64,000 nucleotides of DNA from positions 558,001-622,000 of the forward strand of contig NZ_BMKA01000002.1 of assembly GCF_014643735.1 (NCBI RefSeq), read 5' to 3'. This document shows, in pieces, positions 1 to 64,000 of the stretch (positions are counted from its first letter, which is position 1; each line of letters opens with the position of its first letter). The notes under the pieces are model-generated. The model was not told the origin of the DNA. It saw only the letters and a list, made by a program, of their open reading frames with translations, and searched no databases. This DNA comes from Neptunicoccus cionae (GTDB lineage: Bacteria; Pseudomonadota; Alphaproteobacteria; Rhodobacterales; Rhodobacteraceae). The position numbers and the translations under genes were made by a program.

Positions 1-30
1 CAAACAAGCACTGTGCAGAGGAGGATCACC

Positions 31-1149
31 ATGCTTATCGGTTGCCCGAAAGAGATCAAAAATCAGGAATACCGCGTCGGGGTTACACCTTCCGCCGCAC
101 TAGAGGCCATTTCCCGCGGCCACTCCGTTATCATCGAAACCAACGCCGGTATCGGCGCCGGCTTTCCAGATGAAGCCTACACAAACGTCGGCGCCGAGAT
201 CGTCAGCACCGCCGAAGAAATCTTTGCCCGCGCCGAGATGGTCGTAAAGGTTAAAGAACCCCAACCCGCAGAGCGCAAGCAACTGCGCGAAGGTCAAATC
301 CTCTACACCTATCTACACCTCGCCCCCGACCCTGCCCAGACCCAAGATCTTCTGGATAGCGGCGTGACAGCGATTGCCTATGAAACCGTAACCGACAATC
401 GCGGCGGCCTGCCATTGCTGGCCCCGATGTCCGAAGTCGCCGGACGTCTGGCGCCACAAACCGGATCGTGGGCTTTGCAGAAAGCCAATGGCGGCAGTGG
501 CGTTCTGTTGGGCGGCGTGCCCGGTGTGCGCCCTGCGAATGTTGCGATCATCGGCGGTGGTGTTGTTGGCACCGCAGCAGCCCGTGTGGCTGTCGGCATG
601 GGCGCGAATGTGACCGTGCTCGACCGTTCGGTTCCACGCCTGTCCTATCTGGATGATGTATTTATGGGGCGTTTGACCACGCAATATTCCGATCAGGGTG
701 CGATGGCAGAACTGCTGCCCCGCGTCGATATGGTGATCGGCGCGGTTCTTATTCCCGGTGCTGCGGCCCCCAAACTGATCAGCCGCGACCAACTTGGCCT
801 GATGAAACCCGGTTCGGTTTTGGTGGATGTGGCGATTGACCAAGGCGGCTGCTTTGAGACCTCAAAGGCGACCACCCATGATGAACCGATTTATGAGGTC
901 GATGGCATTGTGCATTACTGCGTGGCCAATATGCCGGGCGCAGTGGCGCGGACCTCGACCATCGCGCTTGGGAACGCCACCGTCCCCCACATGCTGGCCC
1001 TCGCTGATAAGGGTTGGCGGCAGGCCTGCGAGGACGACGAGAACCTGATGAACGGGTTAAACACCCATGCAGGCAAGCTCACCTACTACGCCGTGGGCAA
1101 GGCCCTTGGGATTGATGTAGTGTCCCCGAAAATGGCGATGAAACTGTAA
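31..1149 (+). CDS. ald: Alanine dehydrogenase
   Basis: Catalyses reversible NAD-dependent deamination of L-alanine to pyruvate and ammonia in the cytoplasm. The 372-residue product has the usual length for the family. Its N-terminus MLIGCPKEIK is typical of Ald, the substrate lysine lies in KVKEPQ and the catalytic histidine in YLHLAPD, and the NAD-binding glycine motif is IIGGGVVGTAAARVA in the middle of the protein. An upstream in-frame ATG at 13 exists, but GAGGA at 21-25 places the start at ATG 31 and the family N-terminus agrees. The gene is followed by a strong hairpin terminator. The region upstream lies outside the window, so its promoter and usual Lrp-type regulator cannot be judged. 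Confidence 0.96.
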   Translation: MLIGCPKEIKNQEYRVGVTPSAALEAISRGHSVIIETNAGIGAGFPDEAYTNVGAEIVSTAEEIFARAEMVVKVKEPQPAERKQLREGQILYTYLHLAPDPAQTQDLLDSGVTAIAYETVTDNRGGLPLLAPMSEVAGRLAPQTGSWALQKANGGSGVLLGGVPGVRPANVAIIGGGVVGTAAARVAVGMGANVTVLDRSVPRLSYLDDVFMGRLTTQYSDQGAMAELLPRVDMVIGAVLIPGAAAPKLISRDQLGLMKPGSVLVDVAIDQGGCFETSKATTHDEPIYEVDGIVHYCVANMPGAVARTSTIALGNATVPHMLALADKGWRQACEDDENLMNGLNTHAGKLTYYAVGKALGIDVVSPKMAMKL

Positions 1150-1164
1150 TAAGCAAAGCCGACA

Positions 1165-1191
1165 GAAAACCCGCCTCTCCGGCGGGTTTTC
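1165..1191. terminator. Bidirectional intrinsic terminator between ald and mscL
   Basis: GAAAACCCGCC and GGCGGGTTTTC form a perfect 11-bp stem around a TCTCC loop. The A and T tracts at the stem base serve both the rightward ald transcript and the leftward mscL transcript. Confidence 0.85.
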
Positions 1192-1214
1192 TCGTTTTAA
1201 GTGTACCGCTTGCG

Positions 1215-1649
1215 TTATTTCTGTTGAAGCGAATCGCGGATTTGAAGCAGCACTTCCAGTTCGGACGGACCAGCAGGCGCCGCCTCTTCCGCTGGCATTT
1301 CGTCTTTTTTAGCAGCGGCTTCTTTCACTTTGTTGACCGTACGCACCAGCTGGAACACAACAAAAGCAATGATCAGGAAATTGATCACGGCCATCATGAA
1401 CGATCCGTAAGCAAAAACGGCGGCCCCCGCCTCGCGTGCTTCTGCAAGGCTCTCATAAGTGCCATCGCCGCTTAGGATGATGAACTGGTTTGTGAAGTCC
1501 ACGCCGCCGGTAAACAGCCCGATAAACGGGTTGATCAGATCATCCACCATAGATTTTACGATGGCGGTAAAGGCCGCGCCAATAATAATCCCGACGGCCA
1601 TATCCATAACATTGCCGCGGGCGATAAAGTTTCTAAATTCTTTTAACAT
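1215..1649 (-). CDS. mscL: Large-conductance mechanosensitive channel MscL
   Basis: Pentameric inner-membrane channel that opens under membrane tension to release solutes during hypo-osmotic shock. The 144-residue protein begins [20 protein letters not shown], the conserved N-terminal helix and start of TM1, followed by [11 protein letters not shown], a periplasmic loop, TM2 around [16 protein letters not shown], and a charged cytoplasmic helix. The open frame extends 22 codons further upstream, but the family N-terminus and GGGGA just upstream support ATG 1649. The gene lies downstream of pheT on the same strand but is separated by a terminator hairpin, so it is probably its own unit. Confidence 0.95.
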
Positions 1650-1730
1650 ACTGTCCCCGTTTGTTTTTTCTTTACTGAGCACTTGTTTGTCAGAAAGGTA
1701 TACTACGAACGGCAAGTATTTCTATCGAGA

Positions 1731-1758
1731 AAAGGCCCGAACACAAGTTCGAGCCTTT
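1731..1758 (-). terminator. Terminator downstream of pheT
   Basis: On the minus strand AAAGGC-T-CGAAC, a TTGT loop and GTTCG-G-GCCTTT form a 12-bp stem with one mismatch, followed by further T residues. It lies 25 bases after the pheT stop. Confidence 0.7.
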
Positions 1759-1783
1759 AATATGTCTTGCAGTCTGAAGAAGA

Positions 1784-4192
1784 CTAACCGCGCAGCACGC
1801 CGCCGGTGGCCTTGCTGACCTTATCAATGATCTTGGCAGAGACCGCCTCAATATCCTTGTCGGTCAGGGTCGCGTCCTTGGGCTGCAGGCGCACGGTGAT
1901 CGCGACGGACTTCTTACCCTCGCCCATCTGTGCTTCGGCCTTTGTACCGCTGAACAGGTCAAACACGGAAGCGTCCGAAATCAACGCCTTGTCCGCGCCT
2001 TTCGCCGCATTCAGCAGGGTCAAAACCTCTACCTTATCGTCCACAACAAAGGCGAAATCCCGATCAACCGCTTGCAGATCCGAGAAGTTCAGCGCGCTGC
2101 GTGTCGTGGTTTTCTTCTTGGGGAACGGCGGCTTGGCGATATGGACGGCAAACGCCACAGCCGGACCTTTGACGCCCATTGCGTTCAGCACTTTGGGGTG
2201 GATTTCACCGAAGCCGGCCAGCACATTCTTAGGACCAAGCGACAGTTTCCCCGAACGTCCAGGATGCCACCAGTTGTTCGCACCGCGCAGCACCATCAAT
2301 TTGTCCGGCGCACCGATAGCCGATAGAACCGCCTCGGCATCCGCCTTGGCATCATAGGTGTCTACAGCACGGCGCGCACCAAATGGATCGCGCGGGCCGG
2401 TGTGACCCACCAGCAAACCCGTTGCCAGCACTTCTTGTTCTTCAGGTTCACCCCCATGAAAAACCGGACCCACTTCAAACAGGGCCATATCCGCGATGCC
2501 GCGGGCCTGATTGCGCGCCGCCGCCGCCAGCAGACCAGGCAGCAAAGACGGGCGCATGTGGCTAAGGTCCGCACTGATCGGATTGCCCAACATCACCGCA
2601 TCAGTGCCGCCGCCGAACAGTTCGGCGCTGGCTTTGTCGATGAAGGAATAGGTCACGCATTCATTATAACCGAGCGCGGCCACCGTGCGCCGCGCCAGCG
2701 ACTCGCGCTTTTGCATCGGCGTCAGGATCGGTTTTTGAACGCCGGTCGCACGGCGCATCGGTTTAGGTTCCAGCTTGGTCAGCGATGCAATCCGCGCCAC
2801 TTCTTCCACCAGATCCGCAGAGCCAAGCACATCAGGACGCCAAGTCGGCGGCGTCACCTGATCGCCCTCAACCCCAAAGCCGAGCGCTTTTAGCGTTGCA
2901 ACTTGAGTTTCAGCCGGAATTTCCATCCCGACAAGGCTTTGCACACGGTCGGTGTCCAGTTTGTACTGACGGGACACATCCGGCACGGCACCGGCCACAA
3001 CCACTTCGGAAGCCTCACCACCACAATGATCAAGGATCATCTTAACCGCATGATCCAGACCGTCCGGTGTAAAGGCAGGATCAACACCCCGTTCAAACCG
3101 GTAACGGGCATCCGAATTGATCTTCAACTTGCGTCCGGTAACGGCGATTTCGGTTGGCGTCCAATAGGCGCTTTCTACGAAAACATTGACCGTATCCTCG
3201 GTACAACCCGTTTCAGCCCCGCCCATGATACCGGCAATGCTTTCAGGGCCGTTATCATCAGAGATAACCATCATGCCCGCATCCAGACTGTACTCCTTGT
3301 CGTCCAGCGCGGTCAGGCTCTCGCCCCCTTTGGCGCGATGCACCCGCAGATTTCCAACCACTTTATCCGCATCGAACACGTGCAACGGGCGGTTCTGGTC
3401 CATCGTAAAGAAGTTGGTCACATCCACCAGCATGGAAATCGGGCGCAGGCCAACGGCTTTCAACAAGGATTGCAGCCATTCCGGTGATGGCCCGTTTTTC
3501 ACACCTTTGATCAGACGGCCATAAAACACCGGACAGCCGTCCAGCGTGTCATCGTCAATCGACACAGAAACAGGGCTGTCAAAGCTGCCTTTTATTTCCG
3601 GCGTCGGAACGGGCTTCAGCGTGCCAAGCCCCCGCGCGGCCAGATCCCGCGCAATGCCCCGCACACCCAGCGCATCCGGACGGTTCGGCGTAATGGCAAT
3701 CTCGATCATCGGGTCGATCTTTTCAGGCTGGTTCGCTGCCAGCCAGTCTACGAACTTCGATCCAACCGCCGGTTCGCCCGTCAGTTCGATAATCCCGTCA
3801 TGTTCCTCGGACAGTTCCAGCTCCCGCTCTGAGGCCATCATGCCAAAGCTCTCCACTCCGCGAATTTTGCCAACGCCGATTGTCGTATCAATCCCCGGCA
3901 CATACATACCCGGTTTACACAGAACCACACGGATACCGGCCCGCGCGTTTGGCGCACCGCAAATGATCTGCTGCACACCATCGTCGGTTTCCACCTGACA
4001 GACCCGCAGCTTGTCCGCATCAGGGTGCTTTTCAGCCTCTTTCACAAAAGCGACCGTAAAATCCTTCAGCTTGTCCAAAGGGTTCACGACGTCTTCCACT
4101 TCCAACCCCAAATCGGTCAGTGCGTAGAGAATGTCATCCAACGGTGCATCTGTGTCCAAGTGATGCTTTAGCCAAGACAAAGTGAATTTCAT
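1784..4192 (-). CDS. pheT: Phenylalanyl-tRNA synthetase beta subunit
   Basis: Beta subunit of the (alpha-beta)2 cytoplasmic enzyme that charges tRNA-Phe. The 802-residue product matches the family length. It starts MKFTLSWLKHHL, then a tRNA-binding OB domain (about residues 40-150, containing DADKLRVCQV and QIICGAPNAR), the B3/B4 and B5 domains, the inactive synthetase core, and a C-terminal anticodon-binding FDX-ACB domain. The open frame continues 108 codons upstream, but that segment has no family resemblance and overlaps the divergent regulatory region, so ATG 4192 is chosen. Unusually, pheS is not immediately upstream: a two-gene opposite-strand insert separates them, so pheT must use a promoter in 4193-4360 or long read-through. 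Confidence 0.96.
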   Translation of the reverse strand: MKFTLSWLKHHLDTDAPLDDILYALTDLGLEVEDVVNPLDKLKDFTVAFVKEAEKHPDADKLRVCQVETDDGVQQIICGAPNARAGIRVVLCKPGMYVPGIDTTIGVGKIRGVESFGMMASERELELSEEHDGIIELTGEPAVGSKFVDWLAANQPEKIDPMIEIAITPNRPDALGVRGIARDLAARGLGTLKPVPTPEIKGSFDSPVSVSIDDDTLDGCPVFYGRLIKGVKNGPSPEWLQSLLKAVGLRPISMLVDVTNFFTMDQNRPLHVFDADKVVGNLRVHRAKGGESLTALDDKEYSLDAGMMVISDDNGPESIAGIMGGAETGCTEDTVNVFVESAYWTPTEIAVTGRKLKINSDARYRFERGVDPAFTPDGLDHAVKMILDHCGGEASEVVVAGAVPDVSRQYKLDTDRVQSLVGMEIPAETQVATLKALGFGVEGDQVTPPTWRPDVLGSADLVEEVARIASLTKLEPKPMRRATGVQKPILTPMQKRESLARRTVAALGYNECVTYSFIDKASAELFGGGTDAVMLGNPISADLSHMRPSLLPGLLAAAARNQARGIADMALFEVGPVFHGGEPEEQEVLATGLLVGHTGPRDPFGARRAVDTYDAKADAEAVLSAIGAPDKLMVLRGANNWWHPGRSGKLSLGPKNVLAGFGEIHPKVLNAMGVKGPAVAFAVHIAKPPFPKKKTTTRSALNFSDLQAVDRDFAFVVDDKVEVLTLLNAAKGADKALISDASVFDLFSGTKAEAQMGEGKKSVAITVRLQPKDATLTDKDIEAVSAKIIDKVSKATGGVLRG

Positions 4193-4293
4193 CGGTTCGT
4201 GTCCATTAACTCGTGTACCGCGTTCGAATAGCCCAAAGCCCCCCGAAATAAAAGGCCGAACGTCGTGCGCAACCGCGCAGAGTCGCAAATATG

Positions 4294-4333
4294 AAACCAA
4301 ATGGTATTGCAACTTAAGAAACCTTTTGGTATT
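4294..4333 (+). promoter_or_regulatory. Tandem operator-like repeats upstream of the ArsR gene
   Basis: Two 15-base copies, AAACCAAATGGTATT (4294-4308) and AAACCTTTTGGTATT (4319-4333), agree at 12 of 15 positions and are spaced 25 bases start to start. Each is itself an inverted repeat (ACC-N4-GGT). They end 28 bases before the regulator start, in the shared pheT/arsR intergenic region, and look like autoregulatory operators for an ArsR dimer. Confidence 0.5.
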
Positions 4334-4360
4334 ACGTCCTAAGGAACACAGGACAGGCTC

Positions 4361-4699
4361 GTGCAAACACATCAAACCATTAACCCTCAATCCACTTTCC
4401 GCGCTCTGGCAGATCCCACAAGACGGGACATCCTTTTGCTGCTTCGAGCTAAAGACCTGTCTATCGCAGAGGTCGCTGGAAACTTCGACATGACCCGCGC
4501 AGCTGTCAAAAAACACCTTCGGGTTCTAGAGGAAGGGCGGCTTATTTCCGTCACCCCGCAGGGACGCGAACGCATTAACCACCTTGAACCGGCGGCACTG
4601 AAGGCCGTGTCTGATTGGGTCTCCTTCTTTGATGAATTTTGGGATGCCCGCCTCACCGCGCTATCAAGCGCTATTGCCAAAGATTGGAATCCCGAATGA
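4361..4699 (+). CDS. ArsR/SmtB-family winged-helix regulator
   Basis: Small DNA-binding repressor of 112 residues. The winged-helix signature is clear: FRALADPTRRDILLLL opens the domain, the recognition helix lies in MTRAAVKKHLRVLEE, and the wing follows at GRLISVTPQGRERI. There is no obvious Cys/His metal site, which fits the ArsR subgroup that is encoded with AHSA1 (SRPBCC) proteins rather than metal-responsive members. Its stop overlaps the start of the next gene as ATGA, so the two are translationally coupled. Tandem repeats just upstream suggest autoregulation. The pair sits on the opposite strand between pheS and pheT. Confidence 0.88.
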   Translation: MQTHQTINPQSTFRALADPTRRDILLLLRAKDLSIAEVAGNFDMTRAAVKKHLRVLEEGRLISVTPQGRERINHLEPAALKAVSDWVSFFDEFWDARLTALSSAIAKDWNPE

Positions 4700-5118
4700 C
4701 GACCGTGGAAAAAACAGTGTTCTTCGCCGCGCCCCCTGAAGTAGTCTGGACCTATCTGACAGACGCAAAAAAACTTGGAACATGGTATCATCCAGCAGCC
4801 CGTGACCTTGAAGCGGGAAGCGATTACCAACTCCTGACCACGGCGGATGATGGCAGCAAGACGTCCCTGATCACCGGTCGCGTGTTAGAGATGGACGCGC
4901 CGAACCACCTCGTGACCACATTTGTGATCGGCCCTTTTGAGGGGCGCGAAACCACACTAACATGGACTTTAAGCGACGTTAACGGCGGCACTCGTCTGCA
5001 TCTGAAACACGCAGGAATTGACACAGCCGCGGGCGATGCCGCGTTACCCCTGTTTCAGGCGCTTGATAAAGGTTGGGACGAACACTTTGCCAAATTGCGT
5101 GATGTGGCAACCGCCTAG
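4696..5118 (+). CDS. AHSA1 / SRPBCC-domain protein
   Basis: A 140-residue single-domain START/Bet v 1-like protein of the activator-of-Hsp90-ATPase homology group. MTTVEKTVFFAAPPEVVWTY, YLTDAKKLGTWY and the C-terminal GWDEHFAKLRDV are typical of this fold, which has a deep hydrophobic ligand pocket; the ligand is not known. The chosen ATG overlaps the stop of the ArsR gene (ATGA), and an upstream in-frame ATG at 4639 would lie inside that gene. Such ArsR-AHSA1 pairs are common, and the regulator is usually assumed to control its partner. The specific role here cannot be inferred. Confidence 0.85.
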   Translation: MTTVEKTVFFAAPPEVVWTYLTDAKKLGTWYHPAARDLEAGSDYQLLTTADDGSKTSLITGRVLEMDAPNHLVTTFVIGPFEGRETTLTWTLSDVNGGTRLHLKHAGIDTAAGDAALPLFQALDKGWDEHFAKLRDVATA

Positions 5119-5140
5119 CGAAGCGGTGTATCAAACCAGA

Positions 5141-5176
5141 AAGGCCGCCTATCCTATGGGACAAGCGGCCTTTTTT
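5141..5176. terminator. Terminator between the AHSA1 gene and pheS
   Basis: AAGGCCGC (5141-5148) pairs with GCGGCCTT (5165-5172) around a 16-base loop and continues into T residues on the plus strand. It serves convergent genes. Confidence 0.75.
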
Positions 5177-5181
5177 ATGTC

Positions 5182-6264
5182 TTAACGGTTCACGCCAGCA
5201 TGAATGCTTGGTTGGTCCAGACAGGCAAACCCGTAGTGGCGCAGCCAGCGCAGATCGCTGTCAAAGAAGGCGCGCAGATCGGGGATGCCGTATTTCAGCA
5301 TGGCCAGACGGTCGATCCCCATGCCGAAAGCAAAGCCCTGCCATTCGTCAGGATCTACTCCGGCAGAGCGCAGCACATGGGGGTGTACCATGCCGGAACC
5401 AAGCACCTCCATCCAGCCGTCACCTTCCCCGATACGCAGTTGCCCGTCGACCCAAGAACACTGAATGTCCACCTCGGCAGAAGGCTCTGTAAACGGGAAA
5501 TGGGACGCACGGAACCGCGTCTTAATCCCGTCGAGATCGAAGAACGCGGCGAAAAATTCTTCCAGAACCCATTTCAGGTTCGCCATCGAAATATCCTTAT
5601 CGATGGCGAGTCCTTCGATCTGGTGGAACATCGGCGTATGGGTCTGGTCGTAATCAGCGCGATACACACGGCCCGGCGCAATGATGCGGCAAGGCACGCC
5701 GTGCTTTTCCATGTGGCGGATTTGCACGGGGCTGGTGTGGGTGCGCAACACATGGGGCGGACGATCATCGCTTTCGTCACGGTGCATATAGAACGTGTCA
5801 TGCTCCTGACGGGCGGGATGCTCCGGCGCGATGTTCAGCGCGTCAAAGTTATACCAGTCGCTTTCAATCTGCGGCCCTTCGGCCACGGAAAACCCCAGAT
5901 CGGCAAAGATCGCGGTGACTTCTTCAGTCACTTGGGACACCGGATGGATCGTGCCTTCACGGCGCGGACGCCCAGCAAGAGACACGTCGATCCACTCCGA
6001 TTGCAACCGCTCGTTCAGGGCGGCATCTTCCAAGGCTTCCTTCTTGGCCGCCAGTGCAGAGTTGATCTCGTTCTTCAGCGCGTTCAGCGCAGGACCAGCC
6101 ACCTGACGCTCATCCGGCGTCATCTTGCCCAGCTCGCGCATTTTAAGGGAAACTTCACCCTTCTTGCCCACAGCAGCGAGACGCAGTTCTTCTAGCGCGG
6201 AATCATCCGCGGCCTCTGCTATCCCGCCAAGATATTTCGCCTTAACAGCGTCCAAACCGTCCAT
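5182..6264 (-). CDS. pheS: Phenylalanyl-tRNA synthetase alpha subunit
   Basis: Catalytic alpha subunit of PheRS (360 residues). Class II synthetase motifs are visible: motif 2 around [18 protein letters not shown], the region [16 protein letters not shown], and motif 3 [18 protein letters not shown]. The N-terminal coiled coil (about residues 1-85) precedes the core. It follows rplT on the same strand after about 190 bases that include a terminator-like hairpin, giving the usual rpmI-rplT-pheS order. pheT, normally the next gene, is displaced about 1 kb downstream by the ArsR-AHSA1 insert. Confidence 0.96.
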
Positions 6265-6343
6265 CGACTGTATCCTTCAAACATTCGCCGCATGGCTACC
6301 ATATCGCCGGTTTTTTGCAACCCGACAGGCGCCATCCATTTTC

Positions 6344-6367
6344 TTCAAATATCCCCGCCGGAGGCCC
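6344..6367. repeat. Dispersed intergenic element, copy A (CAAATATCC core)
   Basis: TTCAAATATCCCCGCCGGAGG followed by CCCC lies between pheS and rplT. It shares CAAATATCC with copies near 17804 and 51136. From memory, GCCTCCGGCGGGGATATTT elements are frequent between genes of Rhodobacterales genomes; this was not checked. Confidence 0.5.
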
Positions 6368-6400
6368 CGAAACCATAGACAAAACCGGACCCGAACAAGA

Positions 6401-6432
6401 AAAAAGCCCCACACCAACGGTGCAGGGCTTTT
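6401..6432 (-). terminator. Terminator after rplT
   Basis: On the minus strand AAAAGCCCTGCACC, a short GTT loop and GGTGTGGGGCTTTTTT form a long hairpin with one mismatch and a six-T tail. It would partly separate rpmI-rplT from pheS and may act as an attenuator. Confidence 0.75.
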
Positions 6433-6455
6433 GAATTCTCAAAACCGAATGGCGC

Positions 6456-6818
6456 TTAGGCCATTGCACCTTTGGCTTGATCAACAATCGCGTTGAACGC
6501 TTCTGGTTCGTGAACGGCCAGATCAGCCAGAACCTTACGGTCAACTTCGATGCCAGCCAGAGACAGGCCATTGATAAACTTCGAGTATGTCAAAGCTTCG
6601 TCATGGGCGCGAACAGCGGCGTTGATCCGCTGGATCCACAATGCGCGGAAGTTCCGTTTCCGGTTTTTCCGGTCGCGGGTCGCGTATTGGTTTGCCTTGT
6701 CGACAGCCTGTGTTGCTGTGCGGAACGCGGTGGAGCGACGGCCGTAATAGCCTTTTGCCGCTTTGATAACTTTACGATGGCGAGCGTGGGACGCTGCGCC
6801 CCCTTTTACACGTGACAT
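6456..6818 (-). CDS. rplT: 50S ribosomal protein L20
   Basis: Early-binding 23S rRNA protein of the large subunit (120 residues, typical length). [20 protein letters not shown], the basic [16 protein letters not shown] segment and [18 protein letters not shown] are diagnostic. It starts 13 bases after the rpmI stop, so the two are cotranscribed. In many bacteria L20 represses its own operon by binding the leader RNA; I did not identify such a structure here. infC, the usual first gene, is not in the window next to it. Confidence 0.97.
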
Positions 6819-6831
6819 GGTTCAGATCTCC

Positions 6832-7032
6832 TTAGCGCGCGTATGGCATGTATGATTTCACGATATTCTCGTCCGCCTTGCACAATGTGGTTGTCCCACG
6901 TGCGTTGCGGATGAATTTACGCGAACGTTTGATCATGCCGTGGCGTTTGCCAGCCTGAGCAGCCAGAACGCGGCCAGTAGCCGTCACTTTAAAGCGCTTT
7001 TTGGCGCTTGATTTAGTCTTCATCTTGGGCAT
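6832..7032 (-). CDS. rpmI: 50S ribosomal protein L35
   Basis: Small basic ribosomal protein (66 residues) beginning [20 protein letters not shown] and containing [19 protein letters not shown]. The open frame reaches upstream to 7158, but the family always starts MPKMKTKS, fixing the start at 7032. First gene of the rpmI-rplT pair; the region upstream (7033-7167) should hold the promoter. Confidence 0.97.
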
Positions 7033-7167
7033 TTCCGTCTCCAGTCTAGAAGTTGGTCGGACACGCGACTCGGCAGCCCTCCGGCCGGACGCGCAGTAGA
7101 AGCTGGCTTTTAGGCGTGGCTCCCCCCTATTGCAAGGGCAAAGATCACCCCACCTCAAAGGTTTTGA

Positions 7168-7389
7168 TTATTTCCACTCTGAAATCAGCCGGTAAACCGC
7201 CTCAGGCAGATCGGACGGGTCCCATTGGAAACCCGACAGCAGCCACCCCCAGAACAGCAGTCCGGCCCCCATAAGGAAGGCCAGAATACCGAACAGGGGC
7301 GAACGCTTCTCTACCATCGCATTGGTTATGCCGACCAGACTTAGAAGGACCAGAACCGTGCCACCAACAAGCTGGTAATCATAAGGCAT
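7168..7389 (-). CDS. Small two-TM membrane protein of unknown function
   Basis: A 73-residue protein that I do not recognise by name. It has two hydrophobic segments (about residues 7-24, VGGTVLVLLSLVGITNA, and 32-52, LFGILAFLMGAGLLFWGWLL) joined by a short charged turn (VEKRSP) and a polar tail ending LISEWK. It starts 12 bases after the pyk stop and so probably shares the pyk transcript. Codon use resembles its neighbours, and the clean start and close spacing support a real gene. Confidence 0.72.
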   Translation of the reverse strand: MPYDYQLVGGTVLVLLSLVGITNAMVEKRSPLFGILAFLMGAGLLFWGWLLSGFQWDPSDLPEAVYRLISEWK

Positions 7390-7401
7390 CGTTCGTCGCT
7401 C

Positions 7402-8850
7402 CTAGTCGTCTTCACTGCCAAAGATAAGCTTCTCCTGCACAGGCGCAACCCGCAGAATATTGGTTGATCCAGGCTGGTTGAAAGGCACACCAGCTGTCAC
7501 CACAATCTTGTCAGTGTCCTTGGCAAACTTGTAGTTCCGCGCAGCCCGCGCCGCGCTGACCACCGCCATTTTAAACCGGCCGACTTCGCTGGTTTCAACA
7601 CAATGCAGCCCCCAAACGAGGGTCAACTTCCGGGCTGTATTCACCAGCGGTGTCAGCGCAAGAATTGGCACTTGGGGACGTTCCCGTGCCGCCAGCATCG
7701 CTGTGGTGCCAGAATGGGTAAAGCAGCAGATCGCCTTAATATCCGTGGTTTCCGCCACTTCGCGCGCCGCGACCGTGATCGCCTCGGCTACGGATGTGCG
7801 CGATGCCGTACGAGAGGCCTCCAGAATCTGGCGGAATGTCGGATCAACTTCCACCTCTTCGGCGACATTGCTCATGGTGCGCACAGCTTCGACCGGATAG
7901 GCTCCCGCAGCCGATTCAGCCGAAAGCATCACCGCATCCGCGCCTTCATAGATGGCCGCAGCCACATCAGAGACCTCGGCCCGTGTCGGTAGAGGCGCTT
8001 CGATCATGCTCTCCATCATCTGCGTCGCCACGATTACCGGCTTACCAGCAGAACGACAGCGCCGTACCAGACGTTTTTGGATTGGCGGCACCTGGCTGAC
8101 CGGCAGTTCCACCCCGAGATCTCCGCGCGCTACCATGATACCGTCGCTTACTTCCAGAATGGACTCGAAAGACTTCACCGCCGCCGGTTTCTCGATCTTG
8201 GAAATCAGCGAGGCCCGCCCCGCTGCCAGTTCCCGCGCTTCCAGCACGTCCTCGGCCCGTTGCACAAAGGACAACGCCAGCCAATCCACGCCCAACTCGC
8301 ACACAAACTCCAGATCCGCGCGGTCCTTTTCGGACAAAGCAGCCAGCGGTAGCACCACATCCGGGACATTCACACCTTTGCGGTTGGAAATCTGGCCGCC
8401 GACGATGACTTTACATGTAGCATGATCCGAACCACATTCAGTGACTTCCAGACGGATCTTGCCATCGTTTACCAGCAGGGTAGAGCCAACCTCCAGCGCC
8501 TCGAAAATCTCGGTATGGGGCAAACACACACGACTGTTGTCACCGGGTGTTTCATCCAGATCGAACCGGAAAGAAGCGCCCTCCTCCAGCATTTCACCGT
8601 CGTCGCTGCCAAAGACACCACAGCGCAGCTTGGGGCCCTGCAAATCGGCAAGAATGCCGATCGGACGGCCGAGGTCACGTTCAATATCGCGGATGGTCTG
8701 GTGTTTCTCGCGAATTTCCTCATGAGAGCCGTGGCTCATGTTCAGGCGGAACACATCGGCCCCCGCCTCGAACAAAGCCCGGATCATGTCATAGGTTTCA
8801 GACGCAGGGCCCAGAGTGGCCACGATTTTTACGCTTCTCATCCGTCGCAT
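7402..8850 (-). CDS. pyk: Pyruvate kinase
   Basis: Transfers phosphate from phosphoenolpyruvate to ADP, the last step of glycolysis. The 482-residue product starts MRRMRSVKIVATLGPAS, followed by the barrel with NMSHGSHEE, the catalytic KIEKPAAV, the metal-binding MVARGDLGVELP and VATQMMESM, and a C-terminal regulatory domain. The frame extends 20 codons upstream, but AAGGA ahead of ATG 8850 and the family N-terminus decide the start. A small membrane-protein gene follows at 12 bases. Confidence 0.96.
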   Translation of the reverse strand: MRRMRSVKIVATLGPASETYDMIRALFEAGADVFRLNMSHGSHEEIREKHQTIRDIERDLGRPIGILADLQGPKLRCGVFGSDDGEMLEEGASFRFDLDETPGDNSRVCLPHTEIFEALEVGSTLLVNDGKIRLEVTECGSDHATCKVIVGGQISNRKGVNVPDVVLPLAALSEKDRADLEFVCELGVDWLALSFVQRAEDVLEARELAAGRASLISKIEKPAAVKSFESILEVSDGIMVARGDLGVELPVSQVPPIQKRLVRRCRSAGKPVIVATQMMESMIEAPLPTRAEVSDVAAAIYEGADAVMLSAESAAGAYPVEAVRTMSNVAEEVEVDPTFRQILEASRTASRTSVAEAITVAAREVAETTDIKAICCFTHSGTTAMLAARERPQVPILALTPLVNTARKLTLVWGLHCVETSEVGRFKMAVVSAARAARNYKFAKDTDKIVVTAGVPFNQPGSTNILRVAPVQEKLIFGSEDD

Positions 8851-8998
8851 TGTTTTATCCTTTTTCTTTGCGCATCTTCTATAGCAGGTTGTTTCGGGAT
8901 GTCTGCCCAAAACCTCATGGCAAATTAAACCCTCTGCTCTGGCCCTTTAGCCCGCTTGCGCGTATTTCTGGCGGTATCTTGGTATCAGGTATCTGTAT

Positions 8999-9733
8999 AT
9001 GAAATATTCTCCTTTTGTAACAAGCGGCGAAAACCGTCCCGCAAATATAATCATCCTTTGCGATCATGCGGCCAACTCAGTTCCCGCAGAGATTGCCGCC
9101 GGTGATTTGGGCCTGCCCGCTGACGATATGGAGCGCCACATCGCCTATGACATCGGCGCGGCAGGGACCTCAGAGCATCTGGGCCGGTTGCTGGATGCCC
9201 CCGTCGTCTGTTCCAACTTTTCCCGACTGGTCATCGATCCAAACAGGGGCGCGGATGATCCCACCTTGTTGATGCGCCTTTACGACGGCACGCTTATCCC
9301 CGCAAACCGCCATGCGGATGCAGCCGAGTTGGAAAGACGCATGGACCTGTGCCATCGCCCCTATCACGCTGAAGTGGCACGGTTGATTGAAACCAAAGAC
9401 CGGCCCGTTCTGATCTCTGTCCACAGCTTTACGCCACAATTGCGGGGCCGCCCGCCACGCCCGTGGGAAATTGGCGTGCTGTCAAACGATGACCGCCGCC
9501 TGTCGGACAGCCTCCTGGCCGAACTCGCCCGTGACACCAGCGTCACCATAGGGGACAACGTGCCTTATACCGGATATCTGACAGGGGATACGATGGACCA
9601 GCACGCCCTGCAAAACGGCCTGCTGCACACACTACTGGAACTACGGCAGGACCTGATTGCCACACCGGACGGTCAGGAAAAATGGGCCAGCTACCTTGCT
9701 CCCCACCTGCAAGTCGCCATATCCCGAACATAA
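8999..9733 (+). CDS. N-formylglutamate amidohydrolase-family protein (paralogue 1)
   Basis: Zinc-dependent amidohydrolase of the FGase (HutG-type) family, 244 residues. Family features are CDHAANSVP near the N-terminus (metal-ligand region), SRLVIDPNRG, a conserved HSFTPQLRGRPRPW-like stretch, and the C-terminal LLELRQDLI. Known members deformylate N-formylglutamate or hydrolyse related N-acyl amino acids; no other histidine-degradation genes lie nearby, so the substrate is open. The ATG is preceded by no strong ribosome site. A DUF1244 gene follows at 19 bases. A second paralogue lies at 53028. Confidence 0.85.
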   Translation: MKYSPFVTSGENRPANIIILCDHAANSVPAEIAAGDLGLPADDMERHIAYDIGAAGTSEHLGRLLDAPVVCSNFSRLVIDPNRGADDPTLLMRLYDGTLIPANRHADAAELERRMDLCHRPYHAEVARLIETKDRPVLISVHSFTPQLRGRPPRPWEIGVLSNDDRRLSDSLLAELARDTSVTIGDNVPYTGYLTGDTMDQHALQNGLLHTLLELRQDLIATPDGQEKWASYLAPHLQVAISRT

Positions 9734-9752
9734 CACGCAAAGGACCAAAGCC

Positions 9753-10046
9753 ATGGATGATCAAACCAAAATCGAACTGGAAGCCGCCGCTTTCCGCCGC
9801 CTGCAACAGCACTTGATGCAGGACCGCACCGACGTTCAAAACATCGACATGATGAACCTGACCGGTTTCTGCCGCAACTGCCTGTCCCGCTGGTATCAGG
9901 AAGCTGCCAACGAAAAAGGCATCGAGATGGACAAGGCAGAGGCCCGCGAAACCTTTTACGGCATGCCTTTTGAGGACTGGAAAGACAAATACCAGACCGA
10001 AGCCAGCGACCAGCAAAAAGCCGCGTTTAAAGACAGTCACAGCTAA
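9753..10046 (+). CDS. DUF1244 family protein
   Basis: A 97-residue cytoplasmic protein of the conserved proteobacterial DUF1244 family (function unknown). The signature GFCRNCLSRWY is at residues about 30-40, preceded by a helical FRRLQQHLMQ segment and followed by MPFEDWKDKYQ. The two cysteines in CRNC could bind a metal or be redox active, but nothing here proves it. An ATG at 9753 after GGACCAAAGCC fits; the longer open frame overlaps the preceding gene. Probably cotranscribed with the amidohydrolase. Confidence 0.88.
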   Translation: MDDQTKIELEAAAFRRLQQHLMQDRTDVQNIDMMNLTGFCRNCLSRWYQEAANEKGIEMDKAEARETFYGMPFEDWKDKYQTEASDQQKAAFKDSHS

Positions 10047-10054
10047 ACCAAAAA

Positions 10055-10083
10055 GACGAGCGCCCGACACTCAGGCGCTCGTC
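10055..10083. terminator. Terminator between DUF1244 and dat
   Basis: GACGAGCGCC (10055-10064) and GGCGCTCGTC (10074-10083) form a perfect 10-bp stem with a 9-base loop. The minus-strand side is followed by five T residues, so it mainly ends the dat transcript, and probably also stops the convergent one. Confidence 0.75.
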
Positions 10084-10132
10084 CACTCGGGGTTTCAATG
10101 TTCCCCAAATACTCAAAATCCGGCGGCGGCGA

Positions 10133-10984
10133 TCAGATCGCGCGTTTGCGGCTTTCATCCACATAGATTTCCCGCAACCGCTTAGACACAGCCCCGGGCG
10201 TTCCATCCCCGATCACAGACCCGTCCACTTTGACGACCGGCATCACAAAAGTAGAAGCTGACGAGATAAACGCCTCATCCGCATCGCGGGCTTCATCCGG
10301 AGTGAAGTTGCGCTCTTCGATTTCCATCTGCGCTTCGCTCGCATATTTCAGCAAGCTGGCGCGGGTGATCCCGTGCAGGATGTCATTGGACAGCCCCCGT
10401 GTGATGATCTTGTTGCCTTTGACGATATAGGCATTGTTCGAAGACCCTTCGGTCACAAAACCGTCTTCCACCAGCCAAGCGTCATCCGCTCCGGCGGCTT
10501 TGGCCATCATCTTGCACATGGACGGATACAACAGTTGAACCGTCTTGATGTCGCGACGCCCCCAGCGGATGTCATCCGCAAAGATCACCGAAATACCATT
10601 CGCCGCAGCAGGTGTGTCGAGCAACGGCTTGGACTGGGTGAACAGAACCAGCGTTGGCTTGGCATCCTTCGGATAAACAAAGTCCCGATCCGCAGCACCG
10701 CGGGTGATTTGCAGGTAAACGCCGCCCTGTTCCACATCGTTGCGCTTTACCAGCTCGCGGTGGATTTCCAGCAGATCGTCAAAGCCTTCGGGTTTGTCCA
10801 TGTCCAGCTCCGACAAAGACCGCTCCAGCCGTTTCAGGTGGCCTTCAAATTCCAGCAGTTTGCCGTCCAGAACAGACGTCACCTCGTACACACCGTCAGC
10901 CATAAGAAAGCCGCGATCAAACACCGAGACTTTGGCCTCTTCTTCCGGCAGGTAATCCCCGTTCAGGTAAACAATACGGCTCAT
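10133..10984 (-). CDS. dat: D-amino-acid aminotransferase
   Basis: PLP-dependent fold-type IV transaminase that interconverts D-alanine/2-oxoglutarate and pyruvate/D-glutamate and accepts other D-amino acids. The 283-residue product starts MSRIVYLNGDYLPEEEAKVSV; the PLP lysine is Lys147 in RRDIKTVQLLYP, and FVTEGSSNNAYIV is the cofactor phosphate region. The frame runs 18 codons further, but the family N-terminus sets ATG 10984. The gene starts 7 bases after the dgcA stop, which argues that D-amino acids (rather than branched-chain amino acids) are its physiological substrates. Branched-chain aminotransferase is the main alternative annotation, but the length and N-terminus favour Dat. Confidence 0.9.
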   Translation of the reverse strand: MSRIVYLNGDYLPEEEAKVSVFDRGFLMADGVYEVTSVLDGKLLEFEGHLKRLERSLSELDMDKPEGFDDLLEIHRELVKRNDVEQGGVYLQITRGAADRDFVYPKDAKPTLVLFTQSKPLLDTPAAANGISVIFADDIRWGRRDIKTVQLLYPSMCKMMAKAAGADDAWLVEDGFVTEGSSNNAYIVKGNKIITRGLSNDILHGITRASLLKYASEAQMEIEERNFTPDEARDADEAFISSASTFVMPVVKVDGSVIGDGTPGAVSKRLREIYVDESRKRAI

Positions 10985-10991
10985 GGTTTTT

Positions 10992-11960
10992 CTATCCCCA
11001 TAGTGCGGCTGAAGGTGGATAGACCCCAGCCTCGTCAAATTTCAAAGGTTCATCGCGGTCTTGCGCCAGAAGCAAGGGACCGTCAAGATCGGTTACAGCA
11101 GCGCCCTGCGCCACGATTGTTGCGGGCGCCATCGCAAGGGACGACCCCACCATGCAGCCCACCATTACCTTATAGCCCGCCGCCAAAGACGCCTCGCGCA
11201 GACGCAGGGCTTCGGTCAGACCGCCGGTCTTGTCCAGCTTGATATTGGCCATGTCATATTTACCTGCCAGATGGGACAGGGACGCGCTGTCGTGACAGCT
11301 TTCATCGGCGCAAACCGGCAGAACCCGCTGCAGTTCCAGCAGAGCATCATCTTCACCTGCAGGCAGTGGCTGTTCAACCATTTCCACCCCAAGGCGCACC
11401 AGAACCGGAGCGAGCGTTTTATACAAATCCGGCGTCCAGCCTTCGTTTGCATCCACAATAATGCGGGCATCCTTGGCACCGCGACGCACCGCTTCGATCC
11501 GCGCGACGTCTTCCTCGCCACCGCCCAGTTTGGTTTTCAGCAACGGGCGAAACGCATTTTCTGCTGCCTGTTTTTCCATTTCCGCAGGGGTGGCCAGCGA
11601 CAGGGTGTAGGCGGTAATTTCCGGTTTTGGCGCAGGAAGTCCGGCCAGCTCCCAAACACGCTTTCCGGCAGTCTTTGCTTCCAGATCCCAAAGCGCACAG
11701 TCCACCGCATTGCGTGCCGCGCCAGCGGGCAACATATCAAGCAGACCCTCGCGGTCCAATGTACCGGAGAGGCTTTTGACCTGATCGGTCACGGACTCCA
11801 GTGTTTCACCGTAACGGGCGTAGGGCACACATTCCCCCCAGCCTGTCACCCCGTTTTGCGTCACCCGCACCGTCAGCACTTTGGCCTCGGTCCGGGAACC
11901 CCGCGCGATGGTAAAGACCTGCGCGAGCTTGAAAACATCAGGGGTGACAGTAATTTGCAA
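10992..11960 (-). CDS. dgcA: N-acetyl-D-glutamate racemase / dipeptide epimerase (DgcA)
   Basis: Enolase-superfamily epimerase of the muconate-lactonizing subgroup. A TTG start at 11960 is chosen because AAGGA lies 7 bases upstream and it gives the family length (322 residues); the ATG at 12035 would add 25 atypical residues. Barrel residues are visible: KTKLGGG (catalytic lysine), IVDANEGW, VEQPLP, CADESCHD and NIKLDKTGG (second catalytic lysine). Members were first annotated L-Ala-D/L-Glu epimerases. In marine proteobacteria DgcA is described as the racemase that converts N-acetyl-D-glutamate to the L form after DgcN acts; the adjacent dgcN supports this role here. Confidence 0.88.
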   Translation of the reverse strand: MQITVTPDVFKLAQVFTIARGSRTEAKVLTVRVTQNGVTGWGECVPYARYGETLESVTDQVKSLSGTLDREGLLDMLPAGAARNAVDCALWDLEAKTAGKRVWELAGLPAPKPEITAYTLSLATPAEMEKQAAENAFRPLLKTKLGGGEEDVARIEAVRRGAKDARIIVDANEGWTPDLYKTLAPVLVRLGVEMVEQPLPAGEDDALLELQRVLPVCADESCHDSASLSHLAGKYDMANIKLDKTGGLTEALRLREASLAAGYKVMVGCMVGSSLAMAPATIVAQGAAVTDLDGPLLLAQDRDEPLKFDEAGVYPPSAALWG

Positions 11961-12060
11961 GGGATTGTCCTTTCGTACCGGCCCCGAACTGGGTTGGGAA
12001 CCGTTTCGAGTATTCATTGCGACAGTCCGGCGCACAGGTCCGGACTGTCAGATTTCGACT

Positions 12061-13062
12061 TTATACAGCGTCCAGCGCATCTACCAGACGACCGGCACCA
12101 TGACGGAAAGGATCAACCGTTGGCAAGCCCATCTCGGCCTCAACCTGCTGCAGGTAGGCGTTTGCTTCATCTTCGGACATATGCTGTGTGTTGACCGAAA
12201 TACCGACAACTTTACAGGCCGGATTGGCGACCTGTGCCAGCGGCAACGCGGTATCGCGCAAGGTTGCAAGGCTTGGCAGCTGGTATTCCGGCAGGCCGCG
12301 CATGTGGGTGCGGGTTGGTTCGTGACACAGGATCAGCGCATCAGGCTGGCCCCCGTGGATCAACGCCATGGTCACACCGGAATAGGACACGTGGAACAAT
12401 GAACCCTGCCCTTCGATCAGATCCCAATGATCTTCGTCATTGTCAGGGGTCACATATTCCACAGAACCAGCCATGAAGTCGGCAATCACAGCATCAAGCG
12501 GCACACCGTCGCCAGTGATGAGAATGCCGGTTTGGCCCGTCGCACGGAAAGAAGCTTTCATGCCCCGCTCCAGCATTTCCCGCTCCATCGCGATGCCGGT
12601 ATACATCTTACCAACCGAACAATCTGTCCCCACAGCAAGTACACGCTTGCCGCTGCGCTTCGTACCGTTTGCAATCGGGTATTCCACCGAAGGAATCCGC
12701 ACATCGTGCAGGGACCGGCCATTTGCTTCAGCCGCCGCCACCAGATCAGGCTCGTCCCGCAGTAGGTTATGCAGCCCGCTGGCAATATCCATGCCTTTGT
12801 TCAGCGCCTCGACCAGCACTTCCTTCCACGCGGCAGAAATAACGCCACCACGGTTAGCCACACCGATCACCAGTGTTTTGCAGCCAGCGGCCACAGCCTC
12901 GTCGATGGTCATGTCAGTCATGCCCATATCGGCCTTGCAGCCTTCCATACGGTATTGACCCAAGGACGCATCGGGACGCCAGTCCTTAATACCTTGTGCA
13001 ACTTTCGCGGCCAGACCATCGGGCGCGTCGCCCAGGAACAACAAATACGGTGTCTCAATCAT
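12061..13062 (-). CDS. dgcN: D-glutamate N-acetyltransferase DgcN (DUF1611)
   Basis: A 333-residue protein of the former DUF1611 family. The N-terminal Rossmann-like part begins MIETPYLLFLGDAPDGLAAK; a P-loop-like GTDCSVGKM near residue 150 opens the C-terminal domain, and GQGSLFHVSYSG and LCHEPTRTHMRG are conserved stretches. Family members in marine bacteria acetylate D-glutamate, giving the substrate of DgcA, so that D-Glu enters metabolism as N-acetyl-L-Glu. dgcN leads the dgcN-dgcA-dat unit (about 100 bases to dgcA, 7 from dgcA to dat). The upstream gap holds conspicuous palindromes that may be operators. Confidence 0.88.
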   Translation of the reverse strand: MIETPYLLFLGDAPDGLAAKVAQGIKDWRPDASLGQYRMEGCKADMGMTDMTIDEAVAAGCKTLVIGVANRGGVISAAWKEVLVEALNKGMDIASGLHNLLRDEPDLVAAAEANGRSLHDVRIPSVEYPIANGTKRSGKRVLAVGTDCSVGKMYTGIAMEREMLERGMKASFRATGQTGILITGDGVPLDAVIADFMAGSVEYVTPDNDEDHWDLIEGQGSLFHVSYSGVTMALIHGGQPDALILCHEPTRTHMRGLPEYQLPSLATLRDTALPLAQVANPACKVVGISVNTQHMSEDEANAYLQQVEAEMGLPTVDPFRHGAGRLVDALDAV

Positions 13063-13145
13063 AGCGGTTTCCTTCGAATCTATCAGGCAGTGTTTAACGG
13101 CACCTTAATAGAGGCCAGAAAGAATTACTTTGACCATTCCAACAC

Positions 13146-13204
13146 GGACGTCACGTCCTGCGGGAGAATATTCGAAGTATTACACGATTCCTCGAAGAAT
13201 ATTC
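13146..13204 (-). promoter_or_regulatory. Palindromic sites upstream of dgcN
   Basis: GGACGT-C-ACGTCC (13146-13158) is a perfect inverted repeat around one base. Two identical 8-base palindromes GAATATTC (13166-13173 and 13197-13204) follow, 31 bases apart start to start (about three helical turns), each flanked by a CGAA. They lie 84-142 bases upstream of dgcN, between it and the end of the sensor-kinase gene, a position suited to operators for the dgcN transcript. No regulator gene of the DgcR type is adjacent. Confidence 0.4.
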
Positions 13205-13278
13205 GCCCTGCTCGCAACCGCGCGCGCAAATGGCGTAGTTTAGACAGGTAAACAGCGCGATACGGAGCGAGCTAGTTT

Positions 13279-14664
13279 TCAACCCTCACCGCGCGGCAGC
13301 CAGACGCGGAACGCCGCACCTTTTGCAGAGTTTTCAAGCAGTTCCAACTTACCGCCGTGCCCAGCCACCAGTTCTTCGGAAATAGCCAAGCCGAGTCCTG
13401 TGCCGCCTTTGCGCACATTGCCTTCAAACGGTTTGAAAATATTGTCGAGCGCCTTAGCCGGAAGGCCGGGACCGGAATCGCGCACGTGGATTTCCCATCC
13501 GTCCGGCTGCTCCCGTCCCTCAATTTCGATGCGCCCACCCGAAGCGTTTTCCATCGCTTGGCGGGCATTGCGCACTAGGTTGCTCACGACGCGGTAAATC
13601 TGCTCTTCATCTGCGACAACATCCAGTCCATGTGCAGGCAGAGCCACGATCTCGACCGTGCCATTCCCCAGCGCCAGTGTTTCAGCCTCCACCACGTCTG
13701 CCAGCAGATGGTCCATTGCGAAGGGACGCCGGTTTGGCGCAACCTCCTGCGCCTTGCCATAGGTTAACGTGCTCTCACAAAGGTTAACCGCACGAGACAG
13801 ACTGTTGAGCAGCTTCGGCGCGATCTTCTGAACGCCGGGATCATGGCTACTTTCCATCCGGTCGGCCAAAAGTTGCGTTGTCGTCAGAATATTGCGCAGA
13901 TCATGGCTGATCTTGGACACAGCCCCGCCCAGCGCCGCCAGCCGTTCTTTCTGACGCAAGGACTGACTTAACTGGATTTCCATCCCCTGAAGCGCAGTTT
14001 CTGCCTCGAACAGTTCAGCCACGGTTGCCTTTGGCTGAATAATGCGGCGGCTGTCTTCCGGCGCATCGCCGTAGTTCTTGATCTGCCGCACCAACCGCTC
14101 CATCGGGCGCACCATAAAACGGCGCACTGCCAGAAACAAAAGCGAAGCCGTCACCACAGAAATCACCGCTGAAAGCAATAAGATGCGTCGCCCGTAATCC
14201 CAAAGCGCGGCACGCAAGGGCGGTTCGTGCATCGCGGCTTCGATCAAAAGGCCCGCCCCTTTGACCGGCGCGCCCATCACACGGATCACGCGGTCCCTGT
14301 GTTGCAACATAGTAGCAAAGGCATCGCGGATCAGCGTCAGCGCCGAGGCATCCCGCAAATCATAGGTCTGATCCACCATCGCCGTCATCGGCGAGCTGAG
14401 TATCAGTTCGCGCATCTGATTGCGGCGCAAAACGATGTTCAAAACGCCCGCGTTCTCCAACAACTCCGCTTCCAGTTCCGGTTCCACCATATCGTTGGCG
14501 GTGGCCAGCAACGACAGCGAAGCAATCTGCGAGCGTTCCAGACGCTCTTGAAGATAGTCGACGCGGAACCGTGCGACAGAGGGTACAAAGATCAGCACTT
14601 CGGCCAGCATGACGAAGATAATCGTCAGCAGCAAAAAACGCCCGGAGAGTGATCTTAAGAACAT
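13279..14664 (-). CDS. Membrane sensor histidine kinase (orphan)
   Basis: Inner-membrane two-component sensor of 461 residues. TM1 covers about residues 9-30, a periplasmic domain about 31-158, TM2 about 160-180 (ILLLSAVISVVTASLLFLAV), then a HAMP-like linker and a coiled coil. The phosphoacceptor is His254 in KISHDLRN. The ATPase domain shows the N box NLVRNARQAM, the G1 motif DSGPGLP and the G2 motif GGTGLGLAI. No response-regulator gene is adjacent, so the partner is unknown. It may monitor cell-envelope conditions. The start is conventional; the region between it and the downstream dgcN unit is 216 bases. Confidence 0.9.
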   Translation of the reverse strand: MFLRSLSGRFLLLTIIFVMLAEVLIFVPSVARFRVDYLQERLERSQIASLSLLATANDMVEPELEAELLENAGVLNIVLRRNQMRELILSSPMTAMVDQTYDLRDASALTLIRDAFATMLQHRDRVIRVMGAPVKGAGLLIEAAMHEPPLRAALWDYGRRILLLSAVISVVTASLLFLAVRRFMVRPMERLVRQIKNYGDAPEDSRRIIQPKATVAELFEAETALQGMEIQLSQSLRQKERLAALGGAVSKISHDLRNILTTTQLLADRMESSHDPGVQKIAPKLLNSLSRAVNLCESTLTYGKAQEVAPNRRPFAMDHLLADVVEAETLALGNGTVEIVALPAHGLDVVADEEQIYRVVSNLVRNARQAMENASGGRIEIEGREQPDGWEIHVRDSGPGLPAKALDNIFKPFEGNVRKGGTGLGLAISEELVAGHGGKLELLENSAKGAAFRVWLPRGEG

Positions 14665-14733
14665 CCTGACCCCTGAACTTATGTCTGGTTAACAGACCTG
14701 CCGTATAAGTTACGCACGCCGTCTATTACCAGA

Positions 14734-16170
14734 TCAAAAACGCTGCACAAAGCGGACAAAGCGCTTCACCCAGATATTGTCGAAAAGCCTCGGGGTGAAA
14801 TAGGCACCGGCCACCCGCTTATTCACTTCGCCCAGTGTCGGATAGGGAGAGACCATCGCGGCCACAGCCCCCATTTTCAGCTTATTGGCAATGGCAAGCG
14901 CCCAGATCTGGATGAGTTCACCCGCCTGCGCCCCCGCAATCGAAGCCCCGACAGGCCGCCCTTTGACAACCATGACCTTAACCAGCCCGCGGGTTTTCAG
15001 TTCCGCCCGCGCGCGATCATTCTCACCATAGTCGAACCTGACCACCTCTAGTTTGTCGCCATGTTCTTTTCGGGCCTGCGCCTCTGTCAGGCCGACCTGC
15101 GCCAGCTCCGGATCGGTGTAAGTGGCCCAGGGGATGTGATCGGTTTTGGCCTGCGAAGGCAATCCAAACAATGCCGAGCGGATGATCACGCCGGCATGAT
15201 AGTTGGCCACGTGCGTAAATTGCAAACCACCAGCCACGTCGCCGATGGCGTAAATGCGTTTGTTTGTCGTCTTCAAGCTGTCATCAACTTTGACTCCCCC
15301 TTTGGCAGGTTCAACGCCGGCCGTTTCAAGGTTCAGCCGGTCCACATTCGGCTTGCGCCCCACCGCCATCAAAAGATGGGAACCTTTGAACTGCTTCCCG
15401 TCACCGGTTTGCACGGTGATCGCGCCATCGGTTCCGCTGATCTTTTCGGCTTGCGCCCCCTCGATCACCTCTACTCCTTCGGCGCGGATATTCTCAAGAA
15501 CGATCGCAGCCAGCTCCGGATCATCCTTGCCAAGCGCCTTGTCCCCTTCAATCACAGTCACACCGCAGCCAAGCCGACGGTGCGCCTGTGCCAGTTCCAT
15601 TCCGATCGGCCCACCACCGATGATGATCAGATGCTCCGGCCGGTCCCGTAGATCAAAAATAGTCTCGTTCGTGAAATACGGTACATCCTCCAATCCCGGA
15701 ATCGGCGGCACAAAGGGCGACGAACCAGTGGCAATAACAAAACGACGCGCTTTGATAATCGCGTTACCGGCGCGCAACTCTGACTTTGACACAAAACTCC
15801 CGTAGTCCTGTATCACGGTGACGCCCAAACGCTCGAACCGCTCAACACTGTCGTGCGGCTCAATCCCGGCGATGACGCGATCTACATGGTCTTTGGCTGC
15901 ACCAAAATCCACATTCGGATCGGCCACGCCGACACCAAAAGGCCCGCCGGTTTCAAACGCATGCGCATGTTTGCCCGCAGCAATTAGCGCCTTTGAAGGA
16001 ACGCAGCCGTAGTTCAGGCAATCCCCGCCCATTTTGTGCCCTTCCACCAGCACAACACGCGCGCCCATTTGCACAGCACCCGCCGCAACCGACAACCCGC
16101 CAGAGCCACCGCCAATGACACATAAGTCCACGTCTAACCGATGTTCGGTTCCTGCATCCTGTCCCATCAC
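14734..16170 (-). CDS. FAD-dependent pyridine nucleotide-disulphide oxidoreductase (MerA/Lpd-like)
   Basis: A 478-residue class I flavoprotein disulphide reductase. The FAD-binding motif is CVIGGGSGGLSVAAGA (about residues 17-32), the redox-active disulphide lies in GGDCLNYGCVPSK, and the NAD-binding motif is IIIGGGPIGMELAQAH. The C-terminal dimer-interface motif, usually HPT in lipoamide dehydrogenase and glutathione reductase (the catalytic His), reads YPTLGE here, so the usual proton-relay His is missing. It is therefore unlikely to be a standard lipoamide dehydrogenase. The N-terminal MMGQDAG overlaps the stop of the upstream membrane-protein gene by 4 bases, indicating tight coupling of the two. 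Confidence 0.85.
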   Translation of the reverse strand: MMGQDAGTEHRLDVDLCVIGGGSGGLSVAAGAVQMGARVVLVEGHKMGGDCLNYGCVPSKALIAAGKHAHAFETGGPFGVGVADPNVDFGAAKDHVDRVIAGIEPHDSVERFERLGVTVIQDYGSFVSKSELRAGNAIIKARRFVIATGSSPFVPPIPGLEDVPYFTNETIFDLRDRPEHLIIIGGGPIGMELAQAHRRLGCGVTVIEGDKALGKDDPELAAIVLENIRAEGVEVIEGAQAEKISGTDGAITVQTGDGKQFKGSHLLMAVGRKPNVDRLNLETAGVEPAKGGVKVDDSLKTTNKRIYAIGDVAGGLQFTHVANYHAGVIIRSALFGLPSQAKTDHIPWATYTDPELAQVGLTEAQARKEHGDKLEVVRFDYGENDRARAELKTRGLVKVMVVKGRPVGASIAGAQAGELIQIWALAIANKLKMGAVAAMVSPYPTLGEVNKRVAGAYFTPRLFDNIWVKRFVRFVQRF

Positions 16171-16889
16171 GCTACATCCTTCTTCTTAACAAATCGTTTC
16201 AACACAATCGGCAAAGTCGCCAGCGCACACAGCCCCAGAATGGGTCCTAGAATATGGGGTTCAAAGACAATCCCCAGATCGGGCGTTTCCCCCCTAGCAA
16301 ACACTGCACCTAGCCCGGAACCGACCGAAGTATAGACAATAGACCCCGGCATGATCCCGAAAAACGTTGTCAAAGCAAAGTTCCGCAACCCAACCCCAAG
16401 AAACGCCGGCGCCAAGTTCGCCAGAAAGAAAGGAATCACCGGCACAAGGCGCATCAAAAGCAGGTAACTGATCTCGTTATCCCGCAGCCCTGCCTCCATC
16501 CGGTTGATCAATCCCGGCCGGTCCTGCAACCGCGCATGCAGCGCATCGCCGAGCCCCGTCTTTGCAGCCAGAAAAATCGCCACCGCCCCGAGAGTTGCCC
16601 CGATCACACAAAACAGAGCACCTGGGAAGATGCCAAACAAGAAACCACCAGTCAGCGTCATCACTGCCGCCCCTGGCAAAGAAAAGGCAACGACGGTCAC
16701 ATAAACAGCAATAAAACCAAGCCCTGCGATCAGAAAATTCGCATTACGCCAAGCCAGCAAAGTCTCGCGGTGATCGCGTAAGGTATCAAAGGTCAGCACA
16801 TCGCGAAGGGTGAAAAAACCCACCAAAGCGACCAGCGCAATTCCGACCAACGGCCATATCCGCCTCGCGGTAACAGTTTTTTTACTCAT
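16167..16889 (-). CDS. TVP38/TMEM64 (VTT, SNARE-associated) family membrane protein
   Basis: A 240-residue integral membrane protein of the DedA-like VTT superfamily. The conserved core is LTGGFLFGIFPGALFCVIGATLGAVAIFLAAK-type sequence with a G-rich re-entrant region, and the family motif RLVPVIPFFLANLAPAFLGV about residues 146-165. Six or so hydrophobic segments can be seen. Several VTT proteins move lipids across membranes; whether this one does is unknown. Its stop overlaps the start of the flavoprotein reductase, a pairing that suggests a common redox or membrane-related task. A possible small upstream ORF also overlaps its start. Confidence 0.87.
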   Translation of the reverse strand: MSKKTVTARRIWPLVGIALVALVGFFTLRDVLTFDTLRDHRETLLAWRNANFLIAGLGFIAVYVTVVAFSLPGAAVMTLTGGFLFGIFPGALFCVIGATLGAVAIFLAAKTGLGDALHARLQDRPGLINRMEAGLRDNEISYLLLMRLVPVIPFFLANLAPAFLGVGLRNFALTTFFGIMPGSIVYTSVGSGLGAVFARGETPDLGIVFEPHILGPILGLCALATLPIVLKRFVKKKDVA

Positions 16890-17148
16890 TCGCCGTAAAC
16901 TTCCTGACTAAGACATGCGGGCAGAAATACCCTTTGGAACCTATCTGCTGCACCGCATCGCCCAAAGATACCCCGCTCACGGGTGGTTGATCGCCCGTTA
17001 GTAAATGTTTCAGTTTTCTGGACCTTCGCGCGGCTGCCCTGTATACGGTTCTTACTGGCAGGACAGGCAATACGCGTTGGCCGAACGGGCACACCCGAAA
17101 TAATCCAGATTTTTTTCTGCTCTTGCGAATTGACTTACCAATCCCCAC
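16882..17148 (-). CDS. Possible small protein upstream of the TVP38 gene
   Basis: An 88-codon frame with a GTG start (17148) or an internal TTG, ending at TAA 16882. The C-terminal half (VSLGDAVQQIGSKGYFCPHV and a basic end) looks protein-like, and its stop overlaps the TVP38 ATG as AATGAGTAA, the geometry of coupled genes. The N-terminal half has an odd composition, lacks a ribosome site and overlaps the likely rpmH promoter, so a shorter form or no gene at all is possible. I do not recognise it. Confidence 0.25.
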   Translation of the reverse strand: MGIGKSIRKSRKKSGLFRVCPFGQRVLPVLPVRTVYRAAARRSRKLKHLLTGDQPPVSGVSLGDAVQQIGSKGYFCPHVLVRKFTANE

Positions 17149-17158
17149 GCCCTAGAAG
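17130..17158 (+). promoter_or_regulatory. Candidate promoter of rpmH-rnpA
   Basis: TTGACT (17130-17135), 17 bases, then TAGAAG (17153-17158), about 65 bases before rpmH. The -35 is good and the -10 weak. The 335-base gap 16890-17224 otherwise shows only the possible minus-strand ORF; no dnaA-box cluster was seen. Confidence 0.4.
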
Positions 17159-17224
17159 CCAACTCTCGAATAGACTGGCCCTCGAATCCCTACCGATTTG
17201 GGCTACCCGATCAGGAGAACCGAA

Positions 17225-17359
17225 ATGAAACGCACATACCAGCCGAGCAATCTCGTTCGCAAACGGCGCCACGGCTTCCGCTCGCGCATGGCCACAAAAG
17301 CAGGCCGCAAGATCCTGAACCGTCGTCGGGCTCAGGGCCGCAAAGATCTGTCCGCGTAA
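17225..17359 (+). CDS. rpmH: 50S ribosomal protein L34
   Basis: A 44-residue, strongly basic ribosomal protein starting [20 protein letters not shown] and ending [13 protein letters not shown], a perfect match in length and pattern to bacterial L34. CAGGAG lies 7-8 bases before the ATG. It is below usual ORF-length cut-offs. It heads the classical rpmH-rnpA-yidD order, with rnpA beginning about 20 bases later. Confidence 0.97.
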
Positions 17360-17378
17360 GACAGCCGGTTCTTAAGTT

Positions 17379-17795
17379 TTGAAACCGCCGGAGGCGTCAC
17401 AAGGCAACCGCAAGGATGCCGGTGCACCGCAACCGGCGGTTTCCGCTTGCGCGCCTCCCCGATCTGTATCGGTTATGAAAGCGCGCAAGCAGTATCTGGC
17501 CTGCAACAACAAGCGGCGTCAGGGTACACCGGCTTTTCTTTTGCAAGCGCGCAATCGCAATGATGGCGATCCGACGATAAATGTAGGCTTCACCTGCTCC
17601 AAAAAGGTGGGCAACGCTGTCGCGCGCAACCGTGCCAAACGCCGCCTGCGAGAGGTTGCACGTCTGCTTCTACCTGAACACGGGCAGGCCGGATGGGATT
17701 ATGTTCTGATCGGGCGCAAGGATGTCACCGCTTCACGGGATTTCTCAAAACTGCTGTCGGACCTCAAGTACGCCTTGACCAAAGTTTCCCCCTGA
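17379..17795 (+). CDS. rnpA: Ribonuclease P protein component
   Basis: Protein subunit of RNase P, which matures tRNA 5' ends. The core shows GFTCSKKVGNAVARNRAKRR, the family RNR signature, then WDYVLIGRKDVT. The 138-residue form uses a TTG at 17379 and has a proline-rich leader ending in PPRSVSVMK. That leader resembles N-terminal extensions I recall in Rhodobacterales RnpA proteins, so it is kept, but a shorter form from ATG 17475 (106 residues) is nearer the general family length. Neither start has a clear ribosome site; coupling to rpmH is likely. Confidence 0.9.
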   Translation: MKPPEASQGNRKDAGAPQPAVSACAPPRSVSVMKARKQYLACNNKRRQGTPAFLLQARNRNDGDPTINVGFTCSKKVGNAVARNRAKRRLREVARLLLPEHGQAGWDYVLIGRKDVTASRDFSKLLSDLKYALTKVSP

Positions 17796-17803
17796 CCGCG
17801 CCT

Positions 17804-17822
17804 CTTTTTGGTTCAAATATCC
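17804..17822. repeat. Dispersed intergenic element, copy B
   Basis: TTTTTGGTTCAAATATCC just after the rnpA stop. It matches copy C at 51136-51153 (TTTTTGGGCCAAATATCC) at 16 of 18 positions. Confidence 0.45.
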
Positions 17823-17888
17823 AATCCTTCGTCGCAACATCCGCTGCCGAGTCTGGTCGCGCAATGCCGCAGATGCTAACTCAGTCTT

Positions 17889-18110
17889 ATGACCCCACTC
17901 GCACGCTTACTGTCCCTACCGGTCCACGCCTACCGCAAGACGTTTTCGTCTTATGTTGGCTATGGTTGCCGGTATCAGCCGACCTGTTCAGCCTATGCGC
18001 TTGAGGCCCTGGAAAAGCATGGCGGCGTAAAAGGCAGCTGGCTGGCATTGCGCCGAATCGGGCGCTGTCATCCATTAGGTGGCTCCGGTATCGACAACGT
18101 GCCGGATTAG
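17889..18110 (+). CDS. yidD: Membrane protein insertion efficiency factor YidD
   Basis: A 73-residue protein of the YidD family, a small inner-membrane-associated factor that helps YidC insert membrane proteins. The signature GCRYQPTCSAYALEAL is at residues about 25-40, followed by RRIGRCHPLGGSG. Length is typical. It completes the rpmH-rnpA-yidD unit. In many genomes yidC follows directly; here creatinase, an unknown gene, ttcA and a LysR regulator intervene before yidC at 22647. Confidence 0.95.
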   Translation: MTPLARLLSLPVHAYRKTFSSYVGYGCRYQPTCSAYALEALEKHGGVKGSWLALRRIGRCHPLGGSGIDNVPD

Positions 18111-18176
18111 GCAGCACTCGCCCCAAGAGTAAAAAGTCTTTTGCAAATCCGTCCAACCTTGCTATGACCTCCGCAA

Positions 18177-18210
18177 GAGCGATGGCGTCGCTCCACACGC
18201 GACTTGCGTG
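18177..18210 (+). other. Two tandem stem-loops upstream of creatinase
   Basis: GAGCGA-TGGCG-TCGCTC (18177-18193) and CACGC-GACTT-GCGTG (18196-18210) are adjacent hairpins separated by two bases, 74 bases before the creatinase start and 67 after yidD. There is no T tail, so they may be leader structure or a weak terminator. Confidence 0.35.
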
Positions 18211-18283
18211 CTTCTCAAACCTGTTCTGAACGCCGGAACAAGTTGCAGGGGCATGGAATTGGCTCCTGTTAAAGGAGACCCTG

Positions 18284-19510
18284 ATGAATCAGCACACCAC
18301 CCCTACCCGTCCCGAATTTTTCACCTTCGCCAACGGCGAGAAGGCCCCACTGCCGTTTGCGCAATCCGAATATGATACACGCCTTGCAGGGCTGCGCCGG
18401 ATTATGAGCGACATGAAGCTCGACGCGGTAATCCTGACCTCCATGCATGGAATCGCCTACTACTCCGGCTTTCTTTATTGTGCCTTTGGCCGCCCTTATG
18501 CCTGCGTTGTTACTCAGGATAGCGCCACAACTGTGTCGGCCAATATTGACGGCGGTCAGCCTGCACGCCGTTCGGCCTGTAACAATCTGGTCTATACGGA
18601 CTGGAAACGGGACAACTACTGGCGCGCGGTGAAATCCTGCGCAAATGGCGCTAAACGCATCGGGGTTGAGGGCGATCACCTGACGCTGGCCCAGACCGAC
18701 AAACTGCGCTCCTTCTTTGAAGTGGATCACATGGCGGATATCGCGCCCGCTTCGATGGAGCAGCGGATGATCAAATCTCCGGCTGAAATCGCGCTGATTC
18801 GCGAAGGCGCACGGGTTGCGGACCACGGTGGCTTTGCAATCCGCGACGCGATCAAGCTGGGTGCATCAGAGATCGAAATCGCTATGGCAGGCCGTGATGC
18901 GATGGAACTGGAAATCGCACGCTCTTTTCCAGCCTCCGAAATCCGCGACAGCTGGGTTTGGTTTCAATCCGGCCTGAACACCGACGGGGCCCATAATCCG
19001 GTCACGACGCGGCAGTTGCAGCAGGGTGATATTCTGTCGTTGAACACATTTCCAATGATCAGCGCCTATTATACTGCGTTGGAGCGGACCCTATTTATCG
19101 GCGAACCGGACGCTGCTTCTCTCAAGCTGTGGCAAGCCAATGTAGACGCCCATGAACTGGGCTTGTCCCTGATCAAACCGGGGGCGACCTGTTCGGGCAT
19201 TTGTGCGGAAATCAATGATCTCTTTGCCTCGCGCGACCTGCTGCAATACCGCTCATTCGGGTATGGCCATTCGTTTGGCGTGCTGTCCCACTATTACGGA
19301 CGCGAGGCTGGGTTGGAATTGCGCGAAGACATCGACACGGTACTGACCGAAGGCATGGTTGTGTCGATGGAACCGATGCTGACCATACCCGAGGGCACTG
19401 CGGGGGCCGGTGGTTACCGTGAACACGATATTCTGGTGGTTGGGGCTGATAGTTCTGAAAACATAACAAAATTCCCCTACGGCCCGGAGCACAACATCAT
19501 CAGCGCCTGA
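18284..19510 (+). CDS. Creatinase (creatine amidinohydrolase)
   Basis: Hydrolyses creatine to sarcosine and urea. The 408-residue protein has the M24 pita-bread fold: an N-terminal domain with ILTSMHGIAYYSGFLYCAFGRPY, SANIDGGQP and NLVYTDWKRDNYWRA, then a catalytic domain with SWVWFQSGLNTDGAHNPVTT, RSFGYGHSFGVLSHYYGREA and SMEPMLTIPEG. These stretches follow Pseudomonas-type creatinase closely; the enzyme needs no metal, unlike other M24 peptidases. AAAGGAG lies before the ATG. Ectoine hydrolase is the nearest alternative, but the YTDWKRDN and GYGHSFGV segments favour creatinase. It stands alone, with no sarcosine oxidase nearby, between yidD and ttcA. Confidence 0.88.
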   Translation: MNQHTTPTRPEFFTFANGEKAPLPFAQSEYDTRLAGLRRIMSDMKLDAVILTSMHGIAYYSGFLYCAFGRPYACVVTQDSATTVSANIDGGQPARRSACNNLVYTDWKRDNYWRAVKSCANGAKRIGVEGDHLTLAQTDKLRSFFEVDHMADIAPASMEQRMIKSPAEIALIREGARVADHGGFAIRDAIKLGASEIEIAMAGRDAMELEIARSFPASEIRDSWVWFQSGLNTDGAHNPVTTRQLQQGDILSLNTFPMISAYYTALERTLFIGEPDAASLKLWQANVDAHELGLSLIKPGATCSGICAEINDLFASRDLLQYRSFGYGHSFGVLSHYYGREAGLELREDIDTVLTEGMVVSMEPMLTIPEGTAGAGGYREHDILVVGADSSENITKFPYGPEHNIISA

Positions 19511-19514
19511 ACGA

Positions 19515-19575
19515 TTACCCCACTTAATTTGGGGTAACAGATGCAGCGGCCTAGTCTTTTAGTTTGGGCCGCTGC
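19515..19575. terminator. Two hairpins between convergent genes
   Basis: TTACCCC/GGGGTAA (19515-19521, 19531-19537) is followed by a perfect 9-bp stem GCAGCGGCC (19543-19551) and GGCCGCTGC (19567-19575). The second hairpin includes the stop codon of the minus-strand gene. Neither has a T run, so termination is inferred from position. Confidence 0.4.
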
Positions 19576-20108
19576 TTGATCTTGGCTGCGATCATCTCAA
19601 AGATCATAAACAGCATTATCAGTGCCGGAAGGATAGAAACGCCAGAGAACCCCTTGGCATCCGGTCTGAAATCTTTCTGAATTTCTTTGACCAATGTTCC
19701 AAGCCCTTGAGGCGCTTTGCGCAACTCCTTGAACCTGCGTACCGAAGTATCAACGAGAATTTTGAGGTTCTTCTCGGGATCTTTCGCCGCCAGTTTCGCG
19801 GCTTTTTCCAAGTTGACCACAAGCTTCAAAAGCTGCCCCATGATACTGTCCATCCAGTCCACATAGGCCTGGCTCTGGTCGTTCAGCTTACCATAAGCTG
19901 ACGAACCTTGCAGTTGGGTCAAAGCGGAATATTTCCCCATAAAGGCTGTCACCTTCTTACGCGCTGACAGGATCTTGGTCTTGTCGAGTTTCTCAAGCTT
20001 GATGTCGAAAGCTGTGGGAGAAACATCTTTCGCAAGGTTGCGCAGCGCCTTGTCGGCCTCCATCACGGCCTTGCGCACCTTCATATCTAACGCTGAAACT
20101 TCGCTCAT
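19551..20108 (-). CDS. Tail-anchored protein of unknown function
   Basis: A 185-residue, lysine-rich, mainly helical protein that I do not recognise. Residues 1-150 are polar with heptad-like helices (for example SARKKVTAFMGKYSALTQLQ); the C-terminus carries one hydrophobic segment (about residues 157-174, SILPALIMLFMIFEMIAA) followed by a basic KIKQRPKLKD tail, giving a cytoplasmic body held by a C-terminal membrane anchor. It is convergent with creatinase and alone on its strand. The start is conventional. Confidence 0.7.
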   Translation of the reverse strand: MSEVSALDMKVRKAVMEADKALRNLAKDVSPTAFDIKLEKLDKTKILSARKKVTAFMGKYSALTQLQGSSAYGKLNDQSQAYVDWMDSIMGQLLKLVVNLEKAAKLAAKDPEKNLKILVDTSVRRFKELRKAPQGLGTLVKEIQKDFRPDAKGFSGVSILPALIMLFMIFEMIAAKIKQRPKLKD

Positions 20109-20163
20109 GATCCGGCCTCCTGTTCTGAAGCCAGCATAGAGCCAATCCTGCGCGACACGGTGA

Positions 20164-20343
20164 TTTTCGACACGGTTTTGGAAAATTGGGGAGAAGCGGG
20201 TTCAGGCCAAGGCCCGAACCCAAGCGAACAACCAGCCCCGACGGGGTGCCCCCTACTACGATGACATCCCGAAATTCGAAGACCAGTGGTACAGCCGGTT
20301 CAAGGAACCTGGGCCGCAAACCGTTCGCATTTCACTTCCCTGA
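20164..20343 (+). other. Protein-like frame without a standard start (possible small gene or remnant)
   Basis: The 330-base gap between the preceding gene and ttcA holds a 59-codon open frame after TGA 20161, ending TGA 20341. Its second half reads like a folded protein (GAPYYDDIPKFEDQWYSRF) with third positions rich in G and C as in real genes here. There is no in-frame ATG, GTG or TTG, so it may use an unusual start, be a remnant, or be chance. A hairpin GGGTTC-A-GGCC (20198-20208) with GGCC-C-GAACCC (20211-20221) lies within it. Confidence 0.25.
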
Positions 20344-20438
20344 CACCCCACCCACAGGAGCGTCTGGAAATAATACGCCGGACGGGCCCATTTGGTTCAC
20401 CGCTTGTTTTTATTTTTGTCTAAGGGTATCCCCGCGCC

Positions 20439-21347
20439 ATGCTAGATACACCCACAGACATCCACCCATTGTTTTACGGCGCTCCGTCCACGACGGAGTA
20501 TAAAAAGCTGCGCAAGCGGATCATTCGCCAGGCCCGAGAGGCAGTTGAGGATTTCGGCATGGTCGAACGGGGTGCCAAATGGCTCGTCTGTTTGTCCGGT
20601 GGGAAAGACAGTTACACATTGCTGGCGGTCCTGACGGAATTGAAATGGCGCGGGATGCTGCCTGTGGAAATCCTTGCGTGTAATCTGGATCAGGGGCAGC
20701 CTAATTTTCCCGCCACCGTCCTGCCGGAGTTTCTGGAAAAGATGGGCGTACCGCACCGGATTGAATATCAGGATACCTATTCCATTGTGAAGGATAAGGT
20801 TCCTGCCGGTCGCACCTATTGCGCGATGTGTTCGCGGTTGCGGCGTGGCAATCTTTACCGGATCGCGCGGGAAGAAGGCTGTTCAGCCGTGGTGTTGGGC
20901 CATCATCGGGACGACATTCTTGAAACCTTTATGATGAACCTGTTTCACGGCGGGCGGCTGGCGACAATGCCACCCAAACTGCTGAACGAGGAAGGCGATC
21001 TCTTCGTCTATCGTCCGCTGGCCTATGTTGCCGAAGAAGACTGTGAAAAGTTTTCCCGCGCAATGCACTATCCTATCATCCCTTGCGATCTTTGCGGTTC
21101 CCAAGACGGGTTACAACGCCAGCAGGTGAAGCAGATCCTCGACGGGTGGGAGAAAAACAGCCCCGGCCGCCGTCAGGTGATGTTCCGCAGCCTTATGAAC
21201 GCGCGTCCCAGCCACCTGCTGGACCCGAAGCTTTTCGATTTCGTAGGACTGGCACGGGACCCCGACAAAGCGACCGCAACAGCAGTGACAGCTGACGCAA
21301 AAAGCGCACCTGATGGGAAGGGCGATACGCCCCCTATCCTGACCTGA
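20439..21347 (+). CDS. ttcA: tRNA 2-thiocytidine biosynthesis protein TtcA
   Basis: ATP- and iron-sulphur-dependent enzyme that makes 2-thiocytidine at tRNA position 32. The 302-residue protein has the PP-loop [12 protein letters not shown] near residue 55, the first cysteine pair [12 protein letters not shown] and a third in PCDLCGSQ, together the ligands of the cluster, and [20 protein letters not shown]. The N-terminal [14 protein letters not shown] and a 25-residue polar C-terminal tail extend the core. The ATG at 20439 lies after a 330-base gap. Confidence 0.95.
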
Positions 21348-21439
21348 ACCAGCAAATCTGGCTTATAATTTGTCTCACATAGCCTAGCCCTTTCATAAAC
21401 GGAACTTGCAGCGCGGGTGTCATTTGATAACCTGCATCT

Positions 21440-22375
21440 ATGAAGATTTCTTTAAGACACCTCGCTTATTTCCGTGCCTTGTGCATCCACGGACATTTCG
21501 GCCATGCAGCGGACGCTGCCCATGTCTCTCAGCCTGCGCTTTCTGTGAAAATTCAGGAACTGGAGGATATTCTCCAAGCTCCGTTGATTGATCGCACGAT
21601 CCGTCCGTTCCGGCCAACCCCCTATGGCCACCACATATTGGAGCGTGCCAATCGCATTCTCGCAGATGTCGAAGCGCTAGAAGACAGCGCCCGTCAGAAG
21701 CGTGGTGTCGAGGGGCCGTTTACGCTCGGCATCATCCCGACTGTTGCGCCCTACCTGCTTCCCGCCGCAATTCCGCTGATCCAATCGCGCCTGCCTGCAC
21801 TGGACCTGCAAATTCGTGAAGGCACCACGGATGAAGTGCTGGAGGAGCTTAATCAGGGGAAACTCGACGCCTGCATAATTGCAACGGACGTCCAAACACC
21901 CCAATTGCACCAGACCGAGCTGTTCGCAGATCATTTCCTGCTGGCGATACAGGCGGAACAAGCGGCAGAGCTGGGTTTGACGGACGGTCAGATCGCCCTG
22001 TCCGACATTGCAGCGCTAAAGTTGCTTTTGTTGTCCGAAGGCCACTGCCTGCGGGATCAGGCCAAGAGTTTCTGTCAATATGCCACACAGGAAACCCTGA
22101 ACCAGATCGGCGCCAGCAGCCTGCAAACACTGGCCGGACTGGCGGCGGCGGGGTACGGCGCGACGCTAATCCCCGAGATCGCTTACGAAGACACGCGCGC
22201 CAAAGGTCCGCTCGCTGTGTTGCGCCTTGCGGCACCCGAACCGGAACGGACCATCTCTTTTGTAAGTAAGGTTCATATGGAAAAGACGATGGACAGCAGC
22301 GCGCTGGAACAGATTTTCGCAGAAGCGGGGAAGCAGAAAACGCAAGAAACCCGTACATATCTGACAAATCGTTAA
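21440..22375 (+). CDS. oxyR: OxyR-type LysR-family regulator
   Basis: A 311-residue LysR-family protein with an N-terminal winged helix (FGHAADAAHVSQPALSVKIQ) and a periplasmic-binding-type effector domain. It carries the OxyR redox signature GHCLRDQAKSFC, with Cys203 and Cys212 spaced nine apart exactly as Cys199/Cys208 of E. coli OxyR. It is therefore probably a peroxide sensor that forms a disulphide and activates catalase or peroxiredoxin genes. No catalase gene is adjacent; the genes it controls must lie elsewhere. A tiny minus-strand ORF overlaps its stop. Confidence 0.88.
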   Translation: MKISLRHLAYFRALCIHGHFGHAADAAHVSQPALSVKIQELEDILQAPLIDRTIRPFRPTPYGHHILERANRILADVEALEDSARQKRGVEGPFTLGIIPTVAPYLLPAAIPLIQSRLPALDLQIREGTTDEVLEELNQGKLDACIIATDVQTPQLHQTELFADHFLLAIQAEQAAELGLTDGQIALSDIAALKLLLLSEGHCLRDQAKSFCQYATQETLNQIGASSLQTLAGLAAAGYGATLIPEIAYEDTRAKGPLAVLRLAAPEPERTISFVSKVHMEKTMDSSALEQIFAEAGKQKTQETRTYLTNR

Positions 22376-22479
22376 CGGATCTGGCGGGCGAATCCCTGCA
22401 CATTGACCTGCACTTTGCGCACCGTGCTGTCTGGTTTGGTAGCTGATACCGGAACCGCACGGATGAATTGCCCGTTCAT
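22372..22479 (-). CDS. Candidate 35-residue small protein
   Basis: ATG (22479) to TAA (22372), preceded by AGGGCAGGGAA, a plausible ribosome site. The product begins MNGQFIRAVPVS and has a pattern of alternating hydrophobic and charged residues near VRKVQVNVQGF, compatible with a beta hairpin. The gap between the OxyR-type gene and yidC is 271 bases with no other gene. Too short for confident calling; I do not recognise it. Confidence 0.35.
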   Translation of the reverse strand: MNGQFIRAVPVSATKPDSTVRKVQVNVQGFARQIR

Positions 22480-22646
22480 TTCCCTGCCCTAAGCTGCTCT
22501 TTCGCCAGCACATTCGGCCACACCGCGCGTGCGGAATACCAGACAGTCTGCGCCCAAAAGCAGCATTTCAGCCCTTATCCCTTGACCTTTGCCTGTCAAA
22601 TCTATTGAACCGCCTCAAACATTTCCAAACGTTTTCAAGGCAGATC

Positions 22647-24461
22647 ATGGACGATCAAAACAAGAATCTTCTCCTTGCAACAGGGCTTAGCATGCTCGTG
22701 ATCCTCGGGTGGTTCGCTCTGTTCCCGCCGCAGGACCCGGCCCCTGTTGAACCGACAAGCACGGAAACAACGGCACAAGGCATCGCGACTGCCCCGAATG
22801 CAGAGGTTGCGACCGGCGTTCCAACGGTGGACGGCGAACCTGCGGACAGCCGCACGGCGGCGCTGGGCAAAACCGATCGCATTCAGATCAAAACCAGCCG
22901 CGTTGAAGGGTCTTTGTCCTTGATCGGTGGTCGTTTTGATGATCTGCGCTTGCTGGATTACAACGTCGAATTGAACGATCCTTCCGAAAAAGTCACCCTG
23001 CTGTCCCCAGCAGGTGGGCCGAACGCCTATTACGCGCTTTATGGTTGGGCGCCTGCAGGCGGGCTCGATTTTGCGGATGTTCCGGGGGCCAACACCCCTT
23101 GGGAAGTTGAATCCGGCGATGTTTTGACCACAGAATCCCCCGTGACCTTGATGTGGGACAACGGCAAGGGCCTGATCTTCCGCCGCACCATCGCGATTGA
23201 CGACGATTACATGTTCTCAATCCGCCAAGGCGTTGAAAACACCACTGATGCAGATGTTCGGGTACAGCCCTACGGTATCGTCGCCCGCGAGGGTGAGCCC
23301 GAAACCATCGGCTTTTACATCCTGCACGAAGGCGTCGTTCGCGCGTCCGACGGCGAGATTCAGGAAATCGATTACGACGATATGCCTGATCTCGATGCGG
23401 ACGGGTCCGAAGGTGGCAATGTCGACAAGATCAAAGTGGCCGACAACGGCTGGATCGGTTTCACGGACAAATACTGGATGACAACACTGGTGCCTGCACC
23501 GGGTTCTCCGTTCACTTCTGTTGCGAAATACACGCCTTCAAACGACGTGTATCAAACCGATATGCGTCAGCCCACCATGACGATCGCCGCTGGCACAACT
23601 GCCGAAACAATGTCTTCGATGTTCGCAGGCGCAAAAGAATGGGCCACCATTAAGAAGTATCAGGATGACCAAGGCGTTGAACAGTTTGTGGATTCCATTG
23701 ACTGGGGCATGTTCTTTTTCCTGACCAAACCGATCTTTCAGGTTCTGCACTGGCTGAACGCGCAAATCGGCAATATGGGCTGGTCGATCATTGGTCTGAC
23801 CCTTGTGATTAAGGCGATCCTTTTCCCGCTGGCTTATAAATCCTATTCGTCTATGGCACGGATGAAAGAGCTTCAGCCGGAAATGGAAAAGCTGAAAGAG
23901 CGCGCTGGCGATGACCGTCAGAAGATGCAGCAAGAGATGATGAAGCTCTACAAAGAGAAAAAGGTGAACCCCGCTGCGGGCTGTCTGCCGATCCTCTTGC
24001 AGATCCCGATCTTCTTCTCGCTCTATAAGGTTATCTTTGTCACTATCGAGCTGCGCCATGCACCGTTCTTTGGCTGGATCGAAGACCTGTCCGCGCCTGA
24101 TCCGACCTCTATCCTGAACCTGTTCGGCCTGCTGCCATGGTCCGCACCGGATCCCGCATCCTTCTTTGCGATCTTCTCGATTGGTGTCTTCCCGATCCTG
24201 ATGGGCGTAACCATGTGGCTGCAACAAAAGCTGAATCCGGCCCCCACTGACAAAACACAGGCGCAGATCTTTGCGTGGATGCCTTGGGTGTTCATGTTCA
24301 TGCTCGGCCAGTTTGCCAGCGGTCTGGTGGTATACTGGGTGGCCAACAACACGATTACCTTCATCCAGCAATACTCCATCATGCGTCTGCAAGGGGTGAA
24401 GCCGGATATCTTCGGTAATATCCTCAGCGGCTTCAAACGCAAGAAAGCGCAGGAAAAATGA
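22647..24461 (+). CDS. yidC: Membrane protein insertase YidC
   Basis: Inner-membrane insertase and chaperone (604 residues). The chosen ATG (22647, with CAAGG upstream) gives the classic N-terminal anchor MDDQNKNLLLATGLSMLVIL; an earlier in-frame ATG at 22605 lacks this fit. Then comes the large periplasmic beta domain (about residues 60-350) and the conserved five-TM core with GWSIIGLTLVIKAILFPLAY, the hydrophilic C1 loop and AAGCLPILLQIPIFFSLYKV. A basic tail ends the protein. The last codons overlap the MOSC gene (ATGA), so yidC, MOSC, engB and the HD gene form a coupled unit. Confidence 0.97.
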   Translation: MDDQNKNLLLATGLSMLVILGWFALFPPQDPAPVEPTSTETTAQGIATAPNAEVATGVPTVDGEPADSRTAALGKTDRIQIKTSRVEGSLSLIGGRFDDLRLLDYNVELNDPSEKVTLLSPAGGPNAYYALYGWAPAGGLDFADVPGANTPWEVESGDVLTTESPVTLMWDNGKGLIFRRTIAIDDDYMFSIRQGVENTTDADVRVQPYGIVAREGEPETIGFYILHEGVVRASDGEIQEIDYDDMPDLDADGSEGGNVDKIKVADNGWIGFTDKYWMTTLVPAPGSPFTSVAKYTPSNDVYQTDMRQPTMTIAAGTTAETMSSMFAGAKEWATIKKYQDDQGVEQFVDSIDWGMFFFLTKPIFQVLHWLNAQIGNMGWSIIGLTLVIKAILFPLAYKSYSSMARMKELQPEMEKLKERAGDDRQKMQQEMMKLYKEKKVNPAAGCLPILLQIPIFFSLYKVIFVTIELRHAPFFGWIEDLSAPDPTSILNLFGLLPWSAPDPASFFAIFSIGVFPILMGVTMWLQQKLNPAPTDKTQAQIFAWMPWVFMFMLGQFASGLVVYWVANNTITFIQQYSIMRLQGVKPDIFGNILSGFKRKKAQEK

Positions 24462-25213
24462 TCACGGTCACAGAGCTTTACCGCCACCCCGTGAAAGCCC
24501 ACGGATGTGAAGCTCTGTGTGCGGTGACACTGCACGCTGGCAAAACCATGCCACTGGATCGTGTCTGGGCCATTGCCCACGAGATGAGCAAATTTAACGA
24601 TGTAGCCCCTGAGTGGGCTCATTGTGTCAACTTCTCCCGCGGGGCCAAAGCCCCCGGGCTGATGGCAATCAAGGTAAAAACCGACGAGTCCACTGGCACG
24701 CTGACCTTTACCCACCCTGATCTGTCCGACCTGTCTATCAATCCTGATATTCCCGAACAGGCGGCAAAGCTGGTTGAATGGTCAAAACCGTTAATGCCAG
24801 CGGATCGCGCCGCTTCTGACCGTGTTGTGCGGGCACCGGATCGCGGGATGACTGACACGGCATTCCCGTCCATCTCTATCAATTCGCGCGCATCCTTGCG
24901 GGCGCTTGGCGAAAAGGCCGGGCAAGATATTTCCCCGCTGCGCTGGCGTGGGAATATCTGGATCGACGGGCTGGAGCCTTGGGCGGAGTTTGACTGGATC
25001 GGGCGCGAAGTGCAGATCGGCACGACCCGTCTGGCCATCCGCGAACGCATCACACGATGCCCTGCGACCACCGCCAATCCGGCAACCGGAGAGCGGGATC
25101 TGGACACGCTGGCACTCCTGTCTGAAGGATGGGGCCACAAAGACTTCGGCGTTTACGGCGAAGTGATCGAAACCGGCGACGTAAAACTCGGCGACAAGCT
25201 GGAACTGCTCTGA
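24458..25213 (+). CDS. MOSC-domain protein
   Basis: A 251-residue protein with an N-terminal beta-barrel segment (MITVTELYRHPVKAHGCEAL) and the MOSC domain, with the conserved cysteine in ERITRCPATTANPATGERD (about residue 198). MOSC proteins bind molybdenum cofactor through this Cys and act in Moco sulphuration or in reductases such as YcbX/mARC. This form resembles the YcbX/mARC-type N-terminal plus MOSC layout, without a ferredoxin domain. Its start overlaps the yidC stop by 4 bases and its stop shares a base with engB. Confidence 0.85.
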   Translation: MITVTELYRHPVKAHGCEALCAVTLHAGKTMPLDRVWAIAHEMSKFNDVAPEWAHCVNFSRGAKAPGLMAIKVKTDESTGTLTFTHPDLSDLSINPDIPEQAAKLVEWSKPLMPADRAASDRVVRAPDRGMTDTAFPSISINSRASLRALGEKAGQDISPLRWRGNIWIDGLEPWAEFDWIGREVQIGTTRLAIRERITRCPATTANPATGERDLDTLALLSEGWGHKDFGVYGEVIETGDVKLGDKLELL

Positions 25214-25863
25214 TGGATATGCAATTCACACTGGCCGAAAAACCCGACGCGGAAGCTCTGGAAAAGGGCCGTCTGCTTTTTGCGGGCAATACCGACTTCC
25301 TTAAAGGCGTGGTTGCCATGTCCGGCCTGCCTGATCCGGACCGGATCGAGGTGTGCTTTGCAGGGCGTTCCAATGTCGGGAAATCATCCCTGATTAACGC
25401 GCTGACCGGACGCAAGGCACTGGCGCGCACGTCAAACACGCCCGGGCGTACGCAGGAAATTAACTTTTTCACTATGGGGCCGGAACACTATCTGGTGGAC
25501 GTGCCCGGCTACGGTTTTGCCAACGCGCCCGTGGCCGTTGTGGAAAAATGGCAGCGCCTGCTGAAATCCTATCTATCCGGTCGCCCGTCGCTGCGCCGTG
25601 TATTTCTGCTGATCGACGCACGCCACGGACCCAAGAAGGTTGATATGGAAATCATGGACCTGCTGTCCAAATCCGCGGTCACCTTTCAGGTGGTGATGAC
25701 CAAATGCGATAAGCTGCGCGCCGAAGAGCTGGATAAGGTCATCGACCGCACGATTGAATCCATTCGCAAATATCCCGCCGCCTATCCGGAACTGGTGAAA
25801 ACCAGTTCTGCCAAAGGGGAAGGCGTGGAAACACTGCGCGCGATTGTCGCCGGGATTGTTTGA
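25213..25863 (+). CDS. engB: Ribosome biogenesis GTPase EngB/YihA
   Basis: Essential cytoplasmic GTPase for 50S assembly (216 residues). G motifs: FAGRSNVGKSSLIN (G1), NTPGRTQ (G2 area), DVPGYGFAN (G3) and TKCDK (G4), with the C-terminal TSSAKG (G5). The start overlaps the MOSC stop as TGATG. The open frame runs upstream into MOSC, but MDMQFTLAEKPD is the sensible N-terminus. It is part of the yidC-MOSC-engB run that is conserved in Rhodobacterales. Confidence 0.95.
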   Translation: MDMQFTLAEKPDAEALEKGRLLFAGNTDFLKGVVAMSGLPDPDRIEVCFAGRSNVGKSSLINALTGRKALARTSNTPGRTQEINFFTMGPEHYLVDVPGYGFANAPVAVVEKWQRLLKSYLSGRPSLRRVFLLIDARHGPKKVDMEIMDLLSKSAVTFQVVMTKCDKLRAEELDKVIDRTIESIRKYPAAYPELVKTSSAKGEGVETLRAIVAGIV

Positions 25864-26501
25864 TTGTGGCAACAGCCACTCACACACTTTACATGTCCGA
25901 ATTGCGCCGTGTCTGGGCGAGTCAAAAGGACTCTGCCCATGATCTGGCCCATGTGAAACGGGTCTGGCACAACTGCCAGACCATTGCACAGGCCGAAGGC
26001 GCTGATCTGCGCGTACTCCATCCAGCGGCGCTGTTTCACGACATTATCAATCCGCCAAAATCCTCGCCGAAACGGTCTGAGGCCTCCTATCTTTCGGCCA
26101 ATTACGCCGCAGAGTATCTGAAAACGACCCGCTATCCTGCTGCGTTGCTGGAAAATGTTCACCACTCGATCCACGCGCACAGCTATTCTGCTAACATCCG
26201 CCCCGAAACGCTGGAGGCGCAGGTTCTTCAGGATGCGGACCGGCTTGACGCATTGGGCGCCATCGGCATCGCGCGGTGTTTTGCAGTGTCCGGCCAGTTG
26301 GGGCGCACGTTGTTCCACCCGACCGACCCTATGGCCAAGGACCGCGAACTGGACGAAAGCACCTATGCGCTTGACCATTTCCAGACCAAACTCTTTAACA
26401 TCGCGGAAACGCTTTGCACTTCGACAGCGCGCGTTATGGCGGCGGAACGGGTTGGTTTCATGCGGCAATTCTGCGAAACGCTGACCGACGAGGCCTGCTA
26501 A
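25860..26501 (+). CDS. HD-domain phosphohydrolase (YedJ-like)
   Basis: A 213-residue metal-dependent hydrolase. HD-family ligands are visible: AHDLAHVKRVW (first His), LFHDIINPP (the HD pair) and QDADRLDALGAIG (distal Asp), with VHHSIHAHS between. Proteins of this YedJ-like group are uncharacterised phosphohydrolases, possibly acting on nucleotides. The start is uncertain: TTG 25860 (overlapping the engB stop), GTG 25866 or ATG 25893 (MSELRRVW), none with a clear ribosome site. Translational coupling to engB is likely. Confidence 0.85.
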   Translation: MIVATATHTLYMSELRRVWASQKDSAHDLAHVKRVWHNCQTIAQAEGADLRVLHPAALFHDIINPPKSSPKRSEASYLSANYAAEYLKTTRYPAALLENVHHSIHAHSYSANIRPETLEAQVLQDADRLDALGAIGIARCFAVSGQLGRTLFHPTDPMAKDRELDESTYALDHFQTKLFNIAETLCTSTARVMAAERVGFMRQFCETLTDEAC

Positions 26502-26590
26502 CCCGCCACGCTTCAAAGGCAAAAACGACAAATTATTTGCACCCGCCCCCTGAAACATGCCACCCATCCTGTAAGTAAGAAGGATGAAGC

Positions 26591-27655
26591 ATGGCACAGT
26601 CAATTCTGGTGATCGGGGCAGGCATAATCGGCAGCTCAGTCGCGTGGCATCTGGCAGAAGCAGGGTGCGAGGTCACGCTCGTTGATCCATCCGATGAAGG
26701 CGGCGCGGCGAGCAGCAAATCCCTAGGTTGGACCAACGCCACCTATGAAAACCCGCGCTATTATTACGATCTGCGCCGGTTCTCGATGGAGCGGTGGGAT
26801 GCGTTGAAGGCCAACTTCACCGACTTGCCGTACCGGCGCAACGGCACGCTTTACACTAGCTTTTACGGCACTGCGCTCAAGACTGTTCACGATGAACATA
26901 CCCAATGGGGTTATCCACTGACATGGGTGGAGGCAGAGGATTTGCAAAAGCTGGAGCCGCATTTGGCGGTGCCAGCACGGCATGGTCTACTTTGTCCGCT
27001 GGAAGGCCATGTTGCCCCCCATGAGGCAGCTATATTCTTCCGTGACTTGGCGATTAAGGCGGGGGCGCAGTTTCAAAAAGCCCACGCCACGTCAATCTTA
27101 CAAAACGGCGATACCAGTACGGGCGTGCAGACGGATCGCGGAGATCTAACAGCAGACATGACCGTTCTGGCGGCTGGCATCCATACAGGCGAGCTTGCAA
27201 AAACAGCCGATATTGACATCCCGCTTAACGCGCCGCCGGGTCTGTTAATCCATACGAAACCTGTTCCACCCCTGATAAACCGCACAATCCTGACAGAGGA
27301 TCTGCACATGGCACAATGGCCCGACGGGACAATCACCGCAGGTGGCGACTTTGGCGGTGGTGCGGTCAATGACGATCCGGAAACCGGCGCACAGATCCTG
27401 TTCGCACGACTGCAAACTGCCTTGCACGCGGATATTCCACTGGAATACTCCCATTATACACTTGGCCTGCGTCCAACCCCGAAAGACGGCTTTCCCATAA
27501 TCGGAAGCCCCGCCCGAGGCCTTTACCTGACGGTCATGCACTCCGGCGCGACGCTTGCTCCGGCGGTTGGCGCGCTGGCAACGGACGAAATCACCACAGG
27601 CCAGCGTCATGCTATGCTCGACCCGTTTCATCCCAACCGCTTCACCTCCCCTTAA
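26591..27655 (+). CDS. FAD-dependent D-amino-acid/glycine oxidase-type oxidoreductase
   Basis: A 354-residue DAO-family flavoprotein. The N-terminal dinucleotide fold is VIGAGIIGSSVAWHLAEAG; ASSKSLGWTNA is the FAD-contact loop, and the C-terminal GLRPTPKDGFPIIG and VMHSGATLAPAVG are typical of glycine/sarcosine/D-amino-acid oxidases and dehydrogenases. It forms a pair with the SDR gene 21 bases downstream. The substrate cannot be read from the sequence; an amine or D-amino acid is likely. AAGGATGAAGC precedes the ATG. Confidence 0.87.
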   Translation: MAQSILVIGAGIIGSSVAWHLAEAGCEVTLVDPSDEGGAASSKSLGWTNATYENPRYYYDLRRFSMERWDALKANFTDLPYRRNGTLYTSFYGTALKTVHDEHTQWGYPLTWVEAEDLQKLEPHLAVPARHGLLCPLEGHVAPHEAAIFFRDLAIKAGAQFQKAHATSILQNGDTSTGVQTDRGDLTADMTVLAAGIHTGELAKTADIDIPLNAPPGLLIHTKPVPPLINRTILTEDLHMAQWPDGTITAGGDFGGGAVNDDPETGAQILFARLQTALHADIPLEYSHYTLGLRPTPKDGFPIIGSPARGLYLTVMHSGATLAPAVGALATDEITTGQRHAMLDPFHPNRFTSP

Positions 27656-27676
27656 CTTGTTTCCAAGGACTCGATA

Positions 27677-28486
27677 ATGCGCCTGAACTTTAAAACCGCA
27701 CTCATCTTTGGTGGCGGACAAGCCCCGTCCGATAGCGAAGAAGCCCCGATGGGCAACGGACGGGCGACCGCGTTGACCTTCGCGCGGGAGGGCGCAAAAG
27801 TCATGATCGCAGACCGTTCAATCGAAGCCGCCCGCGCGGTTGCGGACGAAATCACGGCGGCAGGCGGCACGGCCCTGCCCATCGCTTGTGACGTTCTGGA
27901 GGAAAGTCACATCCAAATTGCAATCAATGAGACTCTCGCAAACTGGGGTAAGCTCGACATTCTGCACAACAATGTTGGCCTTTCGATAGAGGCAGGCGAC
28001 GCGCCGATAACCGAGATTGACGCAGATGCCTTCGACCACATCATGCGGCTTAATTTGCGGGCGATGGTGCTGGCCGCCAAACACGCCCTGCCGGTGATGC
28101 GTCATCAGAATAGCGGTGTAATTATTAATATATCTTCAATAGCAGCCACCGAAACCTACCCTTGGGTCGGATATAAAGCTGCCAAAGCCGCAATTCTTGC
28201 GTTGACCGAACAACAGGCGATCCAGAACGCCGAATATGGCATTCGCGCGGTAGCCATCCAGCCTGGAATGATTGACACCGTCATGGCGGTGGACGCCCGC
28301 GCCAAAGCATGGGATCGCAGCCGCGCCGAAGTGGCCGCAGAACGGGCAGCGCGCGTGCCAATGAAACGTCAAGGCAGCGCACAGGATGTTGCAAATGCTG
28401 CACTATTTCTAGCTTCCGGCGAAGCGGGTTTTATCTCGGGGATCAGTCTGCGGGTTGACGGCGCGTCGGGCTGCCGGATCGGTTGA
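27677..28486 (+). CDS. Short-chain dehydrogenase/reductase with an unusual cofactor loop
   Basis: A 269-residue SDR. Catalytic residues are present: the Ser in INISSIAA, and the Tyr and Lys in GYKAAK, together with NNVG and the Asp of CDV. The N-terminal glycine motif, normally TGxxxGxG, is stretched to GGGQAPSDSEEAPMGNGRA, an insertion of about ten residues, so cofactor binding may differ. It follows the DAO-family gene by 21 bases and may act on its product. The C-terminal ISLRVDGASG is typical of SDRs that make a tetramer. Confidence 0.87.
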   Translation: MRLNFKTALIFGGGQAPSDSEEAPMGNGRATALTFAREGAKVMIADRSIEAARAVADEITAAGGTALPIACDVLEESHIQIAINETLANWGKLDILHNNVGLSIEAGDAPITEIDADAFDHIMRLNLRAMVLAAKHALPVMRHQNSGVIINISSIAATETYPWVGYKAAKAAILALTEQQAIQNAEYGIRAVAIQPGMIDTVMAVDARAKAWDRSRAEVAAERAARVPMKRQGSAQDVANAALFLASGEAGFISGISLRVDGASGCRIG

Positions 28487-28497
28487 CCCCGCCCCTG

Positions 28498-30546
28498 CTA
28501 GTCCAGCGTGACCCGCACCCCTTGGGACACACCTGTTGCATCAATCACCGAAAGCGCCAGAAAACCCGAACCGGGCGCATCCAGAACCACTTGCCTCTCA
28601 AAATGAGCTACGGCAATCGGCACCCCGTTCGCCAGCCACGTAAATGGCGGCATCCCGCGATCCACCTTTGCCACCAGCACGGCCTCGTCTCCAAGGGCGA
28701 TCCGCGCTCCGTCAGGGGGAAATGTAATCCTCGGTCCGCTGTCTCGTCCAATCTGACCACGCGGGCGGAACCGTCGCAGGGACTGTGGCAGAGCACCCGT
28801 TGTTCCCGTCAGCGCAGCGGCGGGCGGAGGTGACAAGGGGGTGACAGCTGGCTTCAGTGTAGCGAACAGATCAAACAAAAGGGGGGCCGCCAGCCCAACC
28901 CCAAGCTCCCCCGGCATAGCGGCGCCATCGGCCCGCCCCAACCAGACACCGACCGTGTGGCGCCCGTCAAATCCGATCGCCCAAACATCGCGATGCCCGA
29001 AAGATGTGCCTGTCTTGTAAGCGATTTCATTTTGCGGCGCAGACGGAGGCGCAGGCACGCCGCGCAGAATGTCGCCCACATACCACGCCGCCACCGGACC
29101 AAGAACCGGCGGACGAGCCACAGAACCGGGCACATCCCTTGTCCGCCACTTCAGTCCCACGGGGGCACCGCCCCGCGCGATGGCACCATAGATGGCCACA
29201 AGATCCTGCAATCGCAATCCGACACCGCCCAGCCCCACAGCGAGCCCCGCAGGTCGCGTGTTCGCAAGCAACGGTTTCGCCCCCGCACGCCGCATCCGCG
29301 CCATCAGCACACCCGGACCGACCGCATCCAGCAGGCTGACTGCCGGAACATTCAAGGACATTTGCAAGGCCTTTCGCACCCGCAACTGCCCGCGAAACTG
29401 CTTGTCGAAATTCTGCGGCGCATAGTCTCCGAACCGCACGGGCCGATCGTCAATTACCGTTTCAGGATGGGCGAGTCCCTGTTCAAACGCCAATCCGTAA
29501 ATCAGGGGTTTCAGCGTAGATCCGGGCGAGCGAACTGCGCGGGTCATATCCACAAACCCCTGCCGCGCAGCATCAAGGTAATCCGGTGCGCCGACTGAAA
29601 CAATTACCTCGCCGGATTGATGATCCATGACCATAACTGCACCAGATAGGGCCTTGTGCCTACCGCGCACGCGCGCACGAAGCAAAGTTTCCGCCTGCTT
29701 CTGAACCTCCCGATCAAGTGTTAGACTGTGGCGTGTTAAATAAGGTGCTTCTGCAACAAGCCGCTCTGCCAGATGCGGCGCGAGAAAGTCGAAAGCATAT
29801 TTCTGCGATGGCACTCGCTCCCGCCGTGCCGCTTTCACAGCTCCCAAATCTAAGATGCCAGCAGAATATCCCCGCTCCAGAACCCTGTCGCGGGCGACGA
29901 CTGCACTGGCGTAGTGTCGGTCCGGCCTGCGACGTTCCGGCGATTGGGGTAATGCCACCAGAAGGGCTGCTTGGGCATCTGTCAGGCGGATCGGCTCTTT
30001 GCGAAAATAGCTGAGAGCGGCGGCTCGGACCCCTTCTAGATTGCCACCAAACGGGGCAAGATGAAGGTAGAGCCGCAGGATCTCACTCTTGCTCAGACGC
30101 TGTTCTAAGGCCCACGCCACACGCATCTGGCGCAGTTTCCCACGCCACGATCCGGTGCCGCTTTCTTCAAGAAGTCGGGCGACCTGCATGGTCAGGGTCG
30201 AGCCACCAGACACGACACCGCCATTGGCCAGCGCTTGCGCGATAGCCCGCAGCGCTGCCAGCCCGTCCACGCCGTTGTGATTATAAAACCGCTTATCCTC
30301 AAACGCGATCAGTTGAGTGATGTAATTTGTTGAAACCTCTTGCAGTTCGACCGGCAACCGCCAGCGCCCGTCAGCAACGGTAAAGGCCCGCAGCAGGCGA
30401 CCTTCCCGATCCTCAACCACAACAGAAACTTCCGGCTGCAATGCGGGCAGATCCGTTTGCGCCACCCAAATCGCCAGCCCGCGCTGCGCACCAAGCGAGA
30501 CGATCGCCAGCACCACAAGGCACAGAAAAAGGTGGAACAGGCGCAT
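28498..30546 (-). CDS. pbpC: Penicillin-binding protein 1C
   Basis: Bifunctional class A PBP (682 residues). One N-terminal membrane anchor (residues 5-28) is followed by the GT51 glycosyltransferase domain with the catalytic Glu83 in FEDKRFYNH and GGSTLTMQVARLLEE, then the transpeptidase domain with the active-site Ser343 in RSPGSTLKPLIYG, SLN near residue 400 and KTGTS. The C-terminal PBP1C domain (BiPBP_C-type, about 610-682) ends the protein. It abuts the alpha-2-macroglobulin gene with zero intervening bases, the pbpC-yfhM arrangement seen in many proteobacteria, where the pair is thought to guard the envelope. It converges with the SDR gene. Confidence 0.94.
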   Translation of the reverse strand: MRLFHLFLCLVVLAIVSLGAQRGLAIWVAQTDLPALQPEVSVVVEDREGRLLRAFTVADGRWRLPVELQEVSTNYITQLIAFEDKRFYNHNGVDGLAALRAIAQALANGGVVSGGSTLTMQVARLLEESGTGSWRGKLRQMRVAWALEQRLSKSEILRLYLHLAPFGGNLEGVRAAALSYFRKEPIRLTDAQAALLVALPQSPERRRPDRHYASAVVARDRVLERGYSAGILDLGAVKAARRERVPSQKYAFDFLAPHLAERLVAEAPYLTRHSLTLDREVQKQAETLLRARVRGRHKALSGAVMVMDHQSGEVIVSVGAPDYLDAARQGFVDMTRAVRSPGSTLKPLIYGLAFEQGLAHPETVIDDRPVRFGDYAPQNFDKQFRGQLRVRKALQMSLNVPAVSLLDAVGPGVLMARMRRAGAKPLLANTRPAGLAVGLGGVGLRLQDLVAIYGAIARGGAPVGLKWRTRDVPGSVARPPVLGPVAAWYVGDILRGVPAPPSAPQNEIAYKTGTSFGHRDVWAIGFDGRHTVGVWLGRADGAAMPGELGVGLAAPLLFDLFATLKPAVTPLSPPPAAALTGTTGALPQSLRRFRPRGQIGRDSGPRITFPPDGARIALGDEAVLVAKVDRGMPPFTWLANGVPIAVAHFERQVVLDAPGSGFLALSVIDATGVSQGVRVTLD

Positions 30547-33500
30547 CTACTGGCCCGCCACAGTCACGCGGTCCGTGTCCGTTCGCGCCCGAAATTCGGG
30601 GCGATACATATCCTCAACCAAGGCAGCCGGATGGTGAAAATTACCCGGTGACACTGCGCGCACCATATAGGCGAGTTGAAAGGGCGCGCGCCCCGACCAA
30701 TTCACGGCAGCGATAAAACGGTCTGTGCGAAATTCTGCAAAACTTGCATCAGCGTTCGTTTCCAACCATTCCAGTGCCTTAGTTTCACCACCTGCAATCA
30801 GGTTTGGATTGTCAATTTCCAATCCCGCTGGCAGGGGATCATCAACGATCAGGCGGGCCTCCTGATCCCGTAGCGGTGTGATCCGCAAAACGGCCACGAA
30901 ACGGTCGTTCTGCCGGATATGTTCCAACGAGACTGGATCCCCCTGAGGGGTGTAATATGTCCGCTCGATCTTATAGCCATTGCCCCCTGCCGGTTCAGGT
31001 TCAGACGGCACGCCGAACACTGTTACAACCGCAAGTGCATTCCGTGGCCCACTGTTTTGCAACCGGACCCCCGCCTTCAATTCATCGCCAGACAGGCTGC
31101 GCACAAGAGGGTCTTGCATCGCTGCGCCGTTAAGCGAAAAGCCTTTGGCACCTCCGTCTTGCACCAGTGCACGAACTGCCATCAAAGACCACAAATTTTC
31201 CTGCGTGGACTGGCGGGCAACGGGTGATCCGCTGATAGTTTCAGCCAATGCCGCGCGGTCCAATGCGTCGGATTTCGCGTCAATCGCAAGGGTCAGAACG
31301 GCCGCGGCATCCCGCAGATCTGAACCAAAATCAGAGCGATAACCGATGCTTGCCTCTTGCGTTTTCAGGCGCGCTCCGGCGTGGCGGAACATGGCATCCG
31401 CCCTGCTCTGATCGCCATAGGACGCGAGAGCCGACCCGAGTTGCGCTTGTGCCAAAGGGGTCGCAAATGCGTCCGCTCTGGTGTCAGCATAATAGCGCAA
31501 ATCCCCGATCGCAGCATAACCCTCACGGGCAAGTATCATAAGCGCATAGGCAATATCCTCACCGCCCCGTTCGAAATCGGCGGCGTAATTTACGCGGTTG
31601 CGCAGATTGTCGAGCGCCTGTTCAAACGCCCGATCGGGCACCATATGCCCCTGCTTGCGCGCACGACTAAGGAAATCAGTCACATAGCTGTCTAGCCACA
31701 GATCCCCCGATGCAGGACGCCACATTCCAAAGGCTCCGTTGCTGCTCTGATTGCTCAGCACGCGGGCGATGGCCTGTTCAATCCGTTCCGCCACCTGTTG
31801 TTGCCCACCAAGGCCGAGCGCTTCGGAAAGCTGGTCGAAATACAGCAGGGGCATCGCCTTCGAAGTGATCTGTTCAGTACACCCATAGGGGTATCTGTCC
31901 AGTGCCGTCAGCAAGCCTGGAGCGTCGAACCGCGCCAGCGGCCCCACCGCAAGCGTTGCGTGAACTGTGTCAGCGTGCAGTCCGGCCAGCGCGTTACCAT
32001 CCAGCGTCAGCGCGCGATTGGCCTGCAAATCAACGCGGGTTTGCCGCGCAATCGCGGGATCATTCCATTGCACCCCCATAGTCATCGTTTTGCTTAACGT
32101 CTTACCGTCAGGCGTCTTGATCGTGACCTCAATCTCGGGTGTGCCCACCTCCTGCGCCGAGAGCGGAATGTTCAGGCTTACACGCTGTCCCTTCTGCAGC
32201 GTCACCTCCTGATTTAGCGGACCGCCGAGGGCCAATGCTGCACCGCTGTTCAAAACAACTTTGATCGGCCCAGCAGGACCATAAGCATGGTTCAATTCCA
32301 ATCGCGCGCGGCTTAAGTCGCCAGGCGTGAGAAAGCGTGGCGCGTGCAGCGATATCACCACAGGATCACGCACCAGAACGTCCTGTTCCGCATGTCCAAC
32401 ACCGGACTGCGACCATGCTACAGCCATTAATCGCACAGTTCCGTTAAAATCCGGTAAATCGAATCTGTGCCGCACCATTCCATCGGCATCCGCAGTCAAA
32501 ACGCCCGAAAATTGCGCCAGAACAGCTTGGGCCGGTGGCGGGCCTTGCAGCTCGGCCTGCGCCTGATTATCCCCGCCGGATCTCAAACGCCCTGCCGCAC
32601 CGTTTCCTGAAATTAACCGGCCATAAACGTCCCGCAATTCCACGCCCAGTTTGCGTTGACCGAAATAATGATCATCCGGCGACGGCGTTTTAAACCCAGT
32701 AAGGTTCAAAACGCCAAGGTCAACCGCCGCGATGGTAACGTACCCAGCCTCACCTGCCCGCAACCCATCCAGTTTTAATGCTACATCCATCGGTCCACGT
32801 GGATCAGCCCGTGACGGATTCTCAAAACGGGCTTGCAACAGCCTGTCAGCCGGATCAACAGGTGCATAGGCCAGTCCGAGCGCGCGGGACGGCGTGTGCC
32901 CCCCGTCCATCGGCCGCAGTACAGATGCAGCAACATACGCCCCCGCGCCCCAGTCTTCTGTCACATCCAAAACGACATCGGTGGCACCTTTAGCCACCGC
33001 GATTGCGCGGGTTTCAATCATACGATCCGAGAGCACCGACACCTGCGCCACCCCATCAAAACGCGAATTGATGCGAAGTGTGGCCTGCTCTCCGACACTG
33101 TACTTCTCCCGATCCATCGCCACATCGAGAAGATCCGGCGTATCCCCACCATCACCGCTGGCGTACCAGCCTGCATTAAACTGCAACGAACTGGCCGCAT
33201 AAGGCGCGCTTTTGTGAGTCAATTTCAATTCATAGGCGCCCCAAGCCACCCCGGCAGAAATTTCGGCCCCATCTTTTTTCAAAACGTCCAATGTTCCGGC
33301 CGCGACACGCTCTCGTCGTGTGATCGGCTCGTAATTCCATCGGCCATATTGTTGATACCACTGATAGCGTGTGTGCAGGCGGTTCAACTCCCAAGTCACG
33401 GCCTTCATATCGCTCGCCTCGCCATCCGCCGCCACAGCGATAACCTTAAACGCTGCCTCAGTACCTTCGCTAAGGGTGCCTTCAAACAGGGGTTTGATCC

Positions 33501-36012
33501 CGATCATGGCCCGCCCCGGCAGGACGGGTGCGGAAATTCGCCGTTCCACCGGACGACCGGAGCCATCGCGCAGCCGGATGTGCGCGGTCATTTCTAATGG
33601 TTTGGCCACCTCCCCCCCTTGCGGAAGGTTCAGCGTCAGGCTTCGCTTGCCCTCCGAGTTTGTTTGGCCCGCGCCGCTGATGGTCTCATATCGCGTGCTA
33701 AAAGGCTCATCCGTTGAACCAAAAACGAAATCCGGGAACCCTTTCAGACTGCGGGCGGCCGAGAGTTTCACTTCCCCCTCGATATCCAGCCCCGCGCCAA
33801 CAGCGCCAAATAGGTAGCGCGCATCGATGCGTAGTTCGGGGCGATCGGTTACAACGAACGGCCCCTCGCCCAGCGCCAGATCAAAATCAATCCTCTCGGG
33901 GATGAAATCCTCTACCAAAATCCGCTGTTCCAGCAAGGCCGGCGCGGTGCGATCTGTATAAGCCCGCAACTTCCAACTGCCCCGTGCGGCATTCGGGGGA
34001 AGATCAAAGGACGTGACAGCCCCGCCAGCGCCAACTGCACTAGCAAGCTTGCGGCTGTGGCGCACACCGTCAGGGCGGATCAGGTCCAGTGTGATCGGCA
34101 CCCCGTCCAGTGCCTCTGCCGTGTGATCGCGCGCCAGAACCGTGGTGTGAATAACTGCGCCGGGGCGATAGGCCCCGCGATCAGTGGCGAGAAATACGTC
34201 TATCGGCGGGGGAGCAGGACGACCTTCGACACCGCGATCCGACAAATCATATTCCGCCGCCGCCTGATCGAGAAAAGCATAATCCCCGTCCGACGTTTCC
34301 ACCGTCACCAGTGCGGGGACTGCCCCGCCGGTACCAAGCGCAAACCCACTGTCAAAACGTGCGTGGCCTGCTTTGTCAGTCTGTGTTTCAGCCAGAACCA
34401 CATTCGCCTTGCTCACCAAGCGGACCGTTGCCCCCCCAATCGGTTGGGCGCTGGCGAGCGAGCGGGAAAAAACGTGCAGCCCGTCGTTGCCTTTAAGCGA
34501 GGAGATTCCAATATCCGACACAATAAACCACTGCGCGGCAATAGTATTCTCGTCATCGCGCGCCACGCCCGGCACCCGCGCAGTCATTGTGTAGACACCC
34601 GGTTCAAAATCGCTGAGCGCATCACCGATGGGCAGGGCCGTGGTGACCTCACGGTTAAGTTCCGGGGTTATTTCCGCAGATCCGCTCCAGACTTCCTGCC
34701 CTAGATCATTGGCAACGAAACCCAGATCCCAGCGAGAAATTGGCTTGGAGAACAGGCCCTCTTGTAAACTGCGCAACAGGTTCCGGTCCCCCACGCGGTA
34801 GATTTTAATGTCGACTTTTTCTAGATTAACGGTCGTCAGAGGAACCGTAGCACCTTCCCGTTTTGGCAACAGATAACTGCGCCCCGCGAAGCGCGCGACG
34901 GGATCGCGGTCTTGCACGTAAATGTTCAGTTCTACAGTTTTCCGCAAAACCTCTCCGTTTGCTGCGGGCAGGCCTTGCCGGAAATCGATGCGGTGGGTTT
35001 TACCGTGGCTCACACCTTCGATGCACAGTTGGCGTCCTTCAACCTCGGCCACCAAACCTTGCGTATCAGAGCGGATAAAATCTATGTATTCCACGGTGCC
35101 TTTCACCAATTCTTCGGAGAATTCCGCACAAATACGTGGTGCAGCGGCGTTGTGATCAACCGTGTGGTTTCGGATTCGGAAACCGTAAAGGTCAATTGCG
35201 CGATCAAGAGCTTCTTGCACATCTTTACGCGGCGCGATGGACTGGGCGAGACGCAACACAGGGATCATCCTTTGGCCCTGTTTATCTTCCTCCAGCCCTA
35301 TGGCGAGTTCTTGCAACGCATTGACCTGCTGGGCGTCCGCGCGCGCGCGCAGGAAACCGTTGATAGCACCTGCCGTTCGGAGCTCACGCACAAGTTTGCG
35401 TTGATTGCCGGACGTCGGTTTGGCCAGATTCGCAAGCCGCGCAGACTCCGTCCAAGCTTCGGCGCGGTCCGCATCATTCGCAGCAGCAAGGGAGAGTTCC
35501 AAGGCACGAACCAAACGGCCCTCCGCCGCAACTTTGCGGGACTCTGTTAGGAGCGCTTCATAGGACCAGCCGTTTGTCGGATACCGAGTCCCGTTACGCT
35601 CTGCTATATTCTTTGCGCTTTTCAGGTAGGATTCCGGAAGGAACCCGATTTTCTGCGCCTGTCGATCGGCAAATTCCAGATCGTCGGACGTAATTTCATG
35701 TACTTCGGCAGAGGTAGCACCTTCAAAGGCGCTGCGCTCTCCGACAGCGGATTTGGGGAAACAGGCCGAAGAGGTCTGGTTGTACGTGAAGGCTTTGCAA
35801 GTTGGATCAGCCAGACAGGCCGCAACGCAATCTTTGAATGTCACGTCGAAGATATTGCGAATGTCCGAGCCGTATAAATCGGTTTCTTCCGACAGTTCGA
35901 TCCGCCGTTCGGGAATGGCGTGATCTACGGTTTGGGCAGGCACCGCGAGTGGTGCAAGAAGACCCGAAAGAAACGCTCCGAACCAAAGTCTTTTAGCCTT
36001 TTGAAATATCAT
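30547..36012 (-). CDS. PAN-domain alpha-2-macroglobulin family protein
   Basis: A 1821-residue periplasmic protease-trap protein. A signal peptide (residues 1-26, ending AVPAQ) has no lipobox Cys, unlike the E. coli lipoprotein YfhM. Residues about 35-105 form a PAN/apple-like module (YGSDIRNIFDVTFKDCVAAC, with FTYNQTSSACFPKS). MG and bait-type domains follow, then the thioester motif GCTEQ with Cys1378 and the alpha-alpha toroid after it. Bacterial alpha-2-macroglobulins capture attacking proteases through the bait region and the thioester. pbpC follows without a gap, as expected for the partnership. The N-terminal PAN module is the unusual part. Confidence 0.92.
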   Translation of the reverse strand: MIFQKAKRLWFGAFLSGLLAPLAVPAQTVDHAIPERRIELSEETDLYGSDIRNIFDVTFKDCVAACLADPTCKAFTYNQTSSACFPKSAVGERSAFEGATSAEVHEITSDDLEFADRQAQKIGFLPESYLKSAKNIAERNGTRYPTNGWSYEALLTESRKVAAEGRLVRALELSLAAANDADRAEAWTESARLANLAKPTSGNQRKLVRELRTAGAINGFLRARADAQQVNALQELAIGLEEDKQGQRMIPVLRLAQSIAPRKDVQEALDRAIDLYGFRIRNHTVDHNAAAPRICAEFSEELVKGTVEYIDFIRSDTQGLVAEVEGRQLCIEGVSHGKTHRIDFRQGLPAANGEVLRKTVELNIYVQDRDPVARFAGRSYLLPKREGATVPLTTVNLEKVDIKIYRVGDRNLLRSLQEGLFSKPISRWDLGFVANDLGQEVWSGSAEITPELNREVTTALPIGDALSDFEPGVYTMTARVPGVARDDENTIAAQWFIVSDIGISSLKGNDGLHVFSRSLASAQPIGGATVRLVSKANVVLAETQTDKAGHARFDSGFALGTGGAVPALVTVETSDGDYAFLDQAAAEYDLSDRGVEGRPAPPPIDVFLATDRGAYRPGAVIHTTVLARDHTAEALDGVPITLDLIRPDGVRHSRKLASAVGAGGAVTSFDLPPNAARGSWKLRAYTDRTAPALLEQRILVEDFIPERIDFDLALGEGPFVVTDRPELRIDARYLFGAVGAGLDIEGEVKLSAARSLKGFPDFVFGSTDEPFSTRYETISGAGQTNSEGKRSLTLNLPQGGEVAKPLEMTAHIRLRDGSGRPVERRISAPVLPGRAMIGIKPLFEGTLSEGTEAAFKVIAVAADGEASDMKAVTWELNRLHTRYQWYQQYGRWNYEPITRRERVAAGTLDVLKKDGAEISAGVAWGAYELKLTHKSAPYAASSLQFNAGWYASGDGGDTPDLLDVAMDREKYSVGEQATLRINSRFDGVAQVSVLSDRMIETRAIAVAKGATDVVLDVTEDWGAGAYVAASVLRPMDGGHTPSRALGLAYAPVDPADRLLQARFENPSRADPRGPMDVALKLDGLRAGEAGYVTIAAVDLGVLNLTGFKTPSPDDHYFGQRKLGVELRDVYGRLISGNGAAGRLRSGGDNQAQAELQGPPPAQAVLAQFSGVLTADADGMVRHRFDLPDFNGTVRLMAVAWSQSGVGHAEQDVLVRDPVVISLHAPRFLTPGDLSRARLELNHAYGPAGPIKVVLNSGAALALGGPLNQEVTLQKGQRVSLNIPLSAQEVGTPEIEVTIKTPDGKTLSKTMTMGVQWNDPAIARQTRVDLQANRALTLDGNALAGLHADTVHATLAVGPLARFDAPGLLTALDRYPYGCTEQITSKAMPLLYFDQLSEALGLGGQQQVAERIEQAIARVLSNQSSNGAFGMWRPASGDLWLDSYVTDFLSRARKQGHMVPDRAFEQALDNLRNRVNYAADFERGGEDIAYALMILAREGYAAIGDLRYYADTRADAFATPLAQAQLGSALASYGDQSRADAMFRHAGARLKTQEASIGYRSDFGSDLRDAAAVLTLAIDAKSDALDRAALAETISGSPVARQSTQENLWSLMAVRALVQDGGAKGFSLNGAAMQDPLVRSLSGDELKAGVRLQNSGPRNALAVVTVFGVPSEPEPAGGNGYKIERTYYTPQGDPVSLEHIRQNDRFVAVLRITPLRDQEARLIVDDPLPAGLEIDNPNLIAGGETKALEWLETNADASFAEFRTDRFIAAVNWSGRAPFQLAYMVRAVSPGNFHHPAALVEDMYRPEFRARTDTDRVTVAGQ

Positions 36013-36184
36013 TTCACTGCTCCAAACACATAAAATCTATTCAAATCATGCCAGAGTTGGAGGTTTTGCGCAAACCGCTCTACCGGTCGGCTGTGCGTAT
36101 TTTTTGCTTTCCTGATGCACAGAGGGCATTCATTGAGAGCAAACCGCAATTAGGCGGCGCCACGACCCGGTCCTGCACCACCTA

Positions 36185-36667
36185 TCAGTCAACCGAGGCC
36201 GTTTCGGGGAGGTTTCGCGTTAGCGTGAGACGGTTTTTCTCTCCTGCTCGCTCAAAGGCGACTTCATCGGTTAAGGACCGGATCAGGTTCCAACCGAAAC
36301 CGCCTTCGGGCAGTTCTTCGAACGAGAACTTTTCGACATCCATCTTCTTTTCCGGCGGTGGACCATCAAATTTCCGCCCCCCGTCAGTGATCTGCACCTG
36401 TAATTTACCCGGCCGCAAGGCCACGACGATTCGGATTTCACCGTCTTCCGCATAAAGATAGGCGTGCTCCACCACATTGTTCAGGGCCTCTGCAGTGACG
36501 AGTTCCAGTTCTTCAACGTAGCTTCGGTTTATACCGTGTTTCCCAAGCCAATCAGTGATTCGACCCAACACGCGCGAAACCTCTGTCTGGACGCTACGAA
36601 TGGCAATTTGCAGGCGCAGTTCGTGAACCTTGGCGACCCGTTGTCCTGTATCCACTGCACCGCTCAT
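36185..36667 (-). CDS. RsbW-type anti-sigma-factor serine kinase
   Basis: A 160-residue GHKL-ATPase protein. The N box EALNNVVEHAYL (about residues 64-75), DGGRKFDGP (G1) and PEGGFGWNLIRSLTDEV (G2) define HATPase_c_2 of the anti-sigma-factor kinase group. Such kinases bind a sigma factor or partner protein and phosphorylate a STAS antagonist. Its start overlaps the stop of the STAS gene by 4 bases, so they form a partner-switch pair. No sigma factor or PP2C phosphatase gene is adjacent, so the output is unknown. Confidence 0.88.
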   Translation of the reverse strand: MSGAVDTGQRVAKVHELRLQIAIRSVQTEVSRVLGRITDWLGKHGINRSYVEELELVTAEALNNVVEHAYLYAEDGEIRIVVALRPGKLQVQITDGGRKFDGPPPEKKMDVEKFSFEELPEGGFGWNLIRSLTDEVAFERAGEKNRLTLTRNLPETASVD

Positions 36668-37011
36668 CCGACTGCTTTCGCGCCGGATGAAAGTGCCCCA
36701 TCAACGGTTTGATGCAGCTGGAAAATCTGATCCATCCGCGTCAGCGCGAAAACCTTCGCGACAATCGGGGACAGCGCGGCCAGTTCCAGCGTTTTCGCCT
36801 GCCCCATCTGTTTCAGCACCGTGACAATTGCCCCCAAACCGGAGCTGTCCATGAACTGGATACACGACATATCAAGCAGAATGTGATCCGCACCACGATC
36901 TGAAATATCCCTCAATGCTTCTTTGAAACGGACCGATTGCGCCGCATCAAGCCGCGGCCCGCACAGCCGCACCACTGTAATTCCACCAAAATTGCTGACT
37001 TCAACTTTCAT
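36664..37011 (-). CDS. STAS-domain anti-anti-sigma factor
   Basis: A 115-residue SpoIIAA/RsbV-like protein with a single STAS domain. MDSSGLGAIV (Ser56-Ser57) is the phosphoacceptor loop, and VRLCGPRLDAAQS and the C-terminal VFALTRMDQIFQLH are family features. Unphosphorylated protein would sequester the anti-sigma kinase encoded by the overlapping next gene, releasing its target; phosphorylation would reverse this. First gene of the pair; transcribed away from the adenine deaminase gene. Confidence 0.9.
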   Translation of the reverse strand: MKVEVSNFGGITVVRLCGPRLDAAQSVRFKEALRDISDRGADHILLDMSCIQFMDSSGLGAIVTVLKQMGQAKTLELAALSPIVAKVFALTRMDQIFQLHQTVDGALSSGAKAVG

Positions 37012-37206
37012 ATGTTTTCCAATCCGCCAATTCGTTACAGGCGCCCACGCACCGTCGATTTGGTCAATCGTTCCACAAAATTCCTACTAAAACCTTTCCA
37101 TCACCGGCCCCCGTTAGAAAAGTGTCATCAATTTTAGCTAAACCCGACATACAACGCCCCTTGTCCCGCGAAATCAGACCCGCCATTCTTTACACGGCAG
37201 GATACA

Positions 37207-37220
37207 TGACCATCTGGTCA
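37207..37220. promoter_or_regulatory. Palindrome upstream of the adenine deaminase gene
   Basis: TGACCA-TC-TGGTCA is a perfect 14-base palindrome 43 bases before the deaminase start. Its position suits an operator for a dimeric (GntR/FadR-like or other) regulator; no regulator gene is adjacent. Confidence 0.4.
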
Positions 37221-37262
37221 ATTTTCTCTTGAACCAAAGCGCACAGGGTGAAACACTATGAC

Positions 37263-39062
37263 ATGAAAACACACTTCCCTGCATGGCCCGACGTCGCCCC
37301 CCAACTCATCGCAACCGCTGCCGGACGTGAACCGGCGGACACGGTTATCAAGGGCGGTATCTGGGTGAACGTCCACACACGCGAACTGCTCCCTGATCAT
37401 GACATTGCGATCCGCGACGGGCGCATTGCGTTTTGCGGGCCGGATGCCAGCCACTGCATCGGGGAAACCACCAAAATTATAGAAGCCAAGGGCCGCTATA
37501 TTATGCCAGGGCTTTGTGACGGGCATATGCACATCGAAAGCGGGATGCTGACGGTTTCCCGCTTTACAGAGGCGGTCATTCCCCACGGTACAACCACCAT
37601 GTTTGTGGACCCGCACGAAGTGGCCAATGTGCTGGGCATGGACGGCGTGCGCCATATGCACGACGAGGCATTGGCCCAGCCGATCAACGTGTTCGTGCAA
37701 ATGCCATCCTGCGCGCCTTCAGCGCCGGGCCTTGAAACAACCGGCACAGAGCTTGGCCCCGAAGATGTGGCCGAAGCGATGAGCTGGCCCAACATCATCG
37801 GCCTTGGAGAGATGATGAACTTTCCCGGCGTGATCCACGGCGACCCCAAAATGCTTGGCGAAATCGCGGCAACCCAGCGGGCGGGGAAAACCGTGGGCGG
37901 GCATTATGCCTCTCCTAATCTCGGGCCGGAGTTCGCGGCCTATGTGGCGGGCGGCCCTGCGGATGATCACGAGGGCACCTGCGAGGCAGACGCCATTGCC
38001 CGTGTGCGTCAGGGGATGCGCTCTATGATGCGGCTGGGGTCTGCGTGGTACGATGTGGAAACGCAGATCACGGCGGTAACGGAAAAGGGGCTCGACCCGC
38101 GCAACTTTATCCTGTGCACCGATGACAGCCACTCTGGCACGTTGGTGAATGACGGCCATATGAACCGCGTCGTGCGTCATGCTATCGCCTGCGGCTGTGA
38201 CCCGTTGGTGGCGTTGCAAATGGCGACGATCAACACGGCGACGCATTTCGGTCTGGAGCGGGATATCGGATCTATCACACCGGGGCGGCGGGCGGATATC
38301 ATCCTGACCTCCGACCTGAAAACCCTGCCGATCGAGCTGGTTATGGCCCGTGGTGAAATCGTGGCTGAAAACGGCGAAAATGCCGTTGATCCAACCGCTT
38401 ACGCATGGCCTGCGGACACCCGACAGACCGTGCATCTAGGCAAAACACTAGGTGCCGGAGATTTTGCGATCACCGCTCCGCAAGGCGCGCAAACCGTGAC
38501 AGCGCGCGTGATTGGCGTGGTGGAAAATCAGGCCCCGACCAAAGCGCTGACCGCTGAACTTTCGGTTAACAATGGCACCGTGTCTGGCGACCCAGCACAA
38601 GACGTCTGCCAGATTGCATTGGTGGAGCGTCACCGCGCGACAGGGGGCGTGGTTAACGGGTTTGTCTCGGGCTTTAACTATACTGGCAAAATGGCGATGG
38701 CCTCTACCGTGGCCCACGATAGCCACCATATGATTGTTGTTGGCACCGACCACGAGAATATGGCGCTGGCAGCCAATCGCCTTGGCGAAGTGGGCGGCGG
38801 CATCTGTGTCTTTAAGGATGGCGTGGAAATCGCTATGGTCGAACTGCCTATCGCTGGGTTGATGTCCGACCTCCCCGCACAGGATGTCGCCAAAGCAGCC
38901 GACCGTATGGTCGCGGCGATGGCCGAATGTGGCTGCACCGTGAACAACGCCTACATGCAGCACTCCCTGCTGGCGCTGGTTGTGATACCAGAACTGCGGA
39001 TTTCCGATCTGGGACTGGTGGATGTGGTTAAATTTGAGATGACCCCGCTATTTATAGAATAA
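37263..39062 (+). CDS. ade: Adenine deaminase
   Basis: Amidohydrolase that deaminates adenine to hypoxanthine and ammonia. The 599-residue protein has an N-terminal beta domain, the metal motif LCDGHMHIESGML, VDPHEVANVLG, ILCTDDSHSG and HHMIVVGTD in the C-terminal domain, and SITPGRRADIIL. A GTG at 37248 would add 5 residues; ATG 37263 is chosen because AGGGTG lies 12 bases upstream. A palindrome lies before the gene. AMP nucleosidase, encoded 53 bases downstream, supplies its substrate, so the two form a purine-salvage operon. Confidence 0.93.
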   Translation: MKTHFPAWPDVAPQLIATAAGREPADTVIKGGIWVNVHTRELLPDHDIAIRDGRIAFCGPDASHCIGETTKIIEAKGRYIMPGLCDGHMHIESGMLTVSRFTEAVIPHGTTTMFVDPHEVANVLGMDGVRHMHDEALAQPINVFVQMPSCAPSAPGLETTGTELGPEDVAEAMSWPNIIGLGEMMNFPGVIHGDPKMLGEIAATQRAGKTVGGHYASPNLGPEFAAYVAGGPADDHEGTCEADAIARVRQGMRSMMRLGSAWYDVETQITAVTEKGLDPRNFILCTDDSHSGTLVNDGHMNRVVRHAIACGCDPLVALQMATINTATHFGLERDIGSITPGRRADIILTSDLKTLPIELVMARGEIVAENGENAVDPTAYAWPADTRQTVHLGKTLGAGDFAITAPQGAQTVTARVIGVVENQAPTKALTAELSVNNGTVSGDPAQDVCQIALVERHRATGGVVNGFVSGFNYTGKMAMASTVAHDSHHMIVVGTDHENMALAANRLGEVGGGICVFKDGVEIAMVELPIAGLMSDLPAQDVAKAADRMVAAMAECGCTVNNAYMQHSLLALVVIPELRISDLGLVDVVKFEMTPLFIE

Positions 39063-39115
39063 CCGGCACTAAGACCGATAATTTCAACGAAAACAAGAAA
39101 CGAGACGAGCCGAAT

Positions 39116-40603
39116 ATGCATAGTAAAACACCGATACTGACCAACCTGATTATACCGGAAACCCCGAAAGCCGAGACCTTTACCTCGGCGGCACAAGCTG
39201 TGGAAGCGATCGAGCGGCTTTATACAATTGCGACGGATTTTCTGTGCGCGCAGTTTGCGGAATACCACGCAGGCACGCCACCCAAAGGGCACTACCGCGC
39301 CTATTACCCGCAGCTTTCGATCACCACATCAACCTACACCCAAGTGGACAGCCGCCTGTCCTTTGGCCACGTGGGGGAGCCGGGAACCTATACAACCACG
39401 CTGACACGGCCCAAACTGTTCGGCAATTATCTGCGCCAACAGATCGAGCTTCTGCTGGAAAATCACGGTGTACCGGTGACAGTTTCCGTGTCTGACGTGC
39501 CGATTCCGCTGCATTTTGCGCTGACGGAAGAACTGCGTCTGGCCGAAGGTCAGGTCCGCGCCGATGCCCGCCCTTTGCGGGATATTTTCGATGTGCCTGA
39601 CCTGAAAACTACCAACGACGATATTGCCAATGGCGATGCGGAACCGGATGCGGATGGCATCCGGCCGCTGGCCACGTTTACAGCGCAGCGGATCGATTAT
39701 TCTCTGGCGCGTCTGGCCCATTACACAGCCACTGACCCCGAGCATTTCCAGAACCATATCCTGTTCACCAACTACGGGTTCTACATGGATGAATTTGTGA
39801 CTTTCGGGATGCAGGCCATTCAGGATCCCGAAAGCGGGTACACGGAATTTGTGGCCTCGGGGAATTCGGTCGCAACGGCGGACAATCCCCATGTGGATTC
39901 CGCCTTTCGTCAGCCGCAGATGCCGACGTATCATCTGAAACGGGAAGACGGGTCAGGCATCACGCTGGTGAATATCGGTGTGGGGCCGTCCAATGCAAAA
40001 ACCGCGACAGATCATATTGCTGTTTTGCGCCCCCATGCTTGGGTGATGCTTGGCCACTGCGCGGGACTGCGCAATTCCCAAAGTCTTGGGGATTACGTTC
40101 TGGCCCATGCTTATGTGCGCGAGGATAGCGTGCTTGATAACGACCTGCCACTTTGGGTTCCCGTACCTGCCCTTGCAGAAATCCAGATCGCGCTGGAACA
40201 GGCGGTTGCGGATGTGACGGAATTGGAAGGTTATGCCCTGAAACGGGTGATGCGGACCGGCACCGTTGCCAGTGTCGACAACCGCAACTGGGAGTTGAGA
40301 GAGCAATCCGGTCCTGTCCAGAGACTGTCGCAATCCCGCGCTATTGCGCTCGACATGGAGAGCGCGACAATCGCGGCGAACGGGTTCCGCTTTCGCGTTC
40401 CTTACGGCACGCTGCTTTGCGTTTCGGACAAACCGCTCCACGGTGAACTGAAGCTGCCGGGGATGGCATCCGAATTTTATCGCACGCAGGTGACGCGCCA
40501 TTTGCTTATCGGAATTCGCGCGATGGAGTCTCTGCGCGACATGCCGCTGGAACGGCTGCATTCGCGCAAATTGCGCAGCTTTGATGAGACTGCCTTCCTC
40601 TGA
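39116..40603 (+). CDS. amn: AMP nucleosidase
   Basis: Cleaves AMP to adenine and ribose 5-phosphate. The 495-residue protein has the N-terminal AMN domain (GHYRAYYPQLSITTSTYTQ) and the nucleoside-phosphorylase-like C-terminal catalytic domain with LGHCAGLRNSQSLGDYVLAHAY and the DMESATIAANGFRF active-site region. It follows the adenine deaminase gene at 53 bases on the same strand. The combination converts surplus AMP to hypoxanthine, a nitrogen- and purine-balancing route. A large inverted-repeat structure follows the stop. Confidence 0.95.
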   Translation: MHSKTPILTNLIIPETPKAETFTSAAQAVEAIERLYTIATDFLCAQFAEYHAGTPPKGHYRAYYPQLSITTSTYTQVDSRLSFGHVGEPGTYTTTLTRPKLFGNYLRQQIELLLENHGVPVTVSVSDVPIPLHFALTEELRLAEGQVRADARPLRDIFDVPDLKTTNDDIANGDAEPDADGIRPLATFTAQRIDYSLARLAHYTATDPEHFQNHILFTNYGFYMDEFVTFGMQAIQDPESGYTEFVASGNSVATADNPHVDSAFRQPQMPTYHLKREDGSGITLVNIGVGPSNAKTATDHIAVLRPHAWVMLGHCAGLRNSQSLGDYVLAHAYVREDSVLDNDLPLWVPVPALAEIQIALEQAVADVTELEGYALKRVMRTGTVASVDNRNWELREQSGPVQRLSQSRAIALDMESATIAANGFRFRVPYGTLLCVSDKPLHGELKLPGMASEFYRTQVTRHLLIGIRAMESLRDMPLERLHSRKLRSFDETAFL

Positions 40604-40639
40604 CACCGCATCACCGGCACAGGTCCTACGATCGAAATG

Positions 40640-40685
40640 CCCCCCGTTTCGCCGACGATCGGCGGGCACCAGCCAAAATGGGGGG
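40640..40685. terminator. Nested inverted repeat after amn
   Basis: CCCCCCGTTT (40640-40649) pairs with AAATGGGGGG (40676-40685) with one G-T wobble, enclosing a hairpin CGCCGA-CGA-TCGGCG (40650-40664). A terminator without a T tail is most likely, but the nested form is unusual. Confidence 0.45.
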
Positions 40686-40838
40686 GAATTCGCGAAAAAC
40701 CCATAAAAATAGGCGTTTTTCAGCTTTTTCGCCGGTCTCTATCATTGTGTTAAACCTCAATATCTTGTTAACTGCCGCTGGACACCCACTACGGGGCCCG
40801 ACGTCGGGCATGTCGTAAGATCTATGAGGAGCAGTCAC

Positions 40839-41129
40839 GTGACGCAAAAACCTATGACCAAAACACAGCTCGTTGCCGCACTGGCCGAAGCAACCGAGTC
40901 TGACAAGAAAACAGCGAACGAATTCCTCGAAGCGCTGGCTTCCGTCATCACCAAAGAAGTTGCTGCCGGTGGCGCCGCAACTATTCCAGGTCTTGGCAAA
41001 TTCGCTTGTCGTGCCCGTCCGGAGCGCATGGTGCGCAACCCGGCCACTGGCGAGCAAATGAAGAAAGATGCTGACCGCGTGGCAAAAGTGACCATCGCAA
41101 AAGCTCTGAAAGACGTAATCAACGCCTGA
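40839..41129 (+). CDS. hup: HU-family DNA-binding protein
   Basis: Small basic nucleoid protein (96 residues) that bends DNA. MTKTQLVAALAEATE, the beta-arm region GGAATIPGLGKFACRARPER and RNPATGEQM are typical of HU/IHF. A GTG start at 40839 is chosen: AGGAG ends 7 bases upstream, while ATG 40824 lies upstream of that site and ATG 40854 is further away. The HU beta arm usually carries RxARxGRNPxTG; here FACRARPERMVRNPATG deviates slightly. A strong terminator follows. Confidence 0.93.
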   Translation: MTQKPMTKTQLVAALAEATESDKKTANEFLEALASVITKEVAAGGAATIPGLGKFACRARPERMVRNPATGEQMKKDADRVAKVTIAKALKDVINA

Positions 41130-41151
41130 TTGCGATGACAGTTTGAAAACG

Positions 41152-41179
41152 GGCCGTCTGTTCGCAGTCGGCCTTTTTT
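41152..41179 (+). terminator. Terminator of the HU gene
   Basis: GGCCGTCTG, loop TTCG, CAGTCGGCC (nine pairs with one T-T mismatch) followed by six T residues. The UUCG-type loop makes it very stable. Confidence 0.9.
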
Positions 41180-41244
41180 CTTGCCTGATCGACAACACAG
41201 TTTAAGCTGGCACCTCTTAAACCTGCTTTTTTTAAGGAATTTTT

Positions 41245-42594
41245 ATGGCTGTCGGTGATTACGGGTACCACTATCTCAACGGGAAAGAGATCGCGTCCGA
41301 TCCCGATCAATTGCAAATCGTGTTACCAAACAGCCGCGAAAACGACCTTGGCATCACCAGCTATATCTACAGCTACAAGGAACGCCCCATTCTGGAGGTG
41401 ATTGGCGGCGACAAGTCGGACCAGTTCACCGGCGACACTGCCGACATCAAGGGCGGGCGCGGCGGCGACATTTTTCTAAGTGCGGGCACCGGCTTTGACG
41501 AAACCTACAGCCGCGCGAACATTCTGAAAGGTCAGGGTGGCGCAGATATTTTCTATGATACCTATGGCTCTACAGATTATTACGGCGGCACGCAGGGGGA
41601 TTTTTTCACCAACGCCCGCTTGTTAACCAACGCCGATGAAGGGGATGCGGATCGTGCCTTCATGGGGCGCGGTGCGGATCAGGCGGAAATCACCTTTGGC
41701 GATACTTCCGGCCCTGACGGCCAGCACTGGGAAGACCGGAGCCTGCATCTGGACGGCGGCAAGGGACAGGACCGGCTGTTTTTGAATACCGATCAGGTCG
41801 GCCTGCAACTAACCTCCGACAAGGTACTGGATTTTCGCGAAGTGAACTCTGGCACTATGACCATAGCCAATTCCAGTTTCACCGATTTTGAATCCTTCAC
41901 CCTGAACATCGGCGCGCGCTCTGTCACTAAGATGCACGGAGCGCGGTTGGACGACTCACTTATTTGGCTTGATACCGGCAAAAACCGCGATCAGGACCTG
42001 ACGATCTATGGCCACAACGGTGATGATTTTATTGTCGGCAGCTACGAAAACGAAGACGACTTCATTTTTGGCGGCAGGGGCGACGATATTATCACTGGGG
42101 CCGGCGGACAGGGGCGCGGCTGGACCGACCATCTGTTTGGCGGCGCGGGGAATGATATGATCTTTTCCTCCGGTATCGGCGTGCTCGGCGCGGGCAGTAT
42201 CGAAGCCACGGGCGGGCGCGGGGCCGATTTGTTTGTTGTCTCCCACGGGCAGGCGCTTGAATACTTCACGCGCATCAAGGATTTCAAACAGGGTACGGAT
42301 ACAATCGGGCTCGATTTCACCGGCTCTTACGTGCTCAACAGTGATGATCCCCGTGCGCTGGTTGAATCCCTTTCCGATACCAATGTGGTGGTCGAAAAAG
42401 ACGATGCCGAAGCCCTGCGTTTCACGGTGGAGCATGTGACGGCCTATGACACGGTAGAAACCGACGAGTTTTCCTATCTGCACAATTCCGGAGTTTTGCG
42501 GTTCTATAACGGCTCCGGCTGGGAGAAGGTAGCAGTGATCGAAGGCGCCCCTGACCTGTCACTGGAAGATTTCGCTTTTTTCGATTGGGGATAG
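41245..42594 (+). CDS. RTX-type calcium-binding repeat protein (probably secreted)
   Basis: A 449-residue acidic protein. Nonapeptide-like glycine/aspartate repeats occur in two groups: IKGGRGGDIFL / LKGQGGADIFY near residues 68-105 and FGGRGDDIITG / FGGAGNDMIFS / TGGRGADLFV around 280-330. These form calcium-binding beta rolls. There is no signal peptide, so export by a type I secretion system is expected; none is encoded here. No lipase, protease or toxin domain is evident. The C-terminus ends with FAFFDWG, an aromatic-rich tail of the kind T1SS signals show. The ATG is preceded by AAGGAA. Confidence 0.82.
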   Translation: MAVGDYGYHYLNGKEIASDPDQLQIVLPNSRENDLGITSYIYSYKERPILEVIGGDKSDQFTGDTADIKGGRGGDIFLSAGTGFDETYSRANILKGQGGADIFYDTYGSTDYYGGTQGDFFTNARLLTNADEGDADRAFMGRGADQAEITFGDTSGPDGQHWEDRSLHLDGGKGQDRLFLNTDQVGLQLTSDKVLDFREVNSGTMTIANSSFTDFESFTLNIGARSVTKMHGARLDDSLIWLDTGKNRDQDLTIYGHNGDDFIVGSYENEDDFIFGGRGDDIITGAGGQGRGWTDHLFGGAGNDMIFSSGIGVLGAGSIEATGGRGADLFVVSHGQALEYFTRIKDFKQGTDTIGLDFTGSYVLNSDDPRALVESLSDTNVVVEKDDAEALRFTVEHVTAYDTVETDEFSYLHNSGVLRFYNGSGWEKVAVIEGAPDLSLEDFAFFDWG

Positions 42595-42678
42595 GCGCAG
42601 CGCTAGGGTAATTGCGCCCTTTCCTTTCCCACCGCCGTCTGGCAAGCCTTTGGCAATGATGCGTGAAGGACGATCCGG

Positions 42679-43554
42679 TTGGACATAAAAGCTATTGTTA
42701 TGGGACTCGTGTTCGCCCTGATCTGGTCGAGCGCGTTCACCTCTGCGCGAATTATCGTCCTGCAAGCGCCACCCCTGACCATTTCTGCCCTGCGCTTTTT
42801 AATCGCTGGATTGCTCTGCATGGGGATCGCCTATTTGATGGGCCAGCGCATCCGGTTTGATCGCAAAAACTGGGGGGCGGTCGCGATCTTTGGAATTTGC
42901 CAGAACGCCCTGTATCTGGGGCTGTTTTTCATGGCGATGCAACAGATAGAGGCGTCACTGGCTTCTATCATCGCCTCAGCCGTGCCGTTGATCGTCGGGT
43001 TGGTCTCAGCGTTGCAAGGCGAACGGGTTGGCTGGCTCGGCTGGACCGGGCTGTGCACCGGATTTGCCGGAGTTGCCTTGATCATGGGAGCCAGATTGTC
43101 CGGCGGCGTCGATCTGCTGGGCATTCTACTTTGCCTGATCGGTGTGACCGCCCTTGCCATAGCCACGCTGGCAGTGCGCTCGACGTCTTCCAAAGGAAAC
43201 GTCCTGATGGTTGTCGGCGTGCAGATGATGATCGGCAGCGCGGCGCTAGCGTTTCCCGCTTTGCTGTTGGAAGAGCATAGCTTCGTGTGGACCGGCTCTC
43301 TGGTGGGTGCGTTTGCCTATACAGTCATCATGCCCGGCATCGTCGCCACAATGATCTGGTTCATGCTGGTGGAACGGATCGGCGCAACACGGGCCAGTAC
43401 CTTCCATTTTCTCAACCCGTTTTTCGGGGTATTGATCGCCGCTTTAATCCTGAACGAAACCCTTAGTCGCACAGATGTGATCGGGGTTGTGATCGTGATG
43501 GCCGGCATTCTGGCGGTTCAATCCTCCCGCGCGGTGGCCCGTCCGCCTCGCTGA
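42679..43554 (+). CDS. DMT-family (EamA) transporter
   Basis: A 291-residue, ten-TM exporter of the drug/metabolite superfamily. Two EamA repeats are visible: the first from GLVFALIWSSAFTSAR through LGLFFMAMQQIEASLASII, the second ending FLNPFFGVLIAALILNE. Substrates of such carriers include amino acids and metabolites; none can be named. A TTG start at 42679 is chosen since AAGGA lies 8 bases upstream; ATG 42700 is a shorter alternative. It converges with the next gene with no gap. Confidence 0.87.
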   Translation: MDIKAIVMGLVFALIWSSAFTSARIIVLQAPPLTISALRFLIAGLLCMGIAYLMGQRIRFDRKNWGAVAIFGICQNALYLGLFFMAMQQIEASLASIIASAVPLIVGLVSALQGERVGWLGWTGLCTGFAGVALIMGARLSGGVDLLGILLCLIGVTALAIATLAVRSTSSKGNVLMVVGVQMMIGSAALAFPALLLEEHSFVWTGSLVGAFAYTVIMPGIVATMIWFMLVERIGATRASTFHFLNPFFGVLIAALILNETLSRTDVIGVVIVMAGILAVQSSRAVARPPR

Positions 43555-43971
43555 TCAAGCAGCCTTAAAGATAGAGATCTGGTCCAGCGGCATCGGCGCC
43601 TTTATGTCGGTGTACTCGACCATGTGAAACCTCAGCCGGTCGTTCTCGACAGTGGCAAAGTAAGTCACCTGACAAGACCCACAAACGACGTCATTGATGT
43701 CGTAATACTGCTTTTCAACCGCGATACTGATCCCATCCGGCTGTTGCCGCTGGGCGAGGATTTGCCGCGTGTCTGTGCGCACAAGTCCAGCCAATTCCAG
43801 TGTCGCACGATATTCCGCAAGCAAGACACGAAAGGCTTGCTCGGTTTTTATGACCGAGACCTTGTCTTTGACAAAAATCGGCAAGGGAAACACGAAGTTG
43901 CGTGACACGAGGGCATCGTGGCCTTCGAGATGGCGATCCGCCATATATTTAAAAAATGAAGTGTACCCCAT
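43555..43971 (-). CDS. Conserved-looking protein of unknown function (possible thioesterase or NTF2-like fold)
   Basis: A 138-residue soluble protein that I do not recognise. It is rich in aromatic and charged residues (MGYTSFFKYMADRHLEGHD, VEKQYYDINDVVC), has two cysteines in VVCGSCQVTY, and ends LDQISIFKAA. The alternating pattern RLRFHMVEYTDIK suggests a beta sheet with a helix, as in small alpha+beta barrels, but that is a guess. It ends one base from the convergent transporter gene. The upstream 250 bases (43972-44221) are relatively AT-rich and show no other gene. Confidence 0.65.
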   Translation of the reverse strand: MGYTSFFKYMADRHLEGHDALVSRNFVFPLPIFVKDKVSVIKTEQAFRVLLAEYRATLELAGLVRTDTRQILAQRQQPDGISIAVEKQYYDINDVVCGSCQVTYFATVENDRLRFHMVEYTDIKAPMPLDQISIFKAA

Positions 43972-44221
43972 AGCAGGTAGTAACCTCCAACTGGAAAAGT
44001 GTTTGAGCAGAAATATTGGTAGTGGAGCCCACTGGCTACGGGTTTAGATGTAGTCCGACATAGGACAGTGGCTGGCGTGTGTTGCGGGGTAAATAGAACA
44101 GTTTGAAAATGAAGCAATGGCAAATTTCGACCAAACGGTAAACAATCACCGAAATAACGCCATTACGTCACGTTACAGTTGTATTCTGTTGCATTTTTTC
44201 AACTACACAACCCTAGGGCAA

Positions 44222-45325
44222 TCAACCGATTGGTCCACGGTTCTGACCAATCTGTCCACGATGCAGCAATACATGGTCCAAAATCACACAAGCCATCATC
44301 GCTTCGCCAACCGGAACCGCCCTGATTCCCACACAAGGATCGTGCCGACCCTTGGTGATAATTTCAGCCGATTGCCCCGATTTGGTGATGGTCTGGCGTG
44401 GTTTCAAAATTGAAGACGTAGGCTTCACTGCAAATCGGCAGACCAGATCCTGTCCGGTCGAAATACCGCCAAGCACCCCGCCCGCGTGGTTGGAGGAATA
44501 AACCGGTTTGCCGTCATTCCCCATAAAAATCTCATCCGCATTGTCTTCGCCGGTCAGTTCTGCTGCGCCCATGCCTGCACCGATCTCAACTCCTTTGACC
44601 GCATTGATCGACATCATCGCGGTGGCAATATCGGTGTCGATTTTGCCATAAATCGGCGCGCCCAAACCTGCAGGCGCCCCTTTTGCGACCACTTCGATCA
44701 CCGCACCAACAGAGTTTCCTGATTTCCGCAACTCGTCCAGATAAGCAGCCCAGTCTTGTGCCGCTTGCGCATCCGGTGTCCAGAACGGGTTCTGGGCGAT
44801 TTGATCCCAGTCCCATGCCTCACGGTTTATCTTGTGCGGCCCCATTTGCACCATGCAGCCCGTGATCTCGAGATCCGGCACCAGCACTTTTAACGCTTCC
44901 CGCGCGACACCGCCTGCCGCGACCCGCGCTGCGGTTTCCCGCGCGCTCGACCGGCCGCCACCCCGATAATCCCGAATGCCGTATTTCTGCCAATAGGTTA
45001 TATCCGCATGGCCCGGACGGAATTTCTCCATAATGTCAGAGTAATCCTTGCTGCGTTGATCGGTGTTACGGATCATCAACTGGATCGGCGTCCCTGTGGT
45101 CTGGCCTTCGAAAACGCCGGACAGGATCTCCACCGCATCCGGTTCGCGCCGTTGAGTGGTGTATTTATTTTGCCCCGGCTTTCGCAGATCAAGCCAGCGC
45201 TGCAACATTTCCGCATCAAGGGGCACACCCGGAGGGCAACCATCCACCGTCGCCCCGAGCGCGGGTCCGTGGCTTTCGCCCCAGGTGGTAACTGTGAACA
45301 GACGTCCGAAGGAATTGATCGACAT
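44222..45325 (-). CDS. aroC: Chorismate synthase
   Basis: FMN-dependent lyase that makes chorismate from EPSP, the last step of the shikimate pathway. The 367-residue protein starts [20 protein letters not shown], the family signature, with [15 protein letters not shown] in the centre and the C-terminal [18 protein letters not shown], another signature. Length is typical. AAGGAGAAAGC precedes the ATG. It is alone on its strand. Confidence 0.97.
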
Positions 45326-45420
45326 GGGCTTTCTCCTTGTGAAAACCTGATAGTAGAACCCTGCCCCCTAGAAAACCCTTTTGTGCCAAGGCCGCAGGTT
45401 AATTCTGATGGCCAAAGCAA

Positions 45421-45449
45421 AACAGGCCGCGCTTCACAGCGGGCCTGTT
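45421..45449 (-). terminator. Terminator between the acidic tail-anchored gene and aroC
   Basis: On the minus strand AACAGGCC ... GGCCTGTT form an 8-bp stem with inner pairing (GC/GC), followed by TT and a T-rich run. It ends the gene whose stop is at 45481. Confidence 0.7.
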
Positions 45450-45480
45450 GATTGTTTCGTGATCTGTGAATTGCGCCCGT

Positions 45481-46704
45481 TCAGGCAAGAACTTGGGAAA
45501 TCAGCAGAATGCCAGCACCCGAAAACAGCAAGCCGGCCAGAATACCCATAGCCGGTGTATTCATTTGTCCGAACAAAAAGGAACGTGGGCGCGCAGCTTC
45601 TGGCGCAGGCGTCTCGGTCAAATCATCAGCGCGCATTTGCTTGGGGACTTCGATCACGCGCACCCGCCGTTCTTGGGCAGATTTGCGCGGACGGCGCGCG
45701 GGGATATTGATGTTTTCGCCCGCCTTTACCGCGACTTGGGCGAGAGATGTCATCTCGGCATCCATTTCTAATGTAATATCGATCTGCTCCGGCCCAACCT
45801 CTAGGTTTTCGGCCACAGAGACCTCTTCCAGTTCGAACTCGGTTTCAACCTCGGGCATGGCCACTTTTATATCGTCGCCTTGAATGTCCGCTTCCAATTC
45901 CGCTTCACCGTCAAAGGCCGCCGGAATGATTTTGAAACGGGTGTCATCGGCTTCAGGCGTTTCCAACTTAAAGTGATCCGGCGTTTCGTCCTTTGGTTCC
46001 GCTGCCGCGGCTGGGATCACCTCTTCCATAACGGTGCGGAAGATGCCGATGTCAAACGGCACATCCTCGGCTTCATTGGGTGCGGCGGGGTCTTCGGCTT
46101 CGCAGGCCTTTCCTTCATCCTCAGCAATGACGAACTGCTGAAGATTGAGAATACCTTCGTCAATCGCGCTGGAATAATCTGCGTCGTCCCCGTTTTCGGC
46201 CTCAAGTGCTGCCTCTTCGTCTGCAACGTCGTCCAGACCGGCATCAAAGCCTTCGTCCTGGTCGTCGCCTTCATGCACAGCAATCGTGTCATTCATCCAG
46301 TGCAACACAACAAACGCCCCGTCCGGCGCAATACCTTCGTCATAGTCTTTGTCCACGGATGGCTGCGCGAGCACATCATCCGTGTCGAGCTCTGCGCTGC
46401 TGTAGGTCTTTTCAATCCCGTCAGTCACGCGCACCAGAAACACTGCATGGGCCTCCTTGTCGCCAAACAAAGTACCTTTTTCCTGCAGTTCTTCCTCACG
46501 AAATTGAAAACCGGCTGTGCGAAATATCCCGCGCACCCGCGCATCCGCGGAACGCAGTGCCGCAACCGTAGTCGGGCTGCGAAAGCGTGCGACCTTGTTC
46601 TCCATCTTGCGGTCCAGATCCGTCAGCATTTCTTGCATAACAGGGCCAGATGGCGCTTTACCAGAGTTGATCGTAAAAACATCAAATTCGTAATTTAGTG
46701 CCAT
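45481..46704 (-). CDS. Acidic tail-anchored protein of unknown function
   Basis: A 407-residue protein that I do not recognise. Residues 1-150 look like a folded domain (MALNYEFDVFTINSGKAPSG, YSSAELDTDDVLAQPSVDKD). The long middle, about 155-330, is very rich in Glu and Asp and probably disordered. A basic stretch (PARRPRKSAQERRVRVIE) precedes a single C-terminal hydrophobic segment (GILAGLLFSGAGILLISQVL), so the protein is likely held to the membrane by its C-terminus. The start at ATG 46704 is chosen because AGGA precedes it; a seven-residue longer form exists. A terminator follows. Confidence 0.7.
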   Translation of the reverse strand: MALNYEFDVFTINSGKAPSGPVMQEMLTDLDRKMENKVARFRSPTTVAALRSADARVRGIFRTAGFQFREEELQEKGTLFGDKEAHAVFLVRVTDGIEKTYSSAELDTDDVLAQPSVDKDYDEGIAPDGAFVVLHWMNDTIAVHEGDDQDEGFDAGLDDVADEEAALEAENGDDADYSSAIDEGILNLQQFVIAEDEGKACEAEDPAAPNEAEDVPFDIGIFRTVMEEVIPAAAAEPKDETPDHFKLETPEADDTRFKIIPAAFDGEAELEADIQGDDIKVAMPEVETEFELEEVSVAENLEVGPEQIDITLEMDAEMTSLAQVAVKAGENINIPARRPRKSAQERRVRVIEVPKQMRADDLTETPAPEAARPRSFLFGQMNTPAMGILAGLLFSGAGILLISQVLA

Positions 46705-46872
46705 GCCTGTGTTCCTCATGCTCAAATACGCTACTTAACTTGTGATGAAGCTACCCTCACAATTGGTCAGAACTTTGTCTCAAATTTGATTTTGTAGGGA
46801 CCATCGTCAGACCACACAGCAAAGATCCTTTGACCTGCTTGCTTTTTGCCCCCGCGCTGTTACACCTGAAGC

Positions 46873-46960
46873 AACCTCGGGGGGGCTGTTAGAACAGCCT
46901 GAGATACGCAATCGCGTGACCCGTTGAACCTGAACCGGATCATACCGGCGGAGGGAAGGT
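46873..46960 (+). ncRNA. TPP riboswitch (THI element)
   Basis: Upstream of thiBPQ. The conserved thi-box core is complete: the pyrimidine-sensing CTGAGATACGC (46909-46919), then ACCCGTTGAACCTGAACCGG with the ATCATACCGGCGGAGGGAA element and the closing helix AACCTC ... GGAAGGT. Thiamine pyrophosphate binding should reduce thiBPQ expression. The 310-base gap 46705-47014 holds this element and the ribosome site before thiB. Confidence 0.95.
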
Positions 46961-47014
46961 GCGGTGAATATCCCTGATCCTGCCAACCGTCTGTAGCTTG
47001 AAAGGATTTAAGAC

Positions 47015-48040
47015 ATGAGTTCCCCGCTCCGCACAGCATTTATCGGCACCTTGGGCACAATCGCCATGATCGCAGCTTTTGCAGTCACAGTGCAGGCACA
47101 GGACAAGCCTGTCCTGACAGTTTACACCTATGACAGCTTTGTCACCGATTGGGGGCCGGGCCCGCAGGTGGAAAAAGCCTTCGAAGCCACTTGCGGCTGT
47201 GACCTTCAACTGGTCAATGCGGGTGATGGCGCTGCCCTGTTGTCCCGTTTACAGCTGGAAGGCGCGCGCAGTGATGCTGATATTGTTCTCGGGCTCGACA
47301 CCAATATAACCGCCCGCGCCAAGGCAACTGGCCTGTTTGCCAAACTCTCCCCAGCGCCAACCGGTCTTGATGTGCCTGTAGACTGGAGCGACGACACATT
47401 CGCCCCCTACGACTGGGGCTATTTCGCCTTTGTCTATGATAACACCAAACTAATCGAAGTCCCCGGCAGCTTTCAGGAGCTGATTGAAGCCGACGAAGAT
47501 CTGAAAATCGTCATTCAGGACCCGCGGTCGTCTACGCCCGGCTTGGGGCTGTTGATGTGGGTGAAGGCCGCCTACCCGAACAAATCCGCCCATATCTGGG
47601 AATCCCTTGCCCCGCGCATCCTGACCGTGACCAAAGGATGGTCCGAAGCCTACGGTATGTTCCTTGAAGGGGAGGCAGACATGGTCCTGAGCTACACCAC
47701 CTCACCCGCCTATCACATCATCGCAGAGGAAGATCACACCAAATCCGCAGCCTCCTTTTCAGAGGGTCATTACATGCAGATTGAAGTGGCCGGAAAACTG
47801 GCTGCAACGGATCAGCCGGAACTGGCTGACCAGTTCCTCAGCTTTATGACAACGGACGCCTTCCAGTCGATCATCCCAACCACCAACTGGATGTACCCCG
47901 CCAAATTCCCCGATGCCGGTTTGCCTAAAGGGTTTGAACAACTGATCACACCCGAAGACAGCCTGATCATCAGCGACACAGAGGTGGAAGCGATCAAAGA
48001 GGACGCATTGGCCGAATGGTTAACCGCGCTCAGCAAATAA
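47015..48040 (+). CDS. thiB: Thiamine ABC transporter, substrate-binding protein
   Basis: Periplasmic thiamine/TPP-binding protein of 341 residues. A signal peptide spans about residues 1-29 (cleaved after VQA). The mature part, beginning around KPVLTVYTYDSF, belongs to the iron/thiamine class of binding proteins: DADIVLGLDTN, PYDWGYFAFVYD and GEADMVLSYTTSPAYH are typical of ThiB. It lies 54 bases after the riboswitch and leads thiBPQ. Confidence 0.95.
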   Translation: MSSPLRTAFIGTLGTIAMIAAFAVTVQAQDKPVLTVYTYDSFVTDWGPGPQVEKAFEATCGCDLQLVNAGDGAALLSRLQLEGARSDADIVLGLDTNITARAKATGLFAKLSPAPTGLDVPVDWSDDTFAPYDWGYFAFVYDNTKLIEVPGSFQELIEADEDLKIVIQDPRSSTPGLGLLMWVKAAYPNKSAHIWESLAPRILTVTKGWSEAYGMFLEGEADMVLSYTTSPAYHIIAEEDHTKSAASFSEGHYMQIEVAGKLAATDQPELADQFLSFMTTDAFQSIIPTTNWMYPAKFPDAGLPKGFEQLITPEDSLIISDTEVEAIKEDALAEWLTALSK

Positions 48041-49632
48041 TCTCAGCCCGCCAAGGTCATCCGTCCCGACCGTCCCTGTTCAAAACGCTCACAGGCAGCG
48101 CCGCCCTTTTGGTGGTGCTGCTGTTGACGCTTGGAACAGTGGTGGCTGTTGGCACCCATGCAACAGTCGGGCGCGGATTTACGCCTGCGGATTGGGCGGC
48201 GATCCGCTTTACCGTGACGCAGGCGCTTCTTTCGGCAACGATAAGTGTTGCCATCGCCATTCCAACCGCCCGCGCGCTGGCAAGGCGCCGGTTTCGGGGG
48301 CGTCAGGTGATGGTCGCCCTTCTCGGTGCGCCGTTTATCCTGCCTGCCATTGTTGCCGTTCTTGGCATTGTCTCTATCTGGGGACGCTCCGGCCTGATCT
48401 CTGACGGTTTGACAGCGTTTGGTCTGTCACCTCTCAACATCTACGGTTTCAGCGGCGTCGTGCTTGCCCATGTGTTCTTTAACCTCCCCCTTGCGACACG
48501 GATGATCCTGCAGGGTTGGATGGCCGTCCCTGCCGAACATTTCCGGCTCGCGGCAGAGCTTGGCTTTACCAGCAAAGACGTGAATCGCCAGCTGGAGCGC
48601 CCTATGCTGCGCGCCGCCGTACCGGGTGCGTTTTTGCTGGTGTTCCTGCTTTGCCTGACCAGTTTCGCGGTTGCCCTTTCTTTGGGGGGCGGCCCCCGTG
48701 CTACCACCATTGAACTGGCGATCTATCAAGCGCTGCGGTTCGACTTCGACCTGTCAAAGGCCGCGCTTCTGTCCATGTTGCAATTCGCCCTGTGTACCGC
48801 GACCGCCGGTGCAACGCTGGCGCTGGCAAAGCCCACGGCGTTCTCCATCGGGCTGGACCATCCGCCCGCCCGTTGGGACGGCACCGAACTTTCGACCCGT
48901 CTGATGGATACCACGCTGCTGCTAACCGTTGCGCTGTTCCTTTTTGCGCCGCTGGTGTCAGTCATCCTGCGCGGGCTGCCGCCACTTTTCGCCTTGCCGC
49001 CACAAATCTGGCCTTCCCTGCTGAACTCCCTGCTGATCGCCATACCCGCCGCGCTGCTGGCCACCGCTTTGGCGCTGGCGCTGGCGGCGTTGATTACCGA
49101 ACTGGCGCGGCGCACACGCGCGGCGGCGCTGCTGGAAGCCATCGGCTTTCTCGCGCTTGCCGCCTCGCCCTTTGTGATCGGCACCGGCTTGTTCATACTT
49201 CTCAACCCAGTGGTAGACCCGTTCAGGCTCGCCCTGCCGATCACCATTGCCGTTAATGCAACCATGTCGCTGCCCTTTGCACTGCGCATCCTTCTACCCG
49301 CGCTGCAACGGGCCGAGGATCACTACGGACGCCTTGGCGCATCCCTTGACATGACCGGCCTAACGCTGTTTCGCATCGCCATCTGGCCACGGATCAAGCG
49401 GGCCGCAGGCTTTGCTGCTGGCCTGTCGGCGGCGCTGTCTATGGGGGATCTCGGTGTGATCGCGCTGTTTGCACCACCGGATTTTGCCACCCTGCCCCTG
49501 ACCATGTACCGTTTGATGGCCGCCTACCAGATGGAGGCCGCAGCCGGTGCGGCGCTGCTGCTGGTCGGCACATCGCTCGCCTTGTTCTGGCTGTTTGATC
49601 GCGGAGGACGCCTTGACCATAACATTCGATAG
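48016..49632 (+). CDS. thiP: Thiamine ABC transporter, permease
   Basis: A 538-residue permease with two fused BPD-type domains; EAA-like cytoplasmic loops are AAELGFTSKDVNRQLERPMLR and the equivalent GASLDMTGLTLFRIAIWPRIK in the second half. It overlaps thiB by 25 bases. The ATG is internal to thiB and no better start was seen. It passes thiamine or TPP through the inner membrane together with ThiQ. Confidence 0.93.
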   Translation: MVNRAQQIISARQGHPSRPSLFKTLTGSAALLVVLLLTLGTVVAVGTHATVGRGFTPADWAAIRFTVTQALLSATISVAIAIPTARALARRRFRGRQVMVALLGAPFILPAIVAVLGIVSIWGRSGLISDGLTAFGLSPLNIYGFSGVVLAHVFFNLPLATRMILQGWMAVPAEHFRLAAELGFTSKDVNRQLERPMLRAAVPGAFLLVFLLCLTSFAVALSLGGGPRATTIELAIYQALRFDFDLSKAALLSMLQFALCTATAGATLALAKPTAFSIGLDHPPARWDGTELSTRLMDTTLLLTVALFLFAPLVSVILRGLPPLFALPPQIWPSLLNSLLIAIPAALLATALALALAALITELARRTRAAALLEAIGFLALAASPFVIGTGLFILLNPVVDPFRLALPITIAVNATMSLPFALRILLPALQRAEDHYGRLGASLDMTGLTLFRIAIWPRIKRAAGFAAGLSAALSMGDLGVIALFAPPDFATLPLTMYRLMAAYQMEAAAGAALLLVGTSLALFWLFDRGGRLDHNIR

Positions 49633-50311
49633 ATTGGAACTGCTTCAGGGGGAGTTTTCCCTGACTGCGGACTTGCAGATTGAAGAGGGCCACAAGATCG
49701 CCCTGCTCGGCCCGTCCGGCGGGGGGAAATCCACGTTGCTTGCTGCAATAGCCGGCTTCAAGCCACCACAGTCGGGCCGCATCCTGTGGCGCGGCGAGGA
49801 TATAACCAACACCCACCCCGCACAGCGCCCCGTCACCCTGCTGTTTCAGGATCACAACCTGTTCCCCCACCTCAGCGCAGCACAAAACATCGGCCTTGGG
49901 CTGCGCCCCGACCTGAAACTGTCACGAACAGAACATGACACAGTGGCACGGGCGCTGGCGCGGGTCGGACTGGAAGGACACGGCCCCAAACGCCCCGCCG
50001 AAATGTCCGGTGGCCAGCAACAACGGGTCGCCATCGCCCGCGCGTTGTTACGCGACAAACCGATCCTGATGCTGGACGAACCCTTTGCCGCCCTCGGCCC
50101 AGCTTTGAAACAAGAGATGCTTGATCTGGTGGCTGAAATCGTCGATGCCGCCAAGGCAACGTTACTGATGGTCACACACCAGCCGGAAGATGCGATCCAC
50201 ATCAGCGACCAGACTCTGTTGATCGCTAATGGTAAAGCCCACGCCCCCCAAGAAACCACGGCTCTGCTGGCCAACCCGCCCGAGGTGCTGAGAAACTATC
50301 TCGGTCAATAG
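49613..50311 (+). CDS. thiQ: Thiamine ABC transporter, ATP-binding protein
   Basis: A 232-residue ABC ATPase: Walker A GPSGGGKSTLL, Q-loop LLFQDHNLFP, signature MSGGQQQRVAIARALL, Walker B ILMLDEPFAAL, and the switch His in VTHQ. TTG 49613 is chosen because GGAGGA ends five bases before it and the product then starts (M)TITFDRLELLQG, the ThiQ N-terminus. It overlaps thiP by 20 bases. Energises ThiBP. Confidence 0.95.
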   Translation: MTITFDRLELLQGEFSLTADLQIEEGHKIALLGPSGGGKSTLLAAIAGFKPPQSGRILWRGEDITNTHPAQRPVTLLFQDHNLFPHLSAAQNIGLGLRPDLKLSRTEHDTVARALARVGLEGHGPKRPAEMSGGQQQRVAIARALLRDKPILMLDEPFAALGPALKQEMLDLVAEIVDAAKATLLMVTHQPEDAIHISDQTLLIANGKAHAPQETTALLANPPEVLRNYLGQ

Positions 50312-50317
50312 CTCCTC

Positions 50318-50346
50318 TTGACAGAACTGCTGGGGCAGGCTTTGTC
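50318..50346 (+). promoter_or_regulatory. Candidate promoter for the PuuD-like gene
   Basis: A perfect -35 TTGACA (50318-50323), 17 bases, then TTTGTC (50341-50346), a poor -10, 37 bases before the start. It starts right after thiQ, so the hydrolase need not depend on the thi transcript. Confidence 0.3.
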
Positions 50347-50382
50347 GTTCGCGACTGACACGGTATTCAAGGTCCTTTCGCT

Positions 50383-51123
50383 ATGACACATAAACGGCCC
50401 GTTATCGGCATCCTGACCGAAGGGCGCGGTGATCTGAAAGTGGACACATCCCACTATGACGATCATTACACCTGCCCCGCTGACTACGTTGACGCCGTGC
50501 GCCGCGCTGGTGGTGTGGCGGTATTGCTTCCCCCCGGAGAACCCCATGTCGCCGACTGGCTGCCTGCGGTAGACGGGATCATCTTTAGCGGCGGCGTGGA
50601 CGTGCATCCCGATCACTACAACGGCGATACGGATAATCCGAACGTGCAACAAACCTCGGCTGAACGGGATGAAACCGAACGCGCCCTTCTTAAACTCTTG
50701 CGCAGCGAAAGCTCCAAACCGACCCTCTTTATCTGTCGTGGAATGCAAATTCTGAACGTGGCGCTTGGCGGCGATCTGCACCAGCACATTCCCGACCTCC
50801 ACCCCGGCGACATCCACCGCAACGCGCAAGGCGGCTGGACCCGTCAACCGGTGTCGGTGGATGCGGGCTCCAAACTGGCAGCAGTCATGGACAGCACAGA
50901 AGTCGATACCTTCTCCGGCCACCACCAAGCCATCAACCGTATCGCACCTGAATTGCGCGCGGTGGCTCATGCGCCGGATGGCATTATCGAGGCGGTAGAA
51001 GATCCAAACCACCCGTTTTTCGTGGCGGTGCAATGGCACCCCGAACTTTCTGCGGCGACTGATGCAAGCCAGCAAAACCTGTTCGACGCCCTAATCAGCG
51101 CCGCCGCCAAAGCAGCAGGTTAA
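50383..51123 (+). CDS. Class I glutamine amidotransferase-like hydrolase, PuuD/peptidase C26 type
   Basis: A 246-residue gamma-glutamyl hydrolase of the peptidase C26 group that includes PuuD (gamma-glutamyl-GABA hydrolase). The nucleophile is Cys118 in FICRGMQILNVALGG, the catalytic dyad His219-Glu221 is in VAVQWHPE, and GIIFSGGVDVHP is a family motif. It would release an amine or amino acid from a gamma-glutamyl amide. It is downstream of thiBPQ with a separate candidate promoter, and about 2.6 kb from a glutamine-synthetase-like cluster that could make its substrate. Confidence 0.88.
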   Translation: MTHKRPVIGILTEGRGDLKVDTSHYDDHYTCPADYVDAVRRAGGVAVLLPPGEPHVADWLPAVDGIIFSGGVDVHPDHYNGDTDNPNVQQTSAERDETERALLKLLRSESSKPTLFICRGMQILNVALGGDLHQHIPDLHPGDIHRNAQGGWTRQPVSVDAGSKLAAVMDSTEVDTFSGHHQAINRIAPELRAVAHAPDGIIEAVEDPNHPFFVAVQWHPELSAATDASQQNLFDALISAAAKAAG

Positions 51124-51135
51124 AACCGCAAACTC

Positions 51136-51190
51136 TTTTTGGGCCAAATATCCTCAGGGGGTCCGGGGGCGGAATGCCCCCGCTGTTTTT
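51136..51190. terminator. Terminator with dispersed element, copy C
   Basis: TTTTTGGGCCAAATATCC (51136-51153) resembles copy B, and the hairpin GGGGGC-GGAAT-GCCCCC (51165-51181) with a following T run (51186-51190) resembles a transcription terminator for the hydrolase. The convergent SMR gene ends five bases further on. Confidence 0.6.
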
Positions 51191-51194
51191 GTAG

Positions 51195-51524
51195 TCAGTG
51201 AGGAACCGAAGACGAAAACAGGTTGATCACCAGAACACCACAAACGATTAGGGAAATTCCGACAAATCCCGCAGTGTCGATCCGGTCCCCGAACAGCAAC
51301 GCGCTTGCAACCGTCACAATAGCCACACCCGCACCGGACCAAACCGCATAGGCCAGCCCCACCGGAAAGCTGCGCAAAACGATGGCGAGGAAATAGAAAG
51401 AGATCCCGTAGCCCACCACGGTCAGCCCGACGAAGTGCATCTTGCTCAGCCCTTCCGAGGCTTTCAGGGACAGCGTCCCAATCACCTCGGCCCCGATCGC
51501 AAGCAACAGATAAACCCACGTCAT
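51195..51524 (-). CDS. SMR-family small multidrug transporter
   Basis: A 109-residue, four-TM proton-driven exporter. Glu13 in LLLAIGAEVIGTLSLKASEG is the conserved membrane carboxylate that binds protons and cationic substrates. The core is close to EmrE/SugE-type proteins; which of the two cannot be decided from the sequence alone. GKAxxAxR-like SFPVGLAYAVWSGAG is another SMR motif. Its start overlaps the trmL stop by 4 bases. Confidence 0.9.
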   Translation of the reverse strand: MTWVYLLLAIGAEVIGTLSLKASEGLSKMHFVGLTVVGYGISFYFLAIVLRSFPVGLAYAVWSGAGVAIVTVASALLFGDRIDTAGFVGISLIVCGVLVINLFSSSVPH

Positions 51525-51976
51525 TGCGCATTCCTTTTATTCATTTGTCTTAAAGCTTCACTTACCGCCATTCCCGCGCTCATCGCGACGTTCAAGCTGC
51601 GCGCCTGCCCGGTCATCGGCAGCTTCACCCGTGCCTGCGCAAAGCTGTGGACCTCTTCCGGCACGCCCGCACTCTCCCGTCCCATCAGGATGGTATCGCC
51701 CTGTTGGAACGAAAACTCCCACAAGGATTGCTCCGCCCGCGTGGTCATCAGCACGATTCGCCCGCTACGCGGCGCCGCTGCAAAATCCTGCCAACTGTTG
51801 TGGCGGGTCAGATCGGCAATATCCGCATAATCCATCGCCGAACGTTTCAGCGCTTTAATCGACAGGGGAAAACCGCAAGGTTCGATAATATCCAGCGGCA
51901 CGCCGAAACAGGCCGACAGGCGGATCATGGCGCCCAGATTCGGGGCGATGTCGGGTTGATAGGCGGCAAGTCTCAT
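51521..51976 (-). CDS. trmL: tRNA (cytidine(34)-2'-O)-methyltransferase
   Basis: A 151-residue SPOUT-fold methyltransferase (TrmL) that modifies the wobble base of certain leucine tRNAs. PDIAPNLGAMIRLSACFG near the N-terminus and DTILMGRESAGVPEEVHS followed by SLNVAMSAGMAVSEALRQ form the knotted SAM-binding region. Length is typical. It overlaps the SMR gene by 4 bases, so they are coupled although unrelated in function. Confidence 0.92.
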   Translation of the reverse strand: MRLAAYQPDIAPNLGAMIRLSACFGVPLDIIEPCGFPLSIKALKRSAMDYADIADLTRHNSWQDFAAAPRSGRIVLMTTRAEQSLWEFSFQQGDTILMGRESAGVPEEVHSFAQARVKLPMTGQARSLNVAMSAGMAVSEALRQMNKRNAQ

Positions 51977-52034
51977 GGCTCTGCGATAGGGGAAATCGCA
52001 GGCGAAGGAAATAGCGGGATTGGTGCAGCGGGGG

Positions 52035-52907
52035 TCAGGTGAACTTGCGGAACAGTTTGGTCTGGTCGAACATATCCTCCAGCCGCTCTGTCCGGTCCTT
52101 GGTCTGCGCCCAGTTCTGGTCCTGAATCGCAGAAATCAGCGTCTCCACCAGCAACAGCGTTGTCGCTGCTGAATCCCAAGCCGAGGGCACCACAATCCGG
52201 CTGCTGAAACAGAAATCCGCCAGATGATGCACCGGAGAGCGCCACTGATCCGTGAACAGAATGATCTTCGCCCCTTTCGCATGAGCCATCTCCGCCAGCT
52301 TCAGCGTGTTGTTTTCGTAGCGGCGGTTGTCAAAGATCACAAAGACATCGCCCTCCGACACATCCAGCAGGTAATGGGGCCATGCGTTTGACGTGGATTG
52401 AATATGCGTCACCGAAGCGCGGATCACCTGAGCGTGCAGGAACAGATACTCCGCCATTGTATGGGTAATCCGCCCGCCGACGATGTAAAGTGCGCGTTCC
52501 GGATCACCGATCAGCGCACAGGCTGCATCAAAGTCATCAGGATCAATCTGGCCGAGCGTGTGGCGGATATTATCAATCACCGCATCCGTGAACCGGTTCA
52601 GCACATGGCCCGACGGCGCGCCCTCCGCCCACGTGTCATGCTTGGCAATCGGGTTCTTCGCCTTTGATTTCAGCTCCTCGCGCAGTTCGGTCTGGAACTC
52701 AGGATAGCCCTTAAACCCCAGCTTCTGCACCATCCGCGCCACGGTCGGTGCCGAGACATTCGCGTCTTTAGCCAATGTTGCCAGCGGCCCAAGTCCCGAC
52801 GCGGGATAGTTCTCCAGAATCGAATGAGCCAACTGTCGTTCGGCACGGGTCAAACGGTCCAGCTCTCGCTGGATACGATCTGAAATGGTGGGCTGGTTCT
52901 CCGACAT
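52035..52907 (-). CDS. RpiR/MurR-family transcriptional regulator
   Basis: A 290-residue regulator with an N-terminal helix-turn-helix (LATLAKDANVSAPTVARMVQKLGFKGYPEFQ) and a C-terminal SIS domain (about residues 130-250, VGGRITHTMAEYLFLHAQ). The SIS domain normally binds a phosphosugar; here the divergent catabolic cluster does not look like sugar metabolism, so its ligand is unclear. The frame extends 24 codons upstream, but those residues are unlike the family, so ATG 52907 is used. It is divergent from the amidohydrolase-TRAP cluster and is its likely regulator. Confidence 0.88.
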   Translation of the reverse strand: MSENQPTISDRIQRELDRLTRAERQLAHSILENYPASGLGPLATLAKDANVSAPTVARMVQKLGFKGYPEFQTELREELKSKAKNPIAKHDTWAEGAPSGHVLNRFTDAVIDNIRHTLGQIDPDDFDAACALIGDPERALYIVGGRITHTMAEYLFLHAQVIRASVTHIQSTSNAWPHYLLDVSEGDVFVIFDNRRYENNTLKLAEMAHAKGAKIILFTDQWRSPVHHLADFCFSSRIVVPSAWDSAATTLLLVETLISAIQDQNWAQTKDRTERLEDMFDQTKLFRKFT

Positions 52908-52928
52908 AGGACCCCGTTTGACGATTAA

Positions 52929-52978
52929 TATTACAACGTTACGACTTCTGTTCTTTTTGTAACACAATTCTGTTGACA
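52929..52978 (+). promoter_or_regulatory. Promoter/operator region between the RpiR gene and the TRAP cluster
   Basis: The divergent gap is 120 bases. It contains an AACGTT palindrome within TTACAACGTTACG (52931-52943) and TGTAACA-N6-TGTTGACA (52959-52978?), whose TTGACA (52973-52978) could be a -35 for the rightward cluster. The -10 is not clear. Operator identity is inferred from position. Confidence 0.3.
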
Positions 52979-53027
52979 TATCACCCGATGCGCAAGAAGT
53001 TTAGCGTGAACAGGGAAAATAGTTTGA

Positions 53028-53795
53028 ATGGCTGCCACCAAAGCAGAAGACGTTGTAGAGGTTCACACCCCCGCGGGCGCATCGCCTGTCGTGCTGGTGT
53101 GTGAACACGCCTCTTCTTTTATACCGCCACACCTGCATGACCTCGGGCTCGCCGAAGCTGACCGGCTAAGCCATGCGGCTTGGGATCCGGGCGCGCTGGG
53201 CGTGGCAAGACACATGTCAGAGCGGCTGAATGCAAAGCTGGTAGCAAGCAAGGTTTCCCGTCTGGTTTATGATTGCAACCGCCCACCCAGCGCACCGGAC
53301 GCCATGCCCGCCCGCAGCGAGTTGGTTGTCGTGCCGGGCAATGGAGAACTGGATGATGCGGACCGTAGGGCGCGGGCTGACAGTTACTATCACCCTTTCC
53401 GCGAATTGCTGGCGGATAGTGTGGCTGCAACGGCGGCAACAGGTGTTACGCCGGTTCTCGTCACGGTTCACAGCTTTACGCCAATCTATCACGGCAATCC
53501 CCGCGCAGTAGAAATCGGCATCCTGCATGACAGCGACACACGGCTGGCCGATGGAATGCTGGCGGCGGCAAAGGGCAACCCCTTAGACGTGCAGCGCAAT
53601 GAACCCTATGGACCGGAACACGGCGTCACCCACACGTTGAAAGAACACGGCATCGCCAACGGCTATGCCAATGTGATGCTGGAAATCCGCAACGACCTGA
53701 TCGTAACGCAGCAACAGCAGCAGGATATGGGCGATACCATCTGCGACTGGCTCGTGGCTTCGCTCGATAGGTTGGATCAGGAAGGGCAGGCATGA
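53028..53795 (+). CDS. N-formylglutamate amidohydrolase-family protein (paralogue 2)
   Basis: A 255-residue FGase-family amidohydrolase: VLVCEHASSFIPP (metal-ligand region), SRLVYDCNRP, VTVHSFTPIYHGNPR and the C-terminal VMLEIRNDLI. It is about the same length as paralogue 1 at 8999 and differs in many details (for example EHASS against DHAAN). Its stop overlaps the TRAP small-permease start by 4 bases, so it is translated as part of the TRAP cluster and probably hydrolyses an N-acyl or gamma-glutamyl-type intermediate of the cluster's pathway. Formylglutamate hydrolysis remains possible. Confidence 0.87.
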   Translation: MAATKAEDVVEVHTPAGASPVVLVCEHASSFIPPHLHDLGLAEADRLSHAAWDPGALGVARHMSERLNAKLVASKVSRLVYDCNRPPSAPDAMPARSELVVVPGNGELDDADRRARADSYYHPFRELLADSVAATAATGVTPVLVTVHSFTPIYHGNPRAVEIGILHDSDTRLADGMLAAAKGNPLDVQRNEPYGPEHGVTHTLKEHGIANGYANVMLEIRNDLIVTQQQQQDMGDTICDWLVASLDRLDQEGQA

Positions 53796-54364
53796 TGCGC
53801 GGCTTAGCTTTTGGATATATTCGCGCCATTGATGCTGTGAACTACCGCATGGGCCGCATTGTCATGTACGGTATCTTCGTGCTGATGGGTATTTTGCTGT
53901 GGTCTTCAATCAGCAAGACGTTCTTCCTGCCATCGCTCTGGACGCTGGAATTGGCCCAGTTCTGCATGGTCGCTTACTACATTCTGGGCGGGCCTTATTC
54001 GATCCAGCTGGGATCAAACGTGCGGATGGATTTGCTTTACGGCGAATGGTCCCTGCGGCGCAAAGCATGGACCGATTTGATTACCGTCCTGTTCCTGATT
54101 TTCTACCTCGGCGTGATGATCTATGGCGCGGTCAGTTCCACGGCCTATTCCCTTGGCTATTGGGGCAGCGAGCCGTTCTCCTTCCTTGCGGGCCTTGCCA
54201 CCGGAGCCGAGGAAGTGGGCCGCGCAGAGCGATCCTCTTCGGCGTGGCGCCCCTATCTCTGGCCGATCAAATCCATCATGATCCTCGGCCTAACACTCAT
54301 GTTACTGCAATGCATCTCCGAGCTGTTGAAAGACGTGCTGCGGCTTAAAGGCGAAACCATCTGA
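53792..54364 (+). CDS. TRAP transporter small permease (DctQ)
   Basis: A 190-residue four-TM protein of the DctQ family. Hydrophobic segments are at about residues 24-40, 55-75, 95-117 and 150-175; QLGSNVRMDLLYGEWS is the family's conserved cytoplasmic loop. It forms a complex with the large permease, whose gene shares one base with this stop. The 4-base overlap with the amidohydrolase and the 1-base overlap with dctM mean a tightly coupled operon. Confidence 0.92.
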   Translation: MMRGLAFGYIRAIDAVNYRMGRIVMYGIFVLMGILLWSSISKTFFLPSLWTLELAQFCMVAYYILGGPYSIQLGSNVRMDLLYGEWSLRRKAWTDLITVLFLIFYLGVMIYGAVSSTAYSLGYWGSEPFSFLAGLATGAEEVGRAERSSSAWRPYLWPIKSIMILGLTLMLLQCISELLKDVLRLKGETI

Positions 54365-55692
54365 TGTCCTATGAATTAATCGCCACTTTGATGTTTTCTT
54401 CGATGATGCTGATGCTGTTGACTGGTCAGCGGGTGTTCGGGGCTATCGGCTTTATCGCTGTTGTCGCGGCCCTGTTGCTGTGGGGCGACAAGGGCGGATT
54501 TGACATCGGGTTCTCGGCTGCAATGAAGCTGATGAAATGGTATCCGCTGCTGACCCTGCCGATGTTCATTTTCATGGGCTATGTACTGTCGGAGTCCAAG
54601 ATCGCCGATGATCTTTATAAGATGTTCCACGTCTGGATGGGCGGCCTGCGGGGTGGGCTGGCGATCGGGACCATCGGGTTGATGGTGTTGATTTCCGCCA
54701 TGAACGGCCTGTCTGTGGCTGGGATGGCCATTGGTTCCACCATTGCCCTGCCCGAGTTGTTAAAGCGGGGGTATGACAAAAGGATGGTCACAGGGGTCAT
54801 ACAAGCGGGGTCGTCCCTTGGCATCCTTGTTCCCCCTTCAGTGGTGCTGGTGCTTTATGCGATGATCGCACGTCAACCTGTCGGCCAGTTGTGGTTGGCC
54901 GGAGTGGTGCCGGGTCTGATGATGGCAGGGATGTTCATCGCCTATATCGTGATCCGTTGTCGGATGAATCCGGTACTGGGTCCGGTGCTGGACCCGTCGG
55001 AACGGGACATGCCCCGCGCCGAAAAGATGCGTTTGCTGCGTGCAGGTATCCTGCCGATTGTGATTTTTGCTGTGATGATGGTGCCTTTCGTGAACGGCTG
55101 GACGTCTTTGGTGGAAAGCTCTGCCATTGGCGCGCTGGCAGCCTTTGTGGCGGCGGTACTGAAAGGCCGCATGACCCGCGAAGTGTTTGAAAACTCCGTA
55201 CGTAACACTCTTGGCATTACCTGTATGTTCATGTGGATCATTCTCGCCGCCCTCGCCTTTGGCGCGGTGTTCGACGGGCTGGGCGCGGTGAAAGCGATTG
55301 AGGGTCTGTTCACCGAACGCCTCAACCTGTCGCCTTGGATGATCCTGATCCTGATGCAGCTGAGCTTTATCCTGATGGGGACGTTCCTTGACGATACGGC
55401 CATGCTGGTGATTGTTGCACCCTTGTATGTGCCATTGGTCGGTGCGCTTGGGTTTGATCTTATCTGGTATGGTATCCTTTATACGATCACGACCCAGATT
55501 GCCTATATGACACCGCCGTTCGGGTATAATCTGTTCCTGATGCGCGCGATGGCACCGCCGGAAATCAGTTTGCGGGACATCTATGCCTCAATCACGCCCT
55601 TTGTGCTGGTCATGGTGCTGGCGCTGGTGCTGGTCATGGTGTTCCCTGGCATCGCCACATGGCTGCCCGACTATATTTACAACAAACCCTAG
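54364..55692 (+). CDS. TRAP transporter large permease (DctM)
   Basis: A 442-residue, about 12-TM sodium-coupled permease of the DctM/TRAP family. FIFMGYVLSESKIADDLYKM is the usual N-terminal signature, and SLGILVPPSVVLVLYAMIA is the substrate-channel helix pair. It works with the small permease and the binding protein encoded next. Substrates of TRAP systems are mostly organic acids (carboxylates, sulphonates, some amino acids); the specific one is unknown. Confidence 0.93.
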   Translation: MSYELIATLMFSSMMLMLLTGQRVFGAIGFIAVVAALLLWGDKGGFDIGFSAAMKLMKWYPLLTLPMFIFMGYVLSESKIADDLYKMFHVWMGGLRGGLAIGTIGLMVLISAMNGLSVAGMAIGSTIALPELLKRGYDKRMVTGVIQAGSSLGILVPPSVVLVLYAMIARQPVGQLWLAGVVPGLMMAGMFIAYIVIRCRMNPVLGPVLDPSERDMPRAEKMRLLRAGILPIVIFAVMMVPFVNGWTSLVESSAIGALAAFVAAVLKGRMTREVFENSVRNTLGITCMFMWIILAALAFGAVFDGLGAVKAIEGLFTERLNLSPWMILILMQLSFILMGTFLDDTAMLVIVAPLYVPLVGALGFDLIWYGILYTITTQIAYMTPPFGYNLFLMRAMAPPEISLRDIYASITPFVLVMVLALVLVMVFPGIATWLPDYIYNKP

Positions 55693-55734
55693 AAGCCGCA
55701 CCAACCGGCCCAACCCAAAACAAGGAGAGAGACT

Positions 55735-56766
55735 ATGACAACCAGACGTAAGTTTATTCAAGGCGCTGCCGTGGCTCCGGCTGCTGCTCTTGCAACGCCG
55801 GCACTGGCGCAAAGCACCATCAAATGGCGGATGCAGACCTATGCGGGTGCGGCGCTGGCGGAACACGTGATCGTTCCCGCCGTTGAAATGTTCAACAAGA
55901 TCGCAGGCGACCGCATGCAGATCGAACTGTTTTTTGCCGACCAACTGGTCCCAACCGGAGAGCTGTTTCAGGCAATGCAGCGCGGCACAATCGACGCCGT
56001 ACAATCCGATGACGACTCTATGGCCTCGCCAACCGATGTAACCGTTTTCGGCGGCTACTTCCCGTTTGCCAGCCGCTATTCGCTCGACGTGCCGGTGCTG
56101 TTCAACCAATACGGCCTTAACGAAATCTGGGATGAAGAGTATTCCAAAGTCGGCGTGAAACACATCTCTGCCGGTGCATGGGATCCGTGCCACTTTGCCA
56201 CCAAAGACCCGATCCGCAGCCTTGAAGATCTCAAAGGCAAGCGCATCTTTACCTTCCCGACAGCGGGCCGCTTTATGTCCCAGTTTGGCGTGGTTCCAGT
56301 GAACCTGCCATGGGAAGACATCGAGGTTGCCGTGCAAACAGGCGAACTCGACGGGATCGCTTGGTCCGGCATCACCGAGGATTACACCGTAGGCTGGGCC
56401 GATGTGACCAACTACTTCCTGACCAACAACATCTCCGGCGCATGGGCTGGCTCCTTCTTTGCCAATATGGAGCGTTGGAACGAGCTGCCAGAAGACCTGC
56501 AAGCGCTGTTCCGTGTGTGCTGTGACCAATCCCACTACTATCGTCAGTGGTGGTACTGGGGCGGTGAAGCCGACCTGCGCGTCAACGGTCCAAAGATGGA
56601 ACTGACATCCATTCCAGACGACGAATGGGCCACAGTGGAAGCCGCAGCGCAGGATTTCTGGGAAGAAATCGCAGCCGAATCCGAAACCAAACGGCGCGTG
56701 GTGGACATCATCAAGAAGTACAACGCCGACATGGTCAAAGCCGGTCGTCCGTACCGCTACACCTGA
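55735..56766 (+). CDS. TRAP transporter substrate-binding protein (DctP)
   Basis: A 343-residue periplasmic binding protein. The N-terminus TTRRKFIQGAAVAPAAAL carries a twin-arginine (RRKFIQG) Tat signal, cleaved near ALAQ. The mature domain contains DLKGKRIFTFPTAGRFMSQFGV and IAWSGITEDYTVGWADVTN, and is of the TAXI-unrelated DctP type. Tat export implies folding in the cytoplasm, perhaps around a cofactor or ligand. AAGGAGAGAGACT precedes the ATG. An 11-bp hairpin separates it from the downstream glutamine-synthetase-like gene. Confidence 0.92.
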   Translation: MTTRRKFIQGAAVAPAAALATPALAQSTIKWRMQTYAGAALAEHVIVPAVEMFNKIAGDRMQIELFFADQLVPTGELFQAMQRGTIDAVQSDDDSMASPTDVTVFGGYFPFASRYSLDVPVLFNQYGLNEIWDEEYSKVGVKHISAGAWDPCHFATKDPIRSLEDLKGKRIFTFPTAGRFMSQFGVVPVNLPWEDIEVAVQTGELDGIAWSGITEDYTVGWADVTNYFLTNNISGAWAGSFFANMERWNELPEDLQALFRVCCDQSHYYRQWWYWGGEADLRVNGPKMELTSIPDDEWATVEAAAQDFWEEIAAESETKRRVVDIIKKYNADMVKAGRPYRYT

Positions 56767-56788
56767 AGCTGAACTTTAAACTGACATT

Positions 56789-56815
56789 CCAAGGGCGGCG
56801 TTCTGCCGCCCTTGG
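56789..56815 (+). other. Intergenic hairpin between dctP and the glutamine-synthetase-like gene
   Basis: CCAAGGGCGGC (56789-56799) and GCCGCCCTTGG (56805-56815) form a perfect 11-bp stem with a 5-base loop and no T tail. It could stabilise the 3' end of the dctP message so that the binding protein is made in excess, or act as a partial terminator. Confidence 0.6.
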
Positions 56816-56838
56816 TCCGATTAGAAAGTGGAACCACC

Positions 56839-58203
56839 ATGCCTGCCAATCTTAGTTTTGATGATCTGAAGTCCCGCGTGTCCGAGGGATCAATCGACAC
56901 CGTTCTTGTCTGTTTTGTGGATATGCAAGGCCGCCTGATGGGCAAGCGCTTCCACGGGGTGAACTTTGTAGAAAACTCCTACAAGGAAACCCACTGCTGT
57001 AATTACCTGCTGGCCACCGATCTTGAGATGGCGACCCCTGACGGCTATGCCTCCACCAGTTGGGAAACCGGCTATGGCGATTATGTCATGAAGCCCGATC
57101 TGGACACCATCCGCCCTGTGCCGTGGCTGGAAGGCACCGCAATGGTGCTGTGCGATATTCTGGATCACCACACCCACGAACCGATCCCCCATTCCCCCCG
57201 CGCCATGCTGAAAAAGCAGATCGCCCGCCTGAAAGAGCTGGGCTTTGACGCGATGATGGCTACCGAGCTGGAGTTCTTCCTGTTCGAGAAGTCCCTTGAT
57301 GAACTGCGCAAGGACGGCTTCCGCGATCTGCAACCGATCAGCGGCTACAACGAAGATTACCACATCTTCCAGACCACCAAGGAAGAGGGCATCATGCGCC
57401 CGATCCGCAACCACCTTTACGCGGCTGGTCTGCCAATTGAAAATTCTAAAGGCGAAGCGGAATCCGGTCAGGAAGAGCTGAACATCCGCTATTCCGCCGC
57501 GCTTGATTGCGCCGATTACCATTCCATCGCCAAACACGCGATTAAAGAAATCGCATGGCAGAACGGCCACGCGGCGTCTTTCCTTCCGAAATGGCACAAG
57601 GATCGGGTGGGATCGTCGTCCCATGTCCACCAATCCCTGTGGAAAGACGGCGAAGCAGCGTTTTTTGACAAGGACCGCGATCTGGGCATGTCCGAAATGA
57701 TGGGCCACTATATGGCCGGTCTGATCGCCTATGCGCCGGATTACACCTATTTCCTTGCGCCTTATGTGAACAGCTACAAACGCTTTTCCAAAGGCACTTT
57801 CGCACCGACCAAAACCGTCTGGTCTGTCGACAACCGCACCGCAGGTTTCCGCCTGTGCGGCGATGGCACCAAAGGCATCCGCGTGGAATGTCGTATCGGC
57901 GGGTCTGATCTGAACCCCTACCTCGCCCAAGCCGCGATGCTGGCCGCTGGGATCAAGGGGATCGAGGAAAAGATGGAACTCGCTGCGCCGACACGCGGCG
58001 ATGTGTACGAAGACGCAAAAGCAGGGGACATCCCGCAAACCCTGCGCGATGCAACCGAACTGCTGCGCAACTCAAAATTCCTGCGCGAGGTGATGGGCGA
58101 CGATGTGATCGACCATTACACCCGCGCTGCCGAATGGGAACAAGAAGAATTCGACCGTGTTGTAACCGATTGGGAAATCGCACGGGGCTTTGAAAGGGCT
58201 TAA
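56839..58203 (+). CDS. Glutamine-synthetase-family ligase (probable gamma-glutamyl-amine synthetase)
   Basis: A 454-residue protein with the glutamine synthetase fold. FVDMQGRLMGKRFHG at the N-terminus, TELEFFLFE (metal Glu), ESGQEELNIRYSAALD, and KWHKDRVGSSSHVHQSLW (ATP/ammonium region) are family motifs. Sequence style is of the PuuA/GlnA-like and type III-like group, which includes enzymes that gamma-glutamylate amines rather than ammonia. It lacks the adenylylation-type loop of classic GlnA. The neighbouring ALDH, iron-ADH and hydrolase genes suggest a catabolic rather than assimilatory role. ATG 56839 is used; the open frame begins 9 codons earlier. Confidence 0.86.
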   Translation: MPANLSFDDLKSRVSEGSIDTVLVCFVDMQGRLMGKRFHGVNFVENSYKETHCCNYLLATDLEMATPDGYASTSWETGYGDYVMKPDLDTIRPVPWLEGTAMVLCDILDHHTHEPIPHSPRAMLKKQIARLKELGFDAMMATELEFFLFEKSLDELRKDGFRDLQPISGYNEDYHIFQTTKEEGIMRPIRNHLYAAGLPIENSKGEAESGQEELNIRYSAALDCADYHSIAKHAIKEIAWQNGHAASFLPKWHKDRVGSSSHVHQSLWKDGEAAFFDKDRDLGMSEMMGHYMAGLIAYAPDYTYFLAPYVNSYKRFSKGTFAPTKTVWSVDNRTAGFRLCGDGTKGIRVECRIGGSDLNPYLAQAAMLAAGIKGIEEKMELAAPTRGDVYEDAKAGDIPQTLRDATELLRNSKFLREVMGDDVIDHYTRAAEWEQEEFDRVVTDWEIARGFERA

Positions 58204-58206
58204 TCC

Positions 58207-59580
58207 ATGACGATCAAATGTATCTCCCCCATTGACGGGTCGGTCTATGCCGAACGTCCAACCCTGACCCGCGCCGAGGCGGATGCTGCAGTGAAGCGGG
58301 CCAAGGCTGCACAAGCTGACTGGGCTGCCAAACCGCTTGCCGACCGGATCGCACTGGTTGAAGCAGGTGTTGCCGCTGTTGGTGCGATGAACGACGAAAT
58401 CGTTCCCGAAATCGCGTGGCAAATGGGCCGTCCTGTACGCTACGGCGGCGAATTCGGTGGTTTCAACGAACGTGCCAGCTATATGGCTAGCATCGCGACT
58501 GAGGCGCTCGCTCCGATCGAAGTGGAAGACTCCGACGCTTTCCGTCGCGTGATCAAACGGGTACCACACGGGCTGGTTCTGATCGTTGCGCCGTGGAACT
58601 ATCCCTATATGACTGCGATCAACACTGTTGCCCCTGCCCTGATTGCTGGCAATGCAGTGATGCTGAAACACGCCTCGCAAACCCCGCTGGTGGGCGAGCG
58701 TATGGCGAAAGCTTTCCATTCGGTTGGCATCCCCGAAGATGTGTTCCAGAATGTGTTTCTGGATCACGGCACGACTTCTGACCTGATTTCAGACCGCGCA
58801 TTTGGCTTTGTGAACTTCACAGGCTCTGTCGGGGGCGGCAAGGCGATGGAACAGGCGGCGGCTGGCACGTTCACCGGCATCGGGCTGGAACTGGGTGGCA
58901 AAGACCCGGGCTATGTGATGGAAGACGCCAATCTGGATGCCGCCGTGGATACGCTTATTGACGGCGCGATGTTCAATTCGGGCCAGTGCTGCTGCGGAAT
59001 TGAACGGATTTATGTGCATGAATCCCTGTTCGATGCCTTTGTGGAAAAAGCCGTGGCGATTGTTAAGGGCTACAAGCTGGGCAATCCGCTGGACGAAGCA
59101 ACCACAATCGGTCCGATGGCCCATGTCCGTTTCGCGGATGAGGTCCGCGCACAGACCGCCGAAGCCGTTGCTGCTGGTGCCAAGGCGCATATCGACCCTG
59201 CGGATTTCCCCGAGGACGGCGGCGCCTATCTGATGCCCCAAATCCTGACCGATGTGACCCACGACATGCGCGTGATGCGTGAAGAAAGCTTTGGTCCGGT
59301 TGTCGGCATCATGTCCGTTAAGGACGATGAAGAGGCGATTGCCCTGATGAATGACAGCGATTTCGGCCTGACTGCATCCTTGTGGACACAGGACGCCGAC
59401 CGCGCCGAGGCGATTGCCGACCGGATCGAAACAGGCACCGTGTTTATGAACCGCGCCGACTACCTTGATCCCGGCTTGTGCTGGACCGGCTGCAAGGATA
59501 CAGGGCGCGGCGGTGGCCTGTCCGTGATCGGCTATCACAACCTCACCCGACCCAAATCCTACCACATGAAGAAGGCTTGA
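58207..59580 (+). CDS. NAD(P)-dependent aldehyde dehydrogenase
   Basis: A 457-residue ALDH. The catalytic nucleophile is Cys262 in FNSGQCCCG, the general base Glu228 in GLELGGKDPGYV, and the NAD region PWNYPYMTAINTVAPALIAGNA. Length is shorter than classic betaine aldehyde dehydrogenases but normal for the succinate-semialdehyde/aminobutyraldehyde type. It starts 3 bases after the glutamine-synthetase-like stop and is followed by an iron-ADH 4 bases later. A gamma-glutamyl-amino-aldehyde is a likely substrate. Confidence 0.92.
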   Translation: MTIKCISPIDGSVYAERPTLTRAEADAAVKRAKAAQADWAAKPLADRIALVEAGVAAVGAMNDEIVPEIAWQMGRPVRYGGEFGGFNERASYMASIATEALAPIEVEDSDAFRRVIKRVPHGLVLIVAPWNYPYMTAINTVAPALIAGNAVMLKHASQTPLVGERMAKAFHSVGIPEDVFQNVFLDHGTTSDLISDRAFGFVNFTGSVGGGKAMEQAAAGTFTGIGLELGGKDPGYVMEDANLDAAVDTLIDGAMFNSGQCCCGIERIYVHESLFDAFVEKAVAIVKGYKLGNPLDEATTIGPMAHVRFADEVRAQTAEAVAAGAKAHIDPADFPEDGGAYLMPQILTDVTHDMRVMREESFGPVVGIMSVKDDEEAIALMNDSDFGLTASLWTQDADRAEAIADRIETGTVFMNRADYLDPGLCWTGCKDTGRGGGLSVIGYHNLTRPKSYHMKKA

Positions 59581-59584
59581 TCCG

Positions 59585-60730
59585 ATGTCTTTGACTGCAA
59601 ACTGGTCCTATCCGACCGCAATCCGTTTCGGCGCTGGCCGAATCTCCGAACTCGCCGATGCTTGTGCCGCTGCGGGCATCAAAAAACCGCTACTGGTGAC
59701 AGACAAAGGCCTGTCCTACCTGCCGATCACCCAGTCTACGCTGGATCTGATGGACGCCGCAGGTCTTGGCCGCGCGATGTTCTCGGATGTGGACCCGAAT
59801 CCGACTGAAGTGAACGCCGAAGCCGGTATCAAAATGTTCCGCGAAGGTGGACATGACGGTGTGATCGCTTTTGGCGGCGGCTCCGGCCTTGATCTGGGCA
59901 AACTCGTTGCTTTCATGTCCGGCCAGTCCCGCCCGATCTGGGATTTTGAAGATATTGGGGATTGGTGGACCCGCGCCGATCCGAATGGAATCGCCCCGAT
60001 TGTGGCGGTTCCGACCACCGCAGGCACCGGTTCCGAAGTGGGCCGTGCGTCTGTGATCACTAACAGCGAAACCCACGAGAAGAAAATCATCTTCCATCCA
60101 AAGTTCCTGCCCGAAGTTGTGATCTGCGATCCCGAACTGACCGTTGGCATGCCACCGATGATCACCGCAGGCACTGGCATGGACGCTTTTGCCCACTGCC
60201 TAGAGGCATTCTGTTCCCCCCATTACCACCCCATGTCACAAGGCATGGCGCTGGAAGGGATGCGGCTGGTCAAAGAATACCTGCCCCGCGCCTTTAATGA
60301 CGGCACCGATATTGAGGCCCGCGCCCATATGATGTCTGCCGCTGCGATGGGGGCCACTGCCTTTCAAAAGGGTCTTGGCGCGATCCATGCCATGTCCCAT
60401 CCGATTGGCGCGGTGCACCACACCCACCACGGCACCACCAATGCTGTTGTGATGCAGGCTGTTCTGAAGCTGAACCGCCCCGAAGTAGAAGAGCGTCTGA
60501 CCCAAGCGGCCGCGTATCTGGGCATTAAAGGCGGTTTTGACGGATTTTACGATTTCGTCGGCGCGCTGAATGCTTCGCTCGGGATTCCGGCAAACCTGAC
60601 AGAACTGGGCGTGACAGATCCCGACGTCGACGCCTTGGTCGCATCTGCCCTGACCGACCCGAGCTGTGGCGGCAATCCGGTTGAGCTGACCAAAGAAAAC
60701 GTTACGGCGCTTTTTAACGCCTGCCTGTAA
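59585..60730 (+). CDS. Iron-containing alcohol dehydrogenase
   Basis: A 381-residue group III dehydrogenase. GGGSGLDLGKLVAFM is the NAD-binding segment, TAGTGSEVGRASVIT the conserved NAD/metal region, and the metal-ligand stretches are GTGMDAFAHCLEAF and HAMSHPIGAVHHTHHGTTNAVV. It ends the RpiR-regulated cluster. Such enzymes reduce or oxidise alcohols and aldehydes (for example 1,3-propanediol, lactaldehyde, gamma-hydroxybutyrate). With the ALDH it could oxidise an alcohol to an acid in two steps. Confidence 0.92.
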   Translation: MSLTANWSYPTAIRFGAGRISELADACAAAGIKKPLLVTDKGLSYLPITQSTLDLMDAAGLGRAMFSDVDPNPTEVNAEAGIKMFREGGHDGVIAFGGGSGLDLGKLVAFMSGQSRPIWDFEDIGDWWTRADPNGIAPIVAVPTTAGTGSEVGRASVITNSETHEKKIIFHPKFLPEVVICDPELTVGMPPMITAGTGMDAFAHCLEAFCSPHYHPMSQGMALEGMRLVKEYLPRAFNDGTDIEARAHMMSAAAMGATAFQKGLGAIHAMSHPIGAVHHTHHGTTNAVVMQAVLKLNRPEVEERLTQAAAYLGIKGGFDGFYDFVGALNASLGIPANLTELGVTDPDVDALVASALTDPSCGGNPVELTKENVTALFNACL

Positions 60731-60742
60731 CACCCTGACCTG

Positions 60743-60779
60743 TTGCTCTGGCGCGCCACATTGATGCGCCAGAGCAACG
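60743..60779 (+). terminator. Terminator of the TRAP/GS/ALDH/ADH cluster
   Basis: GTTGCTCTGGCGC (60743-60755) pairs with GCGCCAGAGCAAC (60767-60779): a perfect 13-bp stem, 11-base loop, 12 bases after the ADH stop. No T run follows, so it may be Rho-assisted. Confidence 0.55.
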
Positions 60780-60854
60780 CACTTGCAAAATCCTTTCCCC
60801 ATCCCCAGATCGACTCGCGCAGAAATTGCGCGTTCAGACGCATTTTCCACCAAA

Positions 60855-60892
60855 CCGGCGCAAAATCGCGGCCAACGGCCATTGTGCGCCGG
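60855..60892. other. Inverted repeat upstream of petA
   Basis: CCGGCGCA (60855-60862) and TGCGCCGG (60885-60892) enclose 22 bases that include GGCC-AAC-GGCC. The gap 60731-61077 (347 bases) holds this and the preceding terminator; it should also contain the petABC promoter, which I could not assign. Confidence 0.35.
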
Positions 60893-61077
60893 AAAAATCC
60901 CTGAAAAAATGTTGCCACATCCGACACAGCGCCCAAGAGTCGCGCTCTGCGGCCTAAAGTCCGCTAGACGAGCGCTAAAGCTATGTGTAATACCCGCCGT
61001 GACTGTCTGGAATCCCTTTTGGACAGACCCAGTTAACAAGCCCGCCGGACAGTCGGGCCTGGCAAGGAGAAAAGCAC

Positions 61078-61632
61078 GTGTCTCATGCTGATGAACCCGC
61101 AGGCACTCGCCGCGATTTTCTGTATGTTGCAACGGCAACAACAGGCGCGGTCACCGTTGGTGCCGCGGTTTGGCCGTTGATCAATCAAATGAACCCCAGC
61201 GCGGATGTACAAGCACTCGCGTCGATCGAGGTTGATGTAGCCGATATTGAACCCGGCACACAACTTACGGTCAAATGGCGCGGTAAACCGGTGTTTATCC
61301 GCCGTCGTACACCGGAAGAAATCGAAGCGGCCCGTTCCGTGGATCTGTCGGAGCTTCCTGACAATCAGGACCGGAACGCCAACAACCCAGGTCTGGATGC
61401 TGCGGATGAAAACCGCACACTGGACGAAGCCGGCGAATGGCTGGTGATGATGGGCGTCTGTACCCACCTTGGCTGTGTGCCACTGGGCGATGCAGGTGAC
61501 TTTGGCGGCTGGTTCTGCCCTTGCCACGGGTCCCACTACGACACCGCCGGTCGTATCCGCAAAGGTCCGGCACCGGAAAACCTGCCTGTTCCAACTGCCG
61601 TTCTTGACGGCACTACGCTGAAGCTCGGTTAA
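61078..61632 (+). CDS. petA: Ubiquinol-cytochrome c reductase, Rieske iron-sulphur subunit
   Basis: The [2Fe-2S] subunit of cytochrome bc1 (184 residues). The N-terminal [15 protein letters not shown] carries twin arginines and a membrane anchor of about 20 residues. Cluster ligands are visible: CTHLGC (Cys128, His130, Cys133) and CPCHGS (Cys147, Cys149, His150). A GTG start is chosen: AAGGAGA lies seven bases before it. The first gene of petABC, in the usual order. Confidence 0.96.
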
Positions 61633-61644
61633 GGAGAAAAGATC

Positions 61645-62943
61645 ATGGCTGGAATTCCACACGATCACTACGAGCCGAAAACCGGCATCGAAAAATGGGT
61701 TCACAAGCGGCTGCCTGTAGTTGGCCTGCTGTATGATACTCTGATGATCCCAACCCCAAAGAACCTCAACTGGATGTGGATCTGGGGCATTATCCTGACA
61801 TTCTGTCTGGCACTGCAAATCGTGACCGGCATCGTGCTGGTGATGCACTACACCCCGCACGTTGACATGGCGTTTGACTCTGTTGAACACATCATGCGCA
61901 ATGTGAACGGCGGCTGGGCGCTGCGTTATATGCACGCCAACGGCGCGTCCCTGTTCTTTATCGCGGTCTACGCCCACATATTCCGTGGTCTCTACTATGG
62001 TTCTTACAAGGCCCCACGTGAGATCACCTGGATCATCGGTATGCTGATTTACCTGCTGATGATGGCAACCGGTTTCCTTGGCTACGTTCTGCCTTGGGGT
62101 CAAATGTCCTTCTGGGGTGCTACTGTGATCACCGGCCTGTTCGGCGCGATCCCTGGCGTTGGTGAGATCCTGCAAACTTGGCTGCTGGGCGGGCCTTCGG
62201 TGGATAACGCCACGCTGAACCGCTTCTTCTCGCTGCACTACCTGCTGCCGTTCGTGATTGCCGGTCTGGTTATCGTCCATATCTGGGCGTTCCACACCAC
62301 AGGCAACAACAACCCCACAGGTGTTGAAGTTCGTCGCACATCCAAAGCGGATGCCGAGAAAGACACAGTTCCGTTCTGGCCTTACTTTGTGATCAAAGAT
62401 CTGTTCGCACTGGTTGTAATCCTTGCGATCTTCATGGCTGTTGTCGGCTTCATGCCAAACTACCTTGGCCACCCTGACAACTACATCGAGGCAAACCCGC
62501 TGGTCACTCCGGCCCACATCGTTCCGGAATGGTACTACCTGCCGTTCTACGCTATCCTGCGGGCGATCACCTTTGACGTGCTGTTCCTTGATGCGAAGTT
62601 CCTTGGCGTGCTGGCCATGTTCGGCTCCATCGCTGTGATGGCGCTGGCCCCTTGGACCGATACATCTTCGGTCCGCTCCGGCCGCTACCGTCCATCCTTC
62701 AAGTGGTGGTTCTGGGTTCTGGGTCTGGATTTCATGGTTCTGATGTGGTGTGGCTCCCAGCCTGCCGAAGGCCTGATCCCAGTCATCTCCCTGATCGGTG
62801 CAATCTACTGGTTCGCATATTTCCTCGTCATCCTGCCACTGCTGGGTGTTCTGGAAAAACCGCTGCCACAACCTGAAACCATCGAAGCTGATTTCGATGC
62901 CCATTATCCGCCAAAAGACGCCAAAGCGTCTGCGGCCGAATAA
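61645..62943 (+). CDS. petB: Cytochrome b of the bc1 complex
   Basis: A 432-residue, eight-helix membrane protein with quinol and quinone sites. [17 protein letters not shown] carries heme histidines, [21 protein letters not shown] is the Qo-site helix, and the [15 protein letters not shown] motif (the PEWY signature) is present. AAGGAGAAAAGATC precedes the ATG; the gene begins 12 bases after petA. It transfers electrons from ubiquinol to the Rieske protein and to its own hemes. Confidence 0.97.
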
Positions 62944-62963
62944 GAGAGCTAAGGAGAGACAAA

Positions 62964-63755
62964 ATGAAAAAGATACTTCTTTCCATCGCTGTCGCATTTG
63001 GCCTGTCCAGCGGCGCAGCCTTTGCCGCTGGCGACAGTGGCGGCCACATCGAGAACATCCCGTTCTCGTTTGATGGTCCGTTCGGCAAGTTCGACCAGAA
63101 CCAGCTGCAACGGGGCCTTCAGGTTTACACCGAAGTCTGCGCAGCTTGTCACGGCCTACGTCAGGTGGCGTTCCGCACACTGGCGGATGAGGGTGGTCCT
63201 CACTATTCTGAAGATCAGGTCAAAGCCTATGCGTCCAACTATGACGTGTTTGATCCGGAACTGGACGACACCCGCTCTGCCATTCCTTCGGACAAGTTCC
63301 CAGCGAACACTGCTGTTGGCGCACCGGATCTGTCCCTGATGGCCAAAGCACGTGCCGGTTTTCACGGCCCGTCCGGTCTTGGGATCAACCAGCTGCTCTA
63401 CGGCATCGGGGGCCCTGAATACATCGTGGCGGTCCTGACCGGCTACACCGGCGAAGAGAAAACCCAAGCCGGCGTGACGCTCTATGAAAACACCGCCTTC
63501 CCGGGTGGCTGGATTTCTATGGGGCCACCCCTGGAAGACGGCCTGCTGGAATTTGCAGACGGTCATCAGAACGACACGCAACATATGTCCGAGGACGTTG
63601 CCGCCTTCCTGATGTGGGCTGCAGAACCCAAGATGATGGCACGGAAATGGCTGGGCTTTGTGTCCTTGTTCTTCCTCGGCCTGCTGGCGGTGCTGCTGTA
63701 CCTGACCAACAAAAAACTCTGGGCGCCGATCAAGCGCAAAGAAAAGACGGTCTGA
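62964..63755 (+). CDS. petC: Cytochrome c1
   Basis: A 263-residue periplasmic c-type cytochrome. A signal peptide (residues 1-22, ending AAFA) is followed by the heme motif VCAACHGL (Cys59, Cys62, His63), [15 protein letters not shown] with the likely axial methionine region, and a C-terminal membrane anchor ([20 protein letters not shown]). AAGGAGAGACAAA precedes the ATG. It completes petABC. Confidence 0.97.
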
Positions 63756-63774
63756 TCGGGCTGACCACAGATAG

Positions 63775-63806
63775 AAAAAGGGCGGGGATTTCCCCGCCCT
63801 TTTTTT
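63775..63806. terminator. Terminator between petC and the GST gene
   Basis: AAAAAGGGCGGGGA (63775-63788) and TCCCCGCCCTTTTT (63791-63804) form a long GC-rich stem with an A tract and a T tract at its ends, so it can act in both directions. Confidence 0.85.
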
Positions 63807-63825
63807 GTTTGAATTCGTGGCCGGC

Positions 63826-64000
63826 TTAAGCGTCTTTTGGCATCGTTTCTACCATCGACTCGCGCTTGGCAAACTCTGCTTCCCATGCGGCCAGCCCGTC
63901 GCGACCCTTGCGCCAGTCGCGGTTCCCGTGACGGAAATCAAGATAGGCCAGCGCACAGCCGACAGCGATCTGGGCCGCATCCAGCGGGCCGGACAGATGG
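63826..64000 (-). CDS. Glutathione S-transferase family protein (C-terminal part, gene continues past the window)
   Basis: The last 57 codons of a minus-strand gene whose start lies outside the window. The visible residues include DAAQIAVGCALAYLDFRHGN and LAAWEAEFAKRESM, the C-terminal helical domain of GST-family proteins, which binds the hydrophobic co-substrate. The stop is TAA at 63826. It converges with petC. The catalytic N-terminal half cannot be judged. Confidence 0.75.
   Translation of the reverse strand, partial: HLSGPLDAAQIAVGCALAYLDFRHGNRDWRKGRDGLAAWEAEFAKRESMVETMPKDA

Follow-up and report, generated by a model that had tools for sequence, protein, structure and literature searches.

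Ethanolamine derives from phosphatidylethanolamine, and according to PMC10132767 some 5-10% of ocean bacteria carry etoX. An ethanolamine pathway has been published for Chromohalobacter salexigens and is cited in PMC10132767, PMC6529630 and PMC4646407; the first of these treats it as demonstrated for both C. salexigens and A. tumefaciens, the second as predicted in silico. In Phaeobacter sp. MED193, the genes MED193_10021-10056 are given as RpiR, GGAH, EtoV, EtoW, EtoX, ETAGA, GAADDH and GETADH, the EtoX protein binds ethanolamine with a Kd of 7.9 uM, and phosphorylethanolamine raises five of the eight operon proteins (PMC10132767). We analysed a stretch of 64,000 nucleotides from Neptunicoccus cionae (the window), which carries a run of eight genes at 52035-60730. 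Judged from its sequence, this run is very probably (roughly 0.94) an ethanolamine-utilisation operon of the EtoX/gamma-glutamylation type. The positions, families, overlaps and spacings of the genes, as originally predicted, were all confirmed, and are listed here with the neighbouring features:

50383-51123, + strand: Peptidase_C26/PuuD-like gene, outside the run
51195-51524, - strand: SMR-type gene, between the PuuD-like gene and the run
51521-51976, - strand: TrmL-like gene, between the PuuD-like gene and the run
52035-52979, - strand: RpiR-family regulator (Pfam HTH_6 and SIS), counterpart of MED193_10021
52949-52978, no strand assigned: candidate control region, with the palindrome TGTTCTTTTTGTAACA at 52949-52964 (picked by eye) and a -35-like TTGACA at 52973-52978
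53028-53795, + strand: FGase-family amidohydrolase (PF05013, 148.5 bits), counterpart of GGAH, gamma-glutamylglycine amidohydrolase
53792-54364, + strand: DctQ, TRAP small permease (EtoV; PF04290), 4-base overlap with the amidohydrolase gene
54364-55692, + strand: DctM, TRAP large permease (EtoW; PF06808), 1-base overlap with dctQ
55735-56766, + strand: DctP with a Tat signal, predicted ethanolamine-binding protein (EtoX), by its match to PDB 4uab
56789-56815, + strand: strong RNA hairpin in the dctP-ligase gap, from folding
56812-58203 as annotated, 56839-58203 with the corrected start, + strand: ligase of glutamine synthetase (GS) fold (PF00120, 324.5 bits), counterpart of ETAGA (ethanolamine gamma-glutamylase)
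58207-59580, + strand: aldehyde dehydrogenase (ALDH; PF00171), counterpart of GAADDH, 3 bases after the ligase gene
59585-60730, + strand: iron-containing alcohol dehydrogenase (ADH; PF00465 and PF25137), counterpart of GETADH, 4 bases after the ALDH gene

The clustering of these eight genes is far beyond chance, because, of the 80 related loci that a ligase-bait search retrieved, 56 possess all eight in the order and on the strands seen in the window (56/56). The RpiR gene diverges from the run in every one of the 56 complete loci, and among the 62 loci with enough flanking DNA the full set is present in 50, again in the same order. The ligase also occurs without a TRAP transporter, since the TRAP genes are absent from 10 of the 62 well-flanked loci, five of which have no adjacent ALDH and FGase genes either. 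With DctP as bait, matches were obtained in 87 of 149 genomes, and the ligase lies beside DctP in 27 of the best 30 of these loci. A plasmid search with the ligase returned relatives in 688 records, the best being 76% identical.

The binding protein points most directly to the substrate. The window DctP is identical to PDB 4UAB at 263 of 318 aligned residues (82.7%, 637 bits), the next best PDB match scoring 71 bits, and 4UAB is Csal_0678 with ethanolamine bound (PMC12410723). Csal_0678 is described as binding ethanolamine without an equivalent of Arg-147, for which Phe is the commonest substitute (PMC4646407). In the window DctP, Phe172 is aligned opposite an Arg of 4yzz that is presumably the Arg-147 equivalent and would bind carboxylate. 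The segment ITEDYTVGWA is conserved between the window DctP and 4uab, and the E at chain index 217 within it may be the acidic platform residue Glu220. The traits by which EtoX is recognised, i.e. orthology to Csal_0678/4UAB, absence of the Arg and retention of the acidic residue, are all seen in the window protein. The original caution that TRAP transporters usually take acids is answered, because the carboxylate-binding Arg is missing from the window DctP and a Phe stands in its place.

Binding of ethanolamine by EtoX would be followed by its import through the TRAP permease EtoVW. By orthology, the GS-type ligase would then join ethanolamine to glutamate at the expense of ATP, giving gamma-glutamylethanolamide, the alcohol of which the iron-containing ADH is predicted to oxidise to the aldehyde. 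The ALDH probably converts this aldehyde into gamma-glutamylglycine, which the FGase-family enzyme (268 bits against PDB 2odf, Atu2144) would cleave into glycine and glutamate; RpiR may regulate the operon. The core of the original prediction, in which a ligase glutamylates an amino alcohol, an iron-containing ADH and an ALDH oxidise it and an amidohydrolase releases the product, matches the published pathway, and ethanolamine, one of the candidate substrates then named, is supported by the EtoX-type match. The pathway is not an unrecognised one, as it has already been published for C. salexigens and Phaeobacter sp. MED193.

It is very unlikely that the same chemistry serves mainly another small amino alcohol, such as aminopropanol or serinol. 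The ligase and the dehydrogenases could conceivably tolerate related amino alcohols, and the relatives contain a second, more distant class of DctP (21 of 65 matches, at 62-65% identity), but the window DctP groups with the ethanolamine binder 4UAB (83%) and keeps unaltered the segment in which the acidic ligand residue presumably lies. Nor is it at all likely that further small amino alcohols are used alongside ethanolamine, whether by this operon or by variants that have the distant DctP (62-65% identical) or lack the TRAP genes. That the ligase is instead a conventional glutamine synthetase using ammonia, or a methylamine ligase, and stands in the run by chance has a next to negligible probability, and both identities were rejected. 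The ligase does match the general glutamate-ammonia ligase models, yet at 252 and 242 bits it falls below both cut-offs (429 and 470, respectively). Its closest solved relatives, PDB 5dm3 (326 of 453 aligned positions identical, 72%; 775 bits) and 11zs (597 bits), carry merely the label glutamine synthetase, but both far outscore the glutamate-methylamine ligase 9qur (152 bits), one of the remaining 36 solved relatives, which reach at most 189 bits; moreover, the position of the ligase in the operon is conserved in 56 of the 80 loci.

The cleavage of the amide had been assigned to either an FGase-like or a PuuD-like enzyme, and only the former part of this proposal stands. The operon has an FGase of its own, matched in 67 of the 80 loci, and it is highly improbable that the PuuD-like hydrolase at 50383 cuts the amide. 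The latter is encoded by a real gene, and is a Peptidase_C26 protein weakly similar to gamma-glutamyl-GABA hydrolase (95 bits against that model, cut-off 266), but no relative (E 1e-10) was found in the examined flanks of the 80 ligase-bait loci, 69 of which have enough upstream DNA to show such a gene at the window's distance. Three opposite-strand genes (SMR-type, TrmL-like and RpiR) also stand between it and the run. We therefore rejected a role for the PuuD-like gene in the system, its relatives occurring in the examined flanks of 0/80 loci. Downstream of it lies a terminator-like hairpin (51164-51182), from a scan whose 13 sites overall are no excess over the shuffle mean of 11.5.

At one related locus (L024), a PhnD-type transporter and a HAD hydrolase take the place of the TRAP genes ahead of the ligase, ALDH and ADH. 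The idea of a phosphoethanolamine import route at this locus was dropped, its binding protein being a relative of GpxB (PDB 9lf9, 492 bits), a glycerol-1/3-phosphate binder. Relatives of this protein were found in 79 of 295 genomes; in 20 neighbourhoods of 9-15 kb each, mostly from the best of these 79, a HAD gene was nearby in 17, and a ligase, ALDH or ADH in none.

Two gene starts probably need correction. The ligase likely begins at ATG 56839 instead of TTG 56812, because the TTG sits within a strong hairpin; a start codon is found at the residue of ATG 56839 in 68 of 80 relatives, and 29 of the 80 alignments extend upstream beyond it. Folding of 56767-56838 gives -27.7 kcal/mol (z -3.64), a stability equalled by none of 200 shuffles, and an unbroken stem of at least 8 pairs is present in 61 of 63 folded relatives (all but L037 and L039), these being raw folds with a shuffle control for the window only. 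The hairpin may help to fix how much binding protein is made relative to the enzymes. The true start of RpiR is probably M25, at about 52907, because the longer start shares bases with the conserved TTGACA (52973-52978). Among the 64 divergent intergenic regions compared (the window and 63 loci), 59 contain this motif, against a shuffle mean of 5.4/64, the sequences being related and so non-independent; a consensus promoter scan of the window did not report the site. The palindrome TGTTCTTTTTGTAACA is weak, as the best operator-pattern score of the window was equalled in 68% of shuffles. With a HexR-like pattern, which we assume as operator model for the regions upstream of the operon, 23 of the 64 regions gave a score reached by at most 10% of 50 shuffles, the window lying outside those 23, and a palindromic operator shared by these regions is a weak guess.

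Compared with known systems, the window shares with the Puu route for putrescine (PuuA/PuuB/PuuC/PuuD) a related ligase and the logic of glutamylation, oxidation and hydrolysis, but it has an iron-containing ADH where Puu has an amine oxidase and an FGase where Puu has PuuD. The gene run contains no amine oxidase, PuuD-like relatives occur in the examined flanks of 0/80 loci, and the ligase scores 202 bits against the gamma-glutamylputrescine synthetase model, far below the cut-off of 650. The GlnA4 route of Streptomyces coelicolor (SCO1611-1615) has the same proposed chemistry, from gamma-glutamylethanolamide through gamma-glutamylacetaldehyde to gamma-glutamylglycine, with an FGase; it is actinobacterial, and the account in PMC6529630 describes it without a TRAP transporter. 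The C. salexigens pathway (Csal_0678 region; PDB 4UAB) has the same four enzyme families, as listed in PMC9397018, and a DctP 83% identical to that of the window, although C. salexigens, unlike the window's host, is a gammaproteobacterium. In Phaeobacter sp. MED193, the operon holds the window's eight gene families in identical order by locus tag, RpiR first, with no difference in gene content seen. The window adds one more likely ethanolamine user, and its main value lies in correct annotation, as the family models applied here name the TRAP, GS, ALDH and ADH genes only generically. The system is already known, and the window holds a marine bacterium's copy of the published gene set.

An RpiR regulator gene diverges from a tight, co-oriented run of seven genes at positions 53028-60730 of the window, which encode, in order, an FGase-family amidohydrolase, DctQ, DctM, DctP, a GS-fold ligase, an ALDH and an iron-ADH (Fe-ADH). 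The original prediction had proposed that this run serves gamma-glutamylation of an amino alcohol or related amine; the run is real and was well described, including the overlaps and gaps between its genes. It had also called for a search for conserved clusters with this gene order. A scan with the ligase gave at least 515 confirmed relatives, of which the 80 best loci were compared, a gene being counted as present when its best match reached at least 33% identity. All eight genes were found in 56 of these 80 loci, in every case with the order and strands of the window. Among the matches listed, the ten best ligase relatives share 85-88% identity with the window ligase and come from genomes named as Rhodobacteraceae or as members of the Roseobacter group, so the window very likely belongs there too. 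The genes thiB, thiP, trmL, those for the Rieske protein, cytochrome b and cytochrome c1, and a PuuD-like gene (Peptidase_C26) at 50383 matched nothing (E 1e-10) in the available flanks of the 80 loci, and thiQ found only ABC-ATPases, all below 50% identity, in 24 loci. Therefore, the operon is conserved and its neighbourhood is not. Elsewhere in the window, at 28498-36012, a PBP1C-like gene (transglycosylase, transpeptidase, BiPBP_C) adjoins a bacterial alpha-2-macroglobulin gene, whose product also matches PAN domains near its N-terminus, and a 414-aa open frame on the minus strand (45481-46725), which at E 0.001 matches no Pfam or NCBIfam model, is overlapped by a 272-aa frame on the opposite strand.

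Where flanking DNA suffices (no less than 6 kb upstream of the ligase and 3 kb downstream of it; 62 of the best 80 loci), 50 of 62 loci are complete. The TRAP genes are missing in 10 of the 62 (L010, L023, L024, L027, L038, L046, L048, L057, L061 and L070), L057 and L070 showing only weak DctM matches (26% and 32%), while L014 lacks the Fe-ADH alone and L033 the ALDH alone. Five of the TRAP-less loci (L010, L023, L027, L038, L070) are also without an adjacent ALDH, FGase or RpiR gene; their ligase homologue, 75-85% identical, adjoins an Fe-ADH, and the pair is a reduced two-gene form. In L024 (3508-7946), the place of the TRAP genes before the ligase, ALDH and ADH is taken by a glycerol-phosphate transporter of the GpxB type and by a HAD-IIA hydrolase; the surroundings of this transporter were read in 20 other genomes, where the ligase is absent beside it and the HAD gene is present in 17. 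L046, without EtoVWX-type TRAP genes, has a DeoR/GlpR-like regulator (below model cut-offs) before the FGase and ligase (6444-8011), at the usual place of RpiR. When DctP was the bait, 87 of the 149 genomes in one family gave a match, and the ligase adjoins it in 27 of the best 30 loci, the exceptions being L100 (truncated where its contig ends), L092 and L108.

Aligned with PDB 5dm3, presumably from C. salexigens, the ligase shares 326 of 453 residues; 11zs, also a solved relative, reaches 597 bits, and none of the remaining 36 solved matches exceeds 189. The ligase falls below the cut-offs of the gamma-glutamylputrescine synthetase model (202 against 650 bits) and the GlnA model (252 against 429 bits). 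The FGase matches PDB 2odf (Atu2144). ATG 56839 is the most likely start of the ligase, rather than TTG 56812, because the latter sits inside a strong hairpin and because a start codon is present at the ATG residue in 68 of 80 relatives, although 29 of 80 alignments extend upstream of residue 8. The stem-loop between dctP and the ligase gene (z -3.64) has a counterpart of at least 8 unbroken pairs in 61 of the 63 relatives folded, shuffles having been made for the window only, and may set the transporter-to-enzyme ratio. L002 and L004, both with DctP, were excluded from folding for their dctP-ligase gap of 526 bases; this gap is below 400 in the 63 other dctP loci. TTGACA, a well-conserved -35-like element, is present in 59 of the 64 divergent intergenic regions compared (shuffles average 5.4 of 64); a consensus promoter scan of this region in the window found no full promoter, and a palindromic operator there is plausible but weak.

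The best solved match of the window DctP is PDB 4uab (637 bits, runner-up 71 bits), with 263 of 318 aligned residues identical. This structure is Csal_0678 with ethanolamine, held by the acidic residue Glu220 (excerpt of PMC12410723). The segment ITEDYTVGWA is the same in both proteins, and its E (chain index 217) would correspond to Glu220. Ethanolamine is described as a surprising TRAP ligand given its positive charge (PMC5812351, in part), and the original prediction had urged caution since TRAP transporters usually take acids. Excerpts of PMC4646407 state that the equivalent of Arg-147, the source of carboxylate specificity in TRAP binding proteins, is absent from Csal_0678, and that its commonest substitute is Phe. 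Phe172 of the window DctP aligns opposite an Arg of 4yzz that is probably this equivalent. The match to 4uab, Phe172 and the ligand literature therefore answer that caution. Among the 80 loci, the DctP proteins of same-layout operons fall into two classes, 44 matches at 72% identity or more and 21 at 62-65%.

The PuuD-like hydrolase had also been proposed as a possible pathway member, which was not borne out: none of the 80 loci has a relative in its available flanks, 69 of them having enough upstream DNA to reveal one at the window's distance, and three opposite-strand genes intervene before the operon run. The gene lies 71 bases after thiQ and is followed by a terminator-like hairpin, a kind of site no commoner in the region than in shuffles. 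We conclude that it lies outside the ethanolamine pathway.

The system of the window is already known. The C. salexigens ethanolamine enzymes belong to PF00120, PF00465, PF00171 and PF05013, four families shared with the window (Table 2 in the available part of PMC9397018). Equal steps were proposed in Streptomyces around GlnA4, named gamma-glutamylethanolamide synthetase (excerpt of PMC6529630); the same excerpt treats the C. salexigens pathway as an in silico prediction, whereas PMC10132767, in part, treats it as demonstrated. In Phaeobacter sp. MED193, according to excerpts of PMC10132767, EtoX binds ethanolamine (Kd 7.9 uM) and does not bind phosphorylethanolamine, phosphocholine or glycerol phosphates, and 5 of 8 operon proteins are up on phosphorylethanolamine (Table 2 therein). 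There, a single operon (MED193_10021 to 10056) encodes RpiR, gamma-glutamylglycine amidohydrolase, EtoV, EtoW, EtoX, ethanolamine gamma-glutamylase, gamma-glutamylacetylaldehydeamide dehydrogenase and gamma-glutamylethanolamide dehydrogenase, an order identical, gene for gene, to that of the window.
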